Below, piece after piece: positions 1-64,000 of a DNA stretch of 64,000 nt. This stretch comes from Variovorax sp. PBL-E5 (lineage in GTDB: Bacteria; Pseudomonadota; Gammaproteobacteria; Burkholderiales; Burkholderiaceae_C), in assembly GCF_901827185.1 (NCBI RefSeq), contig NZ_LR594672.1:186001-250000 (forward strand), read 5' to 3'. The position numbers and the translations under genes were made by a program. Within the stretch, counting starts at the first letter, position 1; each line of letters begins with the position of its first letter. The notes under the pieces were generated by a model, which did no database searches, was not told the DNA's origin, and saw only the letters and a program-made list of their open reading frames with translations.

Positions 1-328
1 GGCGACCACGGGACGTGGTCTGAGCGTCGACCTTCCCGAACGTGTCGCGGACGTTGTCGCCCAGACAGCTGGCATCTCCGGTGTCTTCACGCCGCAGTTC
101 TACCGGTTCGCGCAGGACTTGAAGGACGAGGTCCTGGCACGGGTTCCGAGCTCGGCGTTGGCCACGGGCGGACAGTCGCAGGCGGCCCAAACCCTGCACG
201 AATTCAAGAATTTCCACCGCAACCTCTGCATGCGCTTCGACTACGTTCACGACGAGCGGGATTGGAAGCGCGACCAGGCCTCCCTCGAAGAGCACATCGC
301 GGCGCGGTTCACTCGTAGCCCGGCGTGA
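1..328 (+). CDS. Hypothetical protein, 5' end outside window
   Basis: An open frame runs in from the window edge and stops at 326-328. Its true start lies upstream: the reading frame stays open back to base 2, so the TTG at 119 is only an internal candidate. The visible part is a soluble, fairly charged stretch of about 108 residues with no membrane segment and no motif I recognise. The next frame starts with a GTG overlapping this stop (GTGA), which suggests translational coupling. Confidence 0.55.
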   Translation, partial: ATTGRGLSVDLPERVADVVAQTAGISGVFTPQFYRFAQDLKDEVLARVPSSALATGGQSQAAQTLHEFKNFHRNLCMRFDYVHDERDWKRDQASLEEHIAARFTRSPA

Positions 329-537
329 GTGCGGCGCAACCACCTGGCCCATGGGGCGCGCATCCGGTGAGCAAGTCATGGTGTGTCTGGCGCGAGTGGC
401 CCTGTGGCAGGGTTGAGTACCTGCTCCGAGCCGACGGGCAGATGCGCCGGTTTCGTTCCGAAGAAGGTGCATGCGCCACCATTGCCAAATCATCAGTTGC
501 TATCAACGGCGCCTCAGGCGCGGCACCCAAGGATTAA
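325..537 (+). CDS. Small hypothetical protein, coupled to the upstream gene
   Basis: 70 codons from a GTG that overlaps the upstream stop. An in-frame GTG at 367 would give 56 residues and is equally possible, because neither has a strong ribosome binding site. The central part (WREWPCGRVEYLLRADGQ, then RFRSEEGA and an alanine-rich end) looks like a compact soluble beta-alpha protein, not a shadow frame. The following gene begins 4 bases after this stop, so the first three genes form a likely operon. Function unknown. Confidence 0.5.
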   Translation: MSAAQPPGPWGAHPVSKSWCVWREWPCGRVEYLLRADGQMRRFRSEEGACATIAKSSVAINGASGAAPKD

Positions 538-541
538 ATAC

Positions 542-1084
542 ATGGCCAACCACATCGAGAACCTTCTCGAGATACTGGACGAAATAAAGGAGCATGGGCT
601 CTCCTGGGACGACCGGTACGACGCCGTCATGGACAAGGCGCGTCAGGCGAGCAAAGGGGCGGGAGGCCGGGGGCCTGCCAGCAAGCTGGAGGCCGAAGAG
701 ACCGCGGTGGTTCCGGAGGACGTGGTTCGGCACATCTTCACCCTGGCCGAGCGCTGGGCCGACGCTCGCGTCGATGCCATCCGCAAGCGGGCCTGGGGCC
801 CCGAGGTGCGCAAGGCGCAGGATGCCTTGTGGGAGTTCTGCAGAGGCCTGGGCAAACAAGCCTCCGCTGCAGCGCCGGCGCCCGGCTCCGACCCGGTGCC
901 TGGCGGCCAAGTCATGATGTCGATGCAGCCTGAGCTCGAGCTGGGCTGGGTCCGCTACGAAAAGGCGCGCAAGCTCAATCCCCAGCAGTGGGCGGACCTT
1001 CATGCCCGCAACCTGGCGGGCGAGAACTTTGACGACATGGTTGACGCCCTGCCCGTGCCCTCGACCCCGCGACCTGAAGGCTGA
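542..1084 (+). CDS. Hypothetical protein, 180 aa
   Basis: The ATG at 542 is preceded by an AAGGA box, which is why I prefer it to the longer frame from 383 that overlaps the previous gene. The N-terminal third is amphipathic-helical and acidic (ENLLEILDEIKEHG). A Gly/Ala-rich linker follows, then a helical middle (ERWADARVDAIRKRAW), a Pro/Ala linker near residue 120, and a short C-terminal helical segment. No signal peptide, membrane helix or catalytic motif is visible. It is the last gene of a three-gene run at the left edge. Confidence 0.65.
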   Translation: MANHIENLLEILDEIKEHGLSWDDRYDAVMDKARQASKGAGGRGPASKLEAEETAVVPEDVVRHIFTLAERWADARVDAIRKRAWGPEVRKAQDALWEFCRGLGKQASAAAPAPGSDPVPGGQVMMSMQPELELGWVRYEKARKLNPQQWADLHARNLAGENFDDMVDALPVPSTPRPEG

Positions 1085-1409
1085 GGCCTTGTTCCCTGCG
1101 TGCCGGCCGAAGTGCTCGCGCGCCCTCGAAGACCGAAAAACCAATGCTCAGACGACCTGGTACCGCTGACGCAAGCCTTCGGCACCGTGAACTCCTCGGC
1201 TTCCCTTGGTGAGCTGGACCGCAAGCCCAACGAGGTATCCCATGGGTGCGTCTCGTTGCGCCATACGTGCCGTATCGCAGCCCGCCCCCTCGAACACTCT
1301 GCAACCGTGACCCTGATGCGACGACCCGGACGATGGAGAACCTGTGGCCTGAATGCGTCCGCGCCGCGAAGAAGCCGTTTCCGACGCTTGAATATCTCTG
1401 AACCCCATC
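1085..1409. other. Intergenic stretch, no gene recognised
   Basis: The frames here on both strands are rich in Arg, Ser and Pro and have no plausible starts. I take them for shadows. No hairpin terminator or clear promoter was seen apart from the short leader of the following membrane-protein gene. Confidence 0.5.
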
Positions 1410-1670
1410 ATGCCTGACAGCAAATTCATCGTGAGCTTCGTGCTGCTGGCCTTCGTGGTCCTGGCGCAAAACGCTGCAACCCTTGCGGGGGCCACCCTCA
1501 TTGGCGAACTCGGGCCACAGACCGCAGCCGCTGCAAAGACCCTCAACCTGGTCCTCTCCATCGCTTGCATCGGGGCCGCCACGCAATTCTTCTTTCCTCA
1601 CTGGTGGGGCGAAGGAAACGAGGAATTTCGCCGTGAGCTCGAGGAGCGCGAGCGCAACCGTCGGGATTGA
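1410..1670 (+). CDS. Small two-helix membrane protein
   Basis: 86 residues. Two hydrophobic segments are visible: residues 6-28 (IVSFVLLAFVVLAQ...) and about 40-60 (a Leu/Val/Ile/Ala stretch ending before FFFPHWWG). A charged cytoplasmic-type tail follows with several Glu and Arg residues. It is probably an inner-membrane protein with a short helical tail. The gene stands alone between two gene-poor stretches. No family recognised. Confidence 0.6.
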   Translation: MPDSKFIVSFVLLAFVVLAQNAATLAGATLIGELGPQTAAAAKTLNLVLSIACIGAATQFFFPHWWGEGNEEFRRELEERERNRRD

Positions 1671-1929
1671 CGACGAGCCCCGCAATCAGTGGGCGGACAG
1701 CGCACGATGCGGACAAATGAAAGGCGCTACCTGGCCGACGTCCCTGCCAGCGCGGGTAGACGCAGCCGAGGACGCCGACAAGGAAGTGACGCGCGAGCCC
1801 TCAAGGCCGGCGGCCCCCGGCCGGGACAGGCGCGAACCCGGCTTCCAGGACGCGGAAGTCAGGTGCTTGGTGACGCAGGGAGGGCTCGGCTGCACAATGC
1901 GACCACCACAGGCAAAGCAGGAGGGCGCC

Positions 1930-2880
1930 ATGCCGAAAGCCACAGTCCTCAGAACGCGTTTTCGCTGCCTGGCCGCCTCTATGCTTTTGGGAGCCGCCGG
2001 CTCCGGCTGTCTGGCAGACATCGGCAAGCACCCAGAGGCGAGCCTTGAAGTACAGGTCTACCGGGCGCTGGAGAAGGAGTTCCTGCAAAGTGCGTCAGGC
2101 AAAACGCTGCTTGAAGAACTTGCAAAGACCCGGTGTGCCCGCTCACCGGTAAGCGCCTATAACTATGCGCCAACCGAATCGGACACACGCGTGCGAGAGA
2201 TGGACGCTGCTGCGGGCAAGGCTTTGCCTTGCAACCAGCATCTGTATGGCGTGTGCGGCTATGCGAACATCACGGGGCCCAGGCCTTTTAGCTCCACCTG
2301 GGCTAGCACGATGAAGGGCGTGGCTTTCCGCTTGTACATGGTTGAGCTCGTCCGGATGACGGGCATGCAAGTTCCGGAGCTTGAGAGGGCATTGCAGGCC
2401 TTGGCAGAAAGGGACGTTCAGGACATCGCCGCGAGGTTGAGCGGCACTGAGGCCGACCCAAAGGCTGCGGCGTTCAAGGGTCTCTACCGCGAAGGTGATT
2501 ACGGTGAGCTTGAGGCTTCGCTTGCGAAGAAATGGAACGGGCTGGTTCTGGCGCTCCCGGAGAGCCGTCGCCACGAGGTTCCGCTCCTGCTGTTTGGCGG
2601 CGGCATGTGCCACTTTCTGCTCGGCGACCCATTTGAGGTCAGGACAGAGCCGTCCGGGGCAACGGTGAGCTTGATTCTCGATTTCGACTGGCTGTTATGC
2701 CAGGCACTCGGGCGCGACCCGTGGAATCAATCCGACTGCCCCGGCTGGTTCGTGCTTGCATCTCCGGGGCATCGACTGCTGGGAACCTACCGCTACGAAG
2801 CCAAATGGCCGGGACGACCCGTGTCGCGGAACACAATTCGAACCGAAGGCGCGGTGGGGAAAGTCCTTGTACTGCGATGA
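1930..2880 (+). CDS. Putative lipoprotein with PEGA-like C-terminus
   Basis: 316 residues from the ATG at 1930, preceded by a GGAG box; the longer frame upstream has no start signal and unlikely composition. An N-terminal basic stretch and hydrophobic core lead to Cys27 in the context GSGC, a slightly non-canonical lipobox. The body is soluble with several cysteines. The C-terminal third (VRTEPSGATVSL, later CPGW and YRYEAKWPG) resembles a PEGA-type beta-sandwich that typically sits on cell-surface proteins. Export is inferred; function unknown. Confidence 0.65.
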   Translation: MPKATVLRTRFRCLAASMLLGAAGSGCLADIGKHPEASLEVQVYRALEKEFLQSASGKTLLEELAKTRCARSPVSAYNYAPTESDTRVREMDAAAGKALPCNQHLYGVCGYANITGPRPFSSTWASTMKGVAFRLYMVELVRMTGMQVPELERALQALAERDVQDIAARLSGTEADPKAAAFKGLYREGDYGELEASLAKKWNGLVLALPESRRHEVPLLLFGGGMCHFLLGDPFEVRTEPSGATVSLILDFDWLLCQALGRDPWNQSDCPGWFVLASPGHRLLGTYRYEAKWPGRPVSRNTIRTEGAVGKVLVLR

Positions 2881-3009
2881 CGCACCGCACCGAGGAGAGT
2901 TGGTTCACGGTTTGGGGCACCTCACGGGTAGCGCTCTAGCGCCGGTCGCCCGTCTATGGACACAGCGGCGTGACCTGACACTCCGCGTCGGACTGCGCAG
3001 TGCGAAGCG

Positions 3010-3351
3010 TCAGCTGGTGGCAGCTGGCGTCGTTTGAGGCCTGCGTGGTCGGCGCGCAGCCGACGGCTCAAGACCCAGGTCCTGCAGCTTCCGGCCGAGT
3101 ACGTCATCCTTTGCAACCAGGTCAAGGTCCTTCTCCAGGCGTAGCACACGCAACGCTCGAAGATAGGTTCCCAGGGCGATGTTCGGTTCGCCTTTCTCCA
3201 GCCGATGTAGTGTGTCGCGCGAAACTCCCACGCGCTCTGCCATTTGGACGGCCGAAATCTTGCGGCGTAGGCGCGCCATGCGCAGACGGTCGCCAAGCGC
3301 CTCCATCTGGCGAGCTACAGAGGGAAACGGTCGTTGGAAGGTTCTGCTCAT
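3010..3351 (-). CDS. XRE-family (HipB-like) transcriptional regulator
   Basis: 113 residues. A Cro/C1-type helix-turn-helix covers residues about 17-75, with the pattern LRMARLRRKISAVQMAERVG followed by SRDTLHRLEKGEPN. The spacing and the ending (VLGRKLQDLGL) resemble HipB-type antitoxins, but no HipA kinase or other toxin gene is adjacent: the neighbour is a divergent unrelated gene. It is therefore an orphan regulator. An inverted repeat directly upstream of the start is a likely autoregulatory operator. Confidence 0.85.
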   Translation of the reverse strand: MSRTFQRPFPSVARQMEALGDRLRMARLRRKISAVQMAERVGVSRDTLHRLEKGEPNIALGTYLRALRVLRLEKDLDLVAKDDVLGRKLQDLGLEPSAARRPRRPQTTPAATS

Positions 3352-3354
3352 GGT

Positions 3355-3401
3355 GTCCGATACTTCAGGCTCAAAGCTGTAATCTGACGATAGTATCGGA
3401 C
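3355..3401. promoter_or_regulatory. Inverted-repeat operator between divergent genes
   Basis: A perfect 10-bp inverted repeat has arms GTCCGATACT (3355-3364) and AGTATCGGAC (3392-3401). The right arm contains a further palindrome, CGATAGTATCG (3388-3398). The site lies between the start of the XRE gene (3351) and the divergent gene at 3457, as expected for a dimeric XRE repressor controlling its own promoter and perhaps the neighbour. Confidence 0.6.
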
Positions 3402-3456
3402 GTCGACCGGCTTAGAGCAGGGCTTTCCCGCTAAATTGCCTCCCTAGACGGAGGCA

Positions 3457-3867
3457 ATGCGTGTCTTCATCTACCTCAATCTCCACCGGCGGTGCCTCTC
3501 CGTGCGCAGCGAGGACCGTGAGACCCGTGGCCGCGTCATCGCCCACGTCGACGCTGTCGAGCTGGAGAACGCGTCTTTCGTGGTCTCGCAGGCCGGCCGG
3601 CAGCGCGCCCTGCGAGAGAAGCGCAAGAACGTCCACGCGGGCATCCGCGGTGAGCTGGTGGGCTGGCTGGAGTCAGGCGCGAGCATTGCTGACAAGCGGC
3701 CCTGGCAGCAAAAGGTACGCAGGATGCGCGGGGTCGGCGTGACCTACGACCCGTACCGCTACAGCACCTTCGTGGACCGAGCCACGCGAGAACCTGTTTT
3801 CAAGAGCGCGCGTGTGGTGGCACTGGGGAGCTCGGTCGTTGCCCGCAAGACACGCGTGCCGACCTGA
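3457..3867 (+). CDS. Conserved-looking hypothetical protein, 136 aa
   Basis: The start follows a purine-rich GGAGGCA. The N-terminus is beta-rich (MRVFIYLNLHRRCLSVRS, then GRVIAHVDAV). A strongly basic motif follows (GRQRALREKRKNVHAGIRGEL), then a second half with YDPYRYSTFVDRAT. The basic cluster suggests nucleic-acid binding, but this is inference only. I have the impression that proteins of this pattern occur in phages and plasmids, but I cannot assign a family. It is transcribed divergently from the XRE regulator and shares its operator region. Confidence 0.65.
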   Translation: MRVFIYLNLHRRCLSVRSEDRETRGRVIAHVDAVELENASFVVSQAGRQRALREKRKNVHAGIRGELVGWLESGASIADKRPWQQKVRRMRGVGVTYDPYRYSTFVDRATREPVFKSARVVALGSSVVARKTRVPT

Positions 3868-4041
3868 CTGGGCTCACGGCGGGCGAAGCGATAGTGCGAG
3901 GCTACTTCCCGCTTGCGCCCTCGTATTGTGGTGCGCAACCATCGAAAGAACATGTTCTTCGGAGTCGCCGCTTGTGACACTGCTCGACGACTGGTAACGT
4001 ATAGCGGTTTGCGGTATCTAAGCAAGCGGCCTCTACCTCTC

Positions 4042-4251
4042 ATGCCCCGCCCGCTCCGAAAGACCTCGGCCACGTCGCTGAAGCTCACCCCCGAGGTTCG
4101 CGACCTCTGGGAGCAATGTGCGGCGGCGGAGAGCCGCAGTTTGACCAACATGTTTGAGGTCCTGGTGCGCGAGCATGCCAAGAGGTTGCATCTTGCACCC
4201 GCGCCGGCTCCCCCAGCGTCCGCCAAGAAAACCAAGCCGTCCAAGAACTAA
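4042..4251 (+). CDS. Small ribbon-helix-helix-like protein heading the type I R-M operon
   Basis: 69 residues from the ATG at 4042; the frame upstream to 3913 is unlikely coding. The fold pattern is a short beta strand (SATSLKLTPEV) followed by two helices (RDLWEQCAAAESRSLTNMFE, VLVREHAKRL) and a Pro/Ala/Lys tail, typical of CopG/Arc-type DNA-binding proteins. It ends 14 bases before hsdM, so it is the first gene of the R-M operon and may regulate it. A similar small gene precedes the helicase-nuclease at 31045. Confidence 0.7.
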   Translation: MPRPLRKTSATSLKLTPEVRDLWEQCAAAESRSLTNMFEVLVREHAKRLHLAPAPAPPASAKKTKPSKN

Positions 4252-4265
4252 CAGGGAACCAGCTC

Positions 4266-6077
4266 ATGGCCCAGAATTTTTCCGAACTCGCGAACTTCCT
4301 CTGGTCGGTCGCCGACCTCCTGCGCGGCGACTACAAGCAGGCGGACTATGGCAAGGTCATCCTCCCGTTCACCCTGTTGCGCCGCCTGGACTGCGTGTTG
4401 GAGAGCACGAAGGAGGATGTGCTCGCCGAGTCCAAGAAGCGCAAGGATACTGGCATCAACCTCGACCCCTTTCTCAAGCGCAAGAGCAAGCAGGCCTTCT
4501 ACAACGTCAGCCCGTTTACCTTGCCGGGCCTGCTCGCTGACCAGAAGCACATTCGCCAGAACCTGGTGGCCTACCTGGGCGACTTCTCGGAAGACGCGCG
4601 CGACGTGTTCGAGCGCTTCAAGTTCACCGAGCGAGTGGCGGAGCTAGAGGAGAAGAACCTCCTGTTCCAACTGGTGCAGAAGTTCGCCAACGTCGACCTC
4701 CATCCGGACGTGGTGCCTAACGAGACCATGGGCCTCGTCTTCGAGGAGCTGATTCGGAAGTTCGCGGAAGCCTCGAACGAGACGGCCGGCGAGCACTTCA
4801 CACCCCGAGAAGTCATCCACCTCATCGTGCAATGCCTCTTCGCGGGTGATGACGAAGCGCTGGCCAAGCCGGGGGTGGTGCGTTCGATGTACGACCCTAC
4901 TGCTGGCACCGGCGGCATCCTGTCGGTGGGCGAGGCCGTCGCGCGCTCAATCAACAACTCTGCCGTCATCCGCCTGTTTGGCCAGGAGCTGAACGACGAG
5001 TCGTACGCCATCTGCAAGGCGGACATGCTCATCAAGGGCCAGGACCCGAAGAACATCGTCCGCGGCAACACGCTGTCGGCCGATGGCTTCGCTGGCGACA
5101 AGTTCGACTACGGGGCTGCGAACCCGCCATTCGGGGTGGACTGGAAGAAGGTCCAGGACGTCGTGAAGGCCGAGCACGAGAAAAAGGGATATGCCGGCCG
5201 TTTCGGGCCTGGCCTGCCGCGCGTCTCGGACGGCTCGTTGCTCTTCCTCATGCACCTGATTTCGAAGATGCGCCCTGCTGCCGACGGCGGCGGTCGCATC
5301 GGCATCGTCCTGAACGGCTCGCCTCTCTTCACCGGCGATGCCGGGTCTGGCGAATCAGAAATTCGCCGGTGGATTCTCGAAAACGACCTCTTGGAGGCAA
5401 TCGTCGCGCTGCCTAACGACCTGTTCTACAACACCGGCATCGCGACCTACATCTGGCTGCTGTCAAACCACAAAGGCGCTGAGCGCAGGGGCAAGGTACA
5501 GCTCATCGATGCGACGCGCATGTACAAGAGGATGAAGAGCCTTGGCAACAAGCGCGTGTTCATCACCGACGAACAGGTCGAGGAAATCGTGAAGGTCTAC
5601 GCGGGCGCTGTCGACCAGGCCACCTTCGCGGGTGAGTTCGCCGAGACGGGCAAGAACGGCAACGGGAGGGGTCAGGCCGAGCCGGCGCGCATTGTGTCGA
5701 AGGTCTTTGAAAACAAGTTTTTTGGATACCGCAAGGTCACCGTTGACCGACCGCCGCAGGAGGGCAAGGCGCCGCCCAAACTCAAGAAGGGGCAGAAGCC
5801 GTACGACCCAGACCTGCGCGACACCGAGAACGTGCCGCTCTCCGAAGACGTCAAGGCATACATGGTGCGCGAGGTACTGCCGCACGTGCCCGACGCGTAT
5901 GTTAACGAGGACGTCTGCGACGAAAAGGACGGCCAGGTCGGCAAGGTCGGCTATGAAATCAACTTCAACCGCTACTTTTACGTGTACAAGCCGCCGCGCA
6001 AGCCGGCCGTCATCGCCAAGGAAATTGGCGAGATGGAGAAGCGGTTCATGGAGCTGATGAAGGGAGTGCTCGCTTGA
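4266..6077 (+). CDS. hsdM: Type I restriction-modification system methyltransferase subunit
   Basis: 603 residues. HsdM transfers a methyl group from S-adenosylmethionine to adenine N6 at the site chosen by HsdS, and is shared by the modification and restriction complexes. An HsdM N-terminal helical domain covers about residues 5-150 (LANFLWSVADLLRG). The N6-DNA methylase domain follows, with motif I DPTAGTGG at about 209 and the catalytic motif IV NPPFG at about 286. A long C-terminal region includes charged linkers near 470-520. Length is normal for the family. The stop overlaps the TTG start of hsdS. Confidence 0.97.
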   Translation: MAQNFSELANFLWSVADLLRGDYKQADYGKVILPFTLLRRLDCVLESTKEDVLAESKKRKDTGINLDPFLKRKSKQAFYNVSPFTLPGLLADQKHIRQNLVAYLGDFSEDARDVFERFKFTERVAELEEKNLLFQLVQKFANVDLHPDVVPNETMGLVFEELIRKFAEASNETAGEHFTPREVIHLIVQCLFAGDDEALAKPGVVRSMYDPTAGTGGILSVGEAVARSINNSAVIRLFGQELNDESYAICKADMLIKGQDPKNIVRGNTLSADGFAGDKFDYGAANPPFGVDWKKVQDVVKAEHEKKGYAGRFGPGLPRVSDGSLLFLMHLISKMRPAADGGGRIGIVLNGSPLFTGDAGSGESEIRRWILENDLLEAIVALPNDLFYNTGIATYIWLLSNHKGAERRGKVQLIDATRMYKRMKSLGNKRVFITDEQVEEIVKVYAGAVDQATFAGEFAETGKNGNGRGQAEPARIVSKVFENKFFGYRKVTVDRPPQEGKAPPKLKKGQKPYDPDLRDTENVPLSEDVKAYMVREVLPHVPDAYVNEDVCDEKDGQVGKVGYEINFNRYFYVYKPPRKPAVIAKEIGEMEKRFMELMKGVLA

Positions 6078-7345
6078 GTACCCTGACGCCCTTCGTTACG
6101 AAGCATCCAACCAAGCCGCTGAAGTTCCTTGCCGGCCTGAGAGGGACCAAGGTTGACAGCGTGCCCGCCGAGGGCGTTTATGTCGGCCTAGAACAAATCG
6201 AATCTTGGACGGGCCGCTTATCCGGCATTGAGCTACAACAGCAGCCGGAAGGCAGTGCGAACGTATTCGAGCCAGGCGACGTGCTCTTCGGAAAGCTTCG
6301 CCCCTATTTGGCCAAAGGGTGGGTGGCCGAAAGTCACGGATTCAGCACGACGGAGTGTCTGGTCCTGCGAACTGAGGGTGTAGACGCACGTTTTCTTAGG
6401 TATTGTCTTCTGTCCACGGAAAATATTTCCGCCATCGATGGTTCAACCTACGGGTCAAAGATGCCGCGAGCTGACTGGAGCTTCATCGGAAGCGTCAACT
6501 TTCCAGCACCCGCTCGCTCCGACCAAGTGCGCATCGCCAACTTCCTTGACGAAAAGACCGCGCGAATTGATGCGTTGATTGCAGAGAAAGAACAACTCCT
6601 GGTGTCACTTGACGATGCACTTGAGGCCTATGCGTTCGACTTCGCGAGCGAGGGACTTCAGCGCAAAGGAACTTCCAGTGGACGCAAGGAAGGCTGGCTC
6701 GCCCGCGTGCCAGCCCATTGGTCGACTCCGAAGCTGGGCTATTTCGCAGATGTTGGAAACGGCTGCACGCCGAAGAGAGAGGTGCAGAAGTACTGGTTGG
6801 ACGGAACCATGCCTTGGGTCACCAGCACCGCCATCAACGACAGAGTCATCAAGGAGACGGCAGAGTGCGTGACCGACTGCGCCCTGTCCGAAACCGGACT
6901 CCGTGTGGTGCGGCCAGGAAGCGCCATAGTTGGCCTTATCGGCCAAGGACCAACGCGGGGCATGACCGCTCGGCTGGCGATTCCGGCCACGGTGAGCCAG
7001 AACGTCGCATATGTGACCTCAAGGAGTCCCGAGGTTTCAGACGACTACCTGGTTGTCGTACTAACAGGGCTGTACACCGCACTGCGCTACCTTAGTGACG
7101 GGAGCGGCGGTGCTCAAGGGGCGATGAACTGCGACACCCTGAGAGCCTTCCGAGTACCGATTGCGCCGCGAAGCGAACAAGACGCAATCGTGCAAGCGTT
7201 CATCGCAAAAAAGCACGCGATTGAAGGCTTGCAGGAACATGCCAGAGCGCATATCCAGCGCTTAAGCGAGTACCGCTCTTCGCTGATTTCCGCGGCGGTG
7301 ACCGGCCTCCTGCAGGTCGGCACTGTGCTCAAGGGGGCTATCTGA
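6074..7345 (+). CDS. hsdS: Type I restriction-modification specificity subunit
   Basis: 423 residues starting at a TTG whose TG are shared with the hsdM stop (TTGA), so translation is coupled. HsdS recognises a bipartite DNA sequence through two target-recognition domains. The first spans about residues 10-160, followed by the conserved helix QVRIANFLDEKTARIDAL. The second spans about 210-370, followed by a second helical spacer (KKHAIEGLQEHARAHIQRL). Both halves are full length, so specificity is probably intact. A separate short gene lies between this gene and hsdR. Confidence 0.95.
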   Translation: MSTLTPFVTKHPTKPLKFLAGLRGTKVDSVPAEGVYVGLEQIESWTGRLSGIELQQQPEGSANVFEPGDVLFGKLRPYLAKGWVAESHGFSTTECLVLRTEGVDARFLRYCLLSTENISAIDGSTYGSKMPRADWSFIGSVNFPAPARSDQVRIANFLDEKTARIDALIAEKEQLLVSLDDALEAYAFDFASEGLQRKGTSSGRKEGWLARVPAHWSTPKLGYFADVGNGCTPKREVQKYWLDGTMPWVTSTAINDRVIKETAECVTDCALSETGLRVVRPGSAIVGLIGQGPTRGMTARLAIPATVSQNVAYVTSRSPEVSDDYLVVVLTGLYTALRYLSDGSGGAQGAMNCDTLRAFRVPIAPRSEQDAIVQAFIAKKHAIEGLQEHARAHIQRLSEYRSSLISAAVTGLLQVGTVLKGAI

Positions 7346-7461
7346 TTCCCAAGCCGCTGCTGGACGTGAAGAGGCGGACCTTCTTGCCTTCGTTGAGCAG
7401 GAGGCCGGGGAGGGTCCTCAAATCACCGCTACTCTAGAGAACGACATCGCTGGAGAGGAAC

Positions 7462-7782
7462 GTGCACCACATCTTGAACATCATGAACTATTTTGCTTCG
7501 CTGCGACCGGGTCGGCGCGACGACCCGCTGACTGCGGAGTGGAAGGGAAAACAGCTACGAGCATGGGCAAACCTCTTGATTCTGCTCATCGGATTGGGGC
7601 TGAGCGCAGCTATTGCGAGCTTCCTTGACACGATGGATGGCAACCCCGGTCTGAGTACGATGTCCGAGCGGTGGCGCCCCGCAGTCTCGTGCATGGTCGC
7701 CGGAGGACTGGGACTCGTGCTCCTCTTCACCGTATGCTCCTGGGCGGTCGGTCGCTCGCTTCTTGAAGAAGCAGGGGATTGA
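7462..7782 (+). CDS. Small two-helix membrane protein inside the R-M operon
   Basis: 106 residues from a GTG preceded by GGAGAGG. Two hydrophobic helices are clear: about residues 36-56 (ANLLILLIGLGLSAAIASFL) and 76-97 (AVSCMVAGGLGLVLLF...). The N-terminal 35 residues are polar. The stop lies immediately before the hsdR start, so the gene is in the operon, co-oriented and translationally coupled. No member of the classical HsdR/M/S set has this form. It may be an accessory protein of the system or a passenger; function unknown. Confidence 0.65.
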   Translation: MHHILNIMNYFASLRPGRRDDPLTAEWKGKQLRAWANLLILLIGLGLSAAIASFLDTMDGNPGLSTMSERWRPAVSCMVAGGLGLVLLFTVCSWAVGRSLLEEAGD

Positions 7783-7785
7783 GTG

Positions 7786-10700
7786 ATGCCGACCACGTCC
7801 AACATTCACACCGAACGCGTTTTCGAGAACGAGCTCTGCACGCAGCTCGAGGCTCACGGCTGGTCGGTCAAAACCCATCCCAAGCAGGCCTCCAGCTACT
7901 CGAAGGAGTACGCAATCCTGGCCGAGGACCTGCTGGCTTTCGTGCAGGATACGCAGCCCACCGAGTGGGCCAAGTTCAAGAAGTGGCACAACGGTCAGTC
8001 CGACGCTGTCTTCGTCAAGCGGGTTGCTAAGCAACTGGACACCCACGGCACGCTGCACCTCCTGCGCCATGGCTTCAAGGACGTCGACGCCAAGTTCTTC
8101 CTCTGCCAGTTCAAGCCGGCCCACAAGAAGAACCCCAAGCTGCTGGACCTGTACCAGAAGAACCGGCTCACGGTGGTCCGCCAGCTGCACTACAGCCTGC
8201 ACAACGAGAACAGCATCGACCTGACGCTGTTCGTCAGCGGCCTTCCAGTCGCAACCGGCGAAATCAAGACCGACCTGACCCAGAACGTCAAGGACGCCAT
8301 CAGTCAGTACAAGAAGGACCGGTTGCCGAAGGACCCGAAGTCCAAGGAGCTGGAGCCTCTTCTCCAGTTCAAAACCCGCGCGCTGGTTCACTTCGCCATC
8401 TCCAGCGACCTGGTCTTCATGACCACGAAGCTTGCGGGCGACGATACCCAGTTCCTGCCCTTCAACATAGGCAGGCCGGATGGCGTCGATATGCTGAGCG
8501 CAGGCGCCGGAAATCCGCCCGCGCCGCCCGGGAAGGGTTACCCTACTTACTACCTGTGGGAGTACGTCTGGCGACCAGATGTCTGGCTCGAGGTGCTGGG
8601 CGAGTTCATGCACCTGGAAGCGAAGGAGGTCGAGGATTCTGACGGCAAGAAGGCCACCAAGGAATCCCTCATTTTCCCGCGGTATCACCAGCTCGTGGCC
8701 GTGCAGGAACTGATTCGCGCGGCGGCCGAGGAAAGCCCGGGCAAGGACTATCTGGTCCAGCACTCCGCCGGCTCGGGCAAGTCGAATTCCATCGCCTGGG
8801 TAGCGCACCGCCTTTCCAACCTGCATGACGCGGCCGACAAGAAGACGTTCGACACAGTCGTCGTGGTAACGGACCGCCGCGTGCTGGACAAGCAGTTGCA
8901 GGACACCATCAGCCAATTCGAGCACAGGGCCGGCGTGGTGCAGGTCATCTCCGAGAACAGCGCGCAGCTGGCCATGGCCCTGAACGTGGGCGCGCCGATT
9001 GTCGTAACGACTCTGCAGAAGTTCGGCTTCATCCTGGACCAGGTCGGAGCGCTGGGGAAACGCAAGTTTGCCCTCATCGTCGACGAGGCACATTCCAGCC
9101 AGACGGGCACCGCGGCGCGCAAGCTGCGGGAGGCCCTCACCAAGGGCAAACCGAAACAGAAGGCGGCCGAAGTCATCGACGGGGTGGAAGTCCAGGTCGA
9201 GGCTGACGTCGACATCGACCCGGAAGACCTAACCTCCGAGGACATGGTCGCCCTGGCAATCGAGGGACGCAAGCGCCCCGAGAACGTCAGCTACTTCGCC
9301 TTCACGGCCACCCCAAAGTCCAAGACCTTGGAGCTGTTCGGCCGAAAAGGGCCCGAGGGCACACCGGTGCCATTCCACGTCTACTCGATGCGCCAAGCCA
9401 TCGAGGAAGGCTTCATCCTGGACGTGCTGAGGCACTACACCAGCTACAGCACCTTCTATAAGCTGGGCGCGGTAGCCAATGAAAAACTTGTGCCGCAGAA
9501 GAAGGCCAAGATGGCGCTGGCTCAATACGCCAAGCTGCACCCGCACAACATTTCGCAGAAGGTCGTGGTCATCGTGGAGCACTTCCGCGAGCACGTGGCG
9601 GCCAAGATTGGCGGCAAGGCGAAGGCAATGCTGGTGACCGACAGCCGGAAGGCTGCGGTCCGCTACAAGCTGGCCATCGACCGGTACATCAAGGACCAGA
9701 AGTACACCGACCTGCGTACGCTGGTAGCATTTTCGGGCGCCGTGCTGGACCCGGACTCGGGGGCCGACGAGTTCACCGAGTCGAACATGAACGACGTCAA
9801 GGGACAGGAGCCCTCGGAGGCGTTCAAGCAGGATGAGTACCGCATCCTGCTGGTGGCCAACAAGTACCAGGTCGGCTTTGACCAGCCGCTGCTGCACACG
9901 ATGTACGTCGACAAGCGCCTGTCGGGAGTGCTGGCCGTCCAGACTCTGTCGCGCCTGAACCGCATGTACCCCGGCAAGGAGGACACGTTTGTCTTAGACT
10001 TCGTGAACCGGCCCGACGAAATCCTCGCGAGTTTCCAGCCCTACTACCGCACCGCGCAGCTCGAGGACGTCACCGACCCGAACGTCGTGCACGAGCTGTT
10101 CACAAAGCTTGACAAGGCCGGCGTGTACTACTGGACCGAGGTCGAGCAGTTCGCTGCGGCCTTCTTTGACCCCAAGGTCAAGAGCCAAGGCGCCCTGCAT
10201 GCCGTTCTCAAGCCCGCATTTGACCGCTATGAAGGGCTGGAGGACGAGCCACAGGAGCTGTTTCGGAAGGACCTGGGCTCGTTCCTGCGCCTTTACGAGT
10301 TTCTGTCGCAAATCATCCCCTACGACGACCCCGAGCTGGAGAAGCTTTTCGTTTTCGGAAAGAACCTGATGCCGCGCCTGGCCGCCCACGGCAAGGACAA
10401 GCACAAGCTGGAGCTTGACGCCGACGTGAAGCTGACGCACTACCGCTTGCAGAAAGTGGGCGAGCAGCAGCTGGACCTGGAAAAGGCCGAGGTCGTGAAG
10501 CTTCCTGGCATCGGCGAAGCCGGCACGGGCTCGGCGCCCGAGGACGAGAAGAAGGCGCTGCGCGAGATTGTGGCCAAGATGAATGACCTGTTCTCCGGGC
10601 ACATCACCGAGTCGGACTTCATCGGCGCGGTCACCACCTGGCAAGGTCACCTGGCCAAGAACGAGAAGCTCGCTGCCCAGGCCCGCAACAACAGCGAGGA

Positions 10701-10881
10701 GCAGTTCGCGATGGGTGACTTCAAGGATGCCTTCACGGACGTCGTCATCGAGGCCCAGGACGCTCACAACCAGATTGCAGAGCAGTTGCTGAAGGACGAG
10801 CGCATCTTCGGCATGATGCAGAAGATGGTGGCCAAGATGGTTTGGCAGGGGTTCCAGCAGGGGCCAGCCGCCCGCACCTAG
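7786..10881 (+). CDS. hsdR: Type I restriction endonuclease subunit R
   Basis: 1031 residues from the ATG at 7786 (a GTG one codon earlier is possible). HsdR is the translocating motor and nuclease. The N-terminal nuclease domain carries the PD-(D/E)XK-like strand GEIKT near residue 157. The SF2 helicase core has a Walker A form HSAGSGKS at about 326 and a DEAH box at 433-436, then a second RecA-like lobe (LVANKYQVGFDQP) and a C-terminal helical region that contacts HsdM. Length matches the family. It is the last gene of the operon. Confidence 0.96.
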   Translation: MPTTSNIHTERVFENELCTQLEAHGWSVKTHPKQASSYSKEYAILAEDLLAFVQDTQPTEWAKFKKWHNGQSDAVFVKRVAKQLDTHGTLHLLRHGFKDVDAKFFLCQFKPAHKKNPKLLDLYQKNRLTVVRQLHYSLHNENSIDLTLFVSGLPVATGEIKTDLTQNVKDAISQYKKDRLPKDPKSKELEPLLQFKTRALVHFAISSDLVFMTTKLAGDDTQFLPFNIGRPDGVDMLSAGAGNPPAPPGKGYPTYYLWEYVWRPDVWLEVLGEFMHLEAKEVEDSDGKKATKESLIFPRYHQLVAVQELIRAAAEESPGKDYLVQHSAGSGKSNSIAWVAHRLSNLHDAADKKTFDTVVVVTDRRVLDKQLQDTISQFEHRAGVVQVISENSAQLAMALNVGAPIVVTTLQKFGFILDQVGALGKRKFALIVDEAHSSQTGTAARKLREALTKGKPKQKAAEVIDGVEVQVEADVDIDPEDLTSEDMVALAIEGRKRPENVSYFAFTATPKSKTLELFGRKGPEGTPVPFHVYSMRQAIEEGFILDVLRHYTSYSTFYKLGAVANEKLVPQKKAKMALAQYAKLHPHNISQKVVVIVEHFREHVAAKIGGKAKAMLVTDSRKAAVRYKLAIDRYIKDQKYTDLRTLVAFSGAVLDPDSGADEFTESNMNDVKGQEPSEAFKQDEYRILLVANKYQVGFDQPLLHTMYVDKRLSGVLAVQTLSRLNRMYPGKEDTFVLDFVNRPDEILASFQPYYRTAQLEDVTDPNVVHELFTKLDKAGVYYWTEVEQFAAAFFDPKVKSQGALHAVLKPAFDRYEGLEDEPQELFRKDLGSFLRLYEFLSQIIPYDDPELEKLFVFGKNLMPRLAAHGKDKHKLELDADVKLTHYRLQKVGEQQLDLEKAEVVKLPGIGEAGTGSAPEDEKKALREIVAKMNDLFSGHITESDFIGAVTTWQGHLAKNEKLAAQARNNSEEQFAMGDFKDAFTDVVIEAQDAHNQIAEQLLKDERIFGMMQKMVAKMVWQGFQQGPAART

Positions 10882-11211
10882 TGCCGACGCACATGCCTGA
10901 AGCCGACCTGCGGGCCGGCTCGAAACCTCCGCGCGCGGGCCGATACTGAAGCGCGCCGGACGGACGGCAGGCAACAGTTGCCGCGGGAGGTTTACCGACA
11001 TGGCGAGACCGAGGCTGGCAAGCTGCAGTCGAGTTCGCAGGTTCCAAGGAGAACGGTCATCTCCTGCGCGGAAGCTGCCGCAGGGCGCCCGCGGTCAACG
11101 GAGGTCCCCCAGTCCGCCCAAAGAAAGACCGCACAGCGTGAGCTGTGCGGCCTTGAACAAGGTCTTGCGGCGAACCGCATAGTCCTGGAGGGTTGCTTGT
11201 GGGTCAAGCAA
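10882..11211. other. Intergenic stretch between hsdR and the tandem pair
   Basis: No convincing gene. One short frame at 11000-11182 has a fair ribosome-binding site but runs through the terminator hairpin at 11120-11150 and has an Arg/Ser/Pro-rich composition, so I reject it. The right-hand part holds the terminator of the leftward gene at 11212-11676. Confidence 0.5.
11120..11150 (-). terminator. Intrinsic terminator of tandem gene 1
   Basis: Stem CCGCACAGC/GCTGTGCGG (11129-11137 with 11142-11150), loop of 4, followed on the minus strand by TCTTTCTTT. An almost identical hairpin ends the second copy at 11899-11928. Confidence 0.75.
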
Positions 11212-11676
11212 TCAGGCAGCTGCTTTTATCGCGCGGCGGGCGCCGGTTACGACTTGGTCATTGCCAGGGTTGAAGAACACCGGTTGCGGCATTCGCTTCA
11301 TGACACGCCAAGTGACTGCATTGAGCAGCCTGAGCGTCAGCCTTCCACGAATCTGCAATGCCGCGAGGGGCACCCAAGCGAGCCTGTCGCAGTCGATGTA
11401 CAGCAAGCAACCGTGCTTCCAGCCAGCGGACTCTGCCGAGACCCGGTCCCTCGGGAAAGGGATGTAGCCAGGGCGGCGCTTGTTGTTGCCGTGAGCGTCG
11501 GTTCCGGCGTACGCGACCAGCGCCATCTCACCATCCACTTGCAGAAGGACGGAGTGGTGGTCGGCAAGATTGCGGTACTTCTCGATGAGGCGGCCTTCGA
11601 TGACGGCGACCGTCTTCACGGGGAACATGCCAAACACGGTGGTGCCGGCGGGGGTGTTCTTGGTAACTTCTGTCAT
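11212..11676 (-). CDS. Hypothetical protein, tandem copy 1 (154 aa)
   Basis: The start is set by GGAGAG upstream and by exact agreement with the length of copy 2. The longer frame to 11997 runs into copy 2 and is not real. The protein begins VTKNTPAGTTVFGMFPVKT. It contains a motif NKRRPGYIPFPRD, a Trp-rich middle and a C-terminal VVTGARRA.KAAA. There is no signal peptide or membrane helix. It is about two-thirds identical to its neighbour over the full length, so one arose from the other by tandem duplication together with leader and terminator. Function unknown. Confidence 0.8.
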   Translation of the reverse strand: MTEVTKNTPAGTTVFGMFPVKTVAVIEGRLIEKYRNLADHHSVLLQVDGEMALVAYAGTDAHGNNKRRPGYIPFPRDRVSAESAGWKHGCLLYIDCDRLAWVPLAALQIRGRLTLRLLNAVTWRVMKRMPQPVFFNPGNDQVVTGARRAIKAAA

Positions 11677-11699
11677 TTCTCTCTCCTGATGAAGGGAAA

Positions 11700-11729
11700 G
11701 AGGGGCGGGTGCCCCTCCGGTTGAGGGGC
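11700..11729 (-). promoter_or_regulatory. Three-segment leader with alternative hairpins, copy 1
   Basis: Read in the RNA direction, three complementary 7-mers occur in order: GCCCCTC (11729-11723), GAGGGGC (11717-11711), GCCCCTC (11706-11700). The middle one can pair with either neighbour but not both. The second hairpin lies just upstream of the GGAGAG box and is followed by TTTCCC. This is the layout of an attenuator or of a translational switch. The same three segments occur at 12486-12516. Confidence 0.55.
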
Positions 11730-11738
11730 AACGCCGAA

Positions 11739-11765
11739 TGCGCTGTCCTATGACGCCTATAGCGA
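11739..11765 (-). promoter_or_regulatory. Promoter-like element conserved between tandem copies, copy 1
   Basis: A 27-bp block containing CCTATGACG and CTATAGCGA differs at one base from 12521-12547 upstream of copy 2. It sits about 65-90 nt before each start, upstream of the leader hairpins, as expected for a promoter whose -10 includes the palindromic CTATAG. Confidence 0.5.
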
Positions 11766-11898
11766 TTGAGCCGACGCGCTGGAGTCTGGCTGCCGCCGGC
11801 GAGATGGCGTCCGCGAAGAATCGGGTTTTCGCTCTGACCGCCGACGTCACAAGGGCTGGTCTCAGGCGCTGACCGCACGACGAAAGCCGCGGGACCAA

Positions 11899-11928
11899 GA
11901 GAAAAACCGCACAGCGTGAGCTGTGCGG
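11899..11928 (-). terminator. Intrinsic terminator of tandem gene 2
   Basis: Stem CCGCACAGC/GCTGTGCGG (11907-11915 with 11920-11928), loop of 4, followed on the minus strand by TTTTTCTC. It is the duplicated counterpart of the terminator at 11120-11150. Confidence 0.8.
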
Positions 11929-11997
11929 TCTAGAACAAGAGTTGCGGCGAACCGCATAGTCCGGTGAGGGGTGCCTGAATGCTTGTGGGTCAAGCAA

Positions 11998-12462
11998 TCA
12001 GGCAGCTGCTTTCATCGCGCGGCGGGCGCCGGTCACGACTTCATCATCGAGCTCGCTGTAAACGACGGGCTGGGCCCGGCGCTTCATGACGCGCATCGAA
12101 ACTGCGTTGAACAGTGCATTGGACAGACGTCCACGCACTTGCAGCGCTTGGACGGGAACCCAAGCGAGCACGTCGCAGTCCACGTAGTACTCGCTGCCGA
12201 ACTTCCAACCAGCCTTCTCCGCCGAGACCACATCTCTCGGGAAAGAGATGTAGCCCGGGCGGCGCTTGTTGGCTTCGTCAGCGTCGGTTCCGGCGTATGC
12301 CACCAGAGCCTTGCTGCCATCGACGCCCAGAAGGACGCAGTGATGGTCGACGAGGTTGCGTTGCTTTTCGATGAGGCGGCCATTGACGACAGTCACCGTT
12401 TTCACGGGGAACATGCCGAACACGGTGGAGCCCGCGGGGGTGTTCTTCGTAACTTGGGTCAT
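11998..12462 (-). CDS. Hypothetical protein, tandem copy 2 (154 aa)
   Basis: Same length as copy 1 and collinear with it throughout, with shared blocks such as KNTPAG, VFGMFPVKTV, NKRRPGYI and VVTGARRA. Divergence is concentrated in the last 40 residues before the common KAAA end. The start follows AAGGAGAGAGAT. Its own promoter block, leader hairpins and terminator are present, so the two genes are separate transcription units with parallel control. The 786-nt offset between the two starts defines the duplication period. Function unknown. Confidence 0.8.
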   Translation of the reverse strand: MTQVTKNTPAGSTVFGMFPVKTVTVVNGRLIEKQRNLVDHHCVLLGVDGSKALVAYAGTDADEANKRRPGYISFPRDVVSAEKAGWKFGSEYYVDCDVLAWVPVQALQVRGRLSNALFNAVSMRVMKRRAQPVVYSELDDEVVTGARRAMKAAA

Positions 12463-12485
12463 ATCTCTCTCCTTGTGATGGGAAA

Positions 12486-12516
12486 GAGGGGCGGGTGCCC
12501 CTCTTGGTTGAGGGGC
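12486..12516 (-). promoter_or_regulatory. Three-segment leader with alternative hairpins, copy 2
   Basis: GCCCCTC (12516-12510), GAGGGGC (12503-12497) and GCCCCTC (12492-12486) in RNA order, identical to copy 1 apart from the first loop. All three segments are preserved although the coding regions have diverged by about a third, which argues for a maintained function or recent gene conversion. Confidence 0.55.
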
Positions 12517-12520
12517 AACG

Positions 12521-12547
12521 TGCGCTGTCCTATGACGTCTATAGCGA
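12521..12547 (-). promoter_or_regulatory. Promoter-like element conserved between tandem copies, copy 2
   Basis: Matches 11739-11765 at 26 of 27 positions and contains CTATAGCGA. It lies at nearly the same distance from the start codon as in copy 1. Confidence 0.5.
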
Positions 12548-12723
12548 ACTACCGCCCAGCGGCCGGCCGAGCTTCTTTACGCCCGTGGTGGGCCCTGACT
12601 GAGCCAGCCGTGGCCAGCTGGGCAGTCGCCCTCGGTAGACCGGCGTGCCGCGACCGGAGAACTCGTTCTTCGAGCTCGGCTGCACCAGGGAGACGGTGGG
12701 TCCACCTTCAGGACGCTGGCCAA

Positions 12724-12754
12724 GAAAAAACCCACCGGAAGACACCGGTGGGTT
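12724..12754 (-). terminator. Intrinsic terminator of the 12777-13304 gene
   Basis: Perfect 10-bp stem AACCCACCGG/CCGGTGGGTT (12729-12738 with 12745-12754), 6-base loop, then TTTTTT on the minus strand. Confidence 0.85.
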
Positions 12755-12776
12755 GGAAGTAGGGCTTGAGCGCGAG

Positions 12777-13304
12777 CTACAGAACCTGTCGAAAGTCGAA
12801 GGTCGTCGGGTTGATGGCCTTGAAGGTCGACGCAAGCACTTCAGCCAGGTGGTGGGCCTTGCCTGACAGGTCCGCATAGTCGGTGGCCACGAGGATGCCC
12901 TGGAGGACCTCGTCGTTGCGTTCGACCGAAATGCTGCCGCTTCCCATCATGTGGAAAGGGGCGTTGGCGGCGTAGAACGCCTCCTTGCTGTCCTTGTCGG
13001 GGAAGACGTCGACCCCGTCCGTGCCGATGGCGATGCTCTGGGTCACCTTGAAGTCGAGGGACGTTTCCGTGTCCTGCGCCTCCGGCTTGGCAAGTACTGT
13101 GAGCTGGAATCGCGACATGCTCTCGTTCTCGCGGAACAGCTCAGCAATGCTGAGCGCCAGTTTCGTGAAGCACGCGGCGCGGGGGTACACCACTTCGTTT
13201 TGGAGGTTACGGCTGCTCAGCAAGGTCAGGTCTGCCTGGCCCTTGAGCAGCGGAAAGTTGAGGTTGAACATGTGGTTTTTGTCTTTAAGAATGTGGCCTG
13301 GCAT
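12777..13304 (-). CDS. Hypothetical protein, up to 175 aa
   Basis: Two starts are possible: ATG at 13304, which immediately follows a CTATAGAGG element, or ATG at 13271 (MFNLNFPLLKG), which leaves room for a leader if CTATAG is the -10. I slightly favour 13271. The body is a soluble alpha/beta protein with blocks LTLLSSRNLQNEVVYPR, TDGVDVFPDKDSKEAF and HMMGSGSISVERNDE. No motif recognised. It has its own terminator. Confidence 0.7.
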   Translation of the reverse strand: MPGHILKDKNHMFNLNFPLLKGQADLTLLSSRNLQNEVVYPRAACFTKLALSIAELFRENESMSRFQLTVLAKPEAQDTETSLDFKVTQSIAIGTDGVDVFPDKDSKEAFYAANAPFHMMGSGSISVERNDEVLQGILVATDYADLSGKAHHLAEVLASTFKAINPTTFDFRQVL

Positions 13305-13425
13305 CCTCTATAGAGAACCGACAGGGGATGGGTTGCCCAACGAGACACCCAGTGTCGCCGAAGACGCCCTGGCCGGGTTGAGTGCGACGGCCGTGTCCTG
13401 TGGCGGAGGCCGCCCCTTTGCTGCT

Positions 13426-13878
13426 TCAGCCAGCGCCGCCGGCGCCCAGCAGGAAACGGCAAGGCGTCTCGCCGAACGTCGATGTAAGCGAAGGTCGGAA
13501 CGGCGCAAACTCCTTGAAGGCCTTGAAAGGCTTGAACTCTTTGAAGCTTTTGAATGGCTCGAAAGCCGTTGTCTTCAATGCTTCCTTCGTCGCGCAGGAG
13601 GCGTAGCCCTCGCTGTCCCAGACCACACCCTTCGTGAACCATCCGAGGTGTTTGCCGTTAAAGCCGTAGACGTGGTAGCCGCCGCCGGTGTCGTTCTTCT
13701 CCAGATAGGCGACAGGCTTGCCGCCCCAGAGGTAGATTGTGAGCTCTTCGGCGATTGCGATGTACGCGTCCGCCCTTCCTGAGCCGCTGAAAAGCGCAAC
13801 TTCCTCATCGTCGGCGTGCGCCGCAGGTGTGACCAATGCCAGGGCAAGAAGGCTGGCGGCAAACAGGGAGTGCTTCAT
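13426..13878 (-). CDS. Exported protein resembling 4-fold beta flower family, with Phe-repeat tail
   Basis: 150 residues. A signal peptide covers residues 1-22 (hydrophobic core LFAASLLALALV, cleavage after AHA). The mature part has repeated strand-turn units of the type SGRADAYIA, IYLWGGKPVAYL, VYGFNGKHLGWF and VVWDSEGYASC. These resemble proteins annotated as 4-fold beta flower; this is my recollection, not a computed match. The tail from about 105 to 130 has Phe at short regular spacing (KSFKEFKPFKAFKEF), from a tandem repeat of TTGAA-type units in the DNA. The frame upstream of 13878 is a spurious extension. Confidence 0.75.
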   Translation of the reverse strand: MKHSLFAASLLALALVTPAAHADDEEVALFSGSGRADAYIAIAEELTIYLWGGKPVAYLEKNDTGGGYHVYGFNGKHLGWFTKGVVWDSEGYASCATKEALKTTAFEPFKSFKEFKPFKAFKEFAPFRPSLTSTFGETPCRFLLGAGGAG

Positions 13879-14119
13879 TGGGGCAGGGCTTGTGTTGTTG
13901 TGGTTGACCAGATTCTCGCCTCGACGGAAGCCTCGGCGCCGGCGACTCGGCCTGCCGGTCCGCCCGGCGGTCGAAGAAGACGTGCTTTGGGTGAACTTTT
14001 CCGCGATTTGCAGCCGGGCGTCACCCTCACCGAGCCTTTGCTGCACGCGGGCAGCATCACGGGCCGCGGGGCATTGGCTATACGTTGCCAGGAAAACTCA
14101 CGGCCTCGGCCAATCACCC

Positions 14120-14413
14120 ATGCAAATCCATATCACTGAGCACAAGAGCGTTGGCACGCTCGACCCCCGTCCCAACCGTACCGTGCGCGTCTTCGTGGAC
14201 CGTGACTACCAGTACGGCTACTTCGTGGACGAACACAAGCTGTTCGGCCTGCTCACCCCGGAGCAGCAGCTGGTCTACCTGGCCGGCGGCGAGGCGAAGC
14301 TGGATATCGAACCGGCGACCGCTCAGGTCATCATCGACGACGGTACGACGCCCTACGCGAAGCCGCAAGTGGCGGAGCCTATCCCTCCCGAGCTCGCTGA
14401 TAGGCCGCAATGA
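14120..14413 (+). CDS. Small hypothetical protein, 97 aa
   Basis: The ATG at 14120 follows a TATACG box about 35 nt upstream. The longer frame to 13739 overlaps the leftward exported gene. The N-terminus is beta-rich (MQIHITEHKSVGTLD, then RVFVDRDYQYGYFVDE), followed by an acidic and Pro-rich tail. Aromatic and charged residues alternate as in a small beta-sheet domain. The last four bases overlap the next gene (ATGA), so the two are cotranslated. Function unknown. Confidence 0.6.
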   Translation: MQIHITEHKSVGTLDPRPNRTVRVFVDRDYQYGYFVDEHKLFGLLTPEQQLVYLAGGEAKLDIEPATAQVIIDDGTTPYAKPQVAEPIPPELADRPQ

Positions 14414-14661
14414 AGCGCGCCACGCTGGTCGCGCTCGCGCGGGCCTCCTCACTGCACGAAGTGCAAGACGACGGTTGCCGCCACATCATCACGAACAAGG
14501 AAACCGGAGTGGCCGTTGCTGTCTATGAGAACGGCGCGCCCCACCGGGCCGACGTTGACCTGAGCATCACCACGAACATGACGATTCGTGCGAGCGCCGG
14601 TGTACTGGACCTGCCGGCAGACAAACAGGGCGCTCCCGCGGCGTTCCAAAGCTCGAGTTAA
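14410..14661 (+). CDS. Small hypothetical protein, 83 aa
   Basis: Starts at the ATGA overlap with the previous gene and ends shortly before a strong terminator, so the two form a complete bicistronic unit. The sequence is a compact beta protein (CRHIITNKETGVAVAVYENG, then ADVDLSITTNMTIRASAGV). Its alternating pattern suggests one small sheet domain. No catalytic motif, signal peptide or membrane helix is visible. Function unknown. Confidence 0.6.
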   Translation: MKRATLVALARASSLHEVQDDGCRHIITNKETGVAVAVYENGAPHRADVDLSITTNMTIRASAGVLDLPADKQGAPAAFQSSS

Positions 14662-14675
14662 GAACTCATTCTTCC

Positions 14676-14705
14676 AACCAGCCCCACCGTGGGCTGGTTT
14701 TTCAT
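14676..14705 (+). terminator. Intrinsic terminator of the 14120-14661 pair
   Basis: Stem AACCAGCCC/GGGCTGGTT (14676-14684 with 14691-14699), 6-base loop, then a run of T. Confidence 0.85.
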
Positions 14706-14760
14706 TGCCTCGATGTACGAAGGCGGGATTTGCGGCTTGGAGCACCGCGGGTGCGCCGGG

Positions 14761-15297
14761 CTATTCGCCGGGTTCGACTGCCCCTGCCGGCTCCGCAAGC
14801 GCCGGGGGCACCAGGCCGTCTCTGGCTTGGTGGCCGTCGTCCCCAAACAGCTCCGCCATCCGGCGCTCGAGTCGAAACCGCTCAAAGTCCTGGATGTCCT
14901 GGGCCTTGCCATCAGCACGCGGCCGGCGGGAGGGGCTGACTTTCATGAAGAAGTGCAACAGGCCGCTCGTGGGCTGCTGCTGCGCTGCTTCGATGAGCTC
15001 GGACCTGGTGAAGAGCCAGATGCGGGGTGTCGACATGTCGACGAGCGCAACGAGCTGCGCCGGCGTGGTCGACGGGACCCACCAGTCGAGCAACAAGGCC
15101 CCCTTGCCCCCGCCAGGCTTGGCCGCAAACACGGTCTTCACCTGGACGGTGGCGGGCTGTGCCGAAGCAGACGAATAGGTGACCAGGTCAATGCCCGTGT
15201 CGGTGCTCATGGGAGCAGATTCGACGCCTCGAGCAAGGAGTTCGTACTGGACCAGGAGCTCGCCGCATCTTCCAATCTGCGCTGTCGAAAGTTTCAT
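14761..15297 (-). CDS. PD-(D/E)XK-nuclease-like protein, 178 aa
   Basis: The start at 15297 (MKLSTAQIGR) is chosen because the restriction-like domain begins at once; the extension to 15411 reaches into the terminator of the next gene. The core signature is visible: Glu13 in IGRCGELLVQYELLARG, Asp37 in DTGIDLV, and Q-V-K at 52-54 on the next strand. This is the spacing of small PD-(D/E)XK or Holliday-resolvase-like folds. The C-terminal half is helical and charged (FERFRLERRMAELFGDD). Nuclease activity is inferred from these residues only. Confidence 0.7.
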   Translation of the reverse strand: MKLSTAQIGRCGELLVQYELLARGVESAPMSTDTGIDLVTYSSASAQPATVQVKTVFAAKPGGGKGALLLDWWVPSTTPAQLVALVDMSTPRIWLFTRSELIEAAQQQPTSGLLHFFMKVSPSRRPRADGKAQDIQDFERFRLERRMAELFGDDGHQARDGLVPPALAEPAGAVEPGE

Positions 15298-15344
15298 GAC
15301 CGTCCACGCTGTTGACCGCGCATTCTGCCAATCCCGGGAGTTCG

Positions 15345-15385
15345 GCAAAAGAAAACACGCTCCACGGGCAGGCCAGGGAGCGTGT
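15345..15385 (-). terminator. Intrinsic terminator of the esterase gene
   Basis: Stem ACACGCTCC/GGAGCGTGT (15355-15363 with 15377-15385), 13-base loop, followed on the minus strand by TTTTCTTTT. Confidence 0.75.
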
Positions 15386-15398
15386 GAAGAAGGAATCG

Positions 15399-16403
15399 TT
15401 ATGCCAACCAAGGGCTCAAGTGCGAAGCGTCAAGCACGTCGCGAAGAGCGCCGTTGGAGGAAACCTGTTTTCCGGTGAGCCGGTCGACCATTCCGAGGAT
15501 GGCGCATTGCTGGCGTCCTTGTCGCGTGCAGTAGGCCTGGTCGAGCATCCCGAACCAGTCCCAGCTTCCCTTGGGGTTGAACAGGAAGGGGCTCATCGTC
15601 GGGTACGCCTGAGGGTACAGGACGATGATGTCGTTCGCTTCCGCCCACTCGTTGTAGCCAGCATGCGTGGCGAACAGCTCTCCCAACTTGTACTCGGACT
15701 GCTCGCAACCGTGGAGGGCGACATGCAGCTTGCAGCGCTTACCGCGCAGGGCAGCGGTTGGGTAGTAGACCAGCCCGGTCTCGCCCATTCCGTACAGCGT
15801 CGGATGTCGCAAGAACTCGTTCTGGCTGAATCGCGCCAGGAGGCCTTGAGGCGTCGTTCGCGACCTCAAGGGCCCGTACAGGTGCTTGAGCATCTGGCCA
15901 GCCGCATCGAAGCCGACGTTGCTGATGTACGACTCCCGATAGGGCGACAGTGCCTTCGCGTCGAAGGAATCCGTGGGCATCGTGTGCGCGCACGGCACAT
16001 TGTTTACGTAACGAACATTTCCCTTGGCGGTGAACCGCTCGCAGAATTCCACCAGGCCGTCGGTCGGACCCTGAAGGACCGTCTGGTCTTCGGTGCCGCG
16101 GAACACCCAAATCCGGGCGTCTACCAGGTTCTCGAGGTCGGCGATGGCGCCGACCGTTTCGAGGTACCGCGCCTTTGAAGCCAGGCGAGCCACGTCGAGC
16201 TCGGGTCCGCCGCGCATGCCCGCAGAGAGTGCCCCGTACAGAGAGCCGTTCGAGCAGAGGAACGGACCGCCGGCGATAGAGCCCATCCCGGAAAACACGT
16301 CGCTGTAGGCGACCAGCAACTGATGGGCCATGTACGCGCCGGCGGACAAACCGGAAACCGTTACTTTAGAGACATCGACAGCCGCTTTGGAAAGCTTGTC
16401 CAT
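15399..16403 (-). CDS. PHB depolymerase-family esterase
   Basis: 334 residues from ATG 16403. Enzymes of this family hydrolyse poly(3-hydroxybutyrate) or its oligomers with an alpha/beta-hydrolase triad. The lipase box GLSAG is at residues 18-22 (Ser20 as nucleophile), very near the N-terminus. The oxyanion motif HGC follows at about 231. This order is that of the type 2 catalytic domains of extracellular depolymerases. GMGSIAGGPFLCSN and YVNNVPCAHTMPTDS are also family-like. No signal peptide or substrate-binding domain is seen, so it may act inside the cell or lack export. Confidence 0.85.
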   Translation of the reverse strand: MDKLSKAAVDVSKVTVSGLSAGAYMAHQLLVAYSDVFSGMGSIAGGPFLCSNGSLYGALSAGMRGGPELDVARLASKARYLETVGAIADLENLVDARIWVFRGTEDQTVLQGPTDGLVEFCERFTAKGNVRYVNNVPCAHTMPTDSFDAKALSPYRESYISNVGFDAAGQMLKHLYGPLRSRTTPQGLLARFSQNEFLRHPTLYGMGETGLVYYPTAALRGKRCKLHVALHGCEQSEYKLGELFATHAGYNEWAEANDIIVLYPQAYPTMSPFLFNPKGSWDWFGMLDQAYCTRQGRQQCAILGMVDRLTGKQVSSNGALRDVLDASHLSPWLA

Positions 16404-16798
16404 ATTCGTATACCTTTGATTTAGTCCTTCGAGGTATAGGAATCGGGAGCTCGGGCCTAGCCGTTGGCGAAAAGCGGGGCCGGAGGCGTTAACTGGGAAC
16501 GTCGCTCGCGGCGTCGCAGGTGAGTACTCGACGGAGAAGCTCACCGTCAAGAACATGACCGCCAGTGCGGCTGGCACGGTCGAAGACCGGGGCAAGCGAG
16601 TTGCCCACAAGGGGGGCCGGAATCGATAGGTTCTGGACACCGCTCGTTCACGGCGGGCTGCCCGAAGAGTTAGCCAGCGCCGCCCAGGGGGTGGGAACCG
16701 TCCTCCGGATGCGGCGCGCAAGCTAGGAGGGTCTGTGTGTACAAAAGTAAGCAGGCTGCACTATAGTTCACGACCACAACGACGAAATGATTTAAGCC
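16404..16798. other. Divergent promoter region
   Basis: No gene supported: the leftward frame extending to 16721 is Arg/Pro-rich and lacks a start signal. It contains a TATACC element about 30 nt upstream of the esterase start and a CTATAG box at 16761-16766, about 35 nt before the rightward gene. Confidence 0.5.
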
Positions 16799-17512
16799 GT
16801 GATTCATCTAAAGGTTCGCTTGCCCACTTTCGCGCTGCTTCTGTTTGCATCCGTCCTGGTCACGAGCGCGCGCGCCGACGACGAGGTAACTGCTTCCGAC
16901 GTCGCCGACTCTCGAGAGGTGTTCACGCGCATCGGCAAAGCGTACCTAGTAGCCAAGGACAACGGGTACATGACGAAGGCGGCCTTATTTTTCAATTTGC
17001 GGCTCGCTCGATTCACGCCCCGGCCGACCACCAAGTGCAGCCCCGAATGCAAGGATGCTATTGCGCTGCCGGCGCGCCGTGAGTTCGTTGTAGAAGCGGT
17101 GGTGGCACCCGATGACGAACGTAAAGACGTGAGGCTCACGTGCCGCGCAAACAGCATGTTCTGCCACTACCGGGTGCGCTTCACTGACGGGCAGGTCGCC
17201 TATGTGGAGGTGCACACTTTCGAGGAGTCCGTGAGCCCCTCCACGGCCATCGCATTGGACATGCCCGGCTTGTACTCAATACGCCCGAAGGTGGCGACCG
17301 CCGCGTCGCGCAAACACCAGGTGGAGCTCGACAGGCACTTCCGCAAGATTGGCATTAAGCCGGGGTTCACAATGGCTGAGGTGCTGCGCAGCGACTGGGG
17401 CAAACCTGAATTCAAGACGTCGGGCAACGGGCGAACCGCGGTCTGGGCGTACCGGACCCGGATGGTGTCCTTCATTGATGGTGTTGTTCACGAAATCAAA
17501 CCCCTGGATTAG
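16799..17512 (+). CDS. Exported protein with BamE-like C-terminus
   Basis: 237 residues from a GTG; a CTATAG promoter-like box lies 35 nt upstream. A signal peptide occupies residues 1-27 (FALLLFASVLVTSARA). The middle domain has four cysteines (KCSPECKDA, RLTCRANSMFCHYRV), possibly two disulfides, in an immunoglobulin-like context. The C-terminal 60 residues (IKPGFTMAEVLRSDWGKP, then AVWAYRTRMVSFIDGVV) match the pattern of the BamE/SmpA small lipoprotein fold. Probably periplasmic. An intrinsic terminator follows. Confidence 0.65.
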   Translation: MIHLKVRLPTFALLLFASVLVTSARADDEVTASDVADSREVFTRIGKAYLVAKDNGYMTKAALFFNLRLARFTPRPTTKCSPECKDAIALPARREFVVEAVVAPDDERKDVRLTCRANSMFCHYRVRFTDGQVAYVEVHTFEESVSPSTAIALDMPGLYSIRPKVATAASRKHQVELDRHFRKIGIKPGFTMAEVLRSDWGKPEFKTSGNGRTAVWAYRTRMVSFIDGVVHEIKPLD

Positions 17513-17545
17513 GCGTTCGTCGGCCGCCGCCGTTAACCCCGCTTC

Positions 17546-17573
17546 AGTCAGCCCCTTGTGGGCTGGCTTTCCT
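17546..17573 (+). terminator. Terminator after the BamE-like gene
   Basis: Stem CAGCCC/GGGCTG (17549-17554 with 17560-17565), then GCTTTCCTTT. Confidence 0.6.
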
Positions 17574-17621
17574 TTGCGGGCGGGCGCCGTCATCATCTTG
17601 CGAGTGCCTTGCTGTCGCACA

Positions 17622-17651
17622 AATGAAACGAGCCCCACAAGAGGGGCTCGT
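17622..17651 (-). terminator. Terminator of module copy 1 leftward genes
   Basis: Stem ACGAGCCCC/GGGGCTCGT (17628-17636 with 17643-17651), 6-base loop, followed on the minus strand by TTCATTT. Confidence 0.65.
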
Positions 17652-17686
17652 CTGCATCAGGACCTGCCTGCGCCAGCGCTTTTGCG

Positions 17687-18200
17687 CTAATGAGGGTGTG
17701 GCTCCTGCACGGCGGGGTGCTTCAGCCCGTGGGCAATTTCCAAGGCAGTGATGCCCGCGAGCAGTTCCATCAGCCCGAAGGCGGCGACGCTGCCCATCAG
17801 GCCGAGCTGCGGGGTGTGCCAGGCCCACATGATGAGTGGACTGAGAATCGCGCCTTGCGCGAGGCAGTCCGTGATGCCCCAGAAACTGCCGAATCGAATC
17901 TGGGCCGGCGGCAGGACGCTGCGTAAGATGCGGCCAACCTTGCCGGCCCATGCCGGCGTGTGCGCTCCACGTCGTGCCAGCCTTGCCTGCAACGCTTCCT
18001 TGATGGGCTCGCCCCGCCAAGTGAACCCCGACTTTCACGGCAACGTAGACGGACAACACGGCGTGGAGGTCGATGACAGCGGTGGTGTCCGCCAAGTTGT
18101 TACAGGCCAGCAGACCCTTGGCCACGCCCACGACACCTGCGCTGTGCGCACACTCGGCCATGAGGGTGGCGGCGTTCCAGAGGGTAATACGGGAGCTCAC
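17687..18200 (-). pseudogene. Module gene C, copy 1: multi-pass membrane protein with a frameshift
   Basis: The N-terminal part reads from ATG 18200 to about 18025; the rest continues in another frame down to 17687. Joined, the two pieces align end to end with the intact 173-residue paralogue at 33286-33807: AHSAG, then KVGVHLAG, then, after the shift, GEPIKEALQARLARRG, PPAQI, MWAWHTPQLG and ELLAGITALEIAHG. The shift is one extra base near a GGCGGGG run. About four membrane helices are predicted by eye. It overlaps gene B by ATGA. It is either a recent mutation, a sequencing error or, less likely, recoding. Confidence 0.7.
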
Positions 18201-18499
18201 TTTTCATCTCCTTGGGTAGCGTCATGGTTGACGGCCGTCTTGCGCGGCGGGCCCTCGAGACGCGCCTCGAGGCGCGGCGGCACCACCGGCTCGACGTGCT
18301 TTTCGATGTGCGCCGGCGGCGGGGCGGTGTTCGGCTCGTGGCCACCGGCATGGCCGCCGCCGTGACCACCGCCGAAGATAGTTCCGATAGCCAGGCCCGC
18401 CAGAACGACAACGCTCTGGACGGCGCGCGCGACGGCGCGGTTTCTCAGTGCCAGGCCGAGGACTCGGCCTGCGAAGCGGAGGACTTGAGGATTGGGCAT
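18197..18499 (-). CDS. Module gene B, copy 1: small Gly/His-rich membrane protein
   Basis: 100 residues. A basic N-terminus (residues 1-25) is followed by a hydrophobic helix at about 26-43 (AVQSVVVLAGLAIGTIF). Next comes a flexible Gly/His segment (GGGHGGGHAGGHEP) and a Pro-rich charged tail (PPPAHIEKHVEPVVPPRLEARLE). The His cluster could bind a metal, but that is speculation. Paralogue at 33797-34102 shares the helix, the Gly/His segment and the HEP..PPA.I.K pattern. The ribosome-binding region is part of a 16-bp block conserved upstream of both copies. Confidence 0.7.
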   Translation of the reverse strand: MPNPQVLRFAGRVLGLALRNRAVARAVQSVVVLAGLAIGTIFGGGHGGGHAGGHEPNTAPPPAHIEKHVEPVVPPRLEARLEGPPRKTAVNHDATQGDEK

Positions 18500-18889
18500 G
18501 GTGGCAATCTCCAGTTGGGTGGTGCGTGCTGGAGAGAGCCTAAACAGCTTTTCGGAAGCTCGATAGCCTTTAGTGGGTTCGCCCGACCAACCTAAAACTA
18601 CACGCTGTCCCGCTGTGCCACCTAAAACGATTTGGCGTGTCGCGACAGCGTGAGGCCCCGGGCGGGAAGAGGCGCTGCAGGGAGTGGTTATCCAGGCAAA
18701 CCCTTAGACGGCGGGTTCCGGAGGAGGCGTCGCGAACGAGCGCGAGCCAGGCGCTTTGGATGCGCGGGCCGGATTGTGCCACACGAACTCCCCCGCAAGC
18801 GCGTTCGCCGGAGAACTTTCGTTATCAGAAAACCAGTTCTCTCGGCAGAATGTGCCGCTTGGACCTGACATCCGTGGAAGGAGATTGCG
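18500..18889. promoter_or_regulatory. Divergent control region of module copy 1
   Basis: Next to gene B, CAATCTCCAGTTGGGT (18505-18520) matches 34105-34120 of copy 2 at 15 of 16 bases. Three CTAAAA/TTTAG-type hexamers occur between 18569 and 18630. On the rightward side GGCAGAAT...CCGCTT (18844-18860) lies exactly 46 nt before gene A, as in copy 2, preceded at about 21 nt by TATCA. This pair could be a -35/-10. No gene lies here. Confidence 0.5.
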
Positions 18890-19351
18890 ATGGCGACGCG
18901 CAAAGCGAAGACCGGCAAGGTTTCGGCCGGCGCCGGAGAGTGCGGGGGTGACGTGAAGGCGCAGGCGGCGGGCAAGGTGAAAGAGGACGTCACAGACAAT
19001 TGGAGGCGCCTGCTTATCGACCACATCGTCTTTGGCCTCCTCTCGTACGACATCCAAGGTAGGCGCGAGGGCACCTCGATTCACGGCGCGATGAAGCGCT
19101 GGCGCCGGCTTTGCGAAGAGGGGCTTCGGTTCGGCCGGGGTCCAGACGAGATATGGCCGACGCGCTTCTGGTTGGGGACGCAAACCGACGTCGTCTTGGA
19201 CCTTGGTTGCGGAGACGCGTTTCTGGGGACGCGGCTGACCCAGGCAGGGCACGTCGAGTACATCGGCATCGACTCCTCCGCCGAATGCTTGAAATCCGTC
19301 CAGCTGACGAAGCACAATGACGGTGACGGTTCACAACCTGGAGGGCGATGA
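18890..19351 (+). CDS. Module gene A, copy 1, N-terminal fragment (methyltransferase)
   Basis: 153 codons from ATG 18890 behind AAGGAG. About the first 145 residues align with the start of the intact paralogue at 34481. They include LLSYD, SIHGAMKRWRRLCEEG, and the SAM-binding glycine loop LDLGCGD followed by YIGID. After LTKH the frame is lost: one extra A before 19317 moves the coding into the next frame, and the last codons here are out-of-frame readthrough. As it stands this fragment would be an incomplete Rossmann fold. Confidence 0.75.
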   Translation: MATRKAKTGKVSAGAGECGGDVKAQAAGKVKEDVTDNWRRLLIDHIVFGLLSYDIQGRREGTSIHGAMKRWRRLCEEGLRFGRGPDEIWPTRFWLGTQTDVVLDLGCGDAFLGTRLTQAGHVEYIGIDSSAECLKSVQLTKHNDGDGSQPGGR

Positions 19352-21098
19352 CCCGCTGGCCCCTATTGGGCATCTGCGACAGCGCCCACAGTTCATTTTG
19401 GCCGTCCGACTCTTTGACCACATCAAGGACCCGGCAAAACTCTTGGCTGAGATTGGACAGCGCTACGAACCTGGCAGGTCCGCGTCGATGCTGGTTGTGA
19501 CGAGTAACTTGCGCTATTTCCGTAAAACGGGGCACCCCCCTGACTTCGGAGAGCAGCCGCAGGTAGGGGGGCTTACTGAATGCCGAGACGGCCAGCAGCG
19601 CTTTCTGAGGTCCCGCACGGAGATGCGCAGGCTGTTTCGTGACGCAGGGTTTCTTATTTACGACGAGGCATCGCCCTTGCTTCCCGCCGGCGCGCAGGAC
19701 CTGGACGGCTTCACTTGGCGAGAAGGTGACCATGCGGTGGCACCGTTTCACGTCTGGCTACTTGGTATCCACAGCACGCGCCGAGAGCCGGCCAATGCAA
19801 CCCAGATTGAGAAATGGCTGAGCGAACTGACGTCAGAACGCGACGCGCACGGTACGGCCCACCTGCTCCTGGAGGCCATCAAGGAGAACCTTGACGGTGT
19901 TCACTGGCGCACGATTCCTGCAGATTCGCCACTCATTTACAAGCACAACACCGGAGGTCAGGTCTTCATCGTGCGCACCGGCAGGTTGGGTGCATACATG
20001 CCTGGCACCGAACCCGGGGCCGTCCGGAGGGTGGCAAAGTCGAAGGGGACGGCGGCAGAGGCGGAACTACCGCAACCTCCCGCCCCGCCCCCTCCACCGC
20101 GACAGCCCAGGGTCGTCTTAGACCCGAACGAGGCCTTTGGCGAGCTCGAAATTTTCGACCACGAGACGGAGCACGACCGACGTTTCGTCTCATCGGTGTA
20201 TGGCATGCCTTTGGACAGGCGTGTACCTCTGTCGGATGTACTCGTGCTGCCCCAAGAGACGGTCCAAATACTAATGAAGCTTCCTAAAGTGCTGGGCAAT
20301 CCCATGCTCGTTGACCTGCGGACGAAAAGCCTGGAGTCGTCGTTGCGCTATGAGGCACCCTACGTTGGCACGTCCAAGCTCTCGTTTCAAATCGCTGGTG
20401 CCCCCCACCCGCGTGTAGTTGAGCCGGTCAACGTCAGCATGGTTGCATCCCTCCTGGCCTTGGCCCTGGAAGCAGACCGCGAGAAGGCGCTTTACGCGCT
20501 TGATGGACGGCGCGTCATCTACATCGACCGCATTCACGAGGCGCCGTCGCGGCTCTTCCAGCGATTTCCGGGTCGGGATGTCCGGGCCGCCATCAATGGC
20601 GCACTCGAGTACCTGCAGGCAGCAGGTGTGCTTGGCCTCATGCGGCCGGTCCCGCTAATGGCGACTCCAAAGGAGAGGGAGGAGCGCTATGCGCGGCTAC
20701 GCGAAGTAGCCAAAGAACGAAACGTGCACAGTGCGCTGGCCACAATCGAAAAGTCCGCGCCTGCCAGCGCCGCGGTCTTCGAACGGTTTCTGAAGAACCC
20801 GTTCTATTGCCTGATTATCGTCGAGGCCGATATGTCGCTTCGCAAGTTCGTGCTGGAGCCGACCGAGGAGCTTTTCACAGATACGAACGCTTCAATCGTA
20901 GCGAAGGGGAAGCCGAGCCCTGAGTCGTTGGCGTTCTGGCACGACGAAATGGTCAAGGTCAGCATGGACTTTTGGAGAACGCGCATCGAGGCGGATGCCT
21001 GGTGGTACGACAGTCTGGGCACCCCGCTCGCCGTGGGCCGCCAAACCGCCCCGCACCATGAACCGTTGGTCTCCAGCACTCCTGAGCCAATGCGGTGA
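19317..21098 (+). CDS. Module gene A, copy 1, C-terminal fragment (methyltransferase rest, cNMP-binding-like, HTH-like)
   Basis: 593 codons that continue gene A after the single-base shift. The ATG at 19317 falls exactly where the paralogue reads FMQVLVRNLEEDDP. This piece holds the rest of the methyltransferase (ILAVRLFDHIKDPAKLL), a cyclic-nucleotide-binding-like barrel (FIVRTGRLGAYMPG, later FGELEIF and FVSSVYGMP), and an HTH-like segment (AAINGALEYLQAAGVLGLM). It stays free of stops, so the shift is recent, an error, or bypassed by reinitiation at this ATG. Compared with copy 2 it has an extra Pro-rich loop near residue 245. Confidence 0.75.
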   Translation: MTVTVHNLEGDDPLAPIGHLRQRPQFILAVRLFDHIKDPAKLLAEIGQRYEPGRSASMLVVTSNLRYFRKTGHPPDFGEQPQVGGLTECRDGQQRFLRSRTEMRRLFRDAGFLIYDEASPLLPAGAQDLDGFTWREGDHAVAPFHVWLLGIHSTRREPANATQIEKWLSELTSERDAHGTAHLLLEAIKENLDGVHWRTIPADSPLIYKHNTGGQVFIVRTGRLGAYMPGTEPGAVRRVAKSKGTAAEAELPQPPAPPPPPRQPRVVLDPNEAFGELEIFDHETEHDRRFVSSVYGMPLDRRVPLSDVLVLPQETVQILMKLPKVLGNPMLVDLRTKSLESSLRYEAPYVGTSKLSFQIAGAPHPRVVEPVNVSMVASLLALALEADREKALYALDGRRVIYIDRIHEAPSRLFQRFPGRDVRAAINGALEYLQAAGVLGLMRPVPLMATPKEREERYARLREVAKERNVHSALATIEKSAPASAAVFERFLKNPFYCLIIVEADMSLRKFVLEPTEELFTDTNASIVAKGKPSPESLAFWHDEMVKVSMDFWRTRIEADAWWYDSLGTPLAVGRQTAPHHEPLVSSTPEPMR

Positions 21099-21160
21099 CG
21101 GTCGAGGCCTAAGGCCTTGCGGTGGGAGGCAGAATGTTAAATCGTTTGCGAAAAGCGCCT

Positions 21161-21173
21161 TAGTACGGTACTA
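21161..21173. promoter_or_regulatory. Palindromic operator candidate of the AbiE pair
   Basis: TAGTAC G GTACTA is a perfect palindrome 13 bases before the abiEi start, within an AT-rich segment that also holds CATAAAAT. AbiEi antitoxins are known autorepressors that bind inverted repeats in their promoter. Confidence 0.6.
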
Positions 21174-21186
21174 TTCGCATAAAATC

Positions 21187-22041
21187 ATGAGACCCATCTC
21201 GCCCCTGTCTCAGCCAGACACTCGCCGTGCAGGTCTCGAGCCTGCCCTGCGCAAAATCCAGGCCCAGGCTCGTTACCTCGTGCGTGCCGACGAGTTGGCC
21301 AAGCTCACGGGCCGGGAGCCAGGTGGCGATGCGATGAAATCGGCGCTTCGGCGTGTCGCTCAACAAGGCCTCGTCACCCTGGCTACGAAGCGTCCTTCGA
21401 CATGGCTCATCGTTCCGCCCGAGCACAGCCATTTTGGGGCGCCTCCGGTCGAGTGGTGGCTGGACGACTATTTGAAGGATGTCGAGCCACACTACTACCT
21501 TGCGTTGCTGTCGGCCGCCAGGCATTGGGGCTCCGCGCACTATGCGCTGCAAGCCACCCAAGTGATGGTTAGCCGGCCGCGGCGCGCCCAAACCATAGGC
21601 CGCCTGCGCCTGGACTTCACCGTGAAGAAGTCCATAGACAAGACACCGGTCGACTACGTCACCACGCCGGTGGCGCGTCTACGGGTCAGTACCCGCGAAG
21701 CGACGCTCCTGGACCTGGTTCGACATCAGTCCCAGGTTGGTGGCATCGAGTCGGTCGCTCGAATCGCCAAGGACCTCGCGCCGTCATTGAAATCCGATGC
21801 GCTCTTGCAAACCCTGGACGCGCTCGACCAGGTGCCGGCAGTTCAGCGCCTTGGCTTCGTCCTCGATACGCTCAAGTTAGGGGAGCAAAGCCATGTCCTC
21901 AAGAGCTGGTTGACTGGACGGCACCGGGCGTCGCAGCCCCTGGAACCAGCCAAGGTTGCGCCGTCGGGCGTGTTGCACGATTCAACGTGGGGCGTGGAGC
22001 ACACCCTGCATCAAAGAAACAGTATTTCGGAGCTCGCTTGA
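21187..22041 (+). CDS. abiEi: Type IV toxin-antitoxin system antitoxin AbiEi
   Basis: 284 residues from ATG 21187; the frame further upstream overlaps module gene A. An N-terminal winged helix (about residues 20-75, ARYLVRADELAKLTG, MKSALRRVAQQGLV) leads to the AbiEi domain with PPVEWWLDDYLK, HYYLALLSAARHWG and ATQVMVSRPRR. In known pairs the antitoxin represses the operon and counteracts the AbiEii toxin without forming a stable complex. The stop overlaps the TTG start of the toxin gene. The pair sits directly after module copy 1. Confidence 0.88.
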   Translation: MRPISPLSQPDTRRAGLEPALRKIQAQARYLVRADELAKLTGREPGGDAMKSALRRVAQQGLVTLATKRPSTWLIVPPEHSHFGAPPVEWWLDDYLKDVEPHYYLALLSAARHWGSAHYALQATQVMVSRPRRAQTIGRLRLDFTVKKSIDKTPVDYVTTPVARLRVSTREATLLDLVRHQSQVGGIESVARIAKDLAPSLKSDALLQTLDALDQVPAVQRLGFVLDTLKLGEQSHVLKSWLTGRHRASQPLEPAKVAPSGVLHDSTWGVEHTLHQRNSISELA

Positions 22042-22904
22042 TACCCCTGAAGGAAATTGTGCCTTGGCGCTCCAAGGCACCATGGAGCGACGACTTGATG
22101 GTGGAGCAGGACTACCTGCTCAGCCAAGCCGTAGGCGCAATCTTCGCGGACGAGAAGCTGCGAAAGCAACTCGCCATGCGCGGCGGCACCGTTCTTCACA
22201 AAGGACACCTGGCTCCGGCGAGTCGATATTCGGAGGACATCGACCTTGTGCTCACGGCGAAACGGTCAAGGAGTGGCATCTCTGCGGACATTGCCACGGC
22301 GCTCAAGCCGCTGCTGGGCGAGCCCTCGGAGGTTGTTCGCACAACGGTAACGCTGGCAGTTCGGAACTTCCTCTCCAAGTCGGAAATTGCACGGGTCACC
22401 TACGTCTATGGGCCAACAAGCCTGTTGGCCGCCCAGGCCAAGCTAAAAATCGAGGTGAATCTGAACGAGCAGACGAGCCTGTACCCGCTGACCACCGTGC
22501 CTATCGAGATGCCGTTGGCAGGAGGCGGCGTCGGTTCGGTACTCGTCCCCTCGTACGACCTCGACGAGATGCTGGGGACGAAGCTGCGCGCATTACTGCA
22601 ACGCGAGCACGGCCGCGACCTTTACGACCTTTGGTGGGCCTGGACCGCATCGCAGGCGCAAGGCGCCGTCGCCCGAGTGCAGCCAGCCCGCGTAGCGGAA
22701 GCGTTCCGCTACTACATGGCCCAGGAGGGAAGCACATTCACCGCGGATGACGTCAAGTCTGAATTGCTGCGGCGAATGGGTTCAAAGAAGTTTCTCAATG
22801 ATATGGCGGACTACCTGCCGGTTGGTGCGACGTACAACCCGCAGGTTGCCTGCAGCGAGTTCTTGGACGTGTTTTTGCCCCACCTTACGGCGAAATCCCG
22901 TTGA
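22038..22904 (+). CDS. abiEii: AbiEii-type nucleotidyltransferase toxin
   Basis: 288 residues from a TTG overlapping the antitoxin stop (TTGA). I chose it because the family typically starts IP.....W...APW..D..VEQD, as here. The nucleotidyltransferase signature is intact: MRGGTVLHKG (48-57) and YSEDIDLVL (64-72). Downstream are KIEVN and RDLYDLWWAW. Members of this family transfer nucleotides to targets such as tRNA acceptor stems and block growth, giving abortive phage defence. Key Asp residues are present, so it should be active. Confidence 0.88.
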   Translation: MIPLKEIVPWRSKAPWSDDLMVEQDYLLSQAVGAIFADEKLRKQLAMRGGTVLHKGHLAPASRYSEDIDLVLTAKRSRSGISADIATALKPLLGEPSEVVRTTVTLAVRNFLSKSEIARVTYVYGPTSLLAAQAKLKIEVNLNEQTSLYPLTTVPIEMPLAGGGVGSVLVPSYDLDEMLGTKLRALLQREHGRDLYDLWWAWTASQAQGAVARVQPARVAEAFRYYMAQEGSTFTADDVKSELLRRMGSKKFLNDMADYLPVGATYNPQVACSEFLDVFLPHLTAKSR

Positions 22905-23004
22905 GCGCGGCCGACTCCGTCAGAGCAAGAGTTCGCAGCCGCGAAAGCACTCGCGTGGCCGAGCGGAGCCGTTCAGGTGGCGACGGCGGTTTCCGCAGTT
23001 GCCG

Positions 23005-23628
23005 TTAATCCGGTTGCTGTGCCCAAGCAGGTGGCGCCGTGGATGCCAGCGCGGACAGAAGGGCGGGTCGTTTGAAGGGAATGCCGAAGTCTGCTTCCAG
23101 CCGTTTCATCAGGTCAGGGGAAAGTCGCCCTCGGTAGTCGCTCTCCTGGGCGTTGCCCATGATGAGCATCATCGGGCTGGCAGCCTTGATGTTGAGCCGC
23201 ATGCCCAACTGCTGACTCCACAGCATCACCGCCTCGAAGCCCCCTTCTACGACGAACATGAGTAGCATTGGCGGGGGCGCGTGCGTACGGTCCTGAAGCT
23301 TATGCAACTGCACCCACGAAGCGCGGACATCGACCGGGCTTTTGGCGCCCTTGGCCACCGCGAGGAGCGCTTCTGCAAAGTCCTTGCACTCCATGGACTC
23401 GGGCTTGCCGCCCAGGGCCCTGAAGTGCAACGTTACCTGGTCGACAGCGTCGTTGGCGAAGCGAACCTTGACCCGCTCACCACAGTTGTTGAACTCCTCG
23501 AAGAAATGCGCCAAGCCGACGAAGTCGACCTGGTTGTAGTTCACGTAGGGCGGAGGTCTTAGCCCCTTCTCTACCTGAGAGAAGTCGGGGGTCACCCAAA
23601 GTCCGAGAATCCGTTTGAACGTGGCCAT
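23005..23628 (-). CDS. Hypothetical protein, 207 aa
   Basis: Start at 23628 (MATFKRILGLWVTPDF), preceded by TTGGAG on the minus strand. Soluble, with YVNYNQVDFVGLAHFFEEFN, a lysine-containing middle, and a distinctive PPPMLLMFVVEGGFEAVMLWSQQLG segment, then a conserved-looking SPMMLIMGNAQESDYRGRLSPDLM. The hydrophobic stretch near 120-135 looks like a buried strand, not a membrane helix. Convergent with abiEii. No family recognised. Confidence 0.65.
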   Translation of the reverse strand: MATFKRILGLWVTPDFSQVEKGLRPPPYVNYNQVDFVGLAHFFEEFNNCGERVKVRFANDAVDQVTLHFRALGGKPESMECKDFAEALLAVAKGAKSPVDVRASWVQLHKLQDRTHAPPPMLLMFVVEGGFEAVMLWSQQLGMRLNIKAASPMMLIMGNAQESDYRGRLSPDLMKRLEADFGIPFKRPALLSALASTAPPAWAQQPD

Positions 23629-24033
23629 GCCAGAAGCTCCAATGGGCCCGAGGTTTTGCCGCGGGTACACGCAGGGAACGGCCGCCTTGTCGGCCCGCAG
23701 CGATTCGTATCCTGAAGAACGGTTCTACCTCGCCATTCGTCATCGGTACAGAGACAAAGCGCAAGAAATAAGACGCATGCGTCTTGTCGAAGGCGAAAGC
23801 GCTGCCTCACCAGCAGTAGTCCGTGCACCCGACCTTCGTCGGTTGGGTGTCGCTGGCCAATATACCGTCGGGATTGAGATAAAAAAACCAATTCCACTTG
23901 GCATTCTGGTTTTCTGGGCGTATATGCCCAGCGGAATGCAGGTGGTGCTTCGGAGGCCATGACGCCCGGACTTGGCGAGCCCCTAGCCCAGCTCGTCTCT
24001 ACACCTGGAAGGCCACTCTCAAGGAAGCTCAAC
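23629..24033. other. Intergenic stretch without a supported gene
   Basis: Open frames on both strands (23615-23962 and 23592-24035) overlap neighbours and have odd composition, so neither is accepted. An AT-rich patch near 23860-23900 is followed by TGGGC-GTATAT-GCCCA (23915-23930), a palindromic arrangement that may be a regulator site for the acetyltransferase gene. Confidence 0.45.
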
Positions 24034-24450
24034 ATGATTCAAACACGCGTTCTTCGCACAAGCGAGCAGAAGCACCAAGTCTTCGCCGGACAGCTCAAGG
24101 AGATGGAGACCAGCCTGGTCTACTTCGACCCGTACACCGCCCGGCATCGCTCGTTCATCGCTGCGATGGACGGAGAGCAAGTCATCGGCCTGGCCGCACT
24201 GAAGGAGGAGTCGACGCGCATTCCCGGCGCGATGACCATCACCTTCGTTAGTGTTCGTGAGGACCGACGCAACCAGGGCGTTGCCAAACTCCTCGTCGAC
24301 GCGCTCTTCGACTTCGCGGAAGCCGAAGGCAAAGCGCTGGCCAACACGCAGTACGAAGAGGAGGGGCTGCTGTACCTGAAACCCGCTCTCGAGGCAGCAG
24401 CGTCCAGGCGTCCGCACGTCGGGTTTCACGAGTTCCCAGTCGCTCATTGA
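24034..24450 (+). CDS. GNAT-family N-acetyltransferase
   Basis: 138 residues; start set by AAGGAAG just upstream. The acetyl-CoA-binding core is readable: a strand GAMTITFVSVRED, then the pyrophosphate loop RRNQGVAKLLVDAL (Q/R-x-x-G-x-A) and the helix DFAEAEGK, then EEEGLLYLKPALE. The N-terminal half (HRSFIAAMDGEQVIGLAALKEE) supplies the first strands. It moves an acetyl group from acetyl-CoA to an unknown amine. Stands alone with its own terminator. Confidence 0.85.
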   Translation: MIQTRVLRTSEQKHQVFAGQLKEMETSLVYFDPYTARHRSFIAAMDGEQVIGLAALKEESTRIPGAMTITFVSVREDRRNQGVAKLLVDALFDFAEAEGKALANTQYEEEGLLYLKPALEAAASRRPHVGFHEFPVAH

Positions 24451-24462
24451 CACAGTCTGTTC

Positions 24463-24489
24463 GCAGCTCCTCCGGGGGCTGCTTTTTTT
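24463..24489 (+). terminator. Terminator of the acetyltransferase gene
   Basis: GCAGCTCC/GGGGCTGC-type hairpin followed by TTTTTTT. Confidence 0.8.
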
Positions 24490-24583
24490 CTGGCCGCGTG
24501 GTCGCGCGCCTCGAAAACGTGCCGCTGGCGAGGTGCCGGGCTTCGAAGCTGCTAGGCTCCGCTGCCAACAAGAGGGGTCGACG

Positions 24584-25282
24584 ATGGTGAAGATGAAGAC
24601 GAAGGTCAAGGCTTGGGAGCAGGCGATGGTCCGCGGCTTGGCGCTCGCCTTGTTTGCAGGGGGCGCGGGTGCAGAGAACTACTCTTTTGACGGGGTCCGG
24701 CTCGAGGTTCCCATCCCACCTGGCTTCTGTAAGCTCGAGGAGCACGGGCCCGACGCGGTGCTTCGTAAGGGAATCGCTCCGACACTCGGCCCGGAGCTGC
24801 GGCTGCTGTTTGCGGTCGTCGATTGCCCAAGCCTGCCAACCTTGCGGAAGGACCCGGGCTATGACGGTGACGTGTCCTTCGGCATGGTTGCTCTCATGCA
24901 GAAGGACGGAAAACCAGCTCCGATGAAGAACACAGTCAGGGACCTGGCCGTGGGGCAAGCGGGCAAGGCTCCTGAGCGCGAGCGTGTTCGCAGTCAGGTC
25001 GAAGCGTGGATGCGAATGTCGGGGCACCCCAATGTCACCGAGCGCAAGGAGCTCGGGATAGCCGACGTCGACCGCAACGGGATTTACGGACTCGCGACCG
25101 TCAAGGCCCGCGGGCGTACGAATCCGGCGCTCCTCGTACAGACGCAATCGATGACCGTCGTGAATGGGATGGGCGTTGTCGTAACCATCACCGAGCCCGT
25201 CGGGCCGCGGACGACCGTTGCCGGCATCCTGGCAGAACAGAAGCGTAACTTGGCCGCGTTGGTGTCTGCTAACGGCCCCTGA
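24584..25282 (+). CDS. Exported hypothetical protein, 232 aa
   Basis: Start at 24584 behind GAGGGG. An extended N-terminus with a hydrophobic segment (ALALFAGGAGA, residues about 19-29) suggests a signal peptide. The mature protein begins YSFDGVRLEVPIPPGFC, a pattern seen in periplasmic or surface proteins that handle lipids or envelope stress; that is inference. Later blocks are FAVVDCPSLPTLRKDPGYDGDVSFG and a C-terminal ALLVQTQSMTVVNGMG. Two cysteines could form a disulfide. No family assigned. Confidence 0.65.
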   Translation: MVKMKTKVKAWEQAMVRGLALALFAGGAGAENYSFDGVRLEVPIPPGFCKLEEHGPDAVLRKGIAPTLGPELRLLFAVVDCPSLPTLRKDPGYDGDVSFGMVALMQKDGKPAPMKNTVRDLAVGQAGKAPERERVRSQVEAWMRMSGHPNVTERKELGIADVDRNGIYGLATVKARGRTNPALLVQTQSMTVVNGMGVVVTITEPVGPRTTVAGILAEQKRNLAALVSANGP

Positions 25283-25486
25283 GTGGCTGCCTGACACCGC
25301 CGCCGTCGAAGGAGGTCGCACCCGAGCGCCAGAGCTCGTCAACAGTCGGGCGGAAAGAAGTTTTTCGTTCAATCGCCATATGGCTGCTCGGACGAGGGAG
25401 GCTGCAGCCTCAGCGCTTCAATGAACGCCGCGTCGTCTACCCTCGACACCGGGCATTGAGCGGCCGCCACCGGCCCCGCGGGTGCG

Positions 25487-26344
25487 CTAGGTCACTTGGC
25501 GGACGACGCTGTCGAGGTCCTTCCCCGCTTTGTTCTTCCAAGTCTTCCAGCCGTTCATGTTGTTGCCAACCACGATTGCAGCGGCAGCGCTCGGCGTCGG
25601 AAACGGATAGGTCTGCGTGAAAATCAAATGCTCGCCCTCCTGCTTGAGCACTCCAGCTGCTTCCAACTTTTGGCGCTTCACGTGAAAGCTCTTGTCTTTG
25701 AAACTGTCGGTGACGCTCAGACGGGCCTTTGAGCCCTTCAAAACAACCAGCCCTTCAGCTGTGTAATGGCCGCGAGCGTCAGTGCCTGCTGCATTGCAAT
25801 AGTAGAGCTCGAGGTTGGTTTTGCTCTCAACAGCCCCCGGCTTCTCAAACAGGAAAAAGCCGAGGGTGCTCATGAGGGTCTCCCCCGTATCGAACAGCTC
25901 GTCGCACTCAGACTCGAGCGGCTTTGAGGTATTCAGCTTGTTGCCGTTGGTGTCGTTCTCAATGACGCAACGGCCCGCCTCCTTGGCTTTTTGAATGCAA
26001 AGTCGCTCCAGATAGAGCGAATGCGTCGTCGTCAGGCTCTCCGCACGACTGAGCAGGACCACGACGCGCTGCCAGAAATCCTTCTTCTTCTGGTGCTCGA
26101 CCAAGCGTTTCTTGAGGTCGGTTGTCTGGCCGATGTAGACGAGGGGCTTTGCGGCCTCCTCCGCGTCTCCGAATAGGAAGTACACCGCGCCACCGGCGGC
26201 CTCGGGCATCGCCAGGAACTCCTTCAAAAGAGCGCGCGGCACGTCGATGACTCTCACGATGCGCGTGGTGATTTCCGCTTGGCGAATTCCTTGGGGGTCT
26301 CCAGAAGGGAGGAATATCTGAATTGTCTTGGCGCGGGAGGACAT
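25487..26344 (-). CDS. GIY-YIG nuclease with DUF4357 domain
   Basis: 285 residues. The GIY-YIG catalytic module lies at about residues 50-135: AVYFLFGD (the GIY strand, degenerate), VYIGQTTDLKKRLVEH (YIG plus the Arg helix), and a later Glu in LERLCIQKAKEAG. The C-terminal domain (GHYTAEGLVVLKGSKA through NGWKTWKNKAGKDLDSV) fits DUF4357. Proteins of this layout are common in mobile and defence regions. The gene lies 81 bases downstream of the helicase-nuclease gene on the same strand, so the two may be cotranscribed. Confidence 0.85.
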   Translation of the reverse strand: MSSRAKTIQIFLPSGDPQGIRQAEITTRIVRVIDVPRALLKEFLAMPEAAGGAVYFLFGDAEEAAKPLVYIGQTTDLKKRLVEHQKKKDFWQRVVVLLSRAESLTTTHSLYLERLCIQKAKEAGRCVIENDTNGNKLNTSKPLESECDELFDTGETLMSTLGFFLFEKPGAVESKTNLELYYCNAAGTDARGHYTAEGLVVLKGSKARLSVTDSFKDKSFHVKRQKLEAAGVLKQEGEHLIFTQTYPFPTPSAAAAIVVGNNMNGWKTWKNKAGKDLDSVVRQVT

Positions 26345-26425
26345 CGGGTTCTTCTTGTGAGTTGACGGCGCGAACTCCTAGCTCGCACCAAAAAAGACGG
26401 GCAGTATCCGGCAAATCCTGACAGG

Positions 26426-29400
26426 TTAGATTTCCGATGTGGATTGCTCGACTTGCTTTCCGGACCCGAGGGATTCCGCCTCTGATGTCGCGGCGGCAAT
26501 CGCATCCTCAACCGCTTGGGCTGCCGGGTCCGATTCCGAAGCCTCCTCGAGCTCAGGCAAGCGCCACTCCCGATACTCGACCAGCGAAGGCGCACGCTCC
26601 AGAGCGCCCAGAGGCTCGATGCCCATCGCCTTCAGGCGAGCAAGCAGCTCCTCGACGACCTCGTCTCTCCGCAGCGACCAGGTCGAAGCGAAGCAGCGCC
26701 AGAACGTCCAGCCGGCTCGCTCGAGCACGCGCTGGCGGCCCATGTCGGCCTGCCAACGGTCGGGCCCGTGGAACTCGTCCCCGTCACATTCGATGGCCAG
26801 GCGAGCATCGTCAGCGCCTTCGACCACCATGTCGATGCGGAAGGAGCCTGCCTTCACCTGCGGCACCACGCGATAGCCGCGGCTGTAGAGCTCGGTGTAG
26901 ACCTGTTTCTCGAAGCCAGATTCGCACAGCTCGATGAGCGACTTGGCCTGGTCGTCCTTGAACTCCTCCATCGGCCGGCTGAAGTGCTCCAGGAGCCCAC
27001 GGCGCAGGTCCAGGTGCGACAGGTCTGACATCTGAACCGAGCGCACCAGGTACATCCGGTCTCGTGCACGGCTTGCCGCTACGTTGAACCGCTGCTCGGA
27101 ACTGTTGCCGGAGAGCGCCTTCGAGCGCTGCGGGTCAGCGACCATCGAGAGGAACATGATGTCGCGTTCGCTGCCCTGGAAAAGGCGGGCGTCGCCCACG
27201 TCGAACCGCCGGCGGATGAGTTCCTTGGCATCTAGGCGCTGACGCACCAAAGTATCAATTCTCTTGGCCTGTTCGGGGCCCAGGAGTGACACGACCCCGA
27301 TGGTCCGGCCGGCAAGCTGTGGGTTGGCGACGATGGCCTCGATTTCCGCCAGGATGCACTGCGCTTCCAGGCTGTTCTCGTCCTTCACGCCGCGCATGCC
27401 GCCGGGCACGAAGATGTCCACAAGCGGAGGGTCGATGCGCTCAGAGGCCTTCGGAATGCGCAGGGGCTGGATGCCGTCGTAGAACCTGTCGCTGTAGGCA
27501 ATGATGGCCGGCACGCAGCGGAAGTGTTCCCGCAGCATCACCTTCTGGGCCGCGAAGACGGTTGAGGCGATGTCGTAGAGCGACTTCTCCGGCGTCAGCA
27601 CGGTCGCGTACGGCTGCTCGCTCAGGAACCGGTCACGCAGTTCCTGAATTCGAACGGCCGAGACGAAGCTGCCGTCGGGCGAGACCTGCTTATCGTCTCC
27701 GACCACCAGAATCTTCTTGCCGCGCAGCACCGCGGGCAGCGCCCACAGGTCCGACTGGCTTGCCTCGTCGACGATGACGAGGTCGAAGGCGCCAAGCTGC
27801 GCCGGGAGGCTCTCGGACACCTTGGCGTGGCTCATCACCCAGCAGGGGATGGCGCCCTGCGCGTCCAGCATCGCTTTCTGCGCGTCGCGACGGTGCCGCG
27901 TCGCATTCGGGCCGGTGCCCATGCCGATACGGCGGACCGCTGTCCGGTAGGTCTCCAGTGCCGCCAGCACTCTTGGCGAAGCTCCGAGCTTGGTTGAGAG
28001 CCAGGCGGATTTGGACACGACGCTCTCGTAGAGCCGGGCGAGGCCTGCCTCCAGGTCTCGCCGGCGCGCCGCGAGTGTGCGCAGCTCTTCGCGCGATTCG
28101 ATGGCATCCAGATGGGCGCGGACACGCGACCACGTCCAGGCCTCGCGCCAGCTGACTGGCAGGACAGGGTCATCTCCAGACGCGTCGACCACCGAAGTTC
28201 TGATTCGCACAGCAAGCTTGGCGGCGCCGGCGCGCTCCAACCTGTCCGCCACGTCGTTCACCAGCGCCAGGTCATGGCCGAGGCCTTCCACTCGGCGCAC
28301 GTCACTCACGAGCTCCGCGTATCGTGCCGTGGCCCGTTCAACAGGGATGGCTGTGTTGCCTAGCTCATTCGCAACGAAGGCGCGCAGGGCGTCGGAGACC
28401 GGACCGGTCGTTCCCGCAAGCTTCTCCTGCAGCGTCACCAGGGTCGTGGCTGCCTTGGCCAACTCGAGACGGGTCAGATGACTGCGCAGATGGCGCTGCA
28501 TCTCTTCGAGCTGGGAGGACAAGCCACGCAGCAGCATCTTTGGAGGGTTCGCAAAAACGCGTTCTCCAAGAGCCGGCAACTGCGCGTCGAACTGCATGGC
28601 TAGCGTGTGTGCCTTCCTGGCAATGCCCGTGACCAGCTCAACGCGCCGCAGCCCGACCACGCCACCCTTGAGCTCAGGCAAGGAGAGAAGGTCGGCGACC
28701 TCGTTCCACCGCACGCCGAACGAAAGAACTTGTTCGTGGAGCGCCAGGTAGCGGTGCACGTGCTTCCAGTGGTCGACGGAGGCAGGCGCCAGGCCGCTTA
28801 CCCGGATGGCATTCACGAGCTCCTTGATGTCGCTGCCGCCGAAGCTCATGAGACCAAAGGGTTTGCCGGTTTCCGCAGCGCGCTGCACGGCTTCGCGCAC
28901 CTTCGGCTGCGCCAGCGCCTGCTCAGGCACCTCCACCGGCGTCTTCAGGAACTGGGCGCGCGCTGCAATCAGCTGCTCGATGTTGGCAAAGAGTGCCTCG
29001 AAGGCGGCCCGTTCGCTCGCAAAGGTCGCCTGGCCACACTTCTTGCGCAGCTCCAGGGTCCACAGCTCGCCGGATTCCTCGAGCTCGAAAGCGAGTTGCC
29101 GTGCCTCCTCGACCTTTGCCAGCAGGCGACGGGCGTCATCCAATACCTCAGGGGTCATGGCGCGCAACGCCAGCAGGCCTCCATTGGCTTCTGCAGCCTC
29201 GATTTCGCGCAAGCTGACCAGCGCGTCGTGCAGCTGGGCCACCTCTGCAGCTGGCAACAAGGCGTTGCTCGAAGGGATGCGGGCGAGGGCGTAGTCCAAG
29301 TCTTGGCCAAGCCGGCGACGGGCTTCACGGGTCTGGGCGGCCAGCGCTGCGTCCATGGGCGGCGCATGCGCGGCATCGAGCGACAGCGCGTCATCGAACC

Positions 29401-31045
29401 ATGCGTGCTTCTCCTGGCCCGAGATGACCAGCTCTGCCATCTTTTGCGCGCGCATCTGCACCCCGTCGACCTCGATGTCCGAGAGCTGTGCCATCGCAAT
29501 CGCGTCCACCCGTCGGTCGATGGTCGCGAGCTCCTCGTGCGCGCGGTCGATGCCGCTGCGCTCGGTGCGAATCTGCTCGTTCACCACCTCGGGGTTGAGC
29601 TGCGAGACGTTGTGGATGATGGCCTCGATGGAGCCCTGAAACTGGCGCATGCCTTCGCGGTCACCGGAGAGGAGCGCCACGGTCAGCGGCCGGACGGTCT
29701 CCGGAATCTTGGACTGCAGCACCTCGAGCGCCTGCTCGCCTTTGGAGGTCACCAGCACCTTACGCCCCGTGGCCAGGTAGTGGCAAACGATGTTGGCGAT
29801 GGTGTGAGTCTTGCCCGTCCCGGGCGGGCCTTGCACGGCGACACCACTCGAGCGTTCGAGCTGCTCGACGATGGTGACCTGCTCGTGGTTGTAGGGCAGG
29901 GGGAAGAAGAGCTCCTGCACCTGGTTGCGGCCGCCGTAGTTGCCTGAAACACCGGAGAGCCCGCGGAACGCGACCGGCACGTGCGTGGCCAGTTGGTCCG
30001 ATGGTGGCGTGACCAGCGAGAGTGGCCCGAGAGGAATCTCGACGCCGGGCGTGAGGCGCGCCTTCAGGCGCTCGATGTCCTCTTCCAGGTAGTTGACGGA
30101 CTTCGGGCGGGACAAAAGAACCCATGCGTCGGTGACCACCAGGTCCTCGCCAGGCTTCGGGAAGGCCTCTGCTCCAGGCTCGTAGCGCCCCTTGTCATGC
30201 AGGTTGCCGGCGATGAGCTTGAGCAGGTGCTCGTAGCTGCCCGAATCAAAGGGGCTCACTGGGCGGTCTGCGCTCTTCTCCAATGCCGCGCGAGCGGCCT
30301 TCTCGACCTCGGGCGCGCTGAGCAGCTGGCAGGCAGCGAACGCATCGAACGAGAACTGCGGGCCGACGGCGCGCGGGCGCAGCTCAAGCGCTAGCGTGCG
30401 GTCATCCATCCCGACCTCGAGAGCCTGAGTGATGAGCGGGTACTGGAAATCGACGACCGATGTCGTGCCGCGCTCAGTGTAATTCAGCTTCCAGGCTGAC
30501 ACGCCCACGCCCCAGACGAGCTCATGGGGCTTGGCGGTCTCCTCGGCCTCCAGCTGATGCTTGATGGCAAAGAGGTCGCCGTAGAGCGCGATGGTCTTGC
30601 GGCGGGGCTTCTCGCCGGTGGCCCAGGCTGTCCACAGCTGGGTGTACGCCCCAAGGGCTTCTTCGAGCCGGGTACGTGCTTCGGCGACAAAGACGACCCG
30701 CTCCTCGGCGAGCATGGCTTGGGTCGCAGCTGTCATCCGATGCTCAAACGCGACCTCGTCGATGCTCGGGCGGGCGCCCGTGGGCTCGCGGTGCGCGACG
30801 ATGAGGGGCTTCCACTCGTCGTTCGGCAGCGCCGGCGGCGGGTGCGCTTCAAGGCGCGCCACCTTCAGCCACACATGGTCGCCGTCACCGGCCAGGTCGA
30901 AGTCAACACCGGGCAGGCCTTGGAGGTCGGGCTTTGCCTTCTGGAAGCCGCCCTGGCCAGAGAGCTGGAAGGCCGTGGGGTCGACGGTCTTCGCTTGCTC
31001 GAGCACGTAGTCGAGCAGCTTCTTCATCAGGTCGGGCGCGTTCAT
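26426..31045 (-). CDS. SF1 helicase with C-terminal Vsr/MTES_1575-like nuclease
   Basis: 1539 residues. The N-terminal domain (about 1-380) resembles DUF4011-type regions of large defence helicases. The helicase core has Walker A GPPGTGKTHT at about 405, a long helical insertion (about 480-1030), Walker B-like LVIVDEASQSD and later motifs (RFNVAASRARDRMYLV). The C-terminal 110 residues (GSFRIDMVVEG, LAIECDGDEFHG, RQRVLERAGWTFWRCF) form a very-short-patch-repair-like endonuclease with the Asp and Glu-x-Asp expected. Such fusions occur as anti-phage proteins. ATGA overlap with an upstream small gene. Confidence 0.9.
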   Translation of the reverse strand: MNAPDLMKKLLDYVLEQAKTVDPTAFQLSGQGGFQKAKPDLQGLPGVDFDLAGDGDHVWLKVARLEAHPPPALPNDEWKPLIVAHREPTGARPSIDEVAFEHRMTAATQAMLAEERVVFVAEARTRLEEALGAYTQLWTAWATGEKPRRKTIALYGDLFAIKHQLEAEETAKPHELVWGVGVSAWKLNYTERGTTSVVDFQYPLITQALEVGMDDRTLALELRPRAVGPQFSFDAFAACQLLSAPEVEKAARAALEKSADRPVSPFDSGSYEHLLKLIAGNLHDKGRYEPGAEAFPKPGEDLVVTDAWVLLSRPKSVNYLEEDIERLKARLTPGVEIPLGPLSLVTPPSDQLATHVPVAFRGLSGVSGNYGGRNQVQELFFPLPYNHEQVTIVEQLERSSGVAVQGPPGTGKTHTIANIVCHYLATGRKVLVTSKGEQALEVLQSKIPETVRPLTVALLSGDREGMRQFQGSIEAIIHNVSQLNPEVVNEQIRTERSGIDRAHEELATIDRRVDAIAMAQLSDIEVDGVQMRAQKMAELVISGQEKHAWFDDALSLDAAHAPPMDAALAAQTREARRRLGQDLDYALARIPSSNALLPAAEVAQLHDALVSLREIEAAEANGGLLALRAMTPEVLDDARRLLAKVEEARQLAFELEESGELWTLELRKKCGQATFASERAAFEALFANIEQLIAARAQFLKTPVEVPEQALAQPKVREAVQRAAETGKPFGLMSFGGSDIKELVNAIRVSGLAPASVDHWKHVHRYLALHEQVLSFGVRWNEVADLLSLPELKGGVVGLRRVELVTGIARKAHTLAMQFDAQLPALGERVFANPPKMLLRGLSSQLEEMQRHLRSHLTRLELAKAATTLVTLQEKLAGTTGPVSDALRAFVANELGNTAIPVERATARYAELVSDVRRVEGLGHDLALVNDVADRLERAGAAKLAVRIRTSVVDASGDDPVLPVSWREAWTWSRVRAHLDAIESREELRTLAARRRDLEAGLARLYESVVSKSAWLSTKLGASPRVLAALETYRTAVRRIGMGTGPNATRHRRDAQKAMLDAQGAIPCWVMSHAKVSESLPAQLGAFDLVIVDEASQSDLWALPAVLRGKKILVVGDDKQVSPDGSFVSAVRIQELRDRFLSEQPYATVLTPEKSLYDIASTVFAAQKVMLREHFRCVPAIIAYSDRFYDGIQPLRIPKASERIDPPLVDIFVPGGMRGVKDENSLEAQCILAEIEAIVANPQLAGRTIGVVSLLGPEQAKRIDTLVRQRLDAKELIRRRFDVGDARLFQGSERDIMFLSMVADPQRSKALSGNSSEQRFNVAASRARDRMYLVRSVQMSDLSHLDLRRGLLEHFSRPMEEFKDDQAKSLIELCESGFEKQVYTELYSRGYRVVPQVKAGSFRIDMVVEGADDARLAIECDGDEFHGPDRWQADMGRQRVLERAGWTFWRCFASTWSLRRDEVVEELLARLKAMGIEPLGALERAPSLVEYREWRLPELEEASESDPAAQAVEDAIAAATSEAESLGSGKQVEQSTSEI

Positions 31046-31239
31046 TGGGCACCTGCTTTCTCGAGCTCGCGCGCGGCCGGCGGGTTGGCGCTCAGGCCGT
31101 GGGTCCGGCAGTAGTCGAAAAGAAGTTTTTCGAGGAGGTTCGTCTGGCTGCGCTGCTCGTGAGCTGCGGCTCGCTCGAGGAGGAACTTGAACTCAGGCGT
31201 CACTCTGAAACTAATCGAGACGTTCTTCTCTGCGGCCAT
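31042..31239 (-). CDS. Small ribbon-helix-helix-like protein heading the helicase operon
   Basis: 65 residues. A beta strand (KNVSISFRVTPE) is followed by helix one (FKFLLERAAAHEQRS) and helix two (TNLLEKLLFDYCRTHG), then a Pro/Ala tail, as in CopG-like DNA-binding proteins. It overlaps the helicase start by ATGA, so the two are coupled. The pattern SQTNLLEKLL matches SLTNMFEVLV in the small gene before hsdM. A TGTAT...ATACA inverted repeat lies 26-46 nt upstream of its start. Confidence 0.75.
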   Translation of the reverse strand: MAAEKNVSISFRVTPEFKFLLERAAAHEQRSQTNLLEKLLFDYCRTHGLSANPPAARELEKAGAQ

Positions 31240-31822
31240 TTGGCTCCTCTTTGCTTTTATCGGCTGTATAGAGGTTCACCATACAAGACTTCGCTGTGTT
31301 GCCGACTGCTTGCGGCTCAATGAACTGGTGCACCTGTGAAGTTGTTTGCACCATCGCTTGCTGTGACGGGCAGGACAGGGCAGATGGGCGGCTCAGCCCT
31401 CGGACGAACGGCCGTGCAACGCCGCCGACGAGTTCAAAGGACAGGTTCAAAAAGCTGAAAAGGGCCACTTCTATGTTGTGTGGTCCAGACTTTCCAGCCG
31501 ACGTCCCGCGGCAGGGCGGCCAAGGTGTTCCCTCGGGATGAAACCTACGCAGCCATTGGCCCATGGATGATGCCGGAGTACGCGTTCTCGAGCGCCTGTG
31601 CCAAAGCTGAAATCATGAGACAGTGCCGCCGTGCCATGGCTGTGTATGCGACGCGGCAGGCTAAACTGATACGCTATAGGCTACGTTTTAAAGGTAGAAT
31701 TCAAAGATGACGGTTTTAAGCAAGCTAAGCATTTCCAAGGCGGTTGTCCGCCATGCTGCGCTTGCACGATGTCTGTGCGCGAATCACGTCAACCGATTCC
31801 CGCAGCCATCGAACGAACCATC
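31240..31822. other. Divergent intergenic region between helicase operon and cysS
   Basis: No supported gene: frames on both strands have no start signals and unlikely composition. It holds the operator at 31265-31285 on the left. On the right is an AT-rich promoter zone with CTATAG (31674-31679), GTTTTAAAGG and GGTTTTAAGC, followed by a small hairpin AGGCGGTTGTCCGCC before the cysS starts. Confidence 0.5.
31265..31285. promoter_or_regulatory. Inverted-repeat operator candidate of the helicase operon
   Basis: TGTAT (31265-31269) and ATACA (31281-31285) form a spaced inverted repeat overlapping a TATA-type promoter element just before the ribbon-helix-helix gene. Such proteins usually repress their own promoter. 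Confidence 0.45.
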
Positions 31823-33136
31823 ATGCATCTCAAAGATTCCCTCTCGGGCGCGCTGAAGCGCGTCGAACCCACCGACGTTTCAATCTACGCTTGCGGCATC
31901 ACGCCGTACTCGTCCGCGCATGTCGGTCACGCACGCACCTATGTCGTCTTCGACCTCCTGAAGCGCGTCCTCACGGCGCAGGGTCACCGTGTGCGCCTGG
32001 TGCGCAACATCACAGACATTGACGACAAAATCATCAACACGGCCAAGACGGCCGGCGTTGCCTGGCACGAGCTCTCGGACAAGTACGCCGAGGAGAACCG
32101 CCAGCTGATGCGCGCCACCGGGCTGGATGTTCCGGAGGAGCCGAAGGCGAGCGAGTACCTGGCCGACATGTTCTGGCTCATGAAGCAGCTCATCGGCCTG
32201 GGGCTGGCCTACGTGGCGAGCACGGGTGACGTGCTCTACCGGGTGAGCGCCTATGACGGTGCACTGTTGATGCCCCACAAGGAAGGCGCACTTCGCTCGG
32301 AGCAAGGCGCCACGCGGGTGAGTACTGACGGCAAGGAGGACCTGCGGGACTTTGCGCTGTGGAAAACCACTTCTCGGGATGAGCCTGGCTTCGAATCGCC
32401 CTGGGGCTGGGGCCGCCCGGGCTGGCACATCGAGTGCTCCGCAATGATTCGCGCGCTCTTTGGCGGCAGCGTGACCATCCACGGAGGCGGCGTCGACCTC
32501 AAGTTCCCGCACCACCAGGCGGAGATGATGCAGTCGGAGCCGGTGTTCGGCCGGCCCCTGGCCGAAATCTGGATGCACAACGGCTCGGTCCTGTCCGATG
32601 GTCGCAAGATGAGCAAGAGCGAGGGCAACTTCGTCACTTGGCAGGCGGCCCTCGACTCCGCGGAGGCGTTGGCGCCGGGCCTGGGCGGGCAGCTGCTGAG
32701 CTTCGCGCTGGTGCAGGCTCACTGGCAGAAGCCGCTGGACTGGAATGACAAGCTTCTGGCGTCCACCCATGCGGACGTGCTGCAGCTCACCCAGGATTTG
32801 GCTGGCGTTGTGCCTGGGACAGCGGATGCTCTCATTGAGGTTCTGGCGGACAACCTGAATGCACCTGCCGGCAGCTTTTGGCTGAAGCAGGAGCTCAAGG
32901 GCGGCACACCTGCGCGATTGGCGGCCGGTCTGCACTTCTTCGGTATCGACGTCGATGCCTGGGCCCGCCTGCCCCGTTCGGCCGCGGTGAGCTTGAGCCA
33001 CACGGACATCGACGACCTGCAGTCGCAGCGACAGCAGGCCCGGGCTGCCAAGAACTGGGCGCTCGCCGACGAAATCCGCCAGCGGTTGAATGCCCATGGC
33101 GTTGCCGTCAGCGACGCGCCCGTCGCGCAGCTGTAG
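31823..33136 (+). CDS. cysS: Cysteinyl-tRNA synthetase, divergent accessory copy
   Basis: 437 residues from ATG 31823; an in-frame ATG at 31769 would add 18 residues unlike the family. Charges tRNA-Cys with cysteine. The HIGH region reads HVGHAR, NITDIDDKII is intact, and the KMSKS loop reads GRKMSKSEGN. Zinc ligands are present: Cys in YACGIT, Cys in WHIECSAM, and His and Glu in FPHHQAE. The C-terminal helical domain is shortened and lacks the usual ending TxWR. Its place in an accessory region suggests a second, specialised copy. No ribosome-binding box is obvious. Confidence 0.88.
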   Translation: MHLKDSLSGALKRVEPTDVSIYACGITPYSSAHVGHARTYVVFDLLKRVLTAQGHRVRLVRNITDIDDKIINTAKTAGVAWHELSDKYAEENRQLMRATGLDVPEEPKASEYLADMFWLMKQLIGLGLAYVASTGDVLYRVSAYDGALLMPHKEGALRSEQGATRVSTDGKEDLRDFALWKTTSRDEPGFESPWGWGRPGWHIECSAMIRALFGGSVTIHGGGVDLKFPHHQAEMMQSEPVFGRPLAEIWMHNGSVLSDGRKMSKSEGNFVTWQAALDSAEALAPGLGGQLLSFALVQAHWQKPLDWNDKLLASTHADVLQLTQDLAGVVPGTADALIEVLADNLNAPAGSFWLKQELKGGTPARLAAGLHFFGIDVDAWARLPRSAAVSLSHTDIDDLQSQRQQARAAKNWALADEIRQRLNAHGVAVSDAPVAQL

Positions 33137-33235
33137 TCCGACTCGGCTCGAAATTCCATCCCCAAGGACGCCTTGTGCCGCGAGAACGATGGCAAGCCTG
33201 CACCTTGCGAGGAGGCATTTTGGGCAGCTGACGGC

Positions 33236-33264
33236 CGAAAACAAAATGCCCTGCATCGCAGGGC
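33236..33264 (-). terminator. Terminator of module copy 2 leftward genes
   Basis: Perfect stem GCCCTGC/GCAGGGC (33248-33254 with 33258-33264), 3-base loop, then ATTTTGTTTTC on the minus strand. Confidence 0.75.
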
Positions 33265-33285
33265 TTCCTCCGACTCTGGCAAGGA

Positions 33286-33807
33286 CTACTGGTCGGAATG
33301 CCCGCGGGCCTTTGCTGCATGCGAGCTCGCGTGCCACAGGCTTTCGAACACTTCGTAGGCCACGATGAGTCCCAGAAGCTCATGCATGCCCAGCACGGCA
33401 GCGCATGCCGTCGGGCCCAGCTGAGAGGCATGCCACAGCCACATCGCGAGCGGCGCCAGCATGACCCCGTTCGCCACTGCATCGACCAGGCCAAGCCAAG
33501 AGCTCAGGCGGAGCTGCGCTTTGGGCAGGAGCCGACGAACGCACGCACCGAAGGTGCGGGCCCACCTAGGCTGCTCGTTTCCGTAGCGGGCCAGCACATA
33601 CGCTTTCGCGGGGGCCCCAAACAAATGCACCGAAAGCTTGGCCGCGACGTAGATGGCGGCCAGGGCGTTCGGGTCGGTGAAGACCGATACCGCGTCGGCC
33701 AGGTTCTGCGCCGCCAACAGGCCGCGGGCCACCGCGAACACGCCCGCGCTGTGAGCGGCTTGCGTGCCCAGCAGAAGGAAACCCCAGAGTGTCAGTTTAG
33801 TGCTCAC
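33286..33807 (-). CDS. Module gene C, copy 2: intact multi-pass membrane protein
   Basis: 173 residues from GTG 33807 (behind AAGGAG), matching the start of copy 1. Four hydrophobic stretches by eye: residues 5-30 (LTLWGFLLLG...), 46-65 (ALAAIYVAAKLSVHLFG), 100-130 (SWLGLVDAVANGVMLAPLAMWLW), 134-155 (ACAAVLGMHELLGLIVAYEV). His residues occur in or beside three of them. It overlaps gene B by 11 bases, so translation is coupled. No family recognised; a channel, pore or sensor is possible, but this is inference. Confidence 0.8.
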   Translation of the reverse strand: MSTKLTLWGFLLLGTQAAHSAGVFAVARGLLAAQNLADAVSVFTDPNALAAIYVAAKLSVHLFGAPAKAYVLARYGNEQPRWARTFGACVRRLLPKAQLRLSSWLGLVDAVANGVMLAPLAMWLWHASQLGPTACAAVLGMHELLGLIVAYEVFESLWHASSHAAKARGHSDQ

Positions 33808-34102
33808 TTTCGGCTCCTTGCATGATGTGTGCTGTGGTGGCAGCGCGAGGCTTGTTGAACTCGGCTTCGAGCAGATGAGGTGCAAAACGCTCCTCGTGCT
33901 CGCGCTTTTGGATGGGCGCCGGCGGCTGGGTAGGTTCTGGCTCGTGGCCGCCTCCGTGGGTATCGCCGTGGGTTCCGCTGAAAAAGGCACCAAGGGATAA
34001 GCCGAGCGACACGGCGACGGCGGTTGCCAGCCGACGCACAGCAGGTTCCTTCAGGCAGGCGGTCGCGACGGCGGTGATGACCTGGACGATGGGGCTGAAC
34101 AC
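33797..34102 (-). CDS. Module gene B, copy 2: small Gly/His-rich membrane protein
   Basis: 101 residues from GTG 34102. The GTG is preferred over ATG 34138 because the ribosome box CCGGAG and the following start align base for base with copy 1. One membrane helix lies at about residues 25-42 (ATAVAVSLGLSLGAFF), followed by SGTHGDTHGGGHEPEP and a Pro-rich, charged tail. It shares HEP..PPA.I.K with copy 1. Topology (short basic N-terminus) suggests the His-rich tail lies outside the cytoplasm or in a complex with gene C. Confidence 0.75.
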   Translation of the reverse strand: MFSPIVQVITAVATACLKEPAVRRLATAVAVSLGLSLGAFFSGTHGDTHGGGHEPEPTQPPAPIQKREHEERFAPHLLEAEFNKPRAATTAHIMQGAESEH

Positions 34103-34480
34103 GACAATCTCCGGTTGGGTTTTAGATGACCCAATCATCCGGATTGAAACGGGAAAGTCTTTAGGGTACTTTGCGTTGACTCTAAAACGTTCCCTGAACT
34201 CGCCGCCCGGGCTACTGAGCCACCGCGCAGCACGGTCCGAAAACCGTCGTCAGGGCGTTTCAGGGGGCCGAAAGACGAGGGCCGGGAAAACCCCAGTGCC
34301 TTGTCATCGGGTCGGGGCCCCTCGTCGCAGTGCTCGGCTCAGCGGACCGTCGTATTCGGCGGAATTCTGCCATGCGTGCGGGCGTGGGGGTAACGTCCAG
34401 GCGTGGAACCTTCATATCAAGAACGCGTTTTTTGGGCAGAATTCTCCGCTTCGGGGAATCCTCCTCGACGGAGGACAGGC
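34103..34480. promoter_or_regulatory. Divergent control region of module copy 2
   Basis: Near gene B: CAATCTCCGGTTGGGT (34105-34120), then TTTAG and CTAAAACG hexamers as in copy 1. Near gene A: TATCA (34415-34419) and GGCAGAAT...CCGCTT (34435-34451), the latter exactly 46 nt before the A start as in copy 1. No gene seen in this stretch. Confidence 0.5.
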
Positions 34481-36580
34481 ATGGCAGCGCAAGACGCAGA
34501 GGATGTCGATGGTGCCGACCAGGGCCGGGAGGTCCGAGACGCTGGCGACGCAACCGATGAGCTTCGCCGAGAACTGGTCGACCCAATCGTGCAAGGTCTG
34601 TTGTGCTACGACCCCACGGGAAGCCGAGATGTCACCTCCATCCAGGCGGCGCTACAGAGGTGGGAGGGGCTTTGCGACCAGGCGACAAGCGCTGAGTTGA
34701 CGCCAGAGAAGATGTGGACCTACAAGGATTGGCCCTCCAACAAGCGTCACGACAGAGTGCTGGACCTCGGGTGTGGCGATGCAGTCATCGGCCACAAACT
34801 GATGAATGCGCCGAATGTCGCCGCCTACGTCGGCGTGGATAAGGAATCGGAACGGCTCAAGGCTGCGCAGCCCTCCAAGTTCATGCAGGTTCTCGTCAGG
34901 AACCTCGAGGAAGACGACCCCTTCGGATTCATAGACACGAAGGAGATGCCGAACATCATCCTGGCAATTCGGCTTTTCGACCACATCGCTGACCCGGCTA
35001 AGCTTTTGCTCGCACTCGGGCAGCTGTTCGAACCGGGCCGGGAAGGAATCATGTTGGTGGCGACGAGCAACAGGCGCTATTTCAAGAAGGACCTGGGTCC
35101 CGAAGACTTCAGCACTGAAAAGCAGGATGAGCCCTCCTTGACCGAGTGCCGGGATGGGCTCCATCGGCATTTGCGGTCCCGAACGGCGATGAGACGACAC
35201 TTCCGAGACGCAGGCTTTCACGTCTTCGACGAGGCCTCACCCCTCCTTCCGGCGAGCATCGACCGTCTCAAGGGTTTCACAAAGCGCAACGGAGACCACG
35301 CGGTAGCGCCATTCCACATCTGGTTGCTTGGGATATACAGCACACGGCGCATTCAGGCCTCACGCAAGGACATCGACAAGTGGGTTGCAGAGCTCGCGGC
35401 CGCGCGTAGAAGTCTCGGGCCAGAGGAAAACCCCGGTCCGGCCCACTTGCTGCTGAGCGCCATCAGCGACGATATCCTCCCTGGTGTGCATTGGCGCACG
35501 GTTGCCGTCAACCATCCGATAGCCTACAAGCACAACACGGCCGGCCAGGTCTTCATTGTTGAGAGTGGACGATTCGGAGCCTACCTTCCTGGTACTGAGC
35601 CATCCCCGGCCCTCACCGTCAGTGCGGAGCCTCGAGTGGTCTTCGACCCCAACGAGGTGTTTGGCGAGCTCGAGGTGTTCAACCAGGACAGGGAGCATGA
35701 CCGACGCTACGTGGCTTCGGTCTATGCCATGCCGGGCGAAGACAAGGCTGCCAAGTTCTACAACGTGTTGGTCCTTCCTGTGAAGCCGACGGTGCAGGCC
35801 TTGATGGGGGTGGCCACGGTGCTCGGCAACCCCATGCTGCAGGATTTGCGCACGAAGAGTTTGGAGTCGAATTTGCGCTATCACGCCCAATACAACGGCG
35901 TGGAGCGCTTCAGCTTTACCTCCCCGACCGGGGTGACCACGACTGTAAGGCCGGCATTCGTCATCGTGGTGGCATCGCTGCTCGCGTTGGCTCTTGAAGC
36001 GGACAGGGAAAAAGGGCTGTACTCGCTCGATGGACGGCGGGTGGTCTATATCGACCGAATCGACCTGGCAGCGGAACGGCTGCTGCGCCGGTCAGGATTC
36101 AAGGACGCGAATGCCATCAACGGAGCTCTGAAGTATCTCCAGGCCGCGGGCATTATCGGGGTATTGAGGCCTGTGCCTGACGTCGCAGCCGAACGGGTGG
36201 CAGCAGCGGCGCGGCTGGAGCTTGCGGCGAGCGAGCTGTACGGCGTTCGAAAGGCCACGGCTAACGTTCCTGGCAGCAAGGAGGTGTTCGACGGATTCAT
36301 CAGGAACAGCTATATATGCATGGTGCTGGTGGAGCGCGAGATGGCGCTGCGCAAGTTTCTCCTGGAGCCCACTCAGGCGCTATTCGATGAGACAACGAGG
36401 GGAATAGCGGCCCAGGACCCCGCCAGCGCGGAGACGCAGGAGTACTGGCGGGCGGAAATGGACAAGGTGAGCATGCAGTTCTGGAAGCGGCGCATTGAGG
36501 TCGGTGCATGGGCTTACGACAGTCTCGGGTTCCCGTTGTCGAAGTTCGCGGGAGCGAAGCGGCCGGCCAGAGTGCAATGA
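34481..36580 (+). CDS. Module gene A, copy 2: methyltransferase / cNMP-binding-like / HTH-like fusion
   Basis: 699 residues from ATG 34481 behind GGAGG. Residues about 30-90 form a helical N-terminus. About 92-285 is a class I SAM methyltransferase with DLGCGD (95-100), YVGVD (116-120) and ILAIRLFDHI. About 328-450 reads like a cyclic-nucleotide-binding barrel: VFIVESGRFGAYLPG, FGELEVF (394-400), RRYVASVYAMP. About 490-570 is helical, with an HTH-like ANAINGALKYLQAAGIIGVL. A helical C-terminus follows. The cNMP reading is by eye and would place sensing and methylation in one protein. Divergent from genes B and C. Confidence 0.75.
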   Translation: MAAQDAEDVDGADQGREVRDAGDATDELRRELVDPIVQGLLCYDPTGSRDVTSIQAALQRWEGLCDQATSAELTPEKMWTYKDWPSNKRHDRVLDLGCGDAVIGHKLMNAPNVAAYVGVDKESERLKAAQPSKFMQVLVRNLEEDDPFGFIDTKEMPNIILAIRLFDHIADPAKLLLALGQLFEPGREGIMLVATSNRRYFKKDLGPEDFSTEKQDEPSLTECRDGLHRHLRSRTAMRRHFRDAGFHVFDEASPLLPASIDRLKGFTKRNGDHAVAPFHIWLLGIYSTRRIQASRKDIDKWVAELAAARRSLGPEENPGPAHLLLSAISDDILPGVHWRTVAVNHPIAYKHNTAGQVFIVESGRFGAYLPGTEPSPALTVSAEPRVVFDPNEVFGELEVFNQDREHDRRYVASVYAMPGEDKAAKFYNVLVLPVKPTVQALMGVATVLGNPMLQDLRTKSLESNLRYHAQYNGVERFSFTSPTGVTTTVRPAFVIVVASLLALALEADREKGLYSLDGRRVVYIDRIDLAAERLLRRSGFKDANAINGALKYLQAAGIIGVLRPVPDVAAERVAAAARLELAASELYGVRKATANVPGSKEVFDGFIRNSYICMVLVEREMALRKFLLEPTQALFDETTRGIAAQDPASAETQEYWRAEMDKVSMQFWKRRIEVGAWAYDSLGFPLSKFAGAKRPARVQ

Positions 36581-36608
36581 CCCACGGAGATGGCGACGGC
36601 CGCGTCGT

Positions 36609-38198
36609 TCAGTTGGGGAAGAGTGGCGGTATCTCCAGCATCTCCGTCGGGGGCCCGCGTCCTGGCAACATGGCTGTTTCACACTCGTCCGCCACCTTCT
36701 TGAGGTCCCAGGGGCCTATTGCCCGCCTACGGGCCACACTGGATGGCGTGCCGACGGCCGCAAGGACGCTTACGCCGACGTACAGCCACACGTTGCCGCG
36801 CATCTCAGCCTGTTTGAAGGAGCAAAACCGTTCTGCTTCGAGGCGGACGTAAACGCTAAAAGGGCGTCCAAGCTCCAATAGTGCTACGTCCTCCACGACG
36901 CTGCCTCTCACCTGCGAAACGTGCCCAAGTCCCCCGGCGCGCAACTCAGCGGTGCTCGGCTCTCCCTCCTGCTCCAGCGGCTGTGGCGGCCTCATTGCTT
37001 GAGCTGCGAATTCTCCGAAGCTTGGCGTTGCTATAGCGGCGGCTGTGCTTAGCCGGCGGGTGGTGCGCACGCCGGGGCCAAGGATTCTGGGTGTGAAGTA
37101 CAGCAGCTGCTCACCATAGTCCAGGGCAATGCTGCCCGCACCGGACGTGAAGCCCAGGAGCTGGCACTCAATCACTGACTCACCGGCTTGGGTCATTGGG
37201 CCCAACTTGCAGAATGAGGTCAATGGCTCCACCTCTACCGTCTCCTGGGGTTCCCCTCTTGGAGTGCCTGCAACTTGCGCCTGTTCCAGGAGTCCTGAAG
37301 AGGTACTCAGCGCGAGAACAGCGCTCATCAAAATTGCTGCTGGCAGGGAGACTGCAAGCAGGACGAGTGCCGGCGCGGTGAGGATGGAGGACAAAAGACC
37401 TGCCCACCTGCGGCGAAAAAGGGCTCCCGCAAGGCTCCGGGAAGCGCGAATCGCCGCGACCACGAGAGCGAGATACAAGGGGACTAAAGCCAAGTACGAC
37501 AACAAGCTCGCAACAAGCCCCGCATACATGGCGGTCGGCAGCTCACGGGGCGAGGTGGGCACACTGTTGAAGTCGTAGTTGCCTAGTCCAAGCACCCCGC
37601 GTATTGGTGCAAGCGGAACCAAGGCGCCCGAGACCAGAAATGCAATCAGCCAGGCGCTGAGCGCGAGGGCGAACGTCGTCGCGGCCAGCAGTCGGACACC
37701 GTGGGCAGCGCGACCATTTACGAGCTTCGCAGCAAACCAAGGGACCAGCGCCCAGGCCAGCCCGAGAGCAAGCAAAGGTACAAACGCCGCGAGGTATCGC
37801 GATGGCGTCAGCACGTTGCCGAGCGATACCGCCAGCGAAAAGGGGTCTACTATGCGCGGCCCATGGGCGAGCACTGGGTAAAGGACGCTGAATAGCGCGG
37901 TGGACACCAGGAGCACGCCAACCCAGCCGAGGACGCGCCTATCGGCCTCCAATTTGCAAAGCTTGTCGACGGGATGCCGACTCATCAACGTGCCGTAGCC
38001 GTGGATGACGGAGCCCCACACCCGCTTGACCAATTCCAGCCAGCCTGCAAGCCAGTCTTCCCCTTCGGATACCAGAGGAAGCCGCTGCCGCAGCTTCTGG
38101 GTCTCCTGTGCCATCCTACGGGAACGGGACCGAAGTGAGCCCCCGGGTTTCCGCGCTGCGGACCCTCTCAAGCTCCAACGCCTTTTTGGGTGGGCCAT
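36609..38198 (-). CDS. Multi-pass membrane protein, 529 aa
   Basis: Start at 38198 (MAHPKRRWSLRG) behind AAGGAG. The first 95 residues are basic and soluble. About six to seven membrane helices follow between residues 90 and 310 (GVLLVSTALFSVLYPVLA; YLAAFVPLLALGLAWALV; LLAATTFALALSAWLIAF; GLVASLLSYLALVPLYLALVV; APALVLLAVSLPAAILMSAV). Next is a soluble domain of about 150 residues with SFCKLG and VIECQLLGF, and a last helix near 480. Convergent with module gene A, 28 bases apart. Family unknown. Confidence 0.75.
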   Translation of the reverse strand: MAHPKRRWSLRGSAARKPGGSLRSRSRRMAQETQKLRQRLPLVSEGEDWLAGWLELVKRVWGSVIHGYGTLMSRHPVDKLCKLEADRRVLGWVGVLLVSTALFSVLYPVLAHGPRIVDPFSLAVSLGNVLTPSRYLAAFVPLLALGLAWALVPWFAAKLVNGRAAHGVRLLAATTFALALSAWLIAFLVSGALVPLAPIRGVLGLGNYDFNSVPTSPRELPTAMYAGLVASLLSYLALVPLYLALVVAAIRASRSLAGALFRRRWAGLLSSILTAPALVLLAVSLPAAILMSAVLALSTSSGLLEQAQVAGTPRGEPQETVEVEPLTSFCKLGPMTQAGESVIECQLLGFTSGAGSIALDYGEQLLYFTPRILGPGVRTTRRLSTAAAIATPSFGEFAAQAMRPPQPLEQEGEPSTAELRAGGLGHVSQVRGSVVEDVALLELGRPFSVYVRLEAERFCSFKQAEMRGNVWLYVGVSVLAAVGTPSSVARRRAIGPWDLKKVADECETAMLPGRGPPTEMLEIPPLFPN

Positions 38199-38319
38199 CC
38201 TTCGCTCCTTCGCCCACATCATCAAGGCGCGGCGTCACCTTGGCAACTCGTTCGGAGCCGGCCATGAGCTAGGAGCCAGGCCCAGCGACCGTCCGCGCTG
38301 GGCGATTCGAGAGGGCTAG

Positions 38320-38346
38320 CAAAAGAAAACGAGCCCAGAGGGCTTG
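38320..38346 (-). terminator. Terminator of the 38363-39268 gene
   Basis: Short stem AGCCC/GGGCT (38332-38336 with 38340-38344), then TCGTTTTCTTTT on the minus strand. Confidence 0.6.
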
Positions 38347-38362
38347 TTTGCAGCCAATCAGG

Positions 38363-39268
38363 CTAGTCGTCGAGGAGGTCGGCGCCGCCGTCGGGGGCCA
38401 GCTCGGGCACCAGCATCGACACGGCAAAGCCGATGCGCTCCATCGCATGTGAAATCCGGTGGAAGCCGAACCAGTGCACATCTTTGACCGCCGGGCAATC
38501 CCCATAGGGCTGCTCGTAGCTCAGAACGTAGCCCTTGTCGCGGCCGTCGGCATAGCGCAGACCGATGCCCGCATCCTTGTGACCAGGTACCAGTGAGCCG
38601 CGCAGGAACGTATTCAGGCAGGGCCGTTTGGGATAGTTCACCCCGGGCATGTCATCAGAAAACCTGTCCGCAGCTTCTGCAGCCAGGCGGAGGACGTCCT
38701 TGATGCTCAGGTTGCTCCCGGTGTACTGGTCGAACGTACCGTGGTAGTCCGGGGAATCCAGCAAGGCTGGGTCGTCCCAGAACTGCCGGATGTGCAGCGT
38801 GTGCCGCCCGAAACGTTCCTCGAGGACCACGACCCAGTTCGTGCTCTGTGTTTCCACGACGAACGCCTTGACGACATGCGGCGGTAGCTTCTCGCCGCCA
38901 ATCAGGCCGAGGAGGCCCTTTGCGCCGGCGGGTACCTCTTCTGCCTCCACCTCGCGATGAGGGATGAAGTAGCAGTACGCGTCGTTGCCGAACTCGAACG
39001 AGTTGCTGGCGTCGTGGCCCTCGGCGACCAGCTTGTCGTAGAGGGCGACGTATCCTGCGAGGACGCCTTGCACCGCCAGGCCGACGTAGTTGGCCATCGT
39101 GCTCTCGAGCTCGAGGTTGCGAAGGGCCGCCTTGTCGCGGCGCTTGAGCTCAAAAAGCTCGGCCAGGACGACGGGGCGCTCCAGAAGCGAAAACTGCTCG
39201 CAGCAGCCGGCCTCCATTGCGACGCGCAGGGACGCGGCGAGCGTCTTCAGCTCTGTCATGCTTTTCAT
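38363..39268 (-). CDS. Hypothetical protein, 301 aa
   Basis: Start at 39268 (MKSMTELKTLAASLRV) behind AAGGAAA. The N-terminal 60 residues are helical (EQFSLLERPVVLAELFELKRRDKAAL). The rest is a mixed soluble domain: YVALYDKLVAEGHDASNSF, YCYFIPHREVEAEEVP, VKAFVVETQSTNWVVVLEERFG, and a cysteine-containing YPKRPCLNTFLRGSLVPGHKD. No signal peptide or membrane helix is present. It ends in Asp-Asp just before its terminator. I do not recognise a family. Confidence 0.7.
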   Translation of the reverse strand: MKSMTELKTLAASLRVAMEAGCCEQFSLLERPVVLAELFELKRRDKAALRNLELESTMANYVGLAVQGVLAGYVALYDKLVAEGHDASNSFEFGNDAYCYFIPHREVEAEEVPAGAKGLLGLIGGEKLPPHVVKAFVVETQSTNWVVVLEERFGRHTLHIRQFWDDPALLDSPDYHGTFDQYTGSNLSIKDVLRLAAEAADRFSDDMPGVNYPKRPCLNTFLRGSLVPGHKDAGIGLRYADGRDKGYVLSYEQPYGDCPAVKDVHWFGFHRISHAMERIGFAVSMLVPELAPDGGADLLDD

Positions 39269-39484
39269 GTTCGTTTCCTTGTTGATTGACCTTCCTTGTG
39301 TAGGAAGCTGCAAACAAGGGACGGGGTAGGCTTCTCCGAAAACATCACAAGCTGGCGCGGTGTGCCTGGGTTGCGCCTCACAAAGCAATCAAGTCTGCTG
39401 GACGTTGCGCTAACCGGCCGCTCCGATTGCCCGCTGTTGCCCTTTAGTGGCCGCCGGGTGCGGCAGTTTGCCAACGGGCATCGC

Positions 39485-40150
39485 CTAGACCCCATAGAAC
39501 TCGCGCGTTTGATGTCCATTGAGGGCCGTACCCTGACTTTTGCAGGGTCCGTAAATCAAGTTGCTGATTGAGCGCGCCAGCGATGCGGCGTCCTGCTGGG
39601 GAGGAGGCGGTATGCCATGCACGAGCATCATCTGCCGTACCTCTCGCACAGTACGTCGCCTGCTGAAGGGCTCGAATACCCAATCACCGGGAGCAACGTC
39701 GTCACGCGCAATAAGACCTGCGAGCGTCTTCAATCCAAGGCGAAAGTCGACGCTCAACGCCTCTACGCTGAGGTAGCGGCGATGCTCGAGAGTTCGAAGG
39801 TTCCAGGCGAACCACTTGTGCAGGACTGTGTCTCTCAGAACCTCATGGGCGGAGTTGTAGTTTTTCGCGGTGCCCCAATAAGTGTTTAGCAGCGCCTGCT
39901 CGCCTGCAAGCATTGCCTCTCTCGTCTCGAATCTCTCGATGATTCCAAAACGAAAATCAGACAGCCCCCAGCCGTTCTTCTGAATGTCCAAGCACATCAG
40001 ATGGTTCCCGACTCTGGCTGTGCGGGCAGCTTTAATAGCCCGCCGATGTTCTGCCCACCGGCTTGAAGTATTGCTCGTCGACCCAACGTAGAACTTGCCG
40101 TTCCGCTCGTTTTTTATCTTGTAAGTGACAAACGGACGTTCGCTTTCCAT
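39485..40150 (-). CDS. GIY-YIG endonuclease, homing-type
   Basis: 221 residues; GGGAG lies just upstream (an ATG one codon earlier is possible). The N-terminal nuclease module is clear: TYKIKNERNGKFYVGSTSN (the GIY and YIG strands as TYK..N and YVG), RWAEHRRAI (catalytic Arg helix), NHLMCLDIQKNG, FRFGIIERF and the Glu in AMLAGEQALLNTYWG. This resembles Seg-type free-standing phage endonucleases. The C-terminal 100 residues (FRLGLKTLAGLIARDD, EVRQMMLVHGIPP) probably bind DNA. There is no sign of an intron around it. Confidence 0.85.
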   Translation of the reverse strand: MESERPFVTYKIKNERNGKFYVGSTSNTSSRWAEHRRAIKAARTARVGNHLMCLDIQKNGWGLSDFRFGIIERFETREAMLAGEQALLNTYWGTAKNYNSAHEVLRDTVLHKWFAWNLRTLEHRRYLSVEALSVDFRLGLKTLAGLIARDDVAPGDWVFEPFSRRRTVREVRQMMLVHGIPPPPQQDAASLARSISNLIYGPCKSQGTALNGHQTREFYGV

Positions 40151-40323
40151 CATTCTCCCTTTCTACGCTTCTTCCGTTTCTAGTGTTCCGTGTCGACGCC
40201 AACTGCTGACCTGACCGGGGTTCAAAGGACTCTAAACGGTAGCGTTAAGTGTTTTAGAGTCATCAATGATACAATGCAGCCATCGGGTATTCCGCCCTAA
40301 AACACAAGGGTAAGAAGAATCGA

Positions 40324-40509
40324 ATGAGCGAAATGAACGGCTGGGCCTGGTTTGCCCTTTGGTATGCGACTGGCCTGCTGACAAGCTTGTTCTGGCCGCT
40401 CAGATATCGCAAGAACATGCGTCGGCGCGACTGGGATGTTGTGCTCAAGCGGTTGCCCTTGATGGCGCTCTGTGGCCCGTTGGGCCTGATTCTTTTCTTC
40501 CCGGTCTAG
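40324..40509 (+). CDS. Small membrane protein, 61 aa
   Basis: Starts behind AAGAAG. Two hydrophobic stretches: residues 6-24 (GWAWFALWYATGLLTSLFW) and 44-59 (LPLMALCGPLGLILFF), separated by a basic loop (RYRKNMRRRDWD). By the positive-inside rule the loop is cytoplasmic. A GATACAAT element 50-60 nt upstream may be its -10. Function unknown. Confidence 0.6.
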   Translation: MSEMNGWAWFALWYATGLLTSLFWPLRYRKNMRRRDWDVVLKRLPLMALCGPLGLILFFPV

Positions 40510-40522
40510 GCCGACGAGTTCC

Positions 40523-40873
40523 TCAGCCGACAAGGCCCGGCCATGCCGGAAAGGGCGTGGCCGTGGCAGGAGCCGTTGTGCCTTCCTGCTTGTCCGCAAT
40601 GCCAGCTGCCCCTTCCGCTACCGCGGTCGCCGAATGAGCTTTCAATGTACGCTGCTGGAGGGCCATGTGGCGTGACAGGACTGAAACGGCCAACGCCTGA
40701 GGCACACCGTCCAAGTCGCCCAACTCGAACTCCACCTGGTCGCCGGCGTCGAGCTTCCCTTTGCCTGCGACGACCTGTGAGAGGTGGAAGCTCACCTTAC
40801 CCGACGTCTTGCTCGCAATGAGCCCTCGGCCCGTGATGCGGTTGAAATCAGCGACTTTGCCGGTCATTCTCAT
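40523..40873 (-). CDS. Cold-shock-domain-like protein, 116 aa
   Basis: Start at 40873, with GGAG seven bases upstream. The N-terminal 65 residues have the cold-shock layout: GKVADFNRITGRGLI (RNP1 region, degenerate), KVSFHLSQVVAGKGKLDAG, DQVEFEL, and QALAVSVL. The usual aromatic RNP motifs (KGFGFI, VFVHF) are weakly kept, so this is a divergent OB fold. The Ala/Thr/Pro-rich tail is probably disordered. It may bind single-stranded nucleic acid. It is divergent to the gene at 41015, which has a similar N-terminal fold. Confidence 0.7.
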   Translation of the reverse strand: MRMTGKVADFNRITGRGLIASKTSGKVSFHLSQVVAGKGKLDAGDQVEFELGDLDGVPQALAVSVLSRHMALQQRTLKAHSATAVAEGAAGIADKQEGTTAPATATPFPAWPGLVG

Positions 40874-41014
40874 TCAGCACTCCATCCTCGTTGTTGCAGC
40901 ATTTTAGGCGCGCATCTGATGCACTCCGATGCGGACTAACGCGCACTCCGTTGAGACCGTTTGCGGCGGCCCGCAGCGGTAGACTGCAGCCTGGTGGCTT
41001 CTGAGAGGACCGCA

Positions 41015-41734
41015 ATGAAGACGACGAAGGCTTGGGTGCGAGGAGAGGGCGTGGTCCTCGAGATGGACCTCGAGACCGGAGACGCCCGGATTGAGTGTGG
41101 GCATTTGGGCAGGCTCACCGCTCGTGCCAAGGAGGTACGAGCCGGCGCCAAGCTTAGCGTTGGGCAGCGGGTGGACTTCGACATCGTCGTTTGCGGCGGG
41201 ACCGCCTCGGCCGTTGACGTTCGGGTGCTTCCAGAAAAAGCCGGTGTAGCGCCCCGGCCAGCGCCCGTCTACGGAAGGGCGAGCCCCAACGTACTCCGGC
41301 CAGGGCCGCTCGAACCTGGTTCCGCAAGCCGTTCTGCCAGGTCCGCGGGGCCGCGGGAGGTCCCGGCTTGGCCACAGCGGTCGCCGCAACCGGTCTCGAC
41401 CGGACAAGGAGTTTTCTCTCGCCTGCCGGATGAGCGGACGCACCCAAATGCTGCCGGTGCTTCCCAGGTGCAAGTTCTGCCTAAGGCCCGGCCGGCGGCG
41501 CCCGCCATGGAGCCAAAGCCCAGAACGGCGCGCCGCCAACGCCCGGACGTCACGGAAACGCATGACCGCTGCGGACACTGCGGAAAGCTGATGGTCCCAA
41601 TACTCGTTGTCAGAAAGGGCAGGGCGGTCCGCTCTCTGTGTCGGTTTTGCGGGGGCACGCACATCGATTTCACGAAGAGCAGCGGCGCCGGGGTGGCGGC
41701 CGCGCTGTTGTTGCTCGGCCTCCTCGCGAGCTGA
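41015..41734 (+). CDS. OB-fold / zinc-ribbon protein with C-terminal membrane helix
   Basis: 239 residues from ATG 41015 behind GAGAGG. Residues 1-70 (WVRGEGVVLEMDLETGDARIE, KLSVGQRVDFDIVV, ASAVDVRVLP) look like a cold-shock-type OB fold related to its divergent neighbour. A long Pro/Arg-rich linker follows to about 185. Then a CxxC zinc ribbon (CGHCGKLM, later CRFCGG) and a short hydrophobic end (GVAAALLLLGLLA) that could anchor it in the membrane. Function unknown; nucleic-acid binding is inferred. Confidence 0.7.
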   Translation: MKTTKAWVRGEGVVLEMDLETGDARIECGHLGRLTARAKEVRAGAKLSVGQRVDFDIVVCGGTASAVDVRVLPEKAGVAPRPAPVYGRASPNVLRPGPLEPGSASRSARSAGPREVPAWPQRSPQPVSTGQGVFSRLPDERTHPNAAGASQVQVLPKARPAAPAMEPKPRTARRQRPDVTETHDRCGHCGKLMVPILVVRKGRAVRSLCRFCGGTHIDFTKSSGAGVAAALLLLGLLAS

Positions 41735-41743
41735 AGCTCGAGC

Positions 41744-42286
41744 CTAGAACACTTCGTAGAGCTTCTTCTCGCGGCCGCGCGGGTCAAGCGCGCTGCAATG
41801 TCGGATTGCCTTGGGCGTTTCGGTATAGCCCTCGACCGACTTTCCAGGCAGGACCCGCAGTCCGGTGAGCTCGAGCTTCACGAACTCGCGGTCGCGCACG
41901 GTCCTCGACGAATAGTCCGAGATGTGCTCTCCGCCCTTGCCCTTGCGGCCATCGCCCGAGGTATTTCCGAACAAAAGGGAAAAGTCTTCGTCAGGCGCCA
42001 CGACAGCTGAGCCCGTCGCTAGATGCTTCGGCCGAGGCCTTGCAGGCGGGACGTAATCTGGAGTCATGGTCACCGGGGGAAGGTCAACCTCGCACTGCAC
42101 GGTGAGCCCGGTCAGCACTGACTGGCTGGCGTTGAGCACGTCCACGTACAGCGCCTTCCCATCCTTCTTGAACGAGACACCCAGCTTCTGGGCATCCTCT
42201 GTTGGTAGCAGTCGGTCCGCAGCATGGCAAACCGACGTGAACAAGAGGGCGGTTGCAAGGATTGGCAGCAGGGGTTTCTTGAGCAT
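41744..42286 (-). CDS. Exported hypothetical protein, 180 aa
   Basis: A clear signal peptide (KKPLLPILATALLFTSVCHA, residues 3-22) is followed by RLLPTEDAQKLGVSFKKDGK. The first half of the mature protein (ALYVDVLNASQSVLTGLTVQCEVDL) has the pattern of an immunoglobulin-like sandwich. The second half carries DREFVKLELTGLRVLPGKS, typical of proteins describing non-covalent envelope contacts. Two cysteines may pair. No ribosome box is evident. It converges with the previous gene, 9 bases apart. Confidence 0.65.
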   Translation of the reverse strand: MLKKPLLPILATALLFTSVCHAADRLLPTEDAQKLGVSFKKDGKALYVDVLNASQSVLTGLTVQCEVDLPPVTMTPDYVPPARPRPKHLATGSAVVAPDEDFSLLFGNTSGDGRKGKGGEHISDYSSRTVRDREFVKLELTGLRVLPGKSVEGYTETPKAIRHCSALDPRGREKKLYEVF

Positions 42287-42687
42287 CTGTTGGTGGCGGG
42301 TGGTCGGCTGCGAGAGTGTATTGCCGGGCGCGAGGTACCAAGAACGACTTTGTCACGAAGGGCGCGAAGAAGACCCCCGGCGAACGAATCGCCAGGGGGC
42401 AAAGCCAGCCGACAAAGGGAGGAGGAGGGAAAGACTGTCGGCCGCGTGAGCATCTTCAGCCCACGCCGGCGATTCTACGCGTCGGGACGGTGGGCCGCGT
42501 CTTCCGAACTCGGCCTAAGACGCAAGTTGCATTCGCCCGCCGTCGGCCGGTCGCGCAATACGTCGGAACACCCCAAACGGTTTTAGCAGTGGGGTGCAAT
42601 GCATTTTAGGTCCGTTGTTGTAGGGGCTCTGATAAAATGCAACGGAGCTGAGCGGTTCAGCGGCCTACCCCCAGGAAAACCCCCTCT
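42287..42687. other. Intergenic region with AT-rich promoter
   Basis: A frame at 42316-42609 is open but Arg-rich and lacks a start signal; I do not accept it. The right part holds GTTTTAGCAG, CATTTTAGG and GATAAAATGC (42630-42639), the last being a good -10 about 50 nt before the 42688 gene. Confidence 0.45.
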
Positions 42688-43218
42688 ATGACTGCATCTC
42701 TCGTGAGCGCCCCTGACAGCTCTGCATCTGCGCCTTCCAACTTTGCCGACAAGCTCGAGGCTCTTGCTGCCCTCAAGGGCAGCGACCCTACGACATGTTC
42801 AGAACGCTGGCGTGTCAAGGACGAGCTCGCAGCGACTCTGTTGCAGCGCATGCAGCTGCATCGGACCCTTTTCGAGCCCCTGTGGACGAGCACCGATGCG
42901 CCGCCGCGGACGTACTCGGATGACTTCCCCCCGGTAGACCCCGCGACGGACAGCATCCATGAGTGCTATGAGGCGGACGGCATCCTGTACGCGGTCGTGC
43001 AGCGCAATCCTCCCGGAGCTGCCTTTGCAAACCTGCTCAGGATTGGTTTTCCGATGCCCTACCTTGCAGACAAGGGGTTGGAGCTGATGTGCGAGCACGC
43101 GACGGCGACGCTGAAAGCGCGCGAAGCTGCCCTCAAGACCATGGTCCGGGACTTCGATGCCACCAAAAGCAAAGCGCTCAAGGTGATATCCGCGGCCCTC
43201 GGCCATCCGGAGCACTGA
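42688..43218 (+). CDS. Hypothetical protein, 176 aa
   Basis: Ser/Ala-rich N-terminus, then helical segments (FADKLEALAALKG, WRVKDELAATLLQRMQLHRTLFEPLW), an acidic middle with YEADGILYAVVQRNPPG, and a helical C-terminus (LELMCEHATATLKAREAALKTMVRDFD) ending in a lysine-rich helix. It looks like a soluble helical protein. It has a plausible promoter but no strong ribosome-binding site. No family recognised. Confidence 0.65.
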   Translation: MTASLVSAPDSSASAPSNFADKLEALAALKGSDPTTCSERWRVKDELAATLLQRMQLHRTLFEPLWTSTDAPPRTYSDDFPPVDPATDSIHECYEADGILYAVVQRNPPGAAFANLLRIGFPMPYLADKGLELMCEHATATLKAREAALKTMVRDFDATKSKALKVISAALGHPEH

Positions 43219-43301
43219 CGCCGAAGGGGCCGTTCTATCGGCGATAAGTTCGCTCGCTACATGCGATGCCCGTCGGCGTTCGGCGGGGAAACGGAGTTAA
43301 C

Positions 43302-43499
43302 GTGGCAACCTTCACGTCGAGCAAACAGGGCAGCCAAGGCAGGGAGAAAAAGCCTTCCAAGACGGGACCACAAATCTTTCACGCGGCCGCCGTCGACCAC
43401 TGCGTTCGTCTCATCCGCGCCAAGCGCCTGCCCCTGATGGTCGGCGCCATACTCCAGCGGACACCCAAGCCGAGCCCGGAGGGCCAGAAGGGCCGCTGA
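43302..43499 (+). CDS. Small basic hypothetical protein, 65 aa
   Basis: GTG at 43302 is preceded by GGAG at good spacing, so I prefer it to the ATG at 43266. Very basic N-terminus (SKQGSQGREKKPSKTG) followed by a possible short helical unit, HAAAVDHCVRLIRAKRLPLMVG. It could bind nucleic acid, but that rests only on charge. It lies 6 bases before another short frame. Confidence 0.45.
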   Translation: MATFTSSKQGSQGREKKPSKTGPQIFHAAAVDHCVRLIRAKRLPLMVGAILQRTPKPSPEGQKGR

Positions 43500-43505
43500 G
43501 CATTC

Positions 43506-43682
43506 GTGGGGCGGTCAGCAGACAAGCAGGCGCTCCAGGCACCTGCGGATTTCTACGAGGCGGTCAAGAACCGACGCGCGGTGGCGCTGAGCCCGACCGC
43601 AGGCGAGCTTGGCGACTTTGCACCGGCGTTCGAGCATGAGCCGCTTGAGGGAGCGCGCGCGTCGCTCAGCGGCGCCCCTTAG
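43506..43682 (+). CDS. Possible small protein, 58 aa
   Basis: GTG at 43506, ending at 43682 and overlapping the end of the convergent HTH gene by 17 bases. The frame has natural composition: KQALQAPADFYEAVKNRRAV, then ALSPTAGELGDFAPAFEHEP. It could be a coupled partner of the gene ending at 43499. No ribosome box is obvious, so this is tentative. Confidence 0.35.
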   Translation: MGRSADKQALQAPADFYEAVKNRRAVALSPTAGELGDFAPAFEHEPLEGARASLSGAP

Positions 43683-43920
43683 GTACTCGGGCCTCCGGCC
43701 TACCCTCGCCACTCTGCAGAATCTTCAGCACGGTCATTTGCGACACGCCCACCAGGCGACCGATAGCCTGCGCGCTGAGCGATGACCGCTGGTACTGGAA
43801 CCAGATTCTCTCGAGGAGTGCTTCTCTGGAATCGTAGCGACCTGTCGTCTGCTTTCGCCCCCGCTTCTTGGTCGAGCTAGGCTCGGTGGAGGGCATTGGG
43901 GTGGCGTCGGGCTCGTTCAT
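43666..43920 (-). CDS. Small helix-turn-helix protein, 84 aa
   Basis: Low-complexity N-terminus (Pro/Ser/Thr then KKRGRKQTTG, AT-hook-like), followed by SREALLERIWFQYQRSS and a tri-helical motif AQAIGRLVGVSQMTVLKIL. The last is the pattern of a MerR- or resolvase-type HTH. It probably binds DNA. TTTAGAT and TTTTAGCTAAAA elements precede the start. A regulator role is inferred. Confidence 0.65.
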   Translation of the reverse strand: MNEPDATPMPSTEPSSTKKRGRKQTTGRYDSREALLERIWFQYQRSSLSAQAIGRLVGVSQMTVLKILQSGEGRPEARVPKGRR

Positions 43921-44048
43921 CTAAAGGCTAGGTGGAAAGGTGATTTTTAGCTAAAATGCGCATCTGCTAAAGCATTTCTCTAGAGCGTTGGTCGCTTCAT
44001 CCGCGAGGCGCGCACGCCCATTCGGCACACCTGAGGACACATTCTCCT

Positions 44049-44603
44049 ATGACGACAACTCAACCCCGTAGCGGCCAGGTATCCGCGCTTCGCCTGACGC
44101 CCCGGCAGCGCACGCTGATTTGCGGAATGATGCACCAGCCACAGCGCCAGGCATGGCGCCACTACGAGCATCCGGGAACCTTCGACTCGCTCATCAGACG
44201 AGGCCTGGCCAAGGTGGTGAGCACCAAGCGCGAGAAGGTCGTGCGTGCGGAACTGACGGTCGCTGGCGCACGGGCCTGGGCGAAACTCACGGGGAACGTG
44301 CTGGACGAGCCCGCGCCGAAAGGGAAGGCTGTCAAGCCTCCGGCCATTGAGCACTCCGAGGCAGAGCTGGTCTTCGCCGCGCTCGCCACCGGCCACTGGA
44401 CGGTCGAGCGCAACCTTCCGCTGTCATACCTCACGGCCGCAGCCAACAAGCGAAACGCATGGTCCGTTCGGAGGCGCGAGGCGCCGTTCTGTGCCGACCG
44501 TCGAGACTCGCCTCGCTCCTGGTCGGCGCCCACTGCCCAGAAGGCCCTCACCGCTGCCTGCGTTGACCTCAAGCTCCCGTTGCCCCAACCTGATAAAGCC
44601 TGA
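44049..44603 (+). CDS. Hypothetical protein with winged-helix-like N-terminus, 184 aa
   Basis: After a short N-terminus, residues 15-80 (RLTPRQRTLICGMM, FDSLIRRGLAKVVSTK, RAELTVAGARAWAKL) follow the helix-turn-helix and wing layout of MarR-like proteins. A Pro/Lys linker leads to a second block (HSEAELVFAALATGHWTVERNLPLS) and an Arg-rich end. No ligand-binding motif. It may be a regulator; no target is apparent. Confidence 0.6.
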   Translation: MTTTQPRSGQVSALRLTPRQRTLICGMMHQPQRQAWRHYEHPGTFDSLIRRGLAKVVSTKREKVVRAELTVAGARAWAKLTGNVLDEPAPKGKAVKPPAIEHSEAELVFAALATGHWTVERNLPLSYLTAAANKRNAWSVRRREAPFCADRRDSPRSWSAPTAQKALTAACVDLKLPLPQPDKA

Positions 44604-44653
44604 GCGCCGAGGATTTGTCCCAGACGCTCACCCTCACAATAAGTAGTATTCCT

Positions 44654-44929
44654 ATGCCCGACGCGCTCCTGCATTCTCTCGACTCCCGCACCGCCGCGGC
44701 CGTGCGCGGGCTGCTCGTCCTCGTAGACTCGTACGCTGAAACGCGCCACAAGTGCGGCGCGTAGTACAACGCCCGGGCGGCCGAAGCTCGCAAGCAACTC
44801 ATCGCAGGCTTGGTCGCAGAGCTCCCCGCGCTGCATCCGTGCGCTCAACAGGGCGCACCAAGTGCTCCGGCGTTCGTCGCACAGGGTCGTACCACCCCTC
44901 CGAGCCCGCGCGGATTCAGCTGCGACTGA
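44654..44929 (+). pseudogene. Gene interrupted by an in-frame TAG, paralogue of the 61562 gene
   Basis: Reading from ATG 44654, 36 codons (DSRTAAAVRGLLVLVDSYAETRH) are followed by TAG at 44762-44764. The same frame then continues for 54 codons (YNARAAEARKQLIAGLVAEL) to 44929. It matches the gene at 61562: DARTSSIARNLLALADSYADIRH, then GAPEYNAHAAHARNLLIAAIAQAL. The stop sits where the paralogue has Pro-Glu. A nonsense mutation is the simplest reading. Confidence 0.65.
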
Positions 44930-44988
44930 GGCCAGCGGGGCCAGATTCTGGCCTCCGTAGAATGGTGGTTTACTTGGACTTTAGAATC

Positions 44989-45243
44989 ATGACCGAAAAG
45001 ACAACCAACGCCTTCTCTCGCCCACTGACCCCCAGCACGGAGCTGGCAGCAGTCATCGGCTCGACGCCCCAGCCCCGCACGCAAGTGACGAAGCTGCTGT
45101 GGGAGTACATCAAGGCGAACAACCTGCAAAACCCCGGGAACAAGCGCAACATCCTTTGCGACGCCAAGCTGAAAGCGGTGATGGGCAAGGACGAAGTGAC
45201 GATGTTCGAGATGACCGCCCTAGTCGGCAAGCACCTGAGCTGA
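44989..45243 (+). CDS. SWIB/MDM2-domain protein, 84 aa
   Basis: Almost the whole protein is one SWIB domain: ELAAVIGSTPQPRTQVTKLLW, then EYIKANNLQNPGNKRNILCD and AKLKAVMGKDEVTMFEMTAL. In eukaryotes this fold belongs to chromatin remodellers and p53-binding MDM2. Bacterial stand-alone versions are known but poorly understood. The start is fixed by the short N-terminus; TTTAGAATC immediately precedes it. Protein-protein binding is the likely role. Confidence 0.85.
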   Translation: MTEKTTNAFSRPLTPSTELAAVIGSTPQPRTQVTKLLWEYIKANNLQNPGNKRNILCDAKLKAVMGKDEVTMFEMTALVGKHLS

Positions 45244-45280
45244 CACCTCCGGCTCCTCCGCGCCTTCTATAACGTTACCC

Positions 45281-45661
45281 ATGCCACGCCAATCCGACGA
45301 CCTCACGCTCAAGCGAGCCCTGGCCCCTGCAGTACTGGACCGCGAGAGCTATGCCCAAGCGTATGGCGGCAAGGGACCGGAGGCTGAAGCGGCGACAGCC
45401 CTCAAGTTTGCGTTCGAGGCCCTTCGAGGCAAGAGCCTGAAGTCCTTGACCTCCGAGGAACGAGAGACCGCGCGGCTGGCGCTTATCTACGCCGAGCAGT
45501 GGGAGGCGTCGCTGGCCGAGGCCAATGAAGGCCTTCCTGATGCGCAGGAGCCGCTGCAGGAGGCCGCTGCCTTCCGCAAGATGAGGCTGCGCCTATGGGG
45601 GCGCACTGCGATGGAAGCAGCGCTTGCTGGCGGCAAGCCCGTAGACATCCGGAGCCTGTAG
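45281..45661 (+). CDS. Hypothetical protein, 126 aa
   Basis: CTATAACG lies about 15 nt before the ATG. The protein is mostly helical and acidic: TLKRALAPAVLDRESYAQAYGG, AATALKFAFEALRGKSLKS, SEERETARLALIYAEQWEASL, FRKMRLRLWGRTAMEAAL. It resembles a small all-alpha scaffold. It is co-oriented with the SWIB gene 37 bases upstream. No family recognised. Confidence 0.6.
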   Translation: MPRQSDDLTLKRALAPAVLDRESYAQAYGGKGPEAEAATALKFAFEALRGKSLKSLTSEERETARLALIYAEQWEASLAEANEGLPDAQEPLQEAAAFRKMRLRLWGRTAMEAALAGGKPVDIRSL

Positions 45662-45686
45662 CCGCGGTCGGCGCTCCGCCGGCACT

Positions 45687-46247
45687 TCAGGCTTGGTGTT
45701 CTCCCTGATGCCTAGTCGCAAGAAGGTCCTGAACATCTGCAATCAACTCGAGCTTGCGAACGTTGGTGCCGGGGCACGCATGCGTGGTCTCAGGGTCCTC
45801 GCGATGGAGCTTCGTGGTCATGGGCTCGAGCCCAAGAATGGCGCAAAGGGTGGCCATGGCGGCAACGGTGTTGTGCCGAACCTTCAGCCCTCTGCCGGCG
45901 TCGAACGCGTCCCTGTCGAAGTCGCCGAGCATTTCGATGCCGAGTGACTGCTTGTTCCACGAAGGCGAGTGCACGCCTGACATCGTGAGTGGCGTGAAGA
46001 CCCAAATGCGCTTGTCGTCAATGAAGAGGTGAGGGCCCGCGCTCCATTTCATCTTGTCCCGGTAGTAGGTTGCGAAGTTGCCCATGTGCGTCTTCGTGAA
46101 TCCGTTCGGCCGCTGCGCCAGGGTCGGTACACCCGTGTTGTGGACGACAAGGAACGAGGGACGCCAGGCAGTCCAGGCCAAGCTGTGGCAGTAGGTGTCG
46201 AACGCGTCGACATCAAACGACTGGTCGACAGTAACCTTCCAGGCCAT
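45687..46247 (-). CDS. N-acetylmuramoyl-L-alanine amidase (PGRP/T7-lysozyme type)
   Basis: 186 residues. The amidase cuts the bond between muramic acid and L-alanine of peptidoglycan. Zinc-ligand and catalytic-region residues are visible: His36 in LVVHNTG, His148 in KLHRED, and His156 and Cys158 in THACPG. GPHLFIDDKRIWVF, LTMSGVHS and QSLGIEMLGDF are typical of the family. There is no signal peptide, as in phage endolysins. It converges with the gene at 45281. A lone copy without other phage lysis genes. Confidence 0.88.
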   Translation of the reverse strand: MAWKVTVDQSFDVDAFDTYCHSLAWTAWRPSFLVVHNTGVPTLAQRPNGFTKTHMGNFATYYRDKMKWSAGPHLFIDDKRIWVFTPLTMSGVHSPSWNKQSLGIEMLGDFDRDAFDAGRGLKVRHNTVAAMATLCAILGLEPMTTKLHREDPETTHACPGTNVRKLELIADVQDLLATRHQGEHQA

Positions 46248-46401
46248 AGGTTCCTCCGAGCTGCTGCTTTAAGCGGACGAACTCCCCTGTTGCCAATCAT
46301 CCATCGTCCGGTACCTGAATGCAATCGAGAACGGCTTCTTTCAGACCTGATGCCCGGCCCAAGGGGCCAAACGCATGCAATGCGCAGAGGGTACCCGGCG
46401 G

Positions 46402-46899
46402 CTAGCCCCGATGCTCTGTTCGCCCGTCCTTGTGGAGCCAAACGCCGCCTTCCAAGTAGCCCGGCTCGCCATTTCCTGGACTTACTGCCTGGAACAGCTG
46501 GGCAGCTTCGTCGTGTTCGGCTCGATAGCGCTCGTTTGACTCCTTTCGACCCAGGCCGGCCTTCTGGAAAAACGAAGGTTCTATCTCCTGGTCCTGGGTG
46601 AAACAGTGCGATGCGTCGTTGACGCGTTGGTGGACGGCTGTTCCGCTTTCCTCAAAGTTGTACTCGGCCACCCAATCGGCCTCGCGTCGGAGGCTGATGC
46701 TGGCATCGCCTTTTTCGTTGAGCAGCTCTTCGAGCTTAAGGGGCGTCACGACGACGTCGACTCCGCGTTTGCGGACCAGAACGAACATCGTCCTTGCCGC
46801 GGTCGCGAAGTAGAGGGCTCCCATCCAGCGAGAGGAGGCGGTCGCCTGCATCTTGAAGCCCTTGGCGCGCAGTTCTGCAATCAGCTCATCACGGGTCAT
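46402..46899 (-). CDS. Hypothetical protein, 165 aa
   Basis: GGAAAGCG precedes the ATG. The N-terminus (MTRDELIAELRAKGFKMQ) is a short helical unit. It is followed by strands ALYFATAARTMFVLVRKRGVDVVVTPLKLEELLNE without a membrane character, then a polar half with WVAEYNFEESG and HQRVNDASHCFTQD. The Trp-Val-Ala-Glu-Tyr-Asn-Phe motif is unusual. No family recognised. Confidence 0.6.
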   Translation of the reverse strand: MTRDELIAELRAKGFKMQATASSRWMGALYFATAARTMFVLVRKRGVDVVVTPLKLEELLNEKGDASISLRREADWVAEYNFEESGTAVHQRVNDASHCFTQDQEIEPSFFQKAGLGRKESNERYRAEHDEAAQLFQAVSPGNGEPGYLEGGVWLHKDGRTEHRG

Positions 46900-47087
46900 C
46901 GCTTTCCTTTCAGCGTGCTCGACCTGGGCCCGCCAAGCGCGCCGCCTGGCTGAGCCGGCACCAGTTCGGCGGTAAGCATTGTGTCTTACATTTGAACCGC
47001 CATCCCTCGACCCAAGGCAGGCAGGGCGTCGGGCCTGCGCGGGTTCGGTGGTTTCGCCCGGTCGCCGGGGCAGGCGCTCATTTCATC

Positions 47088-47357
47088 TCAGACGTCTCCG
47101 ATGAGCGCATCACGCGCCGATTCACGTGCCGCGTGGTCCTCGTGGAAGCGCACCCGGGAGCGCACGAACTTCTTGGCGCCACGCTTGGCATTCGCGTAGC
47201 CCTGATGGCCGTTGGAGTTGTCTCCGCCGAAGCAGGTCCCGATGGTGCGGTCTGACAGTGCCGAATAAGAGCCGGCGCCGTCGAGGGGGCTGTGCCGATA
47301 GCGCTCGCTGTCCTTGCGGGACTTGTCGCCCTGGCGGCGGTGGTTGGTCTTGCTCAT
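47088..47357 (-). CDS. Small basic hypothetical protein, 89 aa
   Basis: Begins MSKTNHRRQGDKSRKDSERYRH. A Gly/Ser middle (DGAGSYSALSDRTIGTCFGG) and a basic end (YANAKRGAKKFVRSRVRFHEDH) follow. Its composition suggests nucleic-acid contacts. It lies 18 bases after the gene at 47376 on the same strand, so the two are probably one transcript. The ribosome-binding region is weak. Function unknown. Confidence 0.5.
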   Translation of the reverse strand: MSKTNHRRQGDKSRKDSERYRHSPLDGAGSYSALSDRTIGTCFGGDNSNGHQGYANAKRGAKKFVRSRVRFHEDHAARESARDALIGDV

Positions 47358-47375
47358 CGAGAACCCTTCGCCTGG

Positions 47376-47846
47376 TCAGAAGCTGCTGTGAAAGCCCCGC
47401 TCGAACGGGAAGTTGACCTTCAGCACTTCCGCGGCCAAGTGTCCGGAGTCGTACAGCGCGGTGACTGCTTCCCGGAAGGCGACCACCTTGGCCGGCTGCT
47501 TCCCCCGCCAGTGCTCGACGGCTGAGAACCCCTTCACGACATAGACGCAACCGGAGACGAAGTCCGGGGCCCTTTCCTTGGAGCGCAGAACCCGCAGCGT
47601 GCAGGTCGCGACGTCCCAGGACGCGCCTTCCTTGGGGTTGGGCAGCTGGATGTAGATGCTGGGGTCGCTGAACGAGGACTCGTTCCATGCGCAGATGGCG
47701 GGGAACCCCGAGCGAAGGAGCTGATTTTCCAGGCGCAGCAGCAGAGCCTCGATGGCCAGGTTGCGGGCTTGGTAGAAAAGCTCGTTCATGCCGCCAGGGG
47801 TCGGCTGGAGCGTTCGGAGCTTCGTAATCTTCTGAGCGAGTTGCAT
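47376..47846 (-). CDS. Hypothetical protein, 156 aa
   Basis: Helical start (LAQKITKLRTLQPTPGG, NLAIEALLLRLENQLLRSG), then an alpha/beta body with AWNESSFSDPSIYIQLPNPKEG and ATCTLRVLRSKERAPDF, and a C-terminal helix (AKVVAFREAVTALYDSGHLAAEVL). CTATAGGTT about 40 nt upstream of the start is a likely -10. First gene of a two-gene leftward unit. No family recognised. Confidence 0.65.
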   Translation of the reverse strand: MQLAQKITKLRTLQPTPGGMNELFYQARNLAIEALLLRLENQLLRSGFPAICAWNESSFSDPSIYIQLPNPKEGASWDVATCTLRVLRSKERAPDFVSGCVYVVKGFSAVEHWRGKQPAKVVAFREAVTALYDSGHLAAEVLKVNFPFERGFHSSF

Positions 47847-48124
47847 GAGATGCGTGGGGGTGAGGCGCGGCGCGCGGGTGGGAACCTATAGCGGAACCGT
47901 CTTAAACCCGCTTGGGGCACTGGCCTCGAACCGCCGCGCTCCCTATACCAGGAAGGCTGCCAAAGCCTGCCGCGCGAGCCTCTTCGGAGGTCCGGTAAAT
48001 TTGGCGGTTCCCAGAACCCTGTCAGACGCAGCTTTCCCAGTCATTCCGACTGGCCTTGCTGGCAACTCGCGCACCCAAGCTTTACCCCTATCGGAGGCCA
48101 GTCAGAACCTGATTGGAAACAAAA

Positions 48125-49276
48125 ATGGACATTTCTCAAAGCAAGCTCAAGGCCAAAGTTCTCTCGACGTACCTGCGCGAGATTGGCTCGCCCATCAAGC
48201 ACGGCCAGGCGCTCGACGCCATGGCCCGCATCAACGGGCACCGTACCTGGAACGAGTTTTCTGCATCTGCACAGAACGTCGACCTGGCGCCTGCCGTGTC
48301 GCAGACCATGCATGTGCTCCCTGTGCTCAGCGTCTTCGCCGGCCAGCGCGACACGTTGCGGGCCCCTGCTCGCATCAAGTCGGACGACAACCGCATGACG
48401 GCGGACTTCGATGCCACTGCCTGGCTGGACCAGGCCAGCGACAAGGAGCTCTCGGACCTGGTTGAAATCGGATTCGGAGGCGACTACGCATCCGACGCCG
48501 CCGGCGAGTTCATGGGCGCGCGGGACGCAGAGGTCGATGCGGTGTTCAAGTACATCGAGCGGGCGCAGGAGTTCCTCGGCCGCCGGGAATCACTCGGCTT
48601 CGAAGTCGACGTGAACCCGGAAGGTGTCTGGGCTTACCTGCGGGCGTTCCGGTACGCGCTGTATGTCCGGCTCACCCTGGCGCAGCATTTCGGTCCGGTT
48701 GCCAAATGGCCAGCAGACCTTGTCGTCTCGCGGCTGAGCACTGAGCCCGCAACCTTCGTCATCGAAACGCCCGGCGTCAAGGAAACGAGTTTTGCAGACG
48801 AGGACTTCGCCTGGACGGCCGTTGGCCGCGCCCTGGAGGAAGGCCTCGCGGACGAGCGCGGCATCACGATGGAGGCCGAGGAAGTCGCCCCGTGGTCGGG
48901 AATCCGGGAAGGCAGCACACCCGCACTGCCGACTCTGGTTCCCGGCCGTTTCCTGGAGGAGGGTGGCAAGCACCTGGTGCTGGCGGGTACGTCCCCGCTC
49001 ACGCACGCGGAGCTCCGCCGCATCACCGACGATGGTGAACACGTCCTGGACGTCGTGCTTGGCGTAGAACTAGAGGACATCGCCTCAGGCATTGACTCGC
49101 TCAACGACCACGTTTCCGAGCGCATCACTGGCGGCATCTGCGACCTCACCGGTCTCAGCTACCACGGCTATGCCGGCGCGGACGTTGCCGACCTTGCGGG
49201 CAACTTTGGCGCCATCATCCGCGTCCGGGCGCACTGGACGCCGATTGACGGCATCGAGGACGACAACGAAGGCTAA
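48125..49276 (+). CDS. Protein with N-terminal glyoxalase-related domain, 383 aa
   Basis: ATG at 48125 is preferred over the TTG at 48113. The first 45 residues (KAKVLSTYLREIGSPIKHGQALDAMARINGHRTWNEFS, read in two parts) fit the small helical domain called glyoxalase-related. It is common in proteobacterial accessory proteins and ends TWNE.SA. The remaining 330 residues are mixed and acidic, with FAWTAVGRALEEGLAD and ELRRITDDGEHVLDVVLGVEL. The leader contains the 8-bp inverted repeat GACTGGCC/GGCCAGTC. An intrinsic terminator follows. Confidence 0.7.
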   Translation: MDISQSKLKAKVLSTYLREIGSPIKHGQALDAMARINGHRTWNEFSASAQNVDLAPAVSQTMHVLPVLSVFAGQRDTLRAPARIKSDDNRMTADFDATAWLDQASDKELSDLVEIGFGGDYASDAAGEFMGARDAEVDAVFKYIERAQEFLGRRESLGFEVDVNPEGVWAYLRAFRYALYVRLTLAQHFGPVAKWPADLVVSRLSTEPATFVIETPGVKETSFADEDFAWTAVGRALEEGLADERGITMEAEEVAPWSGIREGSTPALPTLVPGRFLEEGGKHLVLAGTSPLTHAELRRITDDGEHVLDVVLGVELEDIASGIDSLNDHVSERITGGICDLTGLSYHGYAGADVADLAGNFGAIIRVRAHWTPIDGIEDDNEG

Positions 49277-49647
49277 CCCCGTGCGCCCCTGAGCGCTCAT
49301 TCGACCCTGCTGGCAAGCGATTGCTGGCAGGGTTTTTTCTTGGCTCCTCGAGGCGCTACGGCGAGACCGACGTCGACCTTCGCGACTCCGGGTTCGGGAG
49401 GCACGAGCACCTCGAGGACCTCTAGCGCATCTTCAAGGGCTGACGCCCTTTTCGGTTCTTGCAGGCTGTGCAGGCTTTGCCTGACAATTTCGACCGCTGG
49501 ACGTCCGCAACGGCGTCAGGCTGGCCAATAAGCTACCAAGTCAGACCTGAGGTCGCTGGCTCGTGGGTGCTGCTGCAGGTTCTGCTCCAGCGAGCGTGTT
49601 GCCGAGGTCCGCCTGCGTCGAACAAGATTGGAGAGGAGAAGTCGGGA
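49277..49647. other. Intergenic region with a possible gene remnant
   Basis: After the terminator, one frame (about 49356-49424) reads RYGETDVDLRDSGFGRHEHL and then a stop. An AAGGGC-TGAC-GCCCTTTTC hairpin (49435-49455) follows. It looks like the end of a lost gene with its own terminator. The rest holds no gene apart from the leader of the SPOR gene. Confidence 0.35.
49304..49338 (+). terminator. Terminator of the glyoxalase-related gene
   Basis: Stem ACCCTGC/GCAGGGT (49304-49310 with 49327-49333) with an inner complementary part, then TTTTTTCTT. Confidence 0.75.
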
Positions 49648-50421
49648 ATGGAACCTGGAGATTTGGCCGCAGGCGCAGTGCGCCGGAGCTCGCCAGGCCT
49701 GGCGCGCCTCGCACGGCTCCTCGGGTGGCTGGAGCTCATCCTTTTCGGGTTGGCTGTTGCCTCCATCGCCATCTCCGCGCAGAACATCTTGGCGGGAGAT
49801 GCCTTTGCACTCAGGTCATTGAGGTCGTTCGCAAAGGTTTCCGCTTGGTTCTTCGGCCAGTGCCTGTGGTGCACAGGACGCGAGACCACAGGGGGCATCC
49901 TGGCGAACCTGGCTGGGGGTTTCGGCTACCTCCTCGGGGTGTTCTCCCCGCTGGTGTTTGGGCTAGGACTGGGCATTTTGCGCAGGGCTGTCGAGCTTCG
50001 CGCCTCAGCTCTGGACAGGGCGGCGGGCACACCTTGGCCCGCTGTGTGGCTGCGCCCATCATTCCTTGCTCCGGCGCTCGCGGCGGCGGGTAGCCTGGTG
50101 CTCGCGCTTAGTGCCGTCTACAGCAGCTCGCGGCCCGCGTCGTCCCCTGCAAGACCGTCTTCGGCTGAAGCGTTTTTGGATTCGCCTTCAGGAACATCCC
50201 TGTTTGTCGTGCAGGTGGGCGTCTTCGAGAATGAAGAGGAGGCGAACCGCGTCCAGGCGATGCTGGAGCGCGTCGGTCTGCGTCCCTTCGCCACGGCGCC
50301 GCAAGGAGGGAAGGTGCGTGTGCGCCTGGGGCCATACCCGAGTCGCGATGACGCTCTGACGGCCGCGCAGGCCGTAAGAAGGCTCGAACTCCCAGCCGCG
50401 GTGCTCGACGTCAGCCGTTGA
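49648..50421 (+). CDS. Membrane protein with C-terminal SPOR domain
   Basis: 257 residues from ATG 49648. Hydrophobic helices lie near residues 27-50 (ELILFGLAVASIAISAQ), 83-108 (ILANLAGGFGYLLGVFSPLVFGLGL) and 138-157 (APALAAAGSLVLALSAVY). A Ser/Pro linker leads to a SPOR fold in the last 75 residues (LFVVQVGVFENEEEANRVQ, GGKVRVRLGPYPSRDDAL). SPOR domains bind glycan strands lacking stem peptides, usually at division septa. The domain would face the periplasm. Confidence 0.8.
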   Translation: MEPGDLAAGAVRRSSPGLARLARLLGWLELILFGLAVASIAISAQNILAGDAFALRSLRSFAKVSAWFFGQCLWCTGRETTGGILANLAGGFGYLLGVFSPLVFGLGLGILRRAVELRASALDRAAGTPWPAVWLRPSFLAPALAAAGSLVLALSAVYSSSRPASSPARPSSAEAFLDSPSGTSLFVVQVGVFENEEEANRVQAMLERVGLRPFATAPQGGKVRVRLGPYPSRDDALTAAQAVRRLELPAAVLDVSR

Positions 50422-50769
50422 GGGCCGCTTCGCCCGAAAGCGAAACAAAAGTGCCTGCTCGAGAGGCGCAGACGGGCAACGCCTGCTAGCGGGCCTCTCT
50501 TCAGGAGCAGACGCTGCAGCGAGAAAAGGGCCCCCGTGTGATGCTTCACAGGGGGCCAGGGTCGTCACGCAAGAAGGGAGGAGGAGAGGGGTATTGCAGC
50601 GCGACGACGATGCAATCATGATGCACCCCTCCAATGAAGGGCGTCGGCGAGTATGCAGCGGCTGGGCAGGCCGTGTCCTAACCCGAAAGCTCCAGGCGCG
50701 CCCTAACCAGGATGCAAAAGAACAGAGCCCGGGTTCTCCCGGGCTCTGTGATGTGGCCGCTTGTCGGCT
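50422..50769. other. Terminator-rich intergenic region
   Basis: Three hairpins: GAGAGGC...GCCTCTCTTC (about 50460-50500), suited to the SPOR gene; GGCCCCC...GGGGGCC (about 50529-50557) with TTTTCTC on the minus strand; and the perfect hairpin at 50722-50749. No gene accepted. Confidence 0.5.
50714..50749 (-). terminator. Terminator of the giant exported protein gene
   Basis: Perfect 12-bp stem ACAGAGCCCGGG/CCCGGGCTCTGT (50722-50733 with 50738-50749), 4-base loop, then TCTTTTGC on the minus strand. Confidence 0.85.
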
Positions 50770-53700
50770 TCAGCTGAACTTGAACTGGAGCCTGGTGCCG
50801 TACTGCGTGTAAGGCGTGGGAGCGACCGGGCCGTAGGTGCCCGTGGTCAACGCCTTGCGGGTAGCCGTCACCTTCACGACGCAACTGGCGCCGGGAGCGA
50901 CATTGCTGCACGCCGACATGTCATAGGTGAAGTTCGCCGGGACAAAGTTGTTGTAGCCCGTCACGTTGTTGATTCCGGTCCAGTTTGCATTCTGCGTCCC
51001 GTCGTTGCGCACGGTCGCATTGAGTGTCTTCGACGTGCCCACGGCCAGTGCACCGAAGTCCACCAAGCCATTAGCCGGTGAGACGACGTTTGGTTTGTTA
51101 CCAAGGATGGTTGCGGTCAGTGGCTTCACGCCCTTGATTGTCCCGCCATCGGGAATCGTCGCCGTGTATGCAACGCTGTAAGTTCCTACCCCGATACTAG
51201 AGCCAGCGCTCAGGTAGAACGAGAGTGCGCAAGTTTGACCAGGCGGAACGTTCACGCAGTTGTTGCTATCTCCAAAGAATGGGCTGGTAACGCTATTTCC
51301 GAATACCACACTAGGGATGGTCGCTGTTCCCGTGTTCAAGAACTCAACGCTGTCAGGGTACCCCCCGCTGTTGTACGGCACAGCAAAGGCCGGATGGTGC
51401 ACGACAGACAACTCACGATAGACCCCTGTGCCGGAGACCGTGAAGCTCGTCTGCCCCCCCGGGCCGTCGTGGAATACGGTGACGAGGGCTGTGCTGATAC
51501 CCATCGTCGTTGGCGTGAAGGCAATTCGGACTGCGAAGTCAGTTGCACCAGAAGGTGCAGTAGCCGCGTCGAAGCCAGGCAGGTCCCGTGTCACTGATTC
51601 CAGGTAAGGACTTGCGTAGTTCGTTATCGAGCTCGCCGTTGTCGAATCCCGAGAGCCTCGACCTGTCGCGGCAATCTTGAACGGGGTACCCGACTGGACC
51701 TGAACACCGGTGAACCGGACCGCACCCGCCGTCCCCATGTTGCGCACGAAGAAATACTTGAACGAGGAGCTGCCGACGAGTGCATCGCCGAGGGGAGTGG
51801 GCGGCACATACCCCGGGCCCTCGGACACTGCGAAGCTCACGTCATACGCCGTGCGCGCAGTGAGGTCGAGCGGCAGGGGGGAGACGTTGTCGCCGTTGTG
51901 CTCGACCAGTAGCTGCGCATTGAAGTCGCCAATCTTGTTCGGAGCGAACTCAATCCGGACGTACGAGCCGGCCGGGAGATTGACGGCGACGTCGCGAGTT
52001 CCCGCCGGTGGAACGGCCCCTGTATATGAGGCAATCGAAAAGGCCGAAGCATCGGGTCCGACGATGCGGAATCTCGTAATTTGGAGGCTGCCCGCTTGCG
52101 TAGGGTTCACCACATAGAAGACCTTACCCTTTGATGCGTTGACGCCGTTCGGGTTGTACGTGACGAGGCCGAAGTCGGGCGAGACGACAGGGTCGACGGC
52201 AGATGAGCTGTCCGACCAGGCCGCGGTCGCCTGCACGCCCGTGCCCTCTAGCTGAAACGTCGTGCTGCCGCCAGGTCCGTCATGGAACACCGTCACCGTC
52301 GCTGTGACCCTGCCGCGCTGGGTCGGGGTGAACTTGAAGTTGAGGGCCAGGTCGGTGGACGTGGCCGGCGCCGTCGCGACATCCGCCCCCTGCATGCTGA
52401 AGCTTGCCGAAGTGGCCCCTGCCGGGAACGTGGTGGTCGGTCCATACTGCGTCTCCGCGCCGCGGCGTGCGAAATTGGCCGAAACCGCCGTGAATGCGGG
52501 GTCGCCCGTCAACTGGATGCCGGTATACGTGACGCTTCCGCGCGTGCCGACATTGCGCACAAAGGCCGTGCCGGTGGCGGTTGCGCCCACGGCAACGATG
52601 CCCTTGTCGACATTCGCGGCTTGCAGGACGACATCACGCACGCCCTGGCCCTGCAGGTCGAGTGCCAGCGGAGACGTGTTCATGCCGTCGTGGTCCACCA
52701 ACACTTGCGCTGTGTGGCTCCCGGACTTGGTCGGCGTGAACTGGATGCGAAACGACAGGCTCGGGTACGCGCCCTCGACCATGTTGGCCGGAGACACGTC
52801 CTGAGTCGACACAGAGGTGGCGCCGCTGTACGCAACAATCTTGAAACTCGCTGCGTCAGGGCCGGCCAAGCGGATTCGGTTCACGCGCAGCGTTCCGACC
52901 CCGGTGGTGTTGACGACGAAGAACGTCTTCGCCACCGCCTCGGCAGGCGCGCCTGCTTCGCCGTTGAAAGTGGCGGAGCCCAAGTTGCCATTGGGCACCG
53001 CTGCGGGCGAACCGGCGGTCTCAGACAGTGCTGCCGCTGCGCGCACGCCCTCCCCGCTGATTTCGAAGGACGTCTTGCCGCCAGGGCCATCGTGGAAGAC
53101 GGTCACGGTGGCCGTGTGCGCCCCGGTGGTGGTCGGCTTGAACTTCAGCTGGGTGTACATGTCCGTCCATCCGCTCGCAACGGACGGGTCCGTCAGCGTT
53201 CGCGTGTACGCGGCGTAGCGCGTACCTGCGGGATAGGGCGTCGCGCCGTTCTTGTTCGTCACGGTAGCCGCGCCGGCTTCGGAGATGGAGAAGGCCGGCG
53301 AGCCTACGACCTGAATTCCCGTCACGGTGAGGCTACCCACCGTGCCAAGGTTGCGAACATAGGTCGTCAGGGTGGCCTCGGCTCCCAAGCCGACGCTCGG
53401 GAACGAGGGAATCGCGACCTCACCTGCGCCGCCGGAGGCCACCACACGCACGTCGCGCGCGCCGGTTCCCCTGAGAGCCAGGATGGTCGGAGAGCCGTTG
53501 TCGGCATTGTGCGAAAGCAACAGCTGCGCGTCGTGCTGGCCCATCCGGGTCGGCTGGAATTGCACGGTGACACCGAGCGGTGAAGTGGCGCTCGTTTGCG
53601 CCATCTCCAGTGGCGCGATGGATTGCGCCGGCAGGCGGTCGCCCGCGGCTTTCGGCGAAATGGACGTGATGTGGAACGCTCCCGCGTCCGCGCCCACGAG

Positions 53701-56700
53701 TTGAAGGTCGCTCACCTTGAGCAGCTTGCCCTGCGATTCCGTGGTCAGCAGATAGAAGGTCTTGACTGCTGACCCGGCAGCTTCGGATGCCTCGTTGTAC
53801 GACAGCGTCCCGAAGTCCCCAGAAGGCGCAACCACGGGCAGGGCACTCGAGCTGGAGAGCTCGGCCTTGTTGAAGTACTGCGCTTCACCGTACAGCGGCA
53901 GTTGCACCTGGCGCGCGCCGTTGTACCGAATGGTCAACTGTGCGTTGTGAACGCCCTTGGCCAGCGGTGCGTAGGACAACACGACAGCGAGGTGGGGGTA
54001 GGCGCCGTTGCCGACGTCAACGACCGCGCCCGTAGCGCTCAACTTATCGGGCGCAATCGTAGCGCCGCTGACCTTGTTCGAGCCGCTGCTGGCAGCTGCC
54101 ACGACATTCGTGATGCGGAAGTGGGGAGCGTCGGGGCCGGTGATGGTAATGACCGGCTCGTTGATGCGCGTAGCGGCTGCCTGGACCAGGTTCAGCAGGT
54201 AGATGTTGCGTGCGACCGCGGGGTTGCCCTGGCCGGCTTCGCTAAGCGCGGCCACGACGCCGAAGTTTCCGCTGACCAGGCCGAGCCCACCCGCGGAGTT
54301 CGACAAGGCGAAGTCGGGTTCCTCGACCGTTGCGAACAAGGAAAGCGGCGCCGTGGAGCCGCCCTGCGGCACGGAGGTCGCGGCGACCACGGTCCCGGAC
54401 GCGGCGCCCAGGGTCGAACCGGTGGCGATGACCTCGACGGTGCAGCTGGCCTTTGCCGCCAAGGAGGCGGGGAATGCCTGCGGGCAGGTGCCCTGTGTCC
54501 CGAGCGAGAAGACCGAAGCCGTCGGGGAGCTGACGATGATGCTCGAGAGCATGACCGGCGCCGTGCCGGCGTTGGTGAGGGTCACCGTGCTGGAGGCCGA
54601 GGAGCCCTGCGCCACGGCACCGAAATTGCCGCCGGCCGGACCCCAGGCCAGGTCGGCCGCCGGAGCGACGTACTGGATGGCGGCCGGAAGGCTGGCGGTG
54701 CCGGCGACGTTCGTCACGCTCAGGGCAACGCTGCCTTCGGCGACGATTGTGCGCGCTGGCACGGTCACAGTAGCCTGCGTGAGGCTGCGCACAACGATGG
54801 TCGCAAGCCGGCCTTCAACCGTTGCGGTCATGCCGGCAACAAAGTTGGTCCCCGACACCTGGGTCGTCCACCCGCCCGCGAGGGACCCGGACGCGGGGGA
54901 CACGTCAGCGATGGTCGGTGCAGCCACGTACTGGACAGCACCAGCGCGCGACGCCGTGGTCACGCCGTTGTTCACCAGGCGCATGTCCGCGAGGCCCGCG
55001 GCGTGCGCCGGCGCGGTGACGGTCAGCTGCGTGGCGCTGACGAGGTTCACCGGTGCGGCCTCGACGCCGCCGATGAAGACCTGCGTCGTGTCGGAGAAGC
55101 CCGTACCTTGCACGACGACGGTCGCGCCGCCGGCCGCGGGGACCATGCTCGGGCTGACGGCAACAATGCTCGGCGACGAGGCGGTCGCGGTCAGTGGGAC
55201 GGTCAGCTGGCCGGCGGTCGTCATGATGACCAGTGACGAGCTCAGAGCGCCATTGCCCTGGCCGGTAGCGCGCACGAGGATGTCGCAGGACGAGCCGGCG
55301 TCGATGGCTTCGCCGCATGCGTTTTCTGTTGCGAAGCCGGCTTGACTCGTGAGCGAGACCGAGCTGACCCGCATCGGGAGGGTCCCGGTGTTGTTCACGG
55401 TCACCAGGCGGTCTTGTGGGGCCGTGGAATAGACGACCCCGAAGTCCACCGCGGTCGGCGTAGCCTGGGCGGTCGTGGTGATGCCGGTCCCCGTCAAGGC
55501 GACGTCGATGGCGCCTGCGGAGTTGGAAGTCGACAGGCGAAGCGTGCCGGTGCGCGGGCCGGCGCCGGCCGGCGTGAAGGCGACGGCAACTTGGCACTGC
55601 TCCCCGGCCGCCAGGATGCCCGGGCAACCAGAAGTCGCGCCGTAGCTCGAGGTTCCGGCAGTCACCTGCGCGGAGTACACGGCAACGCTCTGGAGGCCGT
55701 CGTTGGTGAGGGTCACCACCTGGGGTGCCGACGTGAATCCGACGGGCTGGTCAGCAAAGGACACGTTCGTCGGAGTCACGGAGATGTGCGCCGGCGGGCC
55801 TTCACCAGCCAGGGACACGACGCGGGACTCGCCAGAGAGCGGAACGATGCGCAGCGCAGCTTCATGCCGGCCGGCCATCGTCGGCGAGAAGGCGACAGTC
55901 ACGGTGCAGGACTGGCCCGCGCCCAGGGAATCCGGGCAGGACGGCGTGGCGGTGAATGCCTGGGCGCTGTCGCCCTCAACCGTGATGCCGGTAATAGGCA
56001 GTGCCGCGGTACCGACGTTTTGCACCTGGACGGACAGTTGGGCTGAGGCTCCGATGGCGAGTGCGCCGAAGCCCAAGGTCGCCGGGTTGACCGCGAGCAC
56101 GCCGATGCGGCCCACGCCATTCAACGCCACGCGGGCGGTCTGGGTCGTCGGGTCGTTGGTCGAAACGAGGAGCCAGTCAGCGTGCGTCCCGCCGGTGACC
56201 GGTGAATGCTGCACGAACACGCTGCAGGTGCCCTCCGGCGCCACGGAGGAGCCGCAGGTCGTGCGCTTGGTGAACTCGCCACCGATGCCGATGCCGGAAA
56301 TTTGAAGTGCTGCCGTGCCGGTATTGCGCACGACGACTTCCTGCTCGGCGGATGCCGTGCCCACGTCGTCGGAGCCGAAGTCGAGTGCGGCGGTCGAGAG
56401 CGAAAGTTTCGGAGCGGTCACTTGCGTCTGGACGCTGGCCAACTCAACCTTCACCGTTTGCTGCGTCTCGGTCACGAGCGTGAGCTCGGCCTGGTCCTCG
56501 GAACCGCTGCCGACATATTGAACGGTCAGGTCACAGTACTGGCCGGTCGCGATGAGCGTGTCGCAGCCGGTGGTCACAGAGAAGCTGGCGCTGCCGCTGA
56601 CGATGCGCTGATTGAGGGCCACGGCGTCGGGCCCCTGGTTCGCAACCCGGACCTGCTTGCTCGAGGGCGTGCCCAGTGCAACGTTCTCGTAGGTCAGCGC

Positions 56701-59700
56701 GAGTGGCGTCACGGTGACCGTGGCGGCGGGCGCCTTGGCGACGCCCTGCACGTGCAGGGGCACGGGTGCCAGCGACACATCGGCCGTCTTGAAGCGGATG
56801 TCGAGTTGGGCGGCATGGTCGCGCTCCTCGCGGGGCGTGCCGCTGACCACGATGTCGCAGCTGGTGCCTGGGACCAGGCGTACCACGCAGTCGAGGCCGC
56901 GCGAGAAGGCGGCGAGGTCCGAGCCGTTGAGGTTGATGCTGTCGACCACCACGTCCACGTCGCCGTTGTTGCTCAGCCGCAGCTTTTGAGAAATCGACTT
57001 GTTGATGACGACTCGCCCGAAATCGACAGCCGGCTGGCTCAGGGACACCGAGGTGGCAGGTGCCGTCGTGGACGTGCCGTAGCCGCTCAGGGCGACCGCA
57101 ATGGATGTGCCGGCGCTCGTCTGGACCAGGAGGCGGGCTTGCGTGGCGGATGCCGCGTCCGGCTGGTAGGCAACCAGGGCGGAACAGGATTGACCGGGCT
57201 CGAGGCCCAGGCCGCAATCGTTGTTGGCCGCAAACTGGTCAGCACCTGTGCCCTGCAGACTGATGCCTGTGAGCTTGGTGACGGCGCTGCCGCGATTGGT
57301 CATCGTGACGACCTTCGCCGGCGAGAGCTCGCCCACGCGCACGCCACCGAAGGCGAGGGTGGTCGGCGTGACCTCGATGTAGCCGGAGCTGCCCACGCCG
57401 GACAGCGGAACGAGGAACTGGGGCAGTTTGGCGTCGTTCGAATCGATGACCAGCGCCGAGCTGTGGAGGCCCGCGCCAGTCGGCGCAAAGATGACAGCGA
57501 CCTGGCACGACTGCTGGGAAGCCAGTGCGGAGCCGCAGTTGCTGCTCTGGTTGAACGCAGCGGTGTCAAGGACATCCAGGCCGCGAATATCCAGCGTGCC
57601 AGTGCCGACGTTCGAGACGTTCACGTAGACCACGGAGGAAACCTTGCCGACGGCGGTCGACGCGAAGGTCACCTGGCCAGGGGACACCCGGATGGATGCG
57701 GTGCCTTCCTCGCCATCTCCGCCACCGGGGGTCGTTGCGGACAGGTTCACGACGGCAGTCGGATTGGACAGGTCGTTGGAGCTGAGGGCCAGCGACGCGC
57801 TGCGTTGGCCGGCCGCCACGGGCGTGTAGGCCACGGTCAACTGGCAAGAGCCGTGCGGCGCCACCGGGGTGGTCGTGCAGTTCTCAATCACGTTGAACTC
57901 TGCGGTTCCCGTGAGCTTGAACGTCCGGATGACCAGGCTCGCATCGCCCTGGTTGGTCACCGTCAGCGTCTTGCTGGCGGTCTGGCCGAGTGCGACGCTG
58001 CCGAAAGAAAGGGATGCGTCACTGAGCCGCATCGCCGGTGCTGCTGCCGTCCCCGCCAGCGGGACGGTCAGGCGCTGGCCGCCCGTGGATTGCACGGTCA
58101 GCATGCCCGCTTCGGCGCCGCCGGCGGTGGAGTTGTAGCGCACCGTCACGCCGCAGGAGGCGGCGGGGGCGAGGCTGCTCGAGCAGGCGGAGTTCACCAG
58201 GCTAAAGGCTTCGCCCGTCACCGTAGCGCTGGCCACGCCGACTGCAGTCGTACCGACGTTGTCGATGCGCACCACCCGGTCGAGCGGGGTGCCAATGCTC
58301 CCCCCCCCGAAGTCGAGGGCGTCCGGCGTCGCAGCGAGGAGCGTGGGGGTGGCCGTGGTGCCCTGGGCGGCCACATGGACGCTCAAGGCCTGGCCGTTAC
58401 CGAGCGATGCCGTCACCTCAGCCGAGTACGTCTGGGCGGCGGCCACGTCAGCCCGCACCTGGACCTCGCAGGAGGCCGTTGCACCCAGGCTGGCGCCACA
58501 GGTGCTGGTGGTCGTGAAATTCGCGGCGTCCGCGCCCGTCACGTTCACGCCGGCGATGGCGACCGCGGTGGCGCCAGTATTGGTCAGCGTGAACTTGCGG
58601 GTGACCGCCTGGGGGATGCCCACCGAGCCGAAGTCGAGCGACTCGGGGAACACGCGGACGTTGCCAGCAATAGCGGCACCCGCCCCGGTCAGGAGAACGG
58701 ATTTTTCGGTGCCGTCGGAGGTCTGGACGTCCAGGGAGCCGGCCCAGCTGCGACCACTCGCGTTGGGGGTGAACTGGACCGCGATGGAGCACGAGGCACC
58801 GGCATCCATGGCGCTGCCACAGTCGTTGGCCAAACTGAAGACCTGGTTGCCGGGAGCGCGAACGCCCACGCTCGAGACCCGGATGCTGCCGGGGCCCGGG
58901 TTCGTCACGGTGACTGTTTTCGCGGCAGAAGCCACGTCCTTGGCCACTTCGCCGAATTCAAGGGACGCCGGTGAGACGTTCACCTCGCCGACGAGACCTT
59001 GTCCCTTCAGCGTCACCAGGGCCAAGGGTTGGCGGGGGTCGTTATTCTCGATGGCCAGCGAGGCGAGAGCCTGCTTTCCGTCCAGCGGTGTGAAGCTCAC
59101 TGCGACTTGGCACGACTGGTTCGGCTGCAGCGGGGTGCCGCAGTTGTTGCTGCTCGAGAAGCGCTCGGGGTCGGTCACGCCGATGCCATTGACTTCCAGG
59201 GGAAGGCGGCCGGTATTGGTGACGTCGACAGTCTTGGTCGCGGCGGTCAGTCCGACGCCGACGCTGCCGAAGTCCACGGTTGCAGGTGCAACCTGGATGC
59301 GCGGCGAAATGACATAGCCGGTGAGCGGGATTTGCAGGTTCTGGCCTTCGCCCGTCGTGACGGTGAGGGAACCGCCCGCGTAGTCGAGCGCGGCGGCCGA
59401 GAACTGGACTTCGAGGTCACAGGTTCCCTGGGGCGCCAACTCGTCGGTGCAGCCGCTCAGCACCACGAAGCTGCTCGCGGGCGAGGCAGACGTTTGCATC
59501 ACGTTGGCCGCAACGGTGCCCGTGTTCGTGAGTCGCACCGTCCTCTTGACCGCGGCGTTGAGCGTCGTCTCGCCGAAGTCCACGGTCGTGGGGGCTGCGA
59601 CCAGCTTGGAGTTCAGTGCAACCGAGCGCGCGACCAGGCCGACGGCGGCAGGGCTTGCGGGGTCATCCGACGCCAGCTCGAGGCTGGCGCTGTAGGACTT

Positions 59701-60699
59701 GTGCCCCGTCGGGTTCAGGCTGACGTCGATGGCACATGTCGCACGCTCGGCGAGCGCCTCCGGGCATTGGTTCTGGAGGGTGAAGGAGCCCGCGTCGGCG
59801 CCCTTGAGCGCGGCCGCCGAGAGCTGCAGCGCCTTGGTTCCCGCGTTGACGAGGGTGACGGTCCGCGTCACCGTGCCCGCATCCGGTTCCAGGGTCCCGA
59901 AGTCCACGGTCGAGGAGGTCACCAGCTTCGGTGTCGGCGTTGTGGGAATGGTCTCGGTGCCGCCGATACCCAGGAGCCAGACGTCGCGCACCTTCTCTCC
60001 GCTCTTCACGCGCAGCGCGCCCATGCGTTGACCCAGCGCCGTCGGGGTGAACGAGACGGTCACGATGCAGGTGTTGCCTGGCGCGAGCGAACCACCGCAG
60101 TTGTCGCTCAGCTTGAAGTCACCGCCGCCTGCCTCGAGCAAGTAGGGCTGGCTCAGGCTAACCGGCGCCGTGCCCGTGTTCTTGATGGCGAGCTGCTTGC
60201 TGGTGCTGGTGGTCCCGACTTTCCAGGTGCCGAAGTTCCAGCCGCTGTCGGAGATTTCCACGTCCGACAGCAGCGGCACGGAATTGCCCAGGAGTTGCGC
60301 TTCAGCCTTGGCGCCTGCGCCATGGACCGTCAAGGTGCCGGTATGGAGGCCTGCCGTCTGCGGGAGGTACGAGACCAGCATCGTGCAATCGCCACCGGCA
60401 GGCAACATCGAGCAGCCCTGCGTGTCGATGGCAAAAGGAGCCTCCGCGCGTACGGCCATACCTGCCACGGGCACGTCGCTGTGGTTCACGACCCTGACAG
60501 GGCGCGTGCTGCTTTGCGTGCGCGCGACATCCCCGAAGTCCGTGGCCGCGGGCTGAATCTCCAAGTCCGCCGCGCTCTGACCGACCTTGAGGTCGATGGG
60601 AATGCGGTACATGTGTTCTGAAGCAGCGGCCAGGACGGGTTGCAGGGCAATTGTTGCGCTCAGCAAGGCTGAAACGGCACGTTTGAAGTAGGGTCGCAT
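50770..60699 (-). CDS. Giant exported choice-of-anchor-D / ASH-repeat protein (3309 aa)
   Basis: A signal peptide (residues 1-27, AVSALLSATIALQPVLAAA) is followed by about 17 units of roughly 100 residues of the ASH/choice-of-anchor-D type. Each has a start like P.TVDFG.V.VG, a turn T.TNTG.... and a CG..L..G.SC.V.V.F.P end. Two IPT/TIG domains follow at about residues 1845-2020 (SPSMVPAAGGATVVVQGTGF, SPASGSLAGGWTTQVSGTNF). Then come about ten further, longer units. Conserved paired cysteines in most units suggest stabilising disulfides. It has no obvious membrane anchor or sorting motif. Probably a surface or secreted adhesion fibre. Confidence 0.88.
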   Translation of the reverse strand: MRPYFKRAVSALLSATIALQPVLAAASEHMYRIPIDLKVGQSAADLEIQPAATDFGDVARTQSSTRPVRVVNHSDVPVAGMAVRAEAPFAIDTQGCSMLPAGGDCTMLVSYLPQTAGLHTGTLTVHGAGAKAEAQLLGNSVPLLSDVEISDSGWNFGTWKVGTTSTSKQLAIKNTGTAPVSLSQPYLLEAGGGDFKLSDNCGGSLAPGNTCIVTVSFTPTALGQRMGALRVKSGEKVRDVWLLGIGGTETIPTTPTPKLVTSSTVDFGTLEPDAGTVTRTVTLVNAGTKALQLSAAALKGADAGSFTLQNQCPEALAERATCAIDVSLNPTGHKSYSASLELASDDPASPAAVGLVARSVALNSKLVAAPTTVDFGETTLNAAVKRTVRLTNTGTVAANVMQTSASPASSFVVLSGCTDELAPQGTCDLEVQFSAAALDYAGGSLTVTTGEGQNLQIPLTGYVISPRIQVAPATVDFGSVGVGLTAATKTVDVTNTGRLPLEVNGIGVTDPERFSSSNNCGTPLQPNQSCQVAVSFTPLDGKQALASLAIENNDPRQPLALVTLKGQGLVGEVNVSPASLEFGEVAKDVASAAKTVTVTNPGPGSIRVSSVGVRAPGNQVFSLANDCGSAMDAGASCSIAVQFTPNASGRSWAGSLDVQTSDGTEKSVLLTGAGAAIAGNVRVFPESLDFGSVGIPQAVTRKFTLTNTGATAVAIAGVNVTGADAANFTTTSTCGASLGATASCEVQVRADVAAAQTYSAEVTASLGNGQALSVHVAAQGTTATPTLLAATPDALDFGGGSIGTPLDRVVRIDNVGTTAVGVASATVTGEAFSLVNSACSSSLAPAASCGVTVRYNSTAGGAEAGMLTVQSTGGQRLTVPLAGTAAAPAMRLSDASLSFGSVALGQTASKTLTVTNQGDASLVIRTFKLTGTAEFNVIENCTTTPVAPHGSCQLTVAYTPVAAGQRSASLALSSNDLSNPTAVVNLSATTPGGGDGEEGTASIRVSPGQVTFASTAVGKVSSVVYVNVSNVGTGTLDIRGLDVLDTAAFNQSSNCGSALASQQSCQVAVIFAPTGAGLHSSALVIDSNDAKLPQFLVPLSGVGSSGYIEVTPTTLAFGGVRVGELSPAKVVTMTNRGSAVTKLTGISLQGTGADQFAANNDCGLGLEPGQSCSALVAYQPDAASATQARLLVQTSAGTSIAVALSGYGTSTTAPATSVSLSQPAVDFGRVVINKSISQKLRLSNNGDVDVVVDSINLNGSDLAAFSRGLDCVVRLVPGTSCDIVVSGTPREERDHAAQLDIRFKTADVSLAPVPLHVQGVAKAPAATVTVTPLALTYENVALGTPSSKQVRVANQGPDAVALNQRIVSGSASFSVTTGCDTLIATGQYCDLTVQYVGSGSEDQAELTLVTETQQTVKVELASVQTQVTAPKLSLSTAALDFGSDDVGTASAEQEVVVRNTGTAALQISGIGIGGEFTKRTTCGSSVAPEGTCSVFVQHSPVTGGTHADWLLVSTNDPTTQTARVALNGVGRIGVLAVNPATLGFGALAIGASAQLSVQVQNVGTAALPITGITVEGDSAQAFTATPSCPDSLGAGQSCTVTVAFSPTMAGRHEAALRIVPLSGESRVVSLAGEGPPAHISVTPTNVSFADQPVGFTSAPQVVTLTNDGLQSVAVYSAQVTAGTSSYGATSGCPGILAAGEQCQVAVAFTPAGAGPRTGTLRLSTSNSAGAIDVALTGTGITTTAQATPTAVDFGVVYSTAPQDRLVTVNNTGTLPMRVSSVSLTSQAGFATENACGEAIDAGSSCDILVRATGQGNGALSSSLVIMTTAGQLTVPLTATASSPSIVAVSPSMVPAAGGATVVVQGTGFSDTTQVFIGGVEAAPVNLVSATQLTVTAPAHAAGLADMRLVNNGVTTASRAGAVQYVAAPTIADVSPASGSLAGGWTTQVSGTNFVAGMTATVEGRLATIVVRSLTQATVTVPARTIVAEGSVALSVTNVAGTASLPAAIQYVAPAADLAWGPAGGNFGAVAQGSSASSTVTLTNAGTAPVMLSSIIVSSPTASVFSLGTQGTCPQAFPASLAAKASCTVEVIATGSTLGAASGTVVAATSVPQGGSTAPLSLFATVEEPDFALSNSAGGLGLVSGNFGVVAALSEAGQGNPAVARNIYLLNLVQAAATRINEPVITITGPDAPHFRITNVVAAASSGSNKVSGATIAPDKLSATGAVVDVGNGAYPHLAVVLSYAPLAKGVHNAQLTIRYNGARQVQLPLYGEAQYFNKAELSSSSALPVVAPSGDFGTLSYNEASEAAGSAVKTFYLLTTESQGKLLKVSDLQLVGADAGAFHITSISPKAAGDRLPAQSIAPLEMAQTSATSPLGVTVQFQPTRMGQHDAQLLLSHNADNGSPTILALRGTGARDVRVVASGGAGEVAIPSFPSVGLGAEATLTTYVRNLGTVGSLTVTGIQVVGSPAFSISEAGAATVTNKNGATPYPAGTRYAAYTRTLTDPSVASGWTDMYTQLKFKPTTTGAHTATVTVFHDGPGGKTSFEISGEGVRAAAALSETAGSPAAVPNGNLGSATFNGEAGAPAEAVAKTFFVVNTTGVGTLRVNRIRLAGPDAASFKIVAYSGATSVSTQDVSPANMVEGAYPSLSFRIQFTPTKSGSHTAQVLVDHDGMNTSPLALDLQGQGVRDVVLQAANVDKGIVAVGATATGTAFVRNVGTRGSVTYTGIQLTGDPAFTAVSANFARRGAETQYGPTTTFPAGATSASFSMQGADVATAPATSTDLALNFKFTPTQRGRVTATVTVFHDGPGGSTTFQLEGTGVQATAAWSDSSSAVDPVVSPDFGLVTYNPNGVNASKGKVFYVVNPTQAGSLQITRFRIVGPDASAFSIASYTGAVPPAGTRDVAVNLPAGSYVRIEFAPNKIGDFNAQLLVEHNGDNVSPLPLDLTARTAYDVSFAVSEGPGYVPPTPLGDALVGSSSFKYFFVRNMGTAGAVRFTGVQVQSGTPFKIAATGRGSRDSTTASSITNYASPYLESVTRDLPGFDAATAPSGATDFAVRIAFTPTTMGISTALVTVFHDGPGGQTSFTVSGTGVYRELSVVHHPAFAVPYNSGGYPDSVEFLNTGTATIPSVVFGNSVTSPFFGDSNNCVNVPPGQTCALSFYLSAGSSIGVGTYSVAYTATIPDGGTIKGVKPLTATILGNKPNVVSPANGLVDFGALAVGTSKTLNATVRNDGTQNANWTGINNVTGYNNFVPANFTYDMSACSNVAPGASCVVKVTATRKALTTGTYGPVAPTPYTQYGTRLQFKFS

Positions 60700-60914
60700 G
60701 GGTCGGAACTCGTCAAGGGTGCGGGCGAAAATTGCCCGTATTTAGGCGTATTCGAAGGTGTAGCGAATCACCTTTTAGCTCGCCAGCGCCTAAAACCCAA
60801 GGTCTTTGGGGCGTGGATATAGGGCGGCTCCCGCTCTAGCCTCATGGGGAAACGCGGCTCGGGCTCGCGCGTGGCTACACAACGCAGGCCATCAACTCCA
60901 CGCAAGCCTGCAAC

Positions 60915-61211
60915 ATGTACCAACTAAACCAAATCAAGCACGAAACTGCCAACTTCTGGGTTCTCGACGTCGGCCGGAAAGGCTTCGAGGTGTACCAGAC
61001 AGGCCTGACGCACTCGACCCGCGTCGCGAGCATCGGCCGCGCGACCGAGCAATGCCCCAACCTGGGGCTGCCGCGCGCCATTCGGGAGTGCGAGAGGCGC
61101 GAACGCGAACTCCCGCCGGCCATCGACCAGGCGGAACCTTCCCGGCCCCCGGGTCAAGTCCGGGACGCTGCCGCACGCGGTGCCGTAGGAGCGGCCATGG
61201 CTGCCCAGTAG
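60915..61211 (+). CDS. Small hypothetical protein, 98 aa
   Basis: The N-terminal 45 residues form a small beta unit (YQLNQIKHETANFWVLDVG, then GFEVYQTGLTHSTRVASIG). This is followed by a helical end (LPRAIRECERRERELP) and a Gly/Ala tail. The pattern 'FWVL.....GFEVY..G.T...RVA.IG' looks like a family of short orphan proteins, not a random frame. GGATATAGGG lies about 90 nt upstream. A strong terminator follows. Confidence 0.65.
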   Translation: MYQLNQIKHETANFWVLDVGRKGFEVYQTGLTHSTRVASIGRATEQCPNLGLPRAIRECERRERELPPAIDQAEPSRPPGQVRDAAARGAVGAAMAAQ

Positions 61212-61561
61212 CAATCCACCATTCAAATGCGCCACCTTCATCGGTGGCGCATTTCTGCTTGGGCCCAACAGGGTCGGGTCATGCGTGCACAGGCACCGCG
61301 GGACACCCCCATTTTCTGGCTATAAGTCAGCTCCGTTTTCCCGCTAAGCGATTTAAATTGCAAGCCCCGACCGCTGGCTGCTAAAATCGGTGGACACGCC
61401 GGACCTATAAGGCGAACACTTGGCACCAGGGTGCCCGTTTTAAGACGGCGCACCCCGACCGGCCCCGCCCCATCTCGTCGACCGAGCGACCCCGGCGTCT
61501 TGGCCGACTCGGATGGCGCGCCTCCAGGCCTGAGACCTGACCCAGAAGAAAAGGAGTTCTT
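61212..61561. other. Intergenic region, promoter elements only
   Basis: Apart from the terminator, it holds CTATAAGTC (about 61320), GCTAAAATCGG (61379) and CCTATAAGG (61396-61404), any of which could drive the gene at 61562. No supported gene. Confidence 0.45.
61225..61260 (+). terminator. Terminator after the 60915 gene
   Basis: Perfect 12-bp stem AAATGCGCCACC/GGTGGCGCATTT (61225-61236 with 61243-61254), 6-base loop, then CTGCTT. The stem is symmetric enough that it could work in both directions. Confidence 0.7.
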
Positions 61562-61996
61562 GTGAGCACCGACACCATTGCCCTCCGGAGCGTGAAGGAC
61601 CTCGCCGCCGCGGCCGATGCGCGCACTTCGAGCATCGCGCGCAACCTGCTCGCGCTGGCCGACTCGTATGCGGACATTCGCCACGTCAGGGGCGCGCCCG
61701 AATACAACGCCCATGCCGCGCACGCCCGCAACCTCCTCATTGCTGCCATTGCACAGGCTCTCTCCAGCCAGCAGGAAGCCCTCACGTCCGCTGCGCTTGA
61801 CCTGCGTGCGATTGCAGCGACCGCGGGTGTGGACTACGCCCAGAAGGCGGCCACGAGTGCCGAGCGAGCGCTCGTCGCCCCAGTGGTAATCCAGGTGGCG
61901 CAGCCTGCAGGCCCGCGAGCCAAGCAACGGGTCGAGACGGATGTGTCCAGTACTGACGGCGCTCTGCTCGATGAGGGTCTTGCTATGGCGGCCTGA
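61562..61996 (+). CDS. Hypothetical helical protein, 144 aa
   Basis: GTG at 61562 is preceded by AAAAGGAG. The protein is almost all helical and Ala-rich: SVKDLAAAADARTSSIARNL, LALADSYADIRHVRGAPEYN, AAHARNLLIAAIAQALSSQQ, ALTSAALDLRAIAATAGVDY. It ends in a polar tail. It is paralogous to the interrupted gene at 44654. Function unknown. Confidence 0.65.
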   Translation: MSTDTIALRSVKDLAAAADARTSSIARNLLALADSYADIRHVRGAPEYNAHAAHARNLLIAAIAQALSSQQEALTSAALDLRAIAATAGVDYAQKAATSAERALVAPVVIQVAQPAGPRAKQRVETDVSSTDGALLDEGLAMAA

Positions 61997-62135
61997 CCCA
62001 TGCCCGCTGGAGGCTGAACGTTAGGGCCGACGATGCCATGGCGCTGCATGGAGCAGTGGGACCGTGCTCGATTGCCCGCCGGCACGATGTCTTGTGGGGT
62101 AACCTTCAACGTCTAATCGACCACTCGAGGCGTCC

Positions 62136-62795
62136 ATGTTCATCGAGCATCCCAGCCAAGTTCTGAATGCGCTATTCCGCGATAAGCCTTACCAAGGGGC
62201 AAATCCAAAAAGCGCAAAATTCCTGTTCATTGGCCTCGACGCGAACTATCACGCAGAAGTAGAAGACGAGCCAATCTTCAAGAAGCTGCGGGAGTACCAC
62301 GAAGACGGAGTCGCCTTCTGGCGCAGTCACCAACGGCATCATCCGTTTTTACTAGAGCAGTACCCATACCGAGGAGACGGCCGCTTCTATCACAGCAGCT
62401 TCGCCCGCATCGGCTTTACGCCGGAGCATGCGAGCCAAGTCGCATTCATAGAGTTACTGCACATTCCTACGGTCGGGCGAAGTCGCCTCGTGCGAGCAGA
62501 CTTAGACGACGCCCATCTATCCAAGCTCAGCGACTATGTCCTGGATGGCGACGCAGAGCACGTCTTCGTGTCGAAAAAGGTGGCTCGCCTGATGCATGCC
62601 ACGAAGCGCTTCCGATGGCTGGAAAAGCGACCGCTGGGCCAATTTGGACCGCTCGACATCCTATATCGTCAAGAAACGAAGACTGTCTACAGCCATACGC
62701 ACTTCTCCGCATATGGCAAATATGAGGCACAGAAGGTCGATGAGGCGGACGCAATCCGGTCACTTCTTCGCGAATCCTCCAGCAAGTGCGTGTAG
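62136..62795 (+). CDS. Uracil-DNA-glycosylase-superfamily-like protein, 219 aa
   Basis: A strand-loop KFLFIGLDANYHAE (residues 28-41) resembles motif 1 of the UDG superfamily (GxDPY, here GLDANY). Near the C-terminus SHTHFSAYGK takes the place of the HPSP-type motif 2. Between them are FARIGFTPEHASQVAFIELLHIP and a helical YVLDGDAEHVFVSKK. The catalytic residues differ from true glycosylases, so activity on uracil is uncertain. The assignment is by eye. Confidence 0.6.
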   Translation: MFIEHPSQVLNALFRDKPYQGANPKSAKFLFIGLDANYHAEVEDEPIFKKLREYHEDGVAFWRSHQRHHPFLLEQYPYRGDGRFYHSSFARIGFTPEHASQVAFIELLHIPTVGRSRLVRADLDDAHLSKLSDYVLDGDAEHVFVSKKVARLMHATKRFRWLEKRPLGQFGPLDILYRQETKTVYSHTHFSAYGKYEAQKVDEADAIRSLLRESSSKCV

Positions 62796-63077
62796 ATGTT
62801 TTTGCGGGCAAGTCGCGGTAAATAGCAGATTTCTCAGGTCCGTAGGCCTTTTCGCCGGTGGCAGGCGTGTGCGTAGAAGGCTTGCTAAGCCCGTCAGCTC
62901 TGCTCGAGGCGCTGCGCCGCGTGCGCAAGGGAATCGATGTCGCCACCCGGCGGCTGTGAAGTTCACCATGCCGCTTGGCGGAGACCGGGACTTATTTCAC
63001 GGAATAATGAGGGTGCGGGCGCGCAACCAGTCCATTCGGACCGTGCGCGACAAAGGCACGTTGGCCAGAATCCGGCC

Positions 63078-63398
63078 ATGGACCGAACAATCACCTCGCA
63101 TCTGGTCGCCACAAGGTCTTTCGTGGACGCATTCCTCAACGACATGTCGCAGCGTGGCCGCGCGCGAGGCGCCCTCGTGCCTGAGCCATCTGGGGACGCT
63201 GACGACATTTCGTTGGTGCCAATGAACCCTATGGAGGTGATGCGAGTCGCGAGCGACTGGCGACGCCTGGCCGGTGTGGACCAACGTGCTGAGCGGGTCG
63301 CACAGGCCCTTGAAGTCGTAGCGACCGCACGTCGAAGCTCGGCGCAGGTGCGAACAAGCCGGGTGGCCCGGCTTTTCGCCGGCTGCAGGGGAAGCTAG
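63078..63398 (+). CDS. Hypothetical protein, 106 aa
   Basis: ATG at 63078 (MDRTITSHLVATRSFVDAFL); the frame before it is unlikely coding. Helical throughout: DAFLNDMSQRGRARG, then an acidic loop, NPMEVMRVASDWRRLAGVDQ, RAERVAQALEVVATARRSSA. It is basic at the end. No motif recognised and no strong ribosome box. Confidence 0.5.
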   Translation: MDRTITSHLVATRSFVDAFLNDMSQRGRARGALVPEPSGDADDISLVPMNPMEVMRVASDWRRLAGVDQRAERVAQALEVVATARRSSAQVRTSRVARLFAGCRGS

Positions 63399-63592
63399 GT
63401 GAAGGCTTCCCGCGCCGGCCGCACATGCTGCCATTCGGGGCGGGGACCCGCGCGATGCCAGGTGAGACGCGTAACGGCGCACTGCATGCGGGCCGGCTAC
63501 ACTCGCCTTGCCGCGGCCGGCACGAGTGGTTCGTTCCGGCAAATCGGCTCTGAACGTCCATTGAGGTGTTCGAGAAAAACAAGAGGAGTGCC

Positions 63593-64000
63593 ATGAGCGA
63601 GGAATCTAAAACTAAGAAGCCCTTCTTCAAGCGCCTATGGTTCTGGGCCTTGGTCGCAGTCGTCGTCGTCGGGGCCTCCATGGGAGAACGCAAGAACGAC
63701 TCCAAGGTCGCCAGCACATCGTCGACAACCTCCAGCGAAAAAGCTAAGGACCCGAAGAAATCCGTCGTAACGCTCCCGCCCGCGGAGGAAGACCTCATTC
63801 GGGTCATCAGCGGAGCTCAGCGTGAGTCGAAGGACGCCGAGAACGACATGCAGCGAGGCGGCACCAAGGCAAATCGCGACAAGCTGATTTGTCAACAGAT
63901 GCGTTCGCTTGCTGTAAGCAACTGGGTCGGCAAGGTCGAGAAGATTGACTCCAACAGTGACGGAAAGGGAGTTCTCGAGCTGTCTATTGCCCCCGGCATC
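63593..64000 (+). CDS. Membrane-anchored hypothetical protein, 3' end outside window
   Basis: ATG at 63593 behind AGAGGAG; the frame is open to the last base. A basic start (SEESKTKKPFFKRL) leads to one membrane helix at residues 16-30 (FWALVAVVVVGASMG), then a Ser/Thr/Lys linker and a soluble domain (LICQQMRSLAVSNWVGKVEK, NSDGKGVLELSI). The layout resembles single-pass proteins with a small extracytoplasmic beta domain. The C-terminus is not visible. Confidence 0.7.
   Translation, partial: MSEESKTKKPFFKRLWFWALVAVVVVGASMGERKNDSKVASTSSTTSSEKAKDPKKSVVTLPPAEEDLIRVISGAQRESKDAENDMQRGGTKANRDKLICQQMRSLAVSNWVGKVEKIDSNSDGKGVLELSIAPGI

Follow-up and report, generated by a model that had tools for sequence, protein, structure and literature searches.

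A putative methyltransferase with a Crp/Fnr-like module and two divergently encoded small membrane proteins on a very large Variovorax plasmid

A set of three genes on a very large plasmid of a soil bacterium encodes a long protein, A, in which a class I SAM-dependent methyltransferase appears to be followed by a Crp/Fnr-like module (a CNB barrel and then a winged helix), and, on the other strand, two small membrane proteins, B and C. Sequence profiles and, weakly, a low-confidence structural model support this description of A, and we tentatively read A as a one-component Crp/Fnr-type regulator, with the methyltransferase fused in front, that would control the divergent B-C operon (probability about 0.45). 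The window, the whole 64,000 nucleotide stretch of DNA that was analyzed, belongs to contig C2 (839,194 b) in a Variovorax genome of three contigs.

Gene A (34481..36580, plus strand) is open from its ATG at 34481 through 36580, and its 699 amino acid product is arranged as SAM methyltransferase, CNB-like barrel, winged helix and C-terminal part. It corresponds to RefSeq WP_068674501.1, which is called a "class I SAM-dependent methyltransferase" in the annotated plasmids of WDL1 and SRS16. The first-pass annotation had also read A as a SAM methyltransferase, and its strongest match bears this out (Pfam Methyltransf_23, E 1.2e-12, above the cut-off); the domain comprises residues 85-248 (34733..35224, plus strand) and includes the SAM motif LDLGCGD. 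A has the SAM-binding domain and motif in common with the UbiG-type/Methyltransf_23 class I methyltransferases, and UbiG-type PDB chains match the domain at E 4e-5, but unlike the UbiG-type enzymes it is fused to a Crp-like module, and its NCBIfam score against UbiG (31 bits) is far under the cut-off of 102.95. None of the eight Pfam families listed at E ≤ 1 for A is a DNA-methylase family, and in PADLOC A matches mad2 alone, weakly (E 2.3e-5) and within the methyltransferase stretch. Past the methyltransferase core, all three known sequences strongly conserve the stretch LRSR..MRR.FRDAGF. This conservation, the strength of the methyltransferase match, the SAM motif and the UbiG-like relatives would all suit a protein that acts mainly as an enzyme: it would methylate small molecules or proteins, use the CNB barrel and winged helix for allostery or protein binding, and have B and C as membrane partners. 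We consider this rather unlikely, since A matches Crp/Fnr proteins over barrel and winged helix in the same order, and since a divergent gene layout is typical of regulators.

The similarity to Crp/Fnr proteins was found by profile comparison. An hhalign comparison of the three-sequence C-part of A with ten Crp/Fnr-like proteins from the same genome gave a probability of 94.7 (E 6.2e-8) over 189 columns that extend from the barrel through the winged helix, and comparison with all 16 CNB proteins found in the genome gave 96.0 (E 4.5e-9, 188 columns), whereas the reversed query gave 0.1 against the ten. The putative barrel lies at about residues 328-440 (35462..35800, plus strand; FGELE at 394-398), and the alignment continues into a Crp-type winged helix at about residues 517-562 (36029..36166, plus strand). 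Both the barrel and the HTH segment had been proposed in the first-pass annotation, and both are upheld, the barrel with weak Foldseek support in addition and the HTH by sequence profile. Pfam cNMP_binding matches A at E 0.15 (under the curated cut-off) and the best of the three members at 4.2e-4. Among 360 genomes of the class, two others than its own are matched by the A profile (E 9.7e-7 and 2.4e-5); in each the match is confined to the barrel and falls in a frame (214 and 165 amino acids) that by eye reads as a CNB protein. AF2 models of full-length A and of residues 310-590, built from three sequences each, are both low-confidence and were used only through Foldseek and VIA. All 50 Foldseek matches listed for the low-confidence 281 amino acid model are CNB- or Crp-type in appearance, with Crp/Fnr-type entries among the first; the structure comparison hardly extends over the winged helix. 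By profile alignment A resembles the Crp/Fnr regulators (CRP, NtcA, CooA, Vfr) in having a CNB-type barrel and then a winged helix; it differs from them in its N-terminal SAM methyltransferase and its additional C-terminal part.

A cyclic nucleotide is an unlikely ligand of A. In the conserved V-x-A register, the position of the phosphate-binding arginine is occupied by Tyr410 in A, by phenylalanine in its second copy and by tyrosine in P0003 (the relative discussed below), a difference from the cyclic-nucleotide-binding Crp/Fnr proteins that argues against the cyclic-nucleotide binding suggested by the first-pass annotation. No arginine is common to all three sequences at neighboring positions, and the glutamate of FGE is retained.

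Gene B (33797..34102, minus strand, GTG start) encodes 101 amino acids and gene C (33286..33807, minus strand, GTG start) 173 amino acids; the two overlap by 11 bases, and A, on the plus strand, diverges from them, all as first described. Both products are small membrane proteins. B contains a single hydrophobic segment and a stretch rich in Gly and His, in agreement with its earlier description as a Gly/His-rich one-helix protein. C had been described as a four-helix protein. Three hydrophobic segments of C are over the threshold, and the C relative P0005 has one at its N-terminus, so that four helices are plausible. P0005 (on a 2907-base contig) is 68% identical to C and is the sole C relative found outside the Variovorax plasmid lineage; a C match in genome G1206 has E 9.1e-4. 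Searches of Pfam, NCBIfam, PADLOC and PHROGs with B and C gave nothing at a curated cut-off or at E 0.01, the lowest E being 0.037 (second copy of B). Histidines 19, 61, 142, 159 and 163 of C are common to P0005, and three of the five lie in predicted membrane segments. Together with the Gly/His-rich nature of B, these could fit a scheme in which C binds haem in the membrane, B is an accessory metal-binding protein, and A, as a Crp/Fnr-type protein that senses redox state or gases, regulates C. This scheme is highly improbable in our view, as neither B nor C has a family match in Pfam or NCBIfam, His142 and His163 have no histidine counterpart in the second copy of C, and no haem or metal site was identified in A.

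The set is present a second time in the window. In this second copy, A consists of two overlapping plus strand frames, 18890..19351 (the N-terminal part, an individual CDS in the WDL1 and SRS16 annotations) and 19317..21098 (the rest of the methyltransferase to the C-terminus, 54% identical to A by BLASTP); B is open (18197..18499, minus strand, 100 amino acids), and C (17687..18200, minus strand) shifts frame near 18035. Thus, the claim that the set occurs twice with the same divergent geometry holds for gene order and layout, but not for intactness, A and C of the second copy being frame-broken. The junction in A recurs unchanged in WDL1, SRS16 and a third genome, and WDL1 and SRS16 also share that in C (the locus of the third genome ends before it); breaks that are common to other genomes are unlikely to be sequencing errors. 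Gene order has been kept although the copies have diverged to 38-58% amino acid identity, which supports the earlier view of A-B-C as a unit. The differences between the copies at first, second and third codon positions are 0.43/0.36/0.68 in the N-terminal part of A, 0.32/0.27/0.60 in its C-part, 0.43/0.42/0.59 in B, and 0.47/0.25/0.58 and 0.46/0.37/0.61 in C; the third positions are most divergent throughout, the pattern of coding genes, and A, B and C are real genes. The two copies of A are equally distant from P0003 (152 of 538 columns identical in each case), so the second has evolved no faster than the first, and either its break is recent or its pieces still work. It is improbable that the set is neutral or decaying megaplasmid cargo with no present function: the second copy is broken in two genes, and 98 of the 100 Variovorax genomes searched have no match, but the first copy is unbroken and does not differ between the window, WDL1 and SRS16, the differences between copies fall mainly at third positions, and the equal distance from P0003 likewise speaks against it.

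Relatives of the set are very few. At E ≤ 1e-3 A has three, namely itself, its second copy and P0003, among 7998 candidates scored from about 5.8 billion (the scored proteins are a part of the first-look candidates, and distant relatives may escape), and the C-part profile recovers the same three proteins. P0003, on a 6352-base contig, is the sole A relative found outside the Variovorax plasmid lineage. Whole-query matches to A were limited to its own genome in overlapping samples of 300 (order), 399 (family), 398 (phylum) and 360 (class) genomes, A matched two of the 100 Variovorax genomes (its own and G729), and the only plasmid records that carry A are those of WDL1 and SRS16. The order sweep matched 109 of 300 genomes, 108 besides its own, but the listed places outside its own genome lie within query residues 47-247, in the methyltransferase part, and are therefore not whole-protein relatives of A. 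The C-part profile gave three further matches in the family sweep (L036, L037 and L038); those in L036 and L037 were rejected as relatives of A, as the match is to a small gene adjoining a RecA-like gene, which we take to be recX. In the literature searched, none of the listed titles and beginnings of abstracts mentions the module, and a search by four identifiers of A, B and C returned nothing.

The plasmid neighborhood is shared with two other Variovorax strains. Window positions 14001-50000 are identical to SRS16 "plasmid 2" (Variovorax sp., 801 kb) and close to WDL1 "plasmid 2" (816 kb); the first copy (33286-36580) has no difference among the three and the second (17687-21098) has one in WDL1. 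Differences between the window and WDL1 are concentrated at 25-27 kb and 41-42 kb, a mosaic pattern, and positions 27000-37999, which include the first copy, have none over 11 kb. An IS21 element lies in WDL1 beside AbiE (L034 6328-9287), after an AbiEii gene that is annotated as shorter than that of SRS16, where no IS21 element is annotated. The gene adjoining C, at 31769-33136, is a plasmid-borne cysteinyl-tRNA synthetase-like gene, just above the cysS cut-off (344.3 vs 340 bits) and also MshC-like below the MshC cut-off (224.8 vs 485.1); this cysteine--tRNA ligase gene was excluded from the unit, as the second copy has no counterpart of it. Elsewhere in the window, the segments 11194-11637 and 11980-12423 are an ungapped tandem duplication (77-78% identical), with a CCGCACAGCGTGAGCTGTGCGG hairpin-like element ahead of each (11117-11161 and 11895-11939). 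The annotations of both WDL1 and SRS16 call a 3309 amino acid open frame at 50770-60699 a choice-of-anchor D domain protein. Scans of the window for Rfam families and tRNAs gave no match.

Several defence genes lie in the window. They include a type I restriction-modification system at 4266-10881 (HsdM 4266-6077, HsdS 6074-7345, HsdR 7783-10881), AbiE at 20995-22904, directly adjoining the second copy, and a minus strand row at 25487-31239 of a GIY-YIG/DUF4357 protein (PDC-S14), a 1539 amino acid PDC-S37-like helicase and a 65 amino acid protein, which is possibly a defence operon. The setting thus conforms to the first-pass suggestion of a defence role, but B and C have no PADLOC model and, location apart, A, B and C offer no link between the module and defence. 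Pycsar effectors have a CNB domain with a TIR or membrane part, plus a cyclase. A has a CNB-type domain and lies near membrane proteins, and the CNB domain of PycTIR (8jsk) is among the Foldseek matches listed for the low-confidence model, but A has a methyltransferase instead of an effector part, the membrane proteins are separately and divergently encoded, and no cyclase is annotated nearby. Indeed, the annotations of WDL1 and SRS16 list no nucleotide cyclase or CD-NTase within 20 kb (these gene tables are incomplete, and AbiEii is a nucleotidyltransferase of another kind). By analogy with Pycsar or CBASS, A might sense a signal and B and C disturb the membrane in an anti-phage or conflict module, and its rarity and plasmid location would be in keeping with this, as would the defence genes around it. 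The lack of an annotated cyclase, of the phosphate-binding arginine and of PADLOC models for B and C makes it quite unlikely; no relatives of A or C were found in viral contigs, nor any of P0003 in the phage records searched, which carries little weight either way. Local regulators and the genes they control are usually arranged in this way, with a Crp/Fnr-type protein opposite a two-gene membrane operon, and with A in this position opposite B and C, regulation is a more natural reading than defence.

No DNA site specific to A was identified; the element that the two copies share upstream of B recurs elsewhere on the replicon. This element, CTTTAG-N17-CTAAAAC at 34159..34188 and CTTTAG-N18-CTAAAAC at 18568..18598 upstream of the second B (both given on the plus strand), occurs twice in the window and not once in 100 shuffles, the pattern having been derived from these two sites. 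One base shorter, with spacings of 16-19, it has six sites in the genome, all on C2 (three for the backward-read control); with spacings of 4-34 there are nine, again all on C2 (eight for the control), so that the counts alone do not exceed the control, in contrast to the spacing (16-18 in six of the nine) and the replicon. On C2, TTTAG...CTAAA pairs peak at these spacings, with 3, 5 and 3 at 16, 17 and 18 against 3 or fewer at every other spacing up to 40. The motif GTTTTAG has 90 occurrences on C2 (0.84 Mb) versus 18 on the chromosome, C1 (5.99 Mb); in the window GTTTTAG/CTAAAAC lies at 18592, 18622, 34119, 34182, 40251, 40297, 42580, 60790 and 63606. Measured as density on C2 over that on a 360 kb piece of C1, it ranks first among the 105 words that its letters can form (90 to 0; the median is 28 to 4, and GATTTTG has 68 to 5), but genome-wide it is rarer than the backward-read control (108 vs 197), so that the contrast is in part chromosomal scarcity. 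Of its 90 sites, 64 lie outside crude gene calls that cover 84% of C2, as is similarly the case for ATTTTAG (36 of 53) and TTTAG (327 of 556) and unlike GTTTTAC (4 of 26), and a word that ends in TAG should in any case be scarce within genes. KorA, whose operator presumably resembles the motif, was rejected as its reader, there being no KORA match in the genome, and a promoter was rejected because the offset to a -10-like hexamer is not fixed among the 90 sites. With controls so mixed, GTTTTAG as a replicon-private signal is a lead and not proof, and it is not evidence for the A-B-C module.

If A is a Crp/Fnr-type regulator, it would bind DNA in the 378 bp intergenic region between A and B, and its methyltransferase/CNB part would respond to a small ligand, be it SAM or some other (a cyclic nucleotide being improbable), with the methyltransferase serving as a SAM-dependent sensor or as an enzyme. 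The response would set the expression of B and C, which would perform the actual function. The unit would have been duplicated whole, and its second copy would now be decaying. It may even be, though we think it unlikely, that A founds a class of one-component regulators built as a Crp-type switch that has a methyltransferase domain for its sensor or output and is wired to a two-gene membrane device. A methyltransferase fused before a Crp/Fnr-like module would give a well-studied regulator family a new type of input or output; with so few relatives, A is a clean but thinly supported test case. If A does found such a class, this would mean transcription gated by SAM/SAH or by methylation, and a dedicated membrane device on the megaplasmid.
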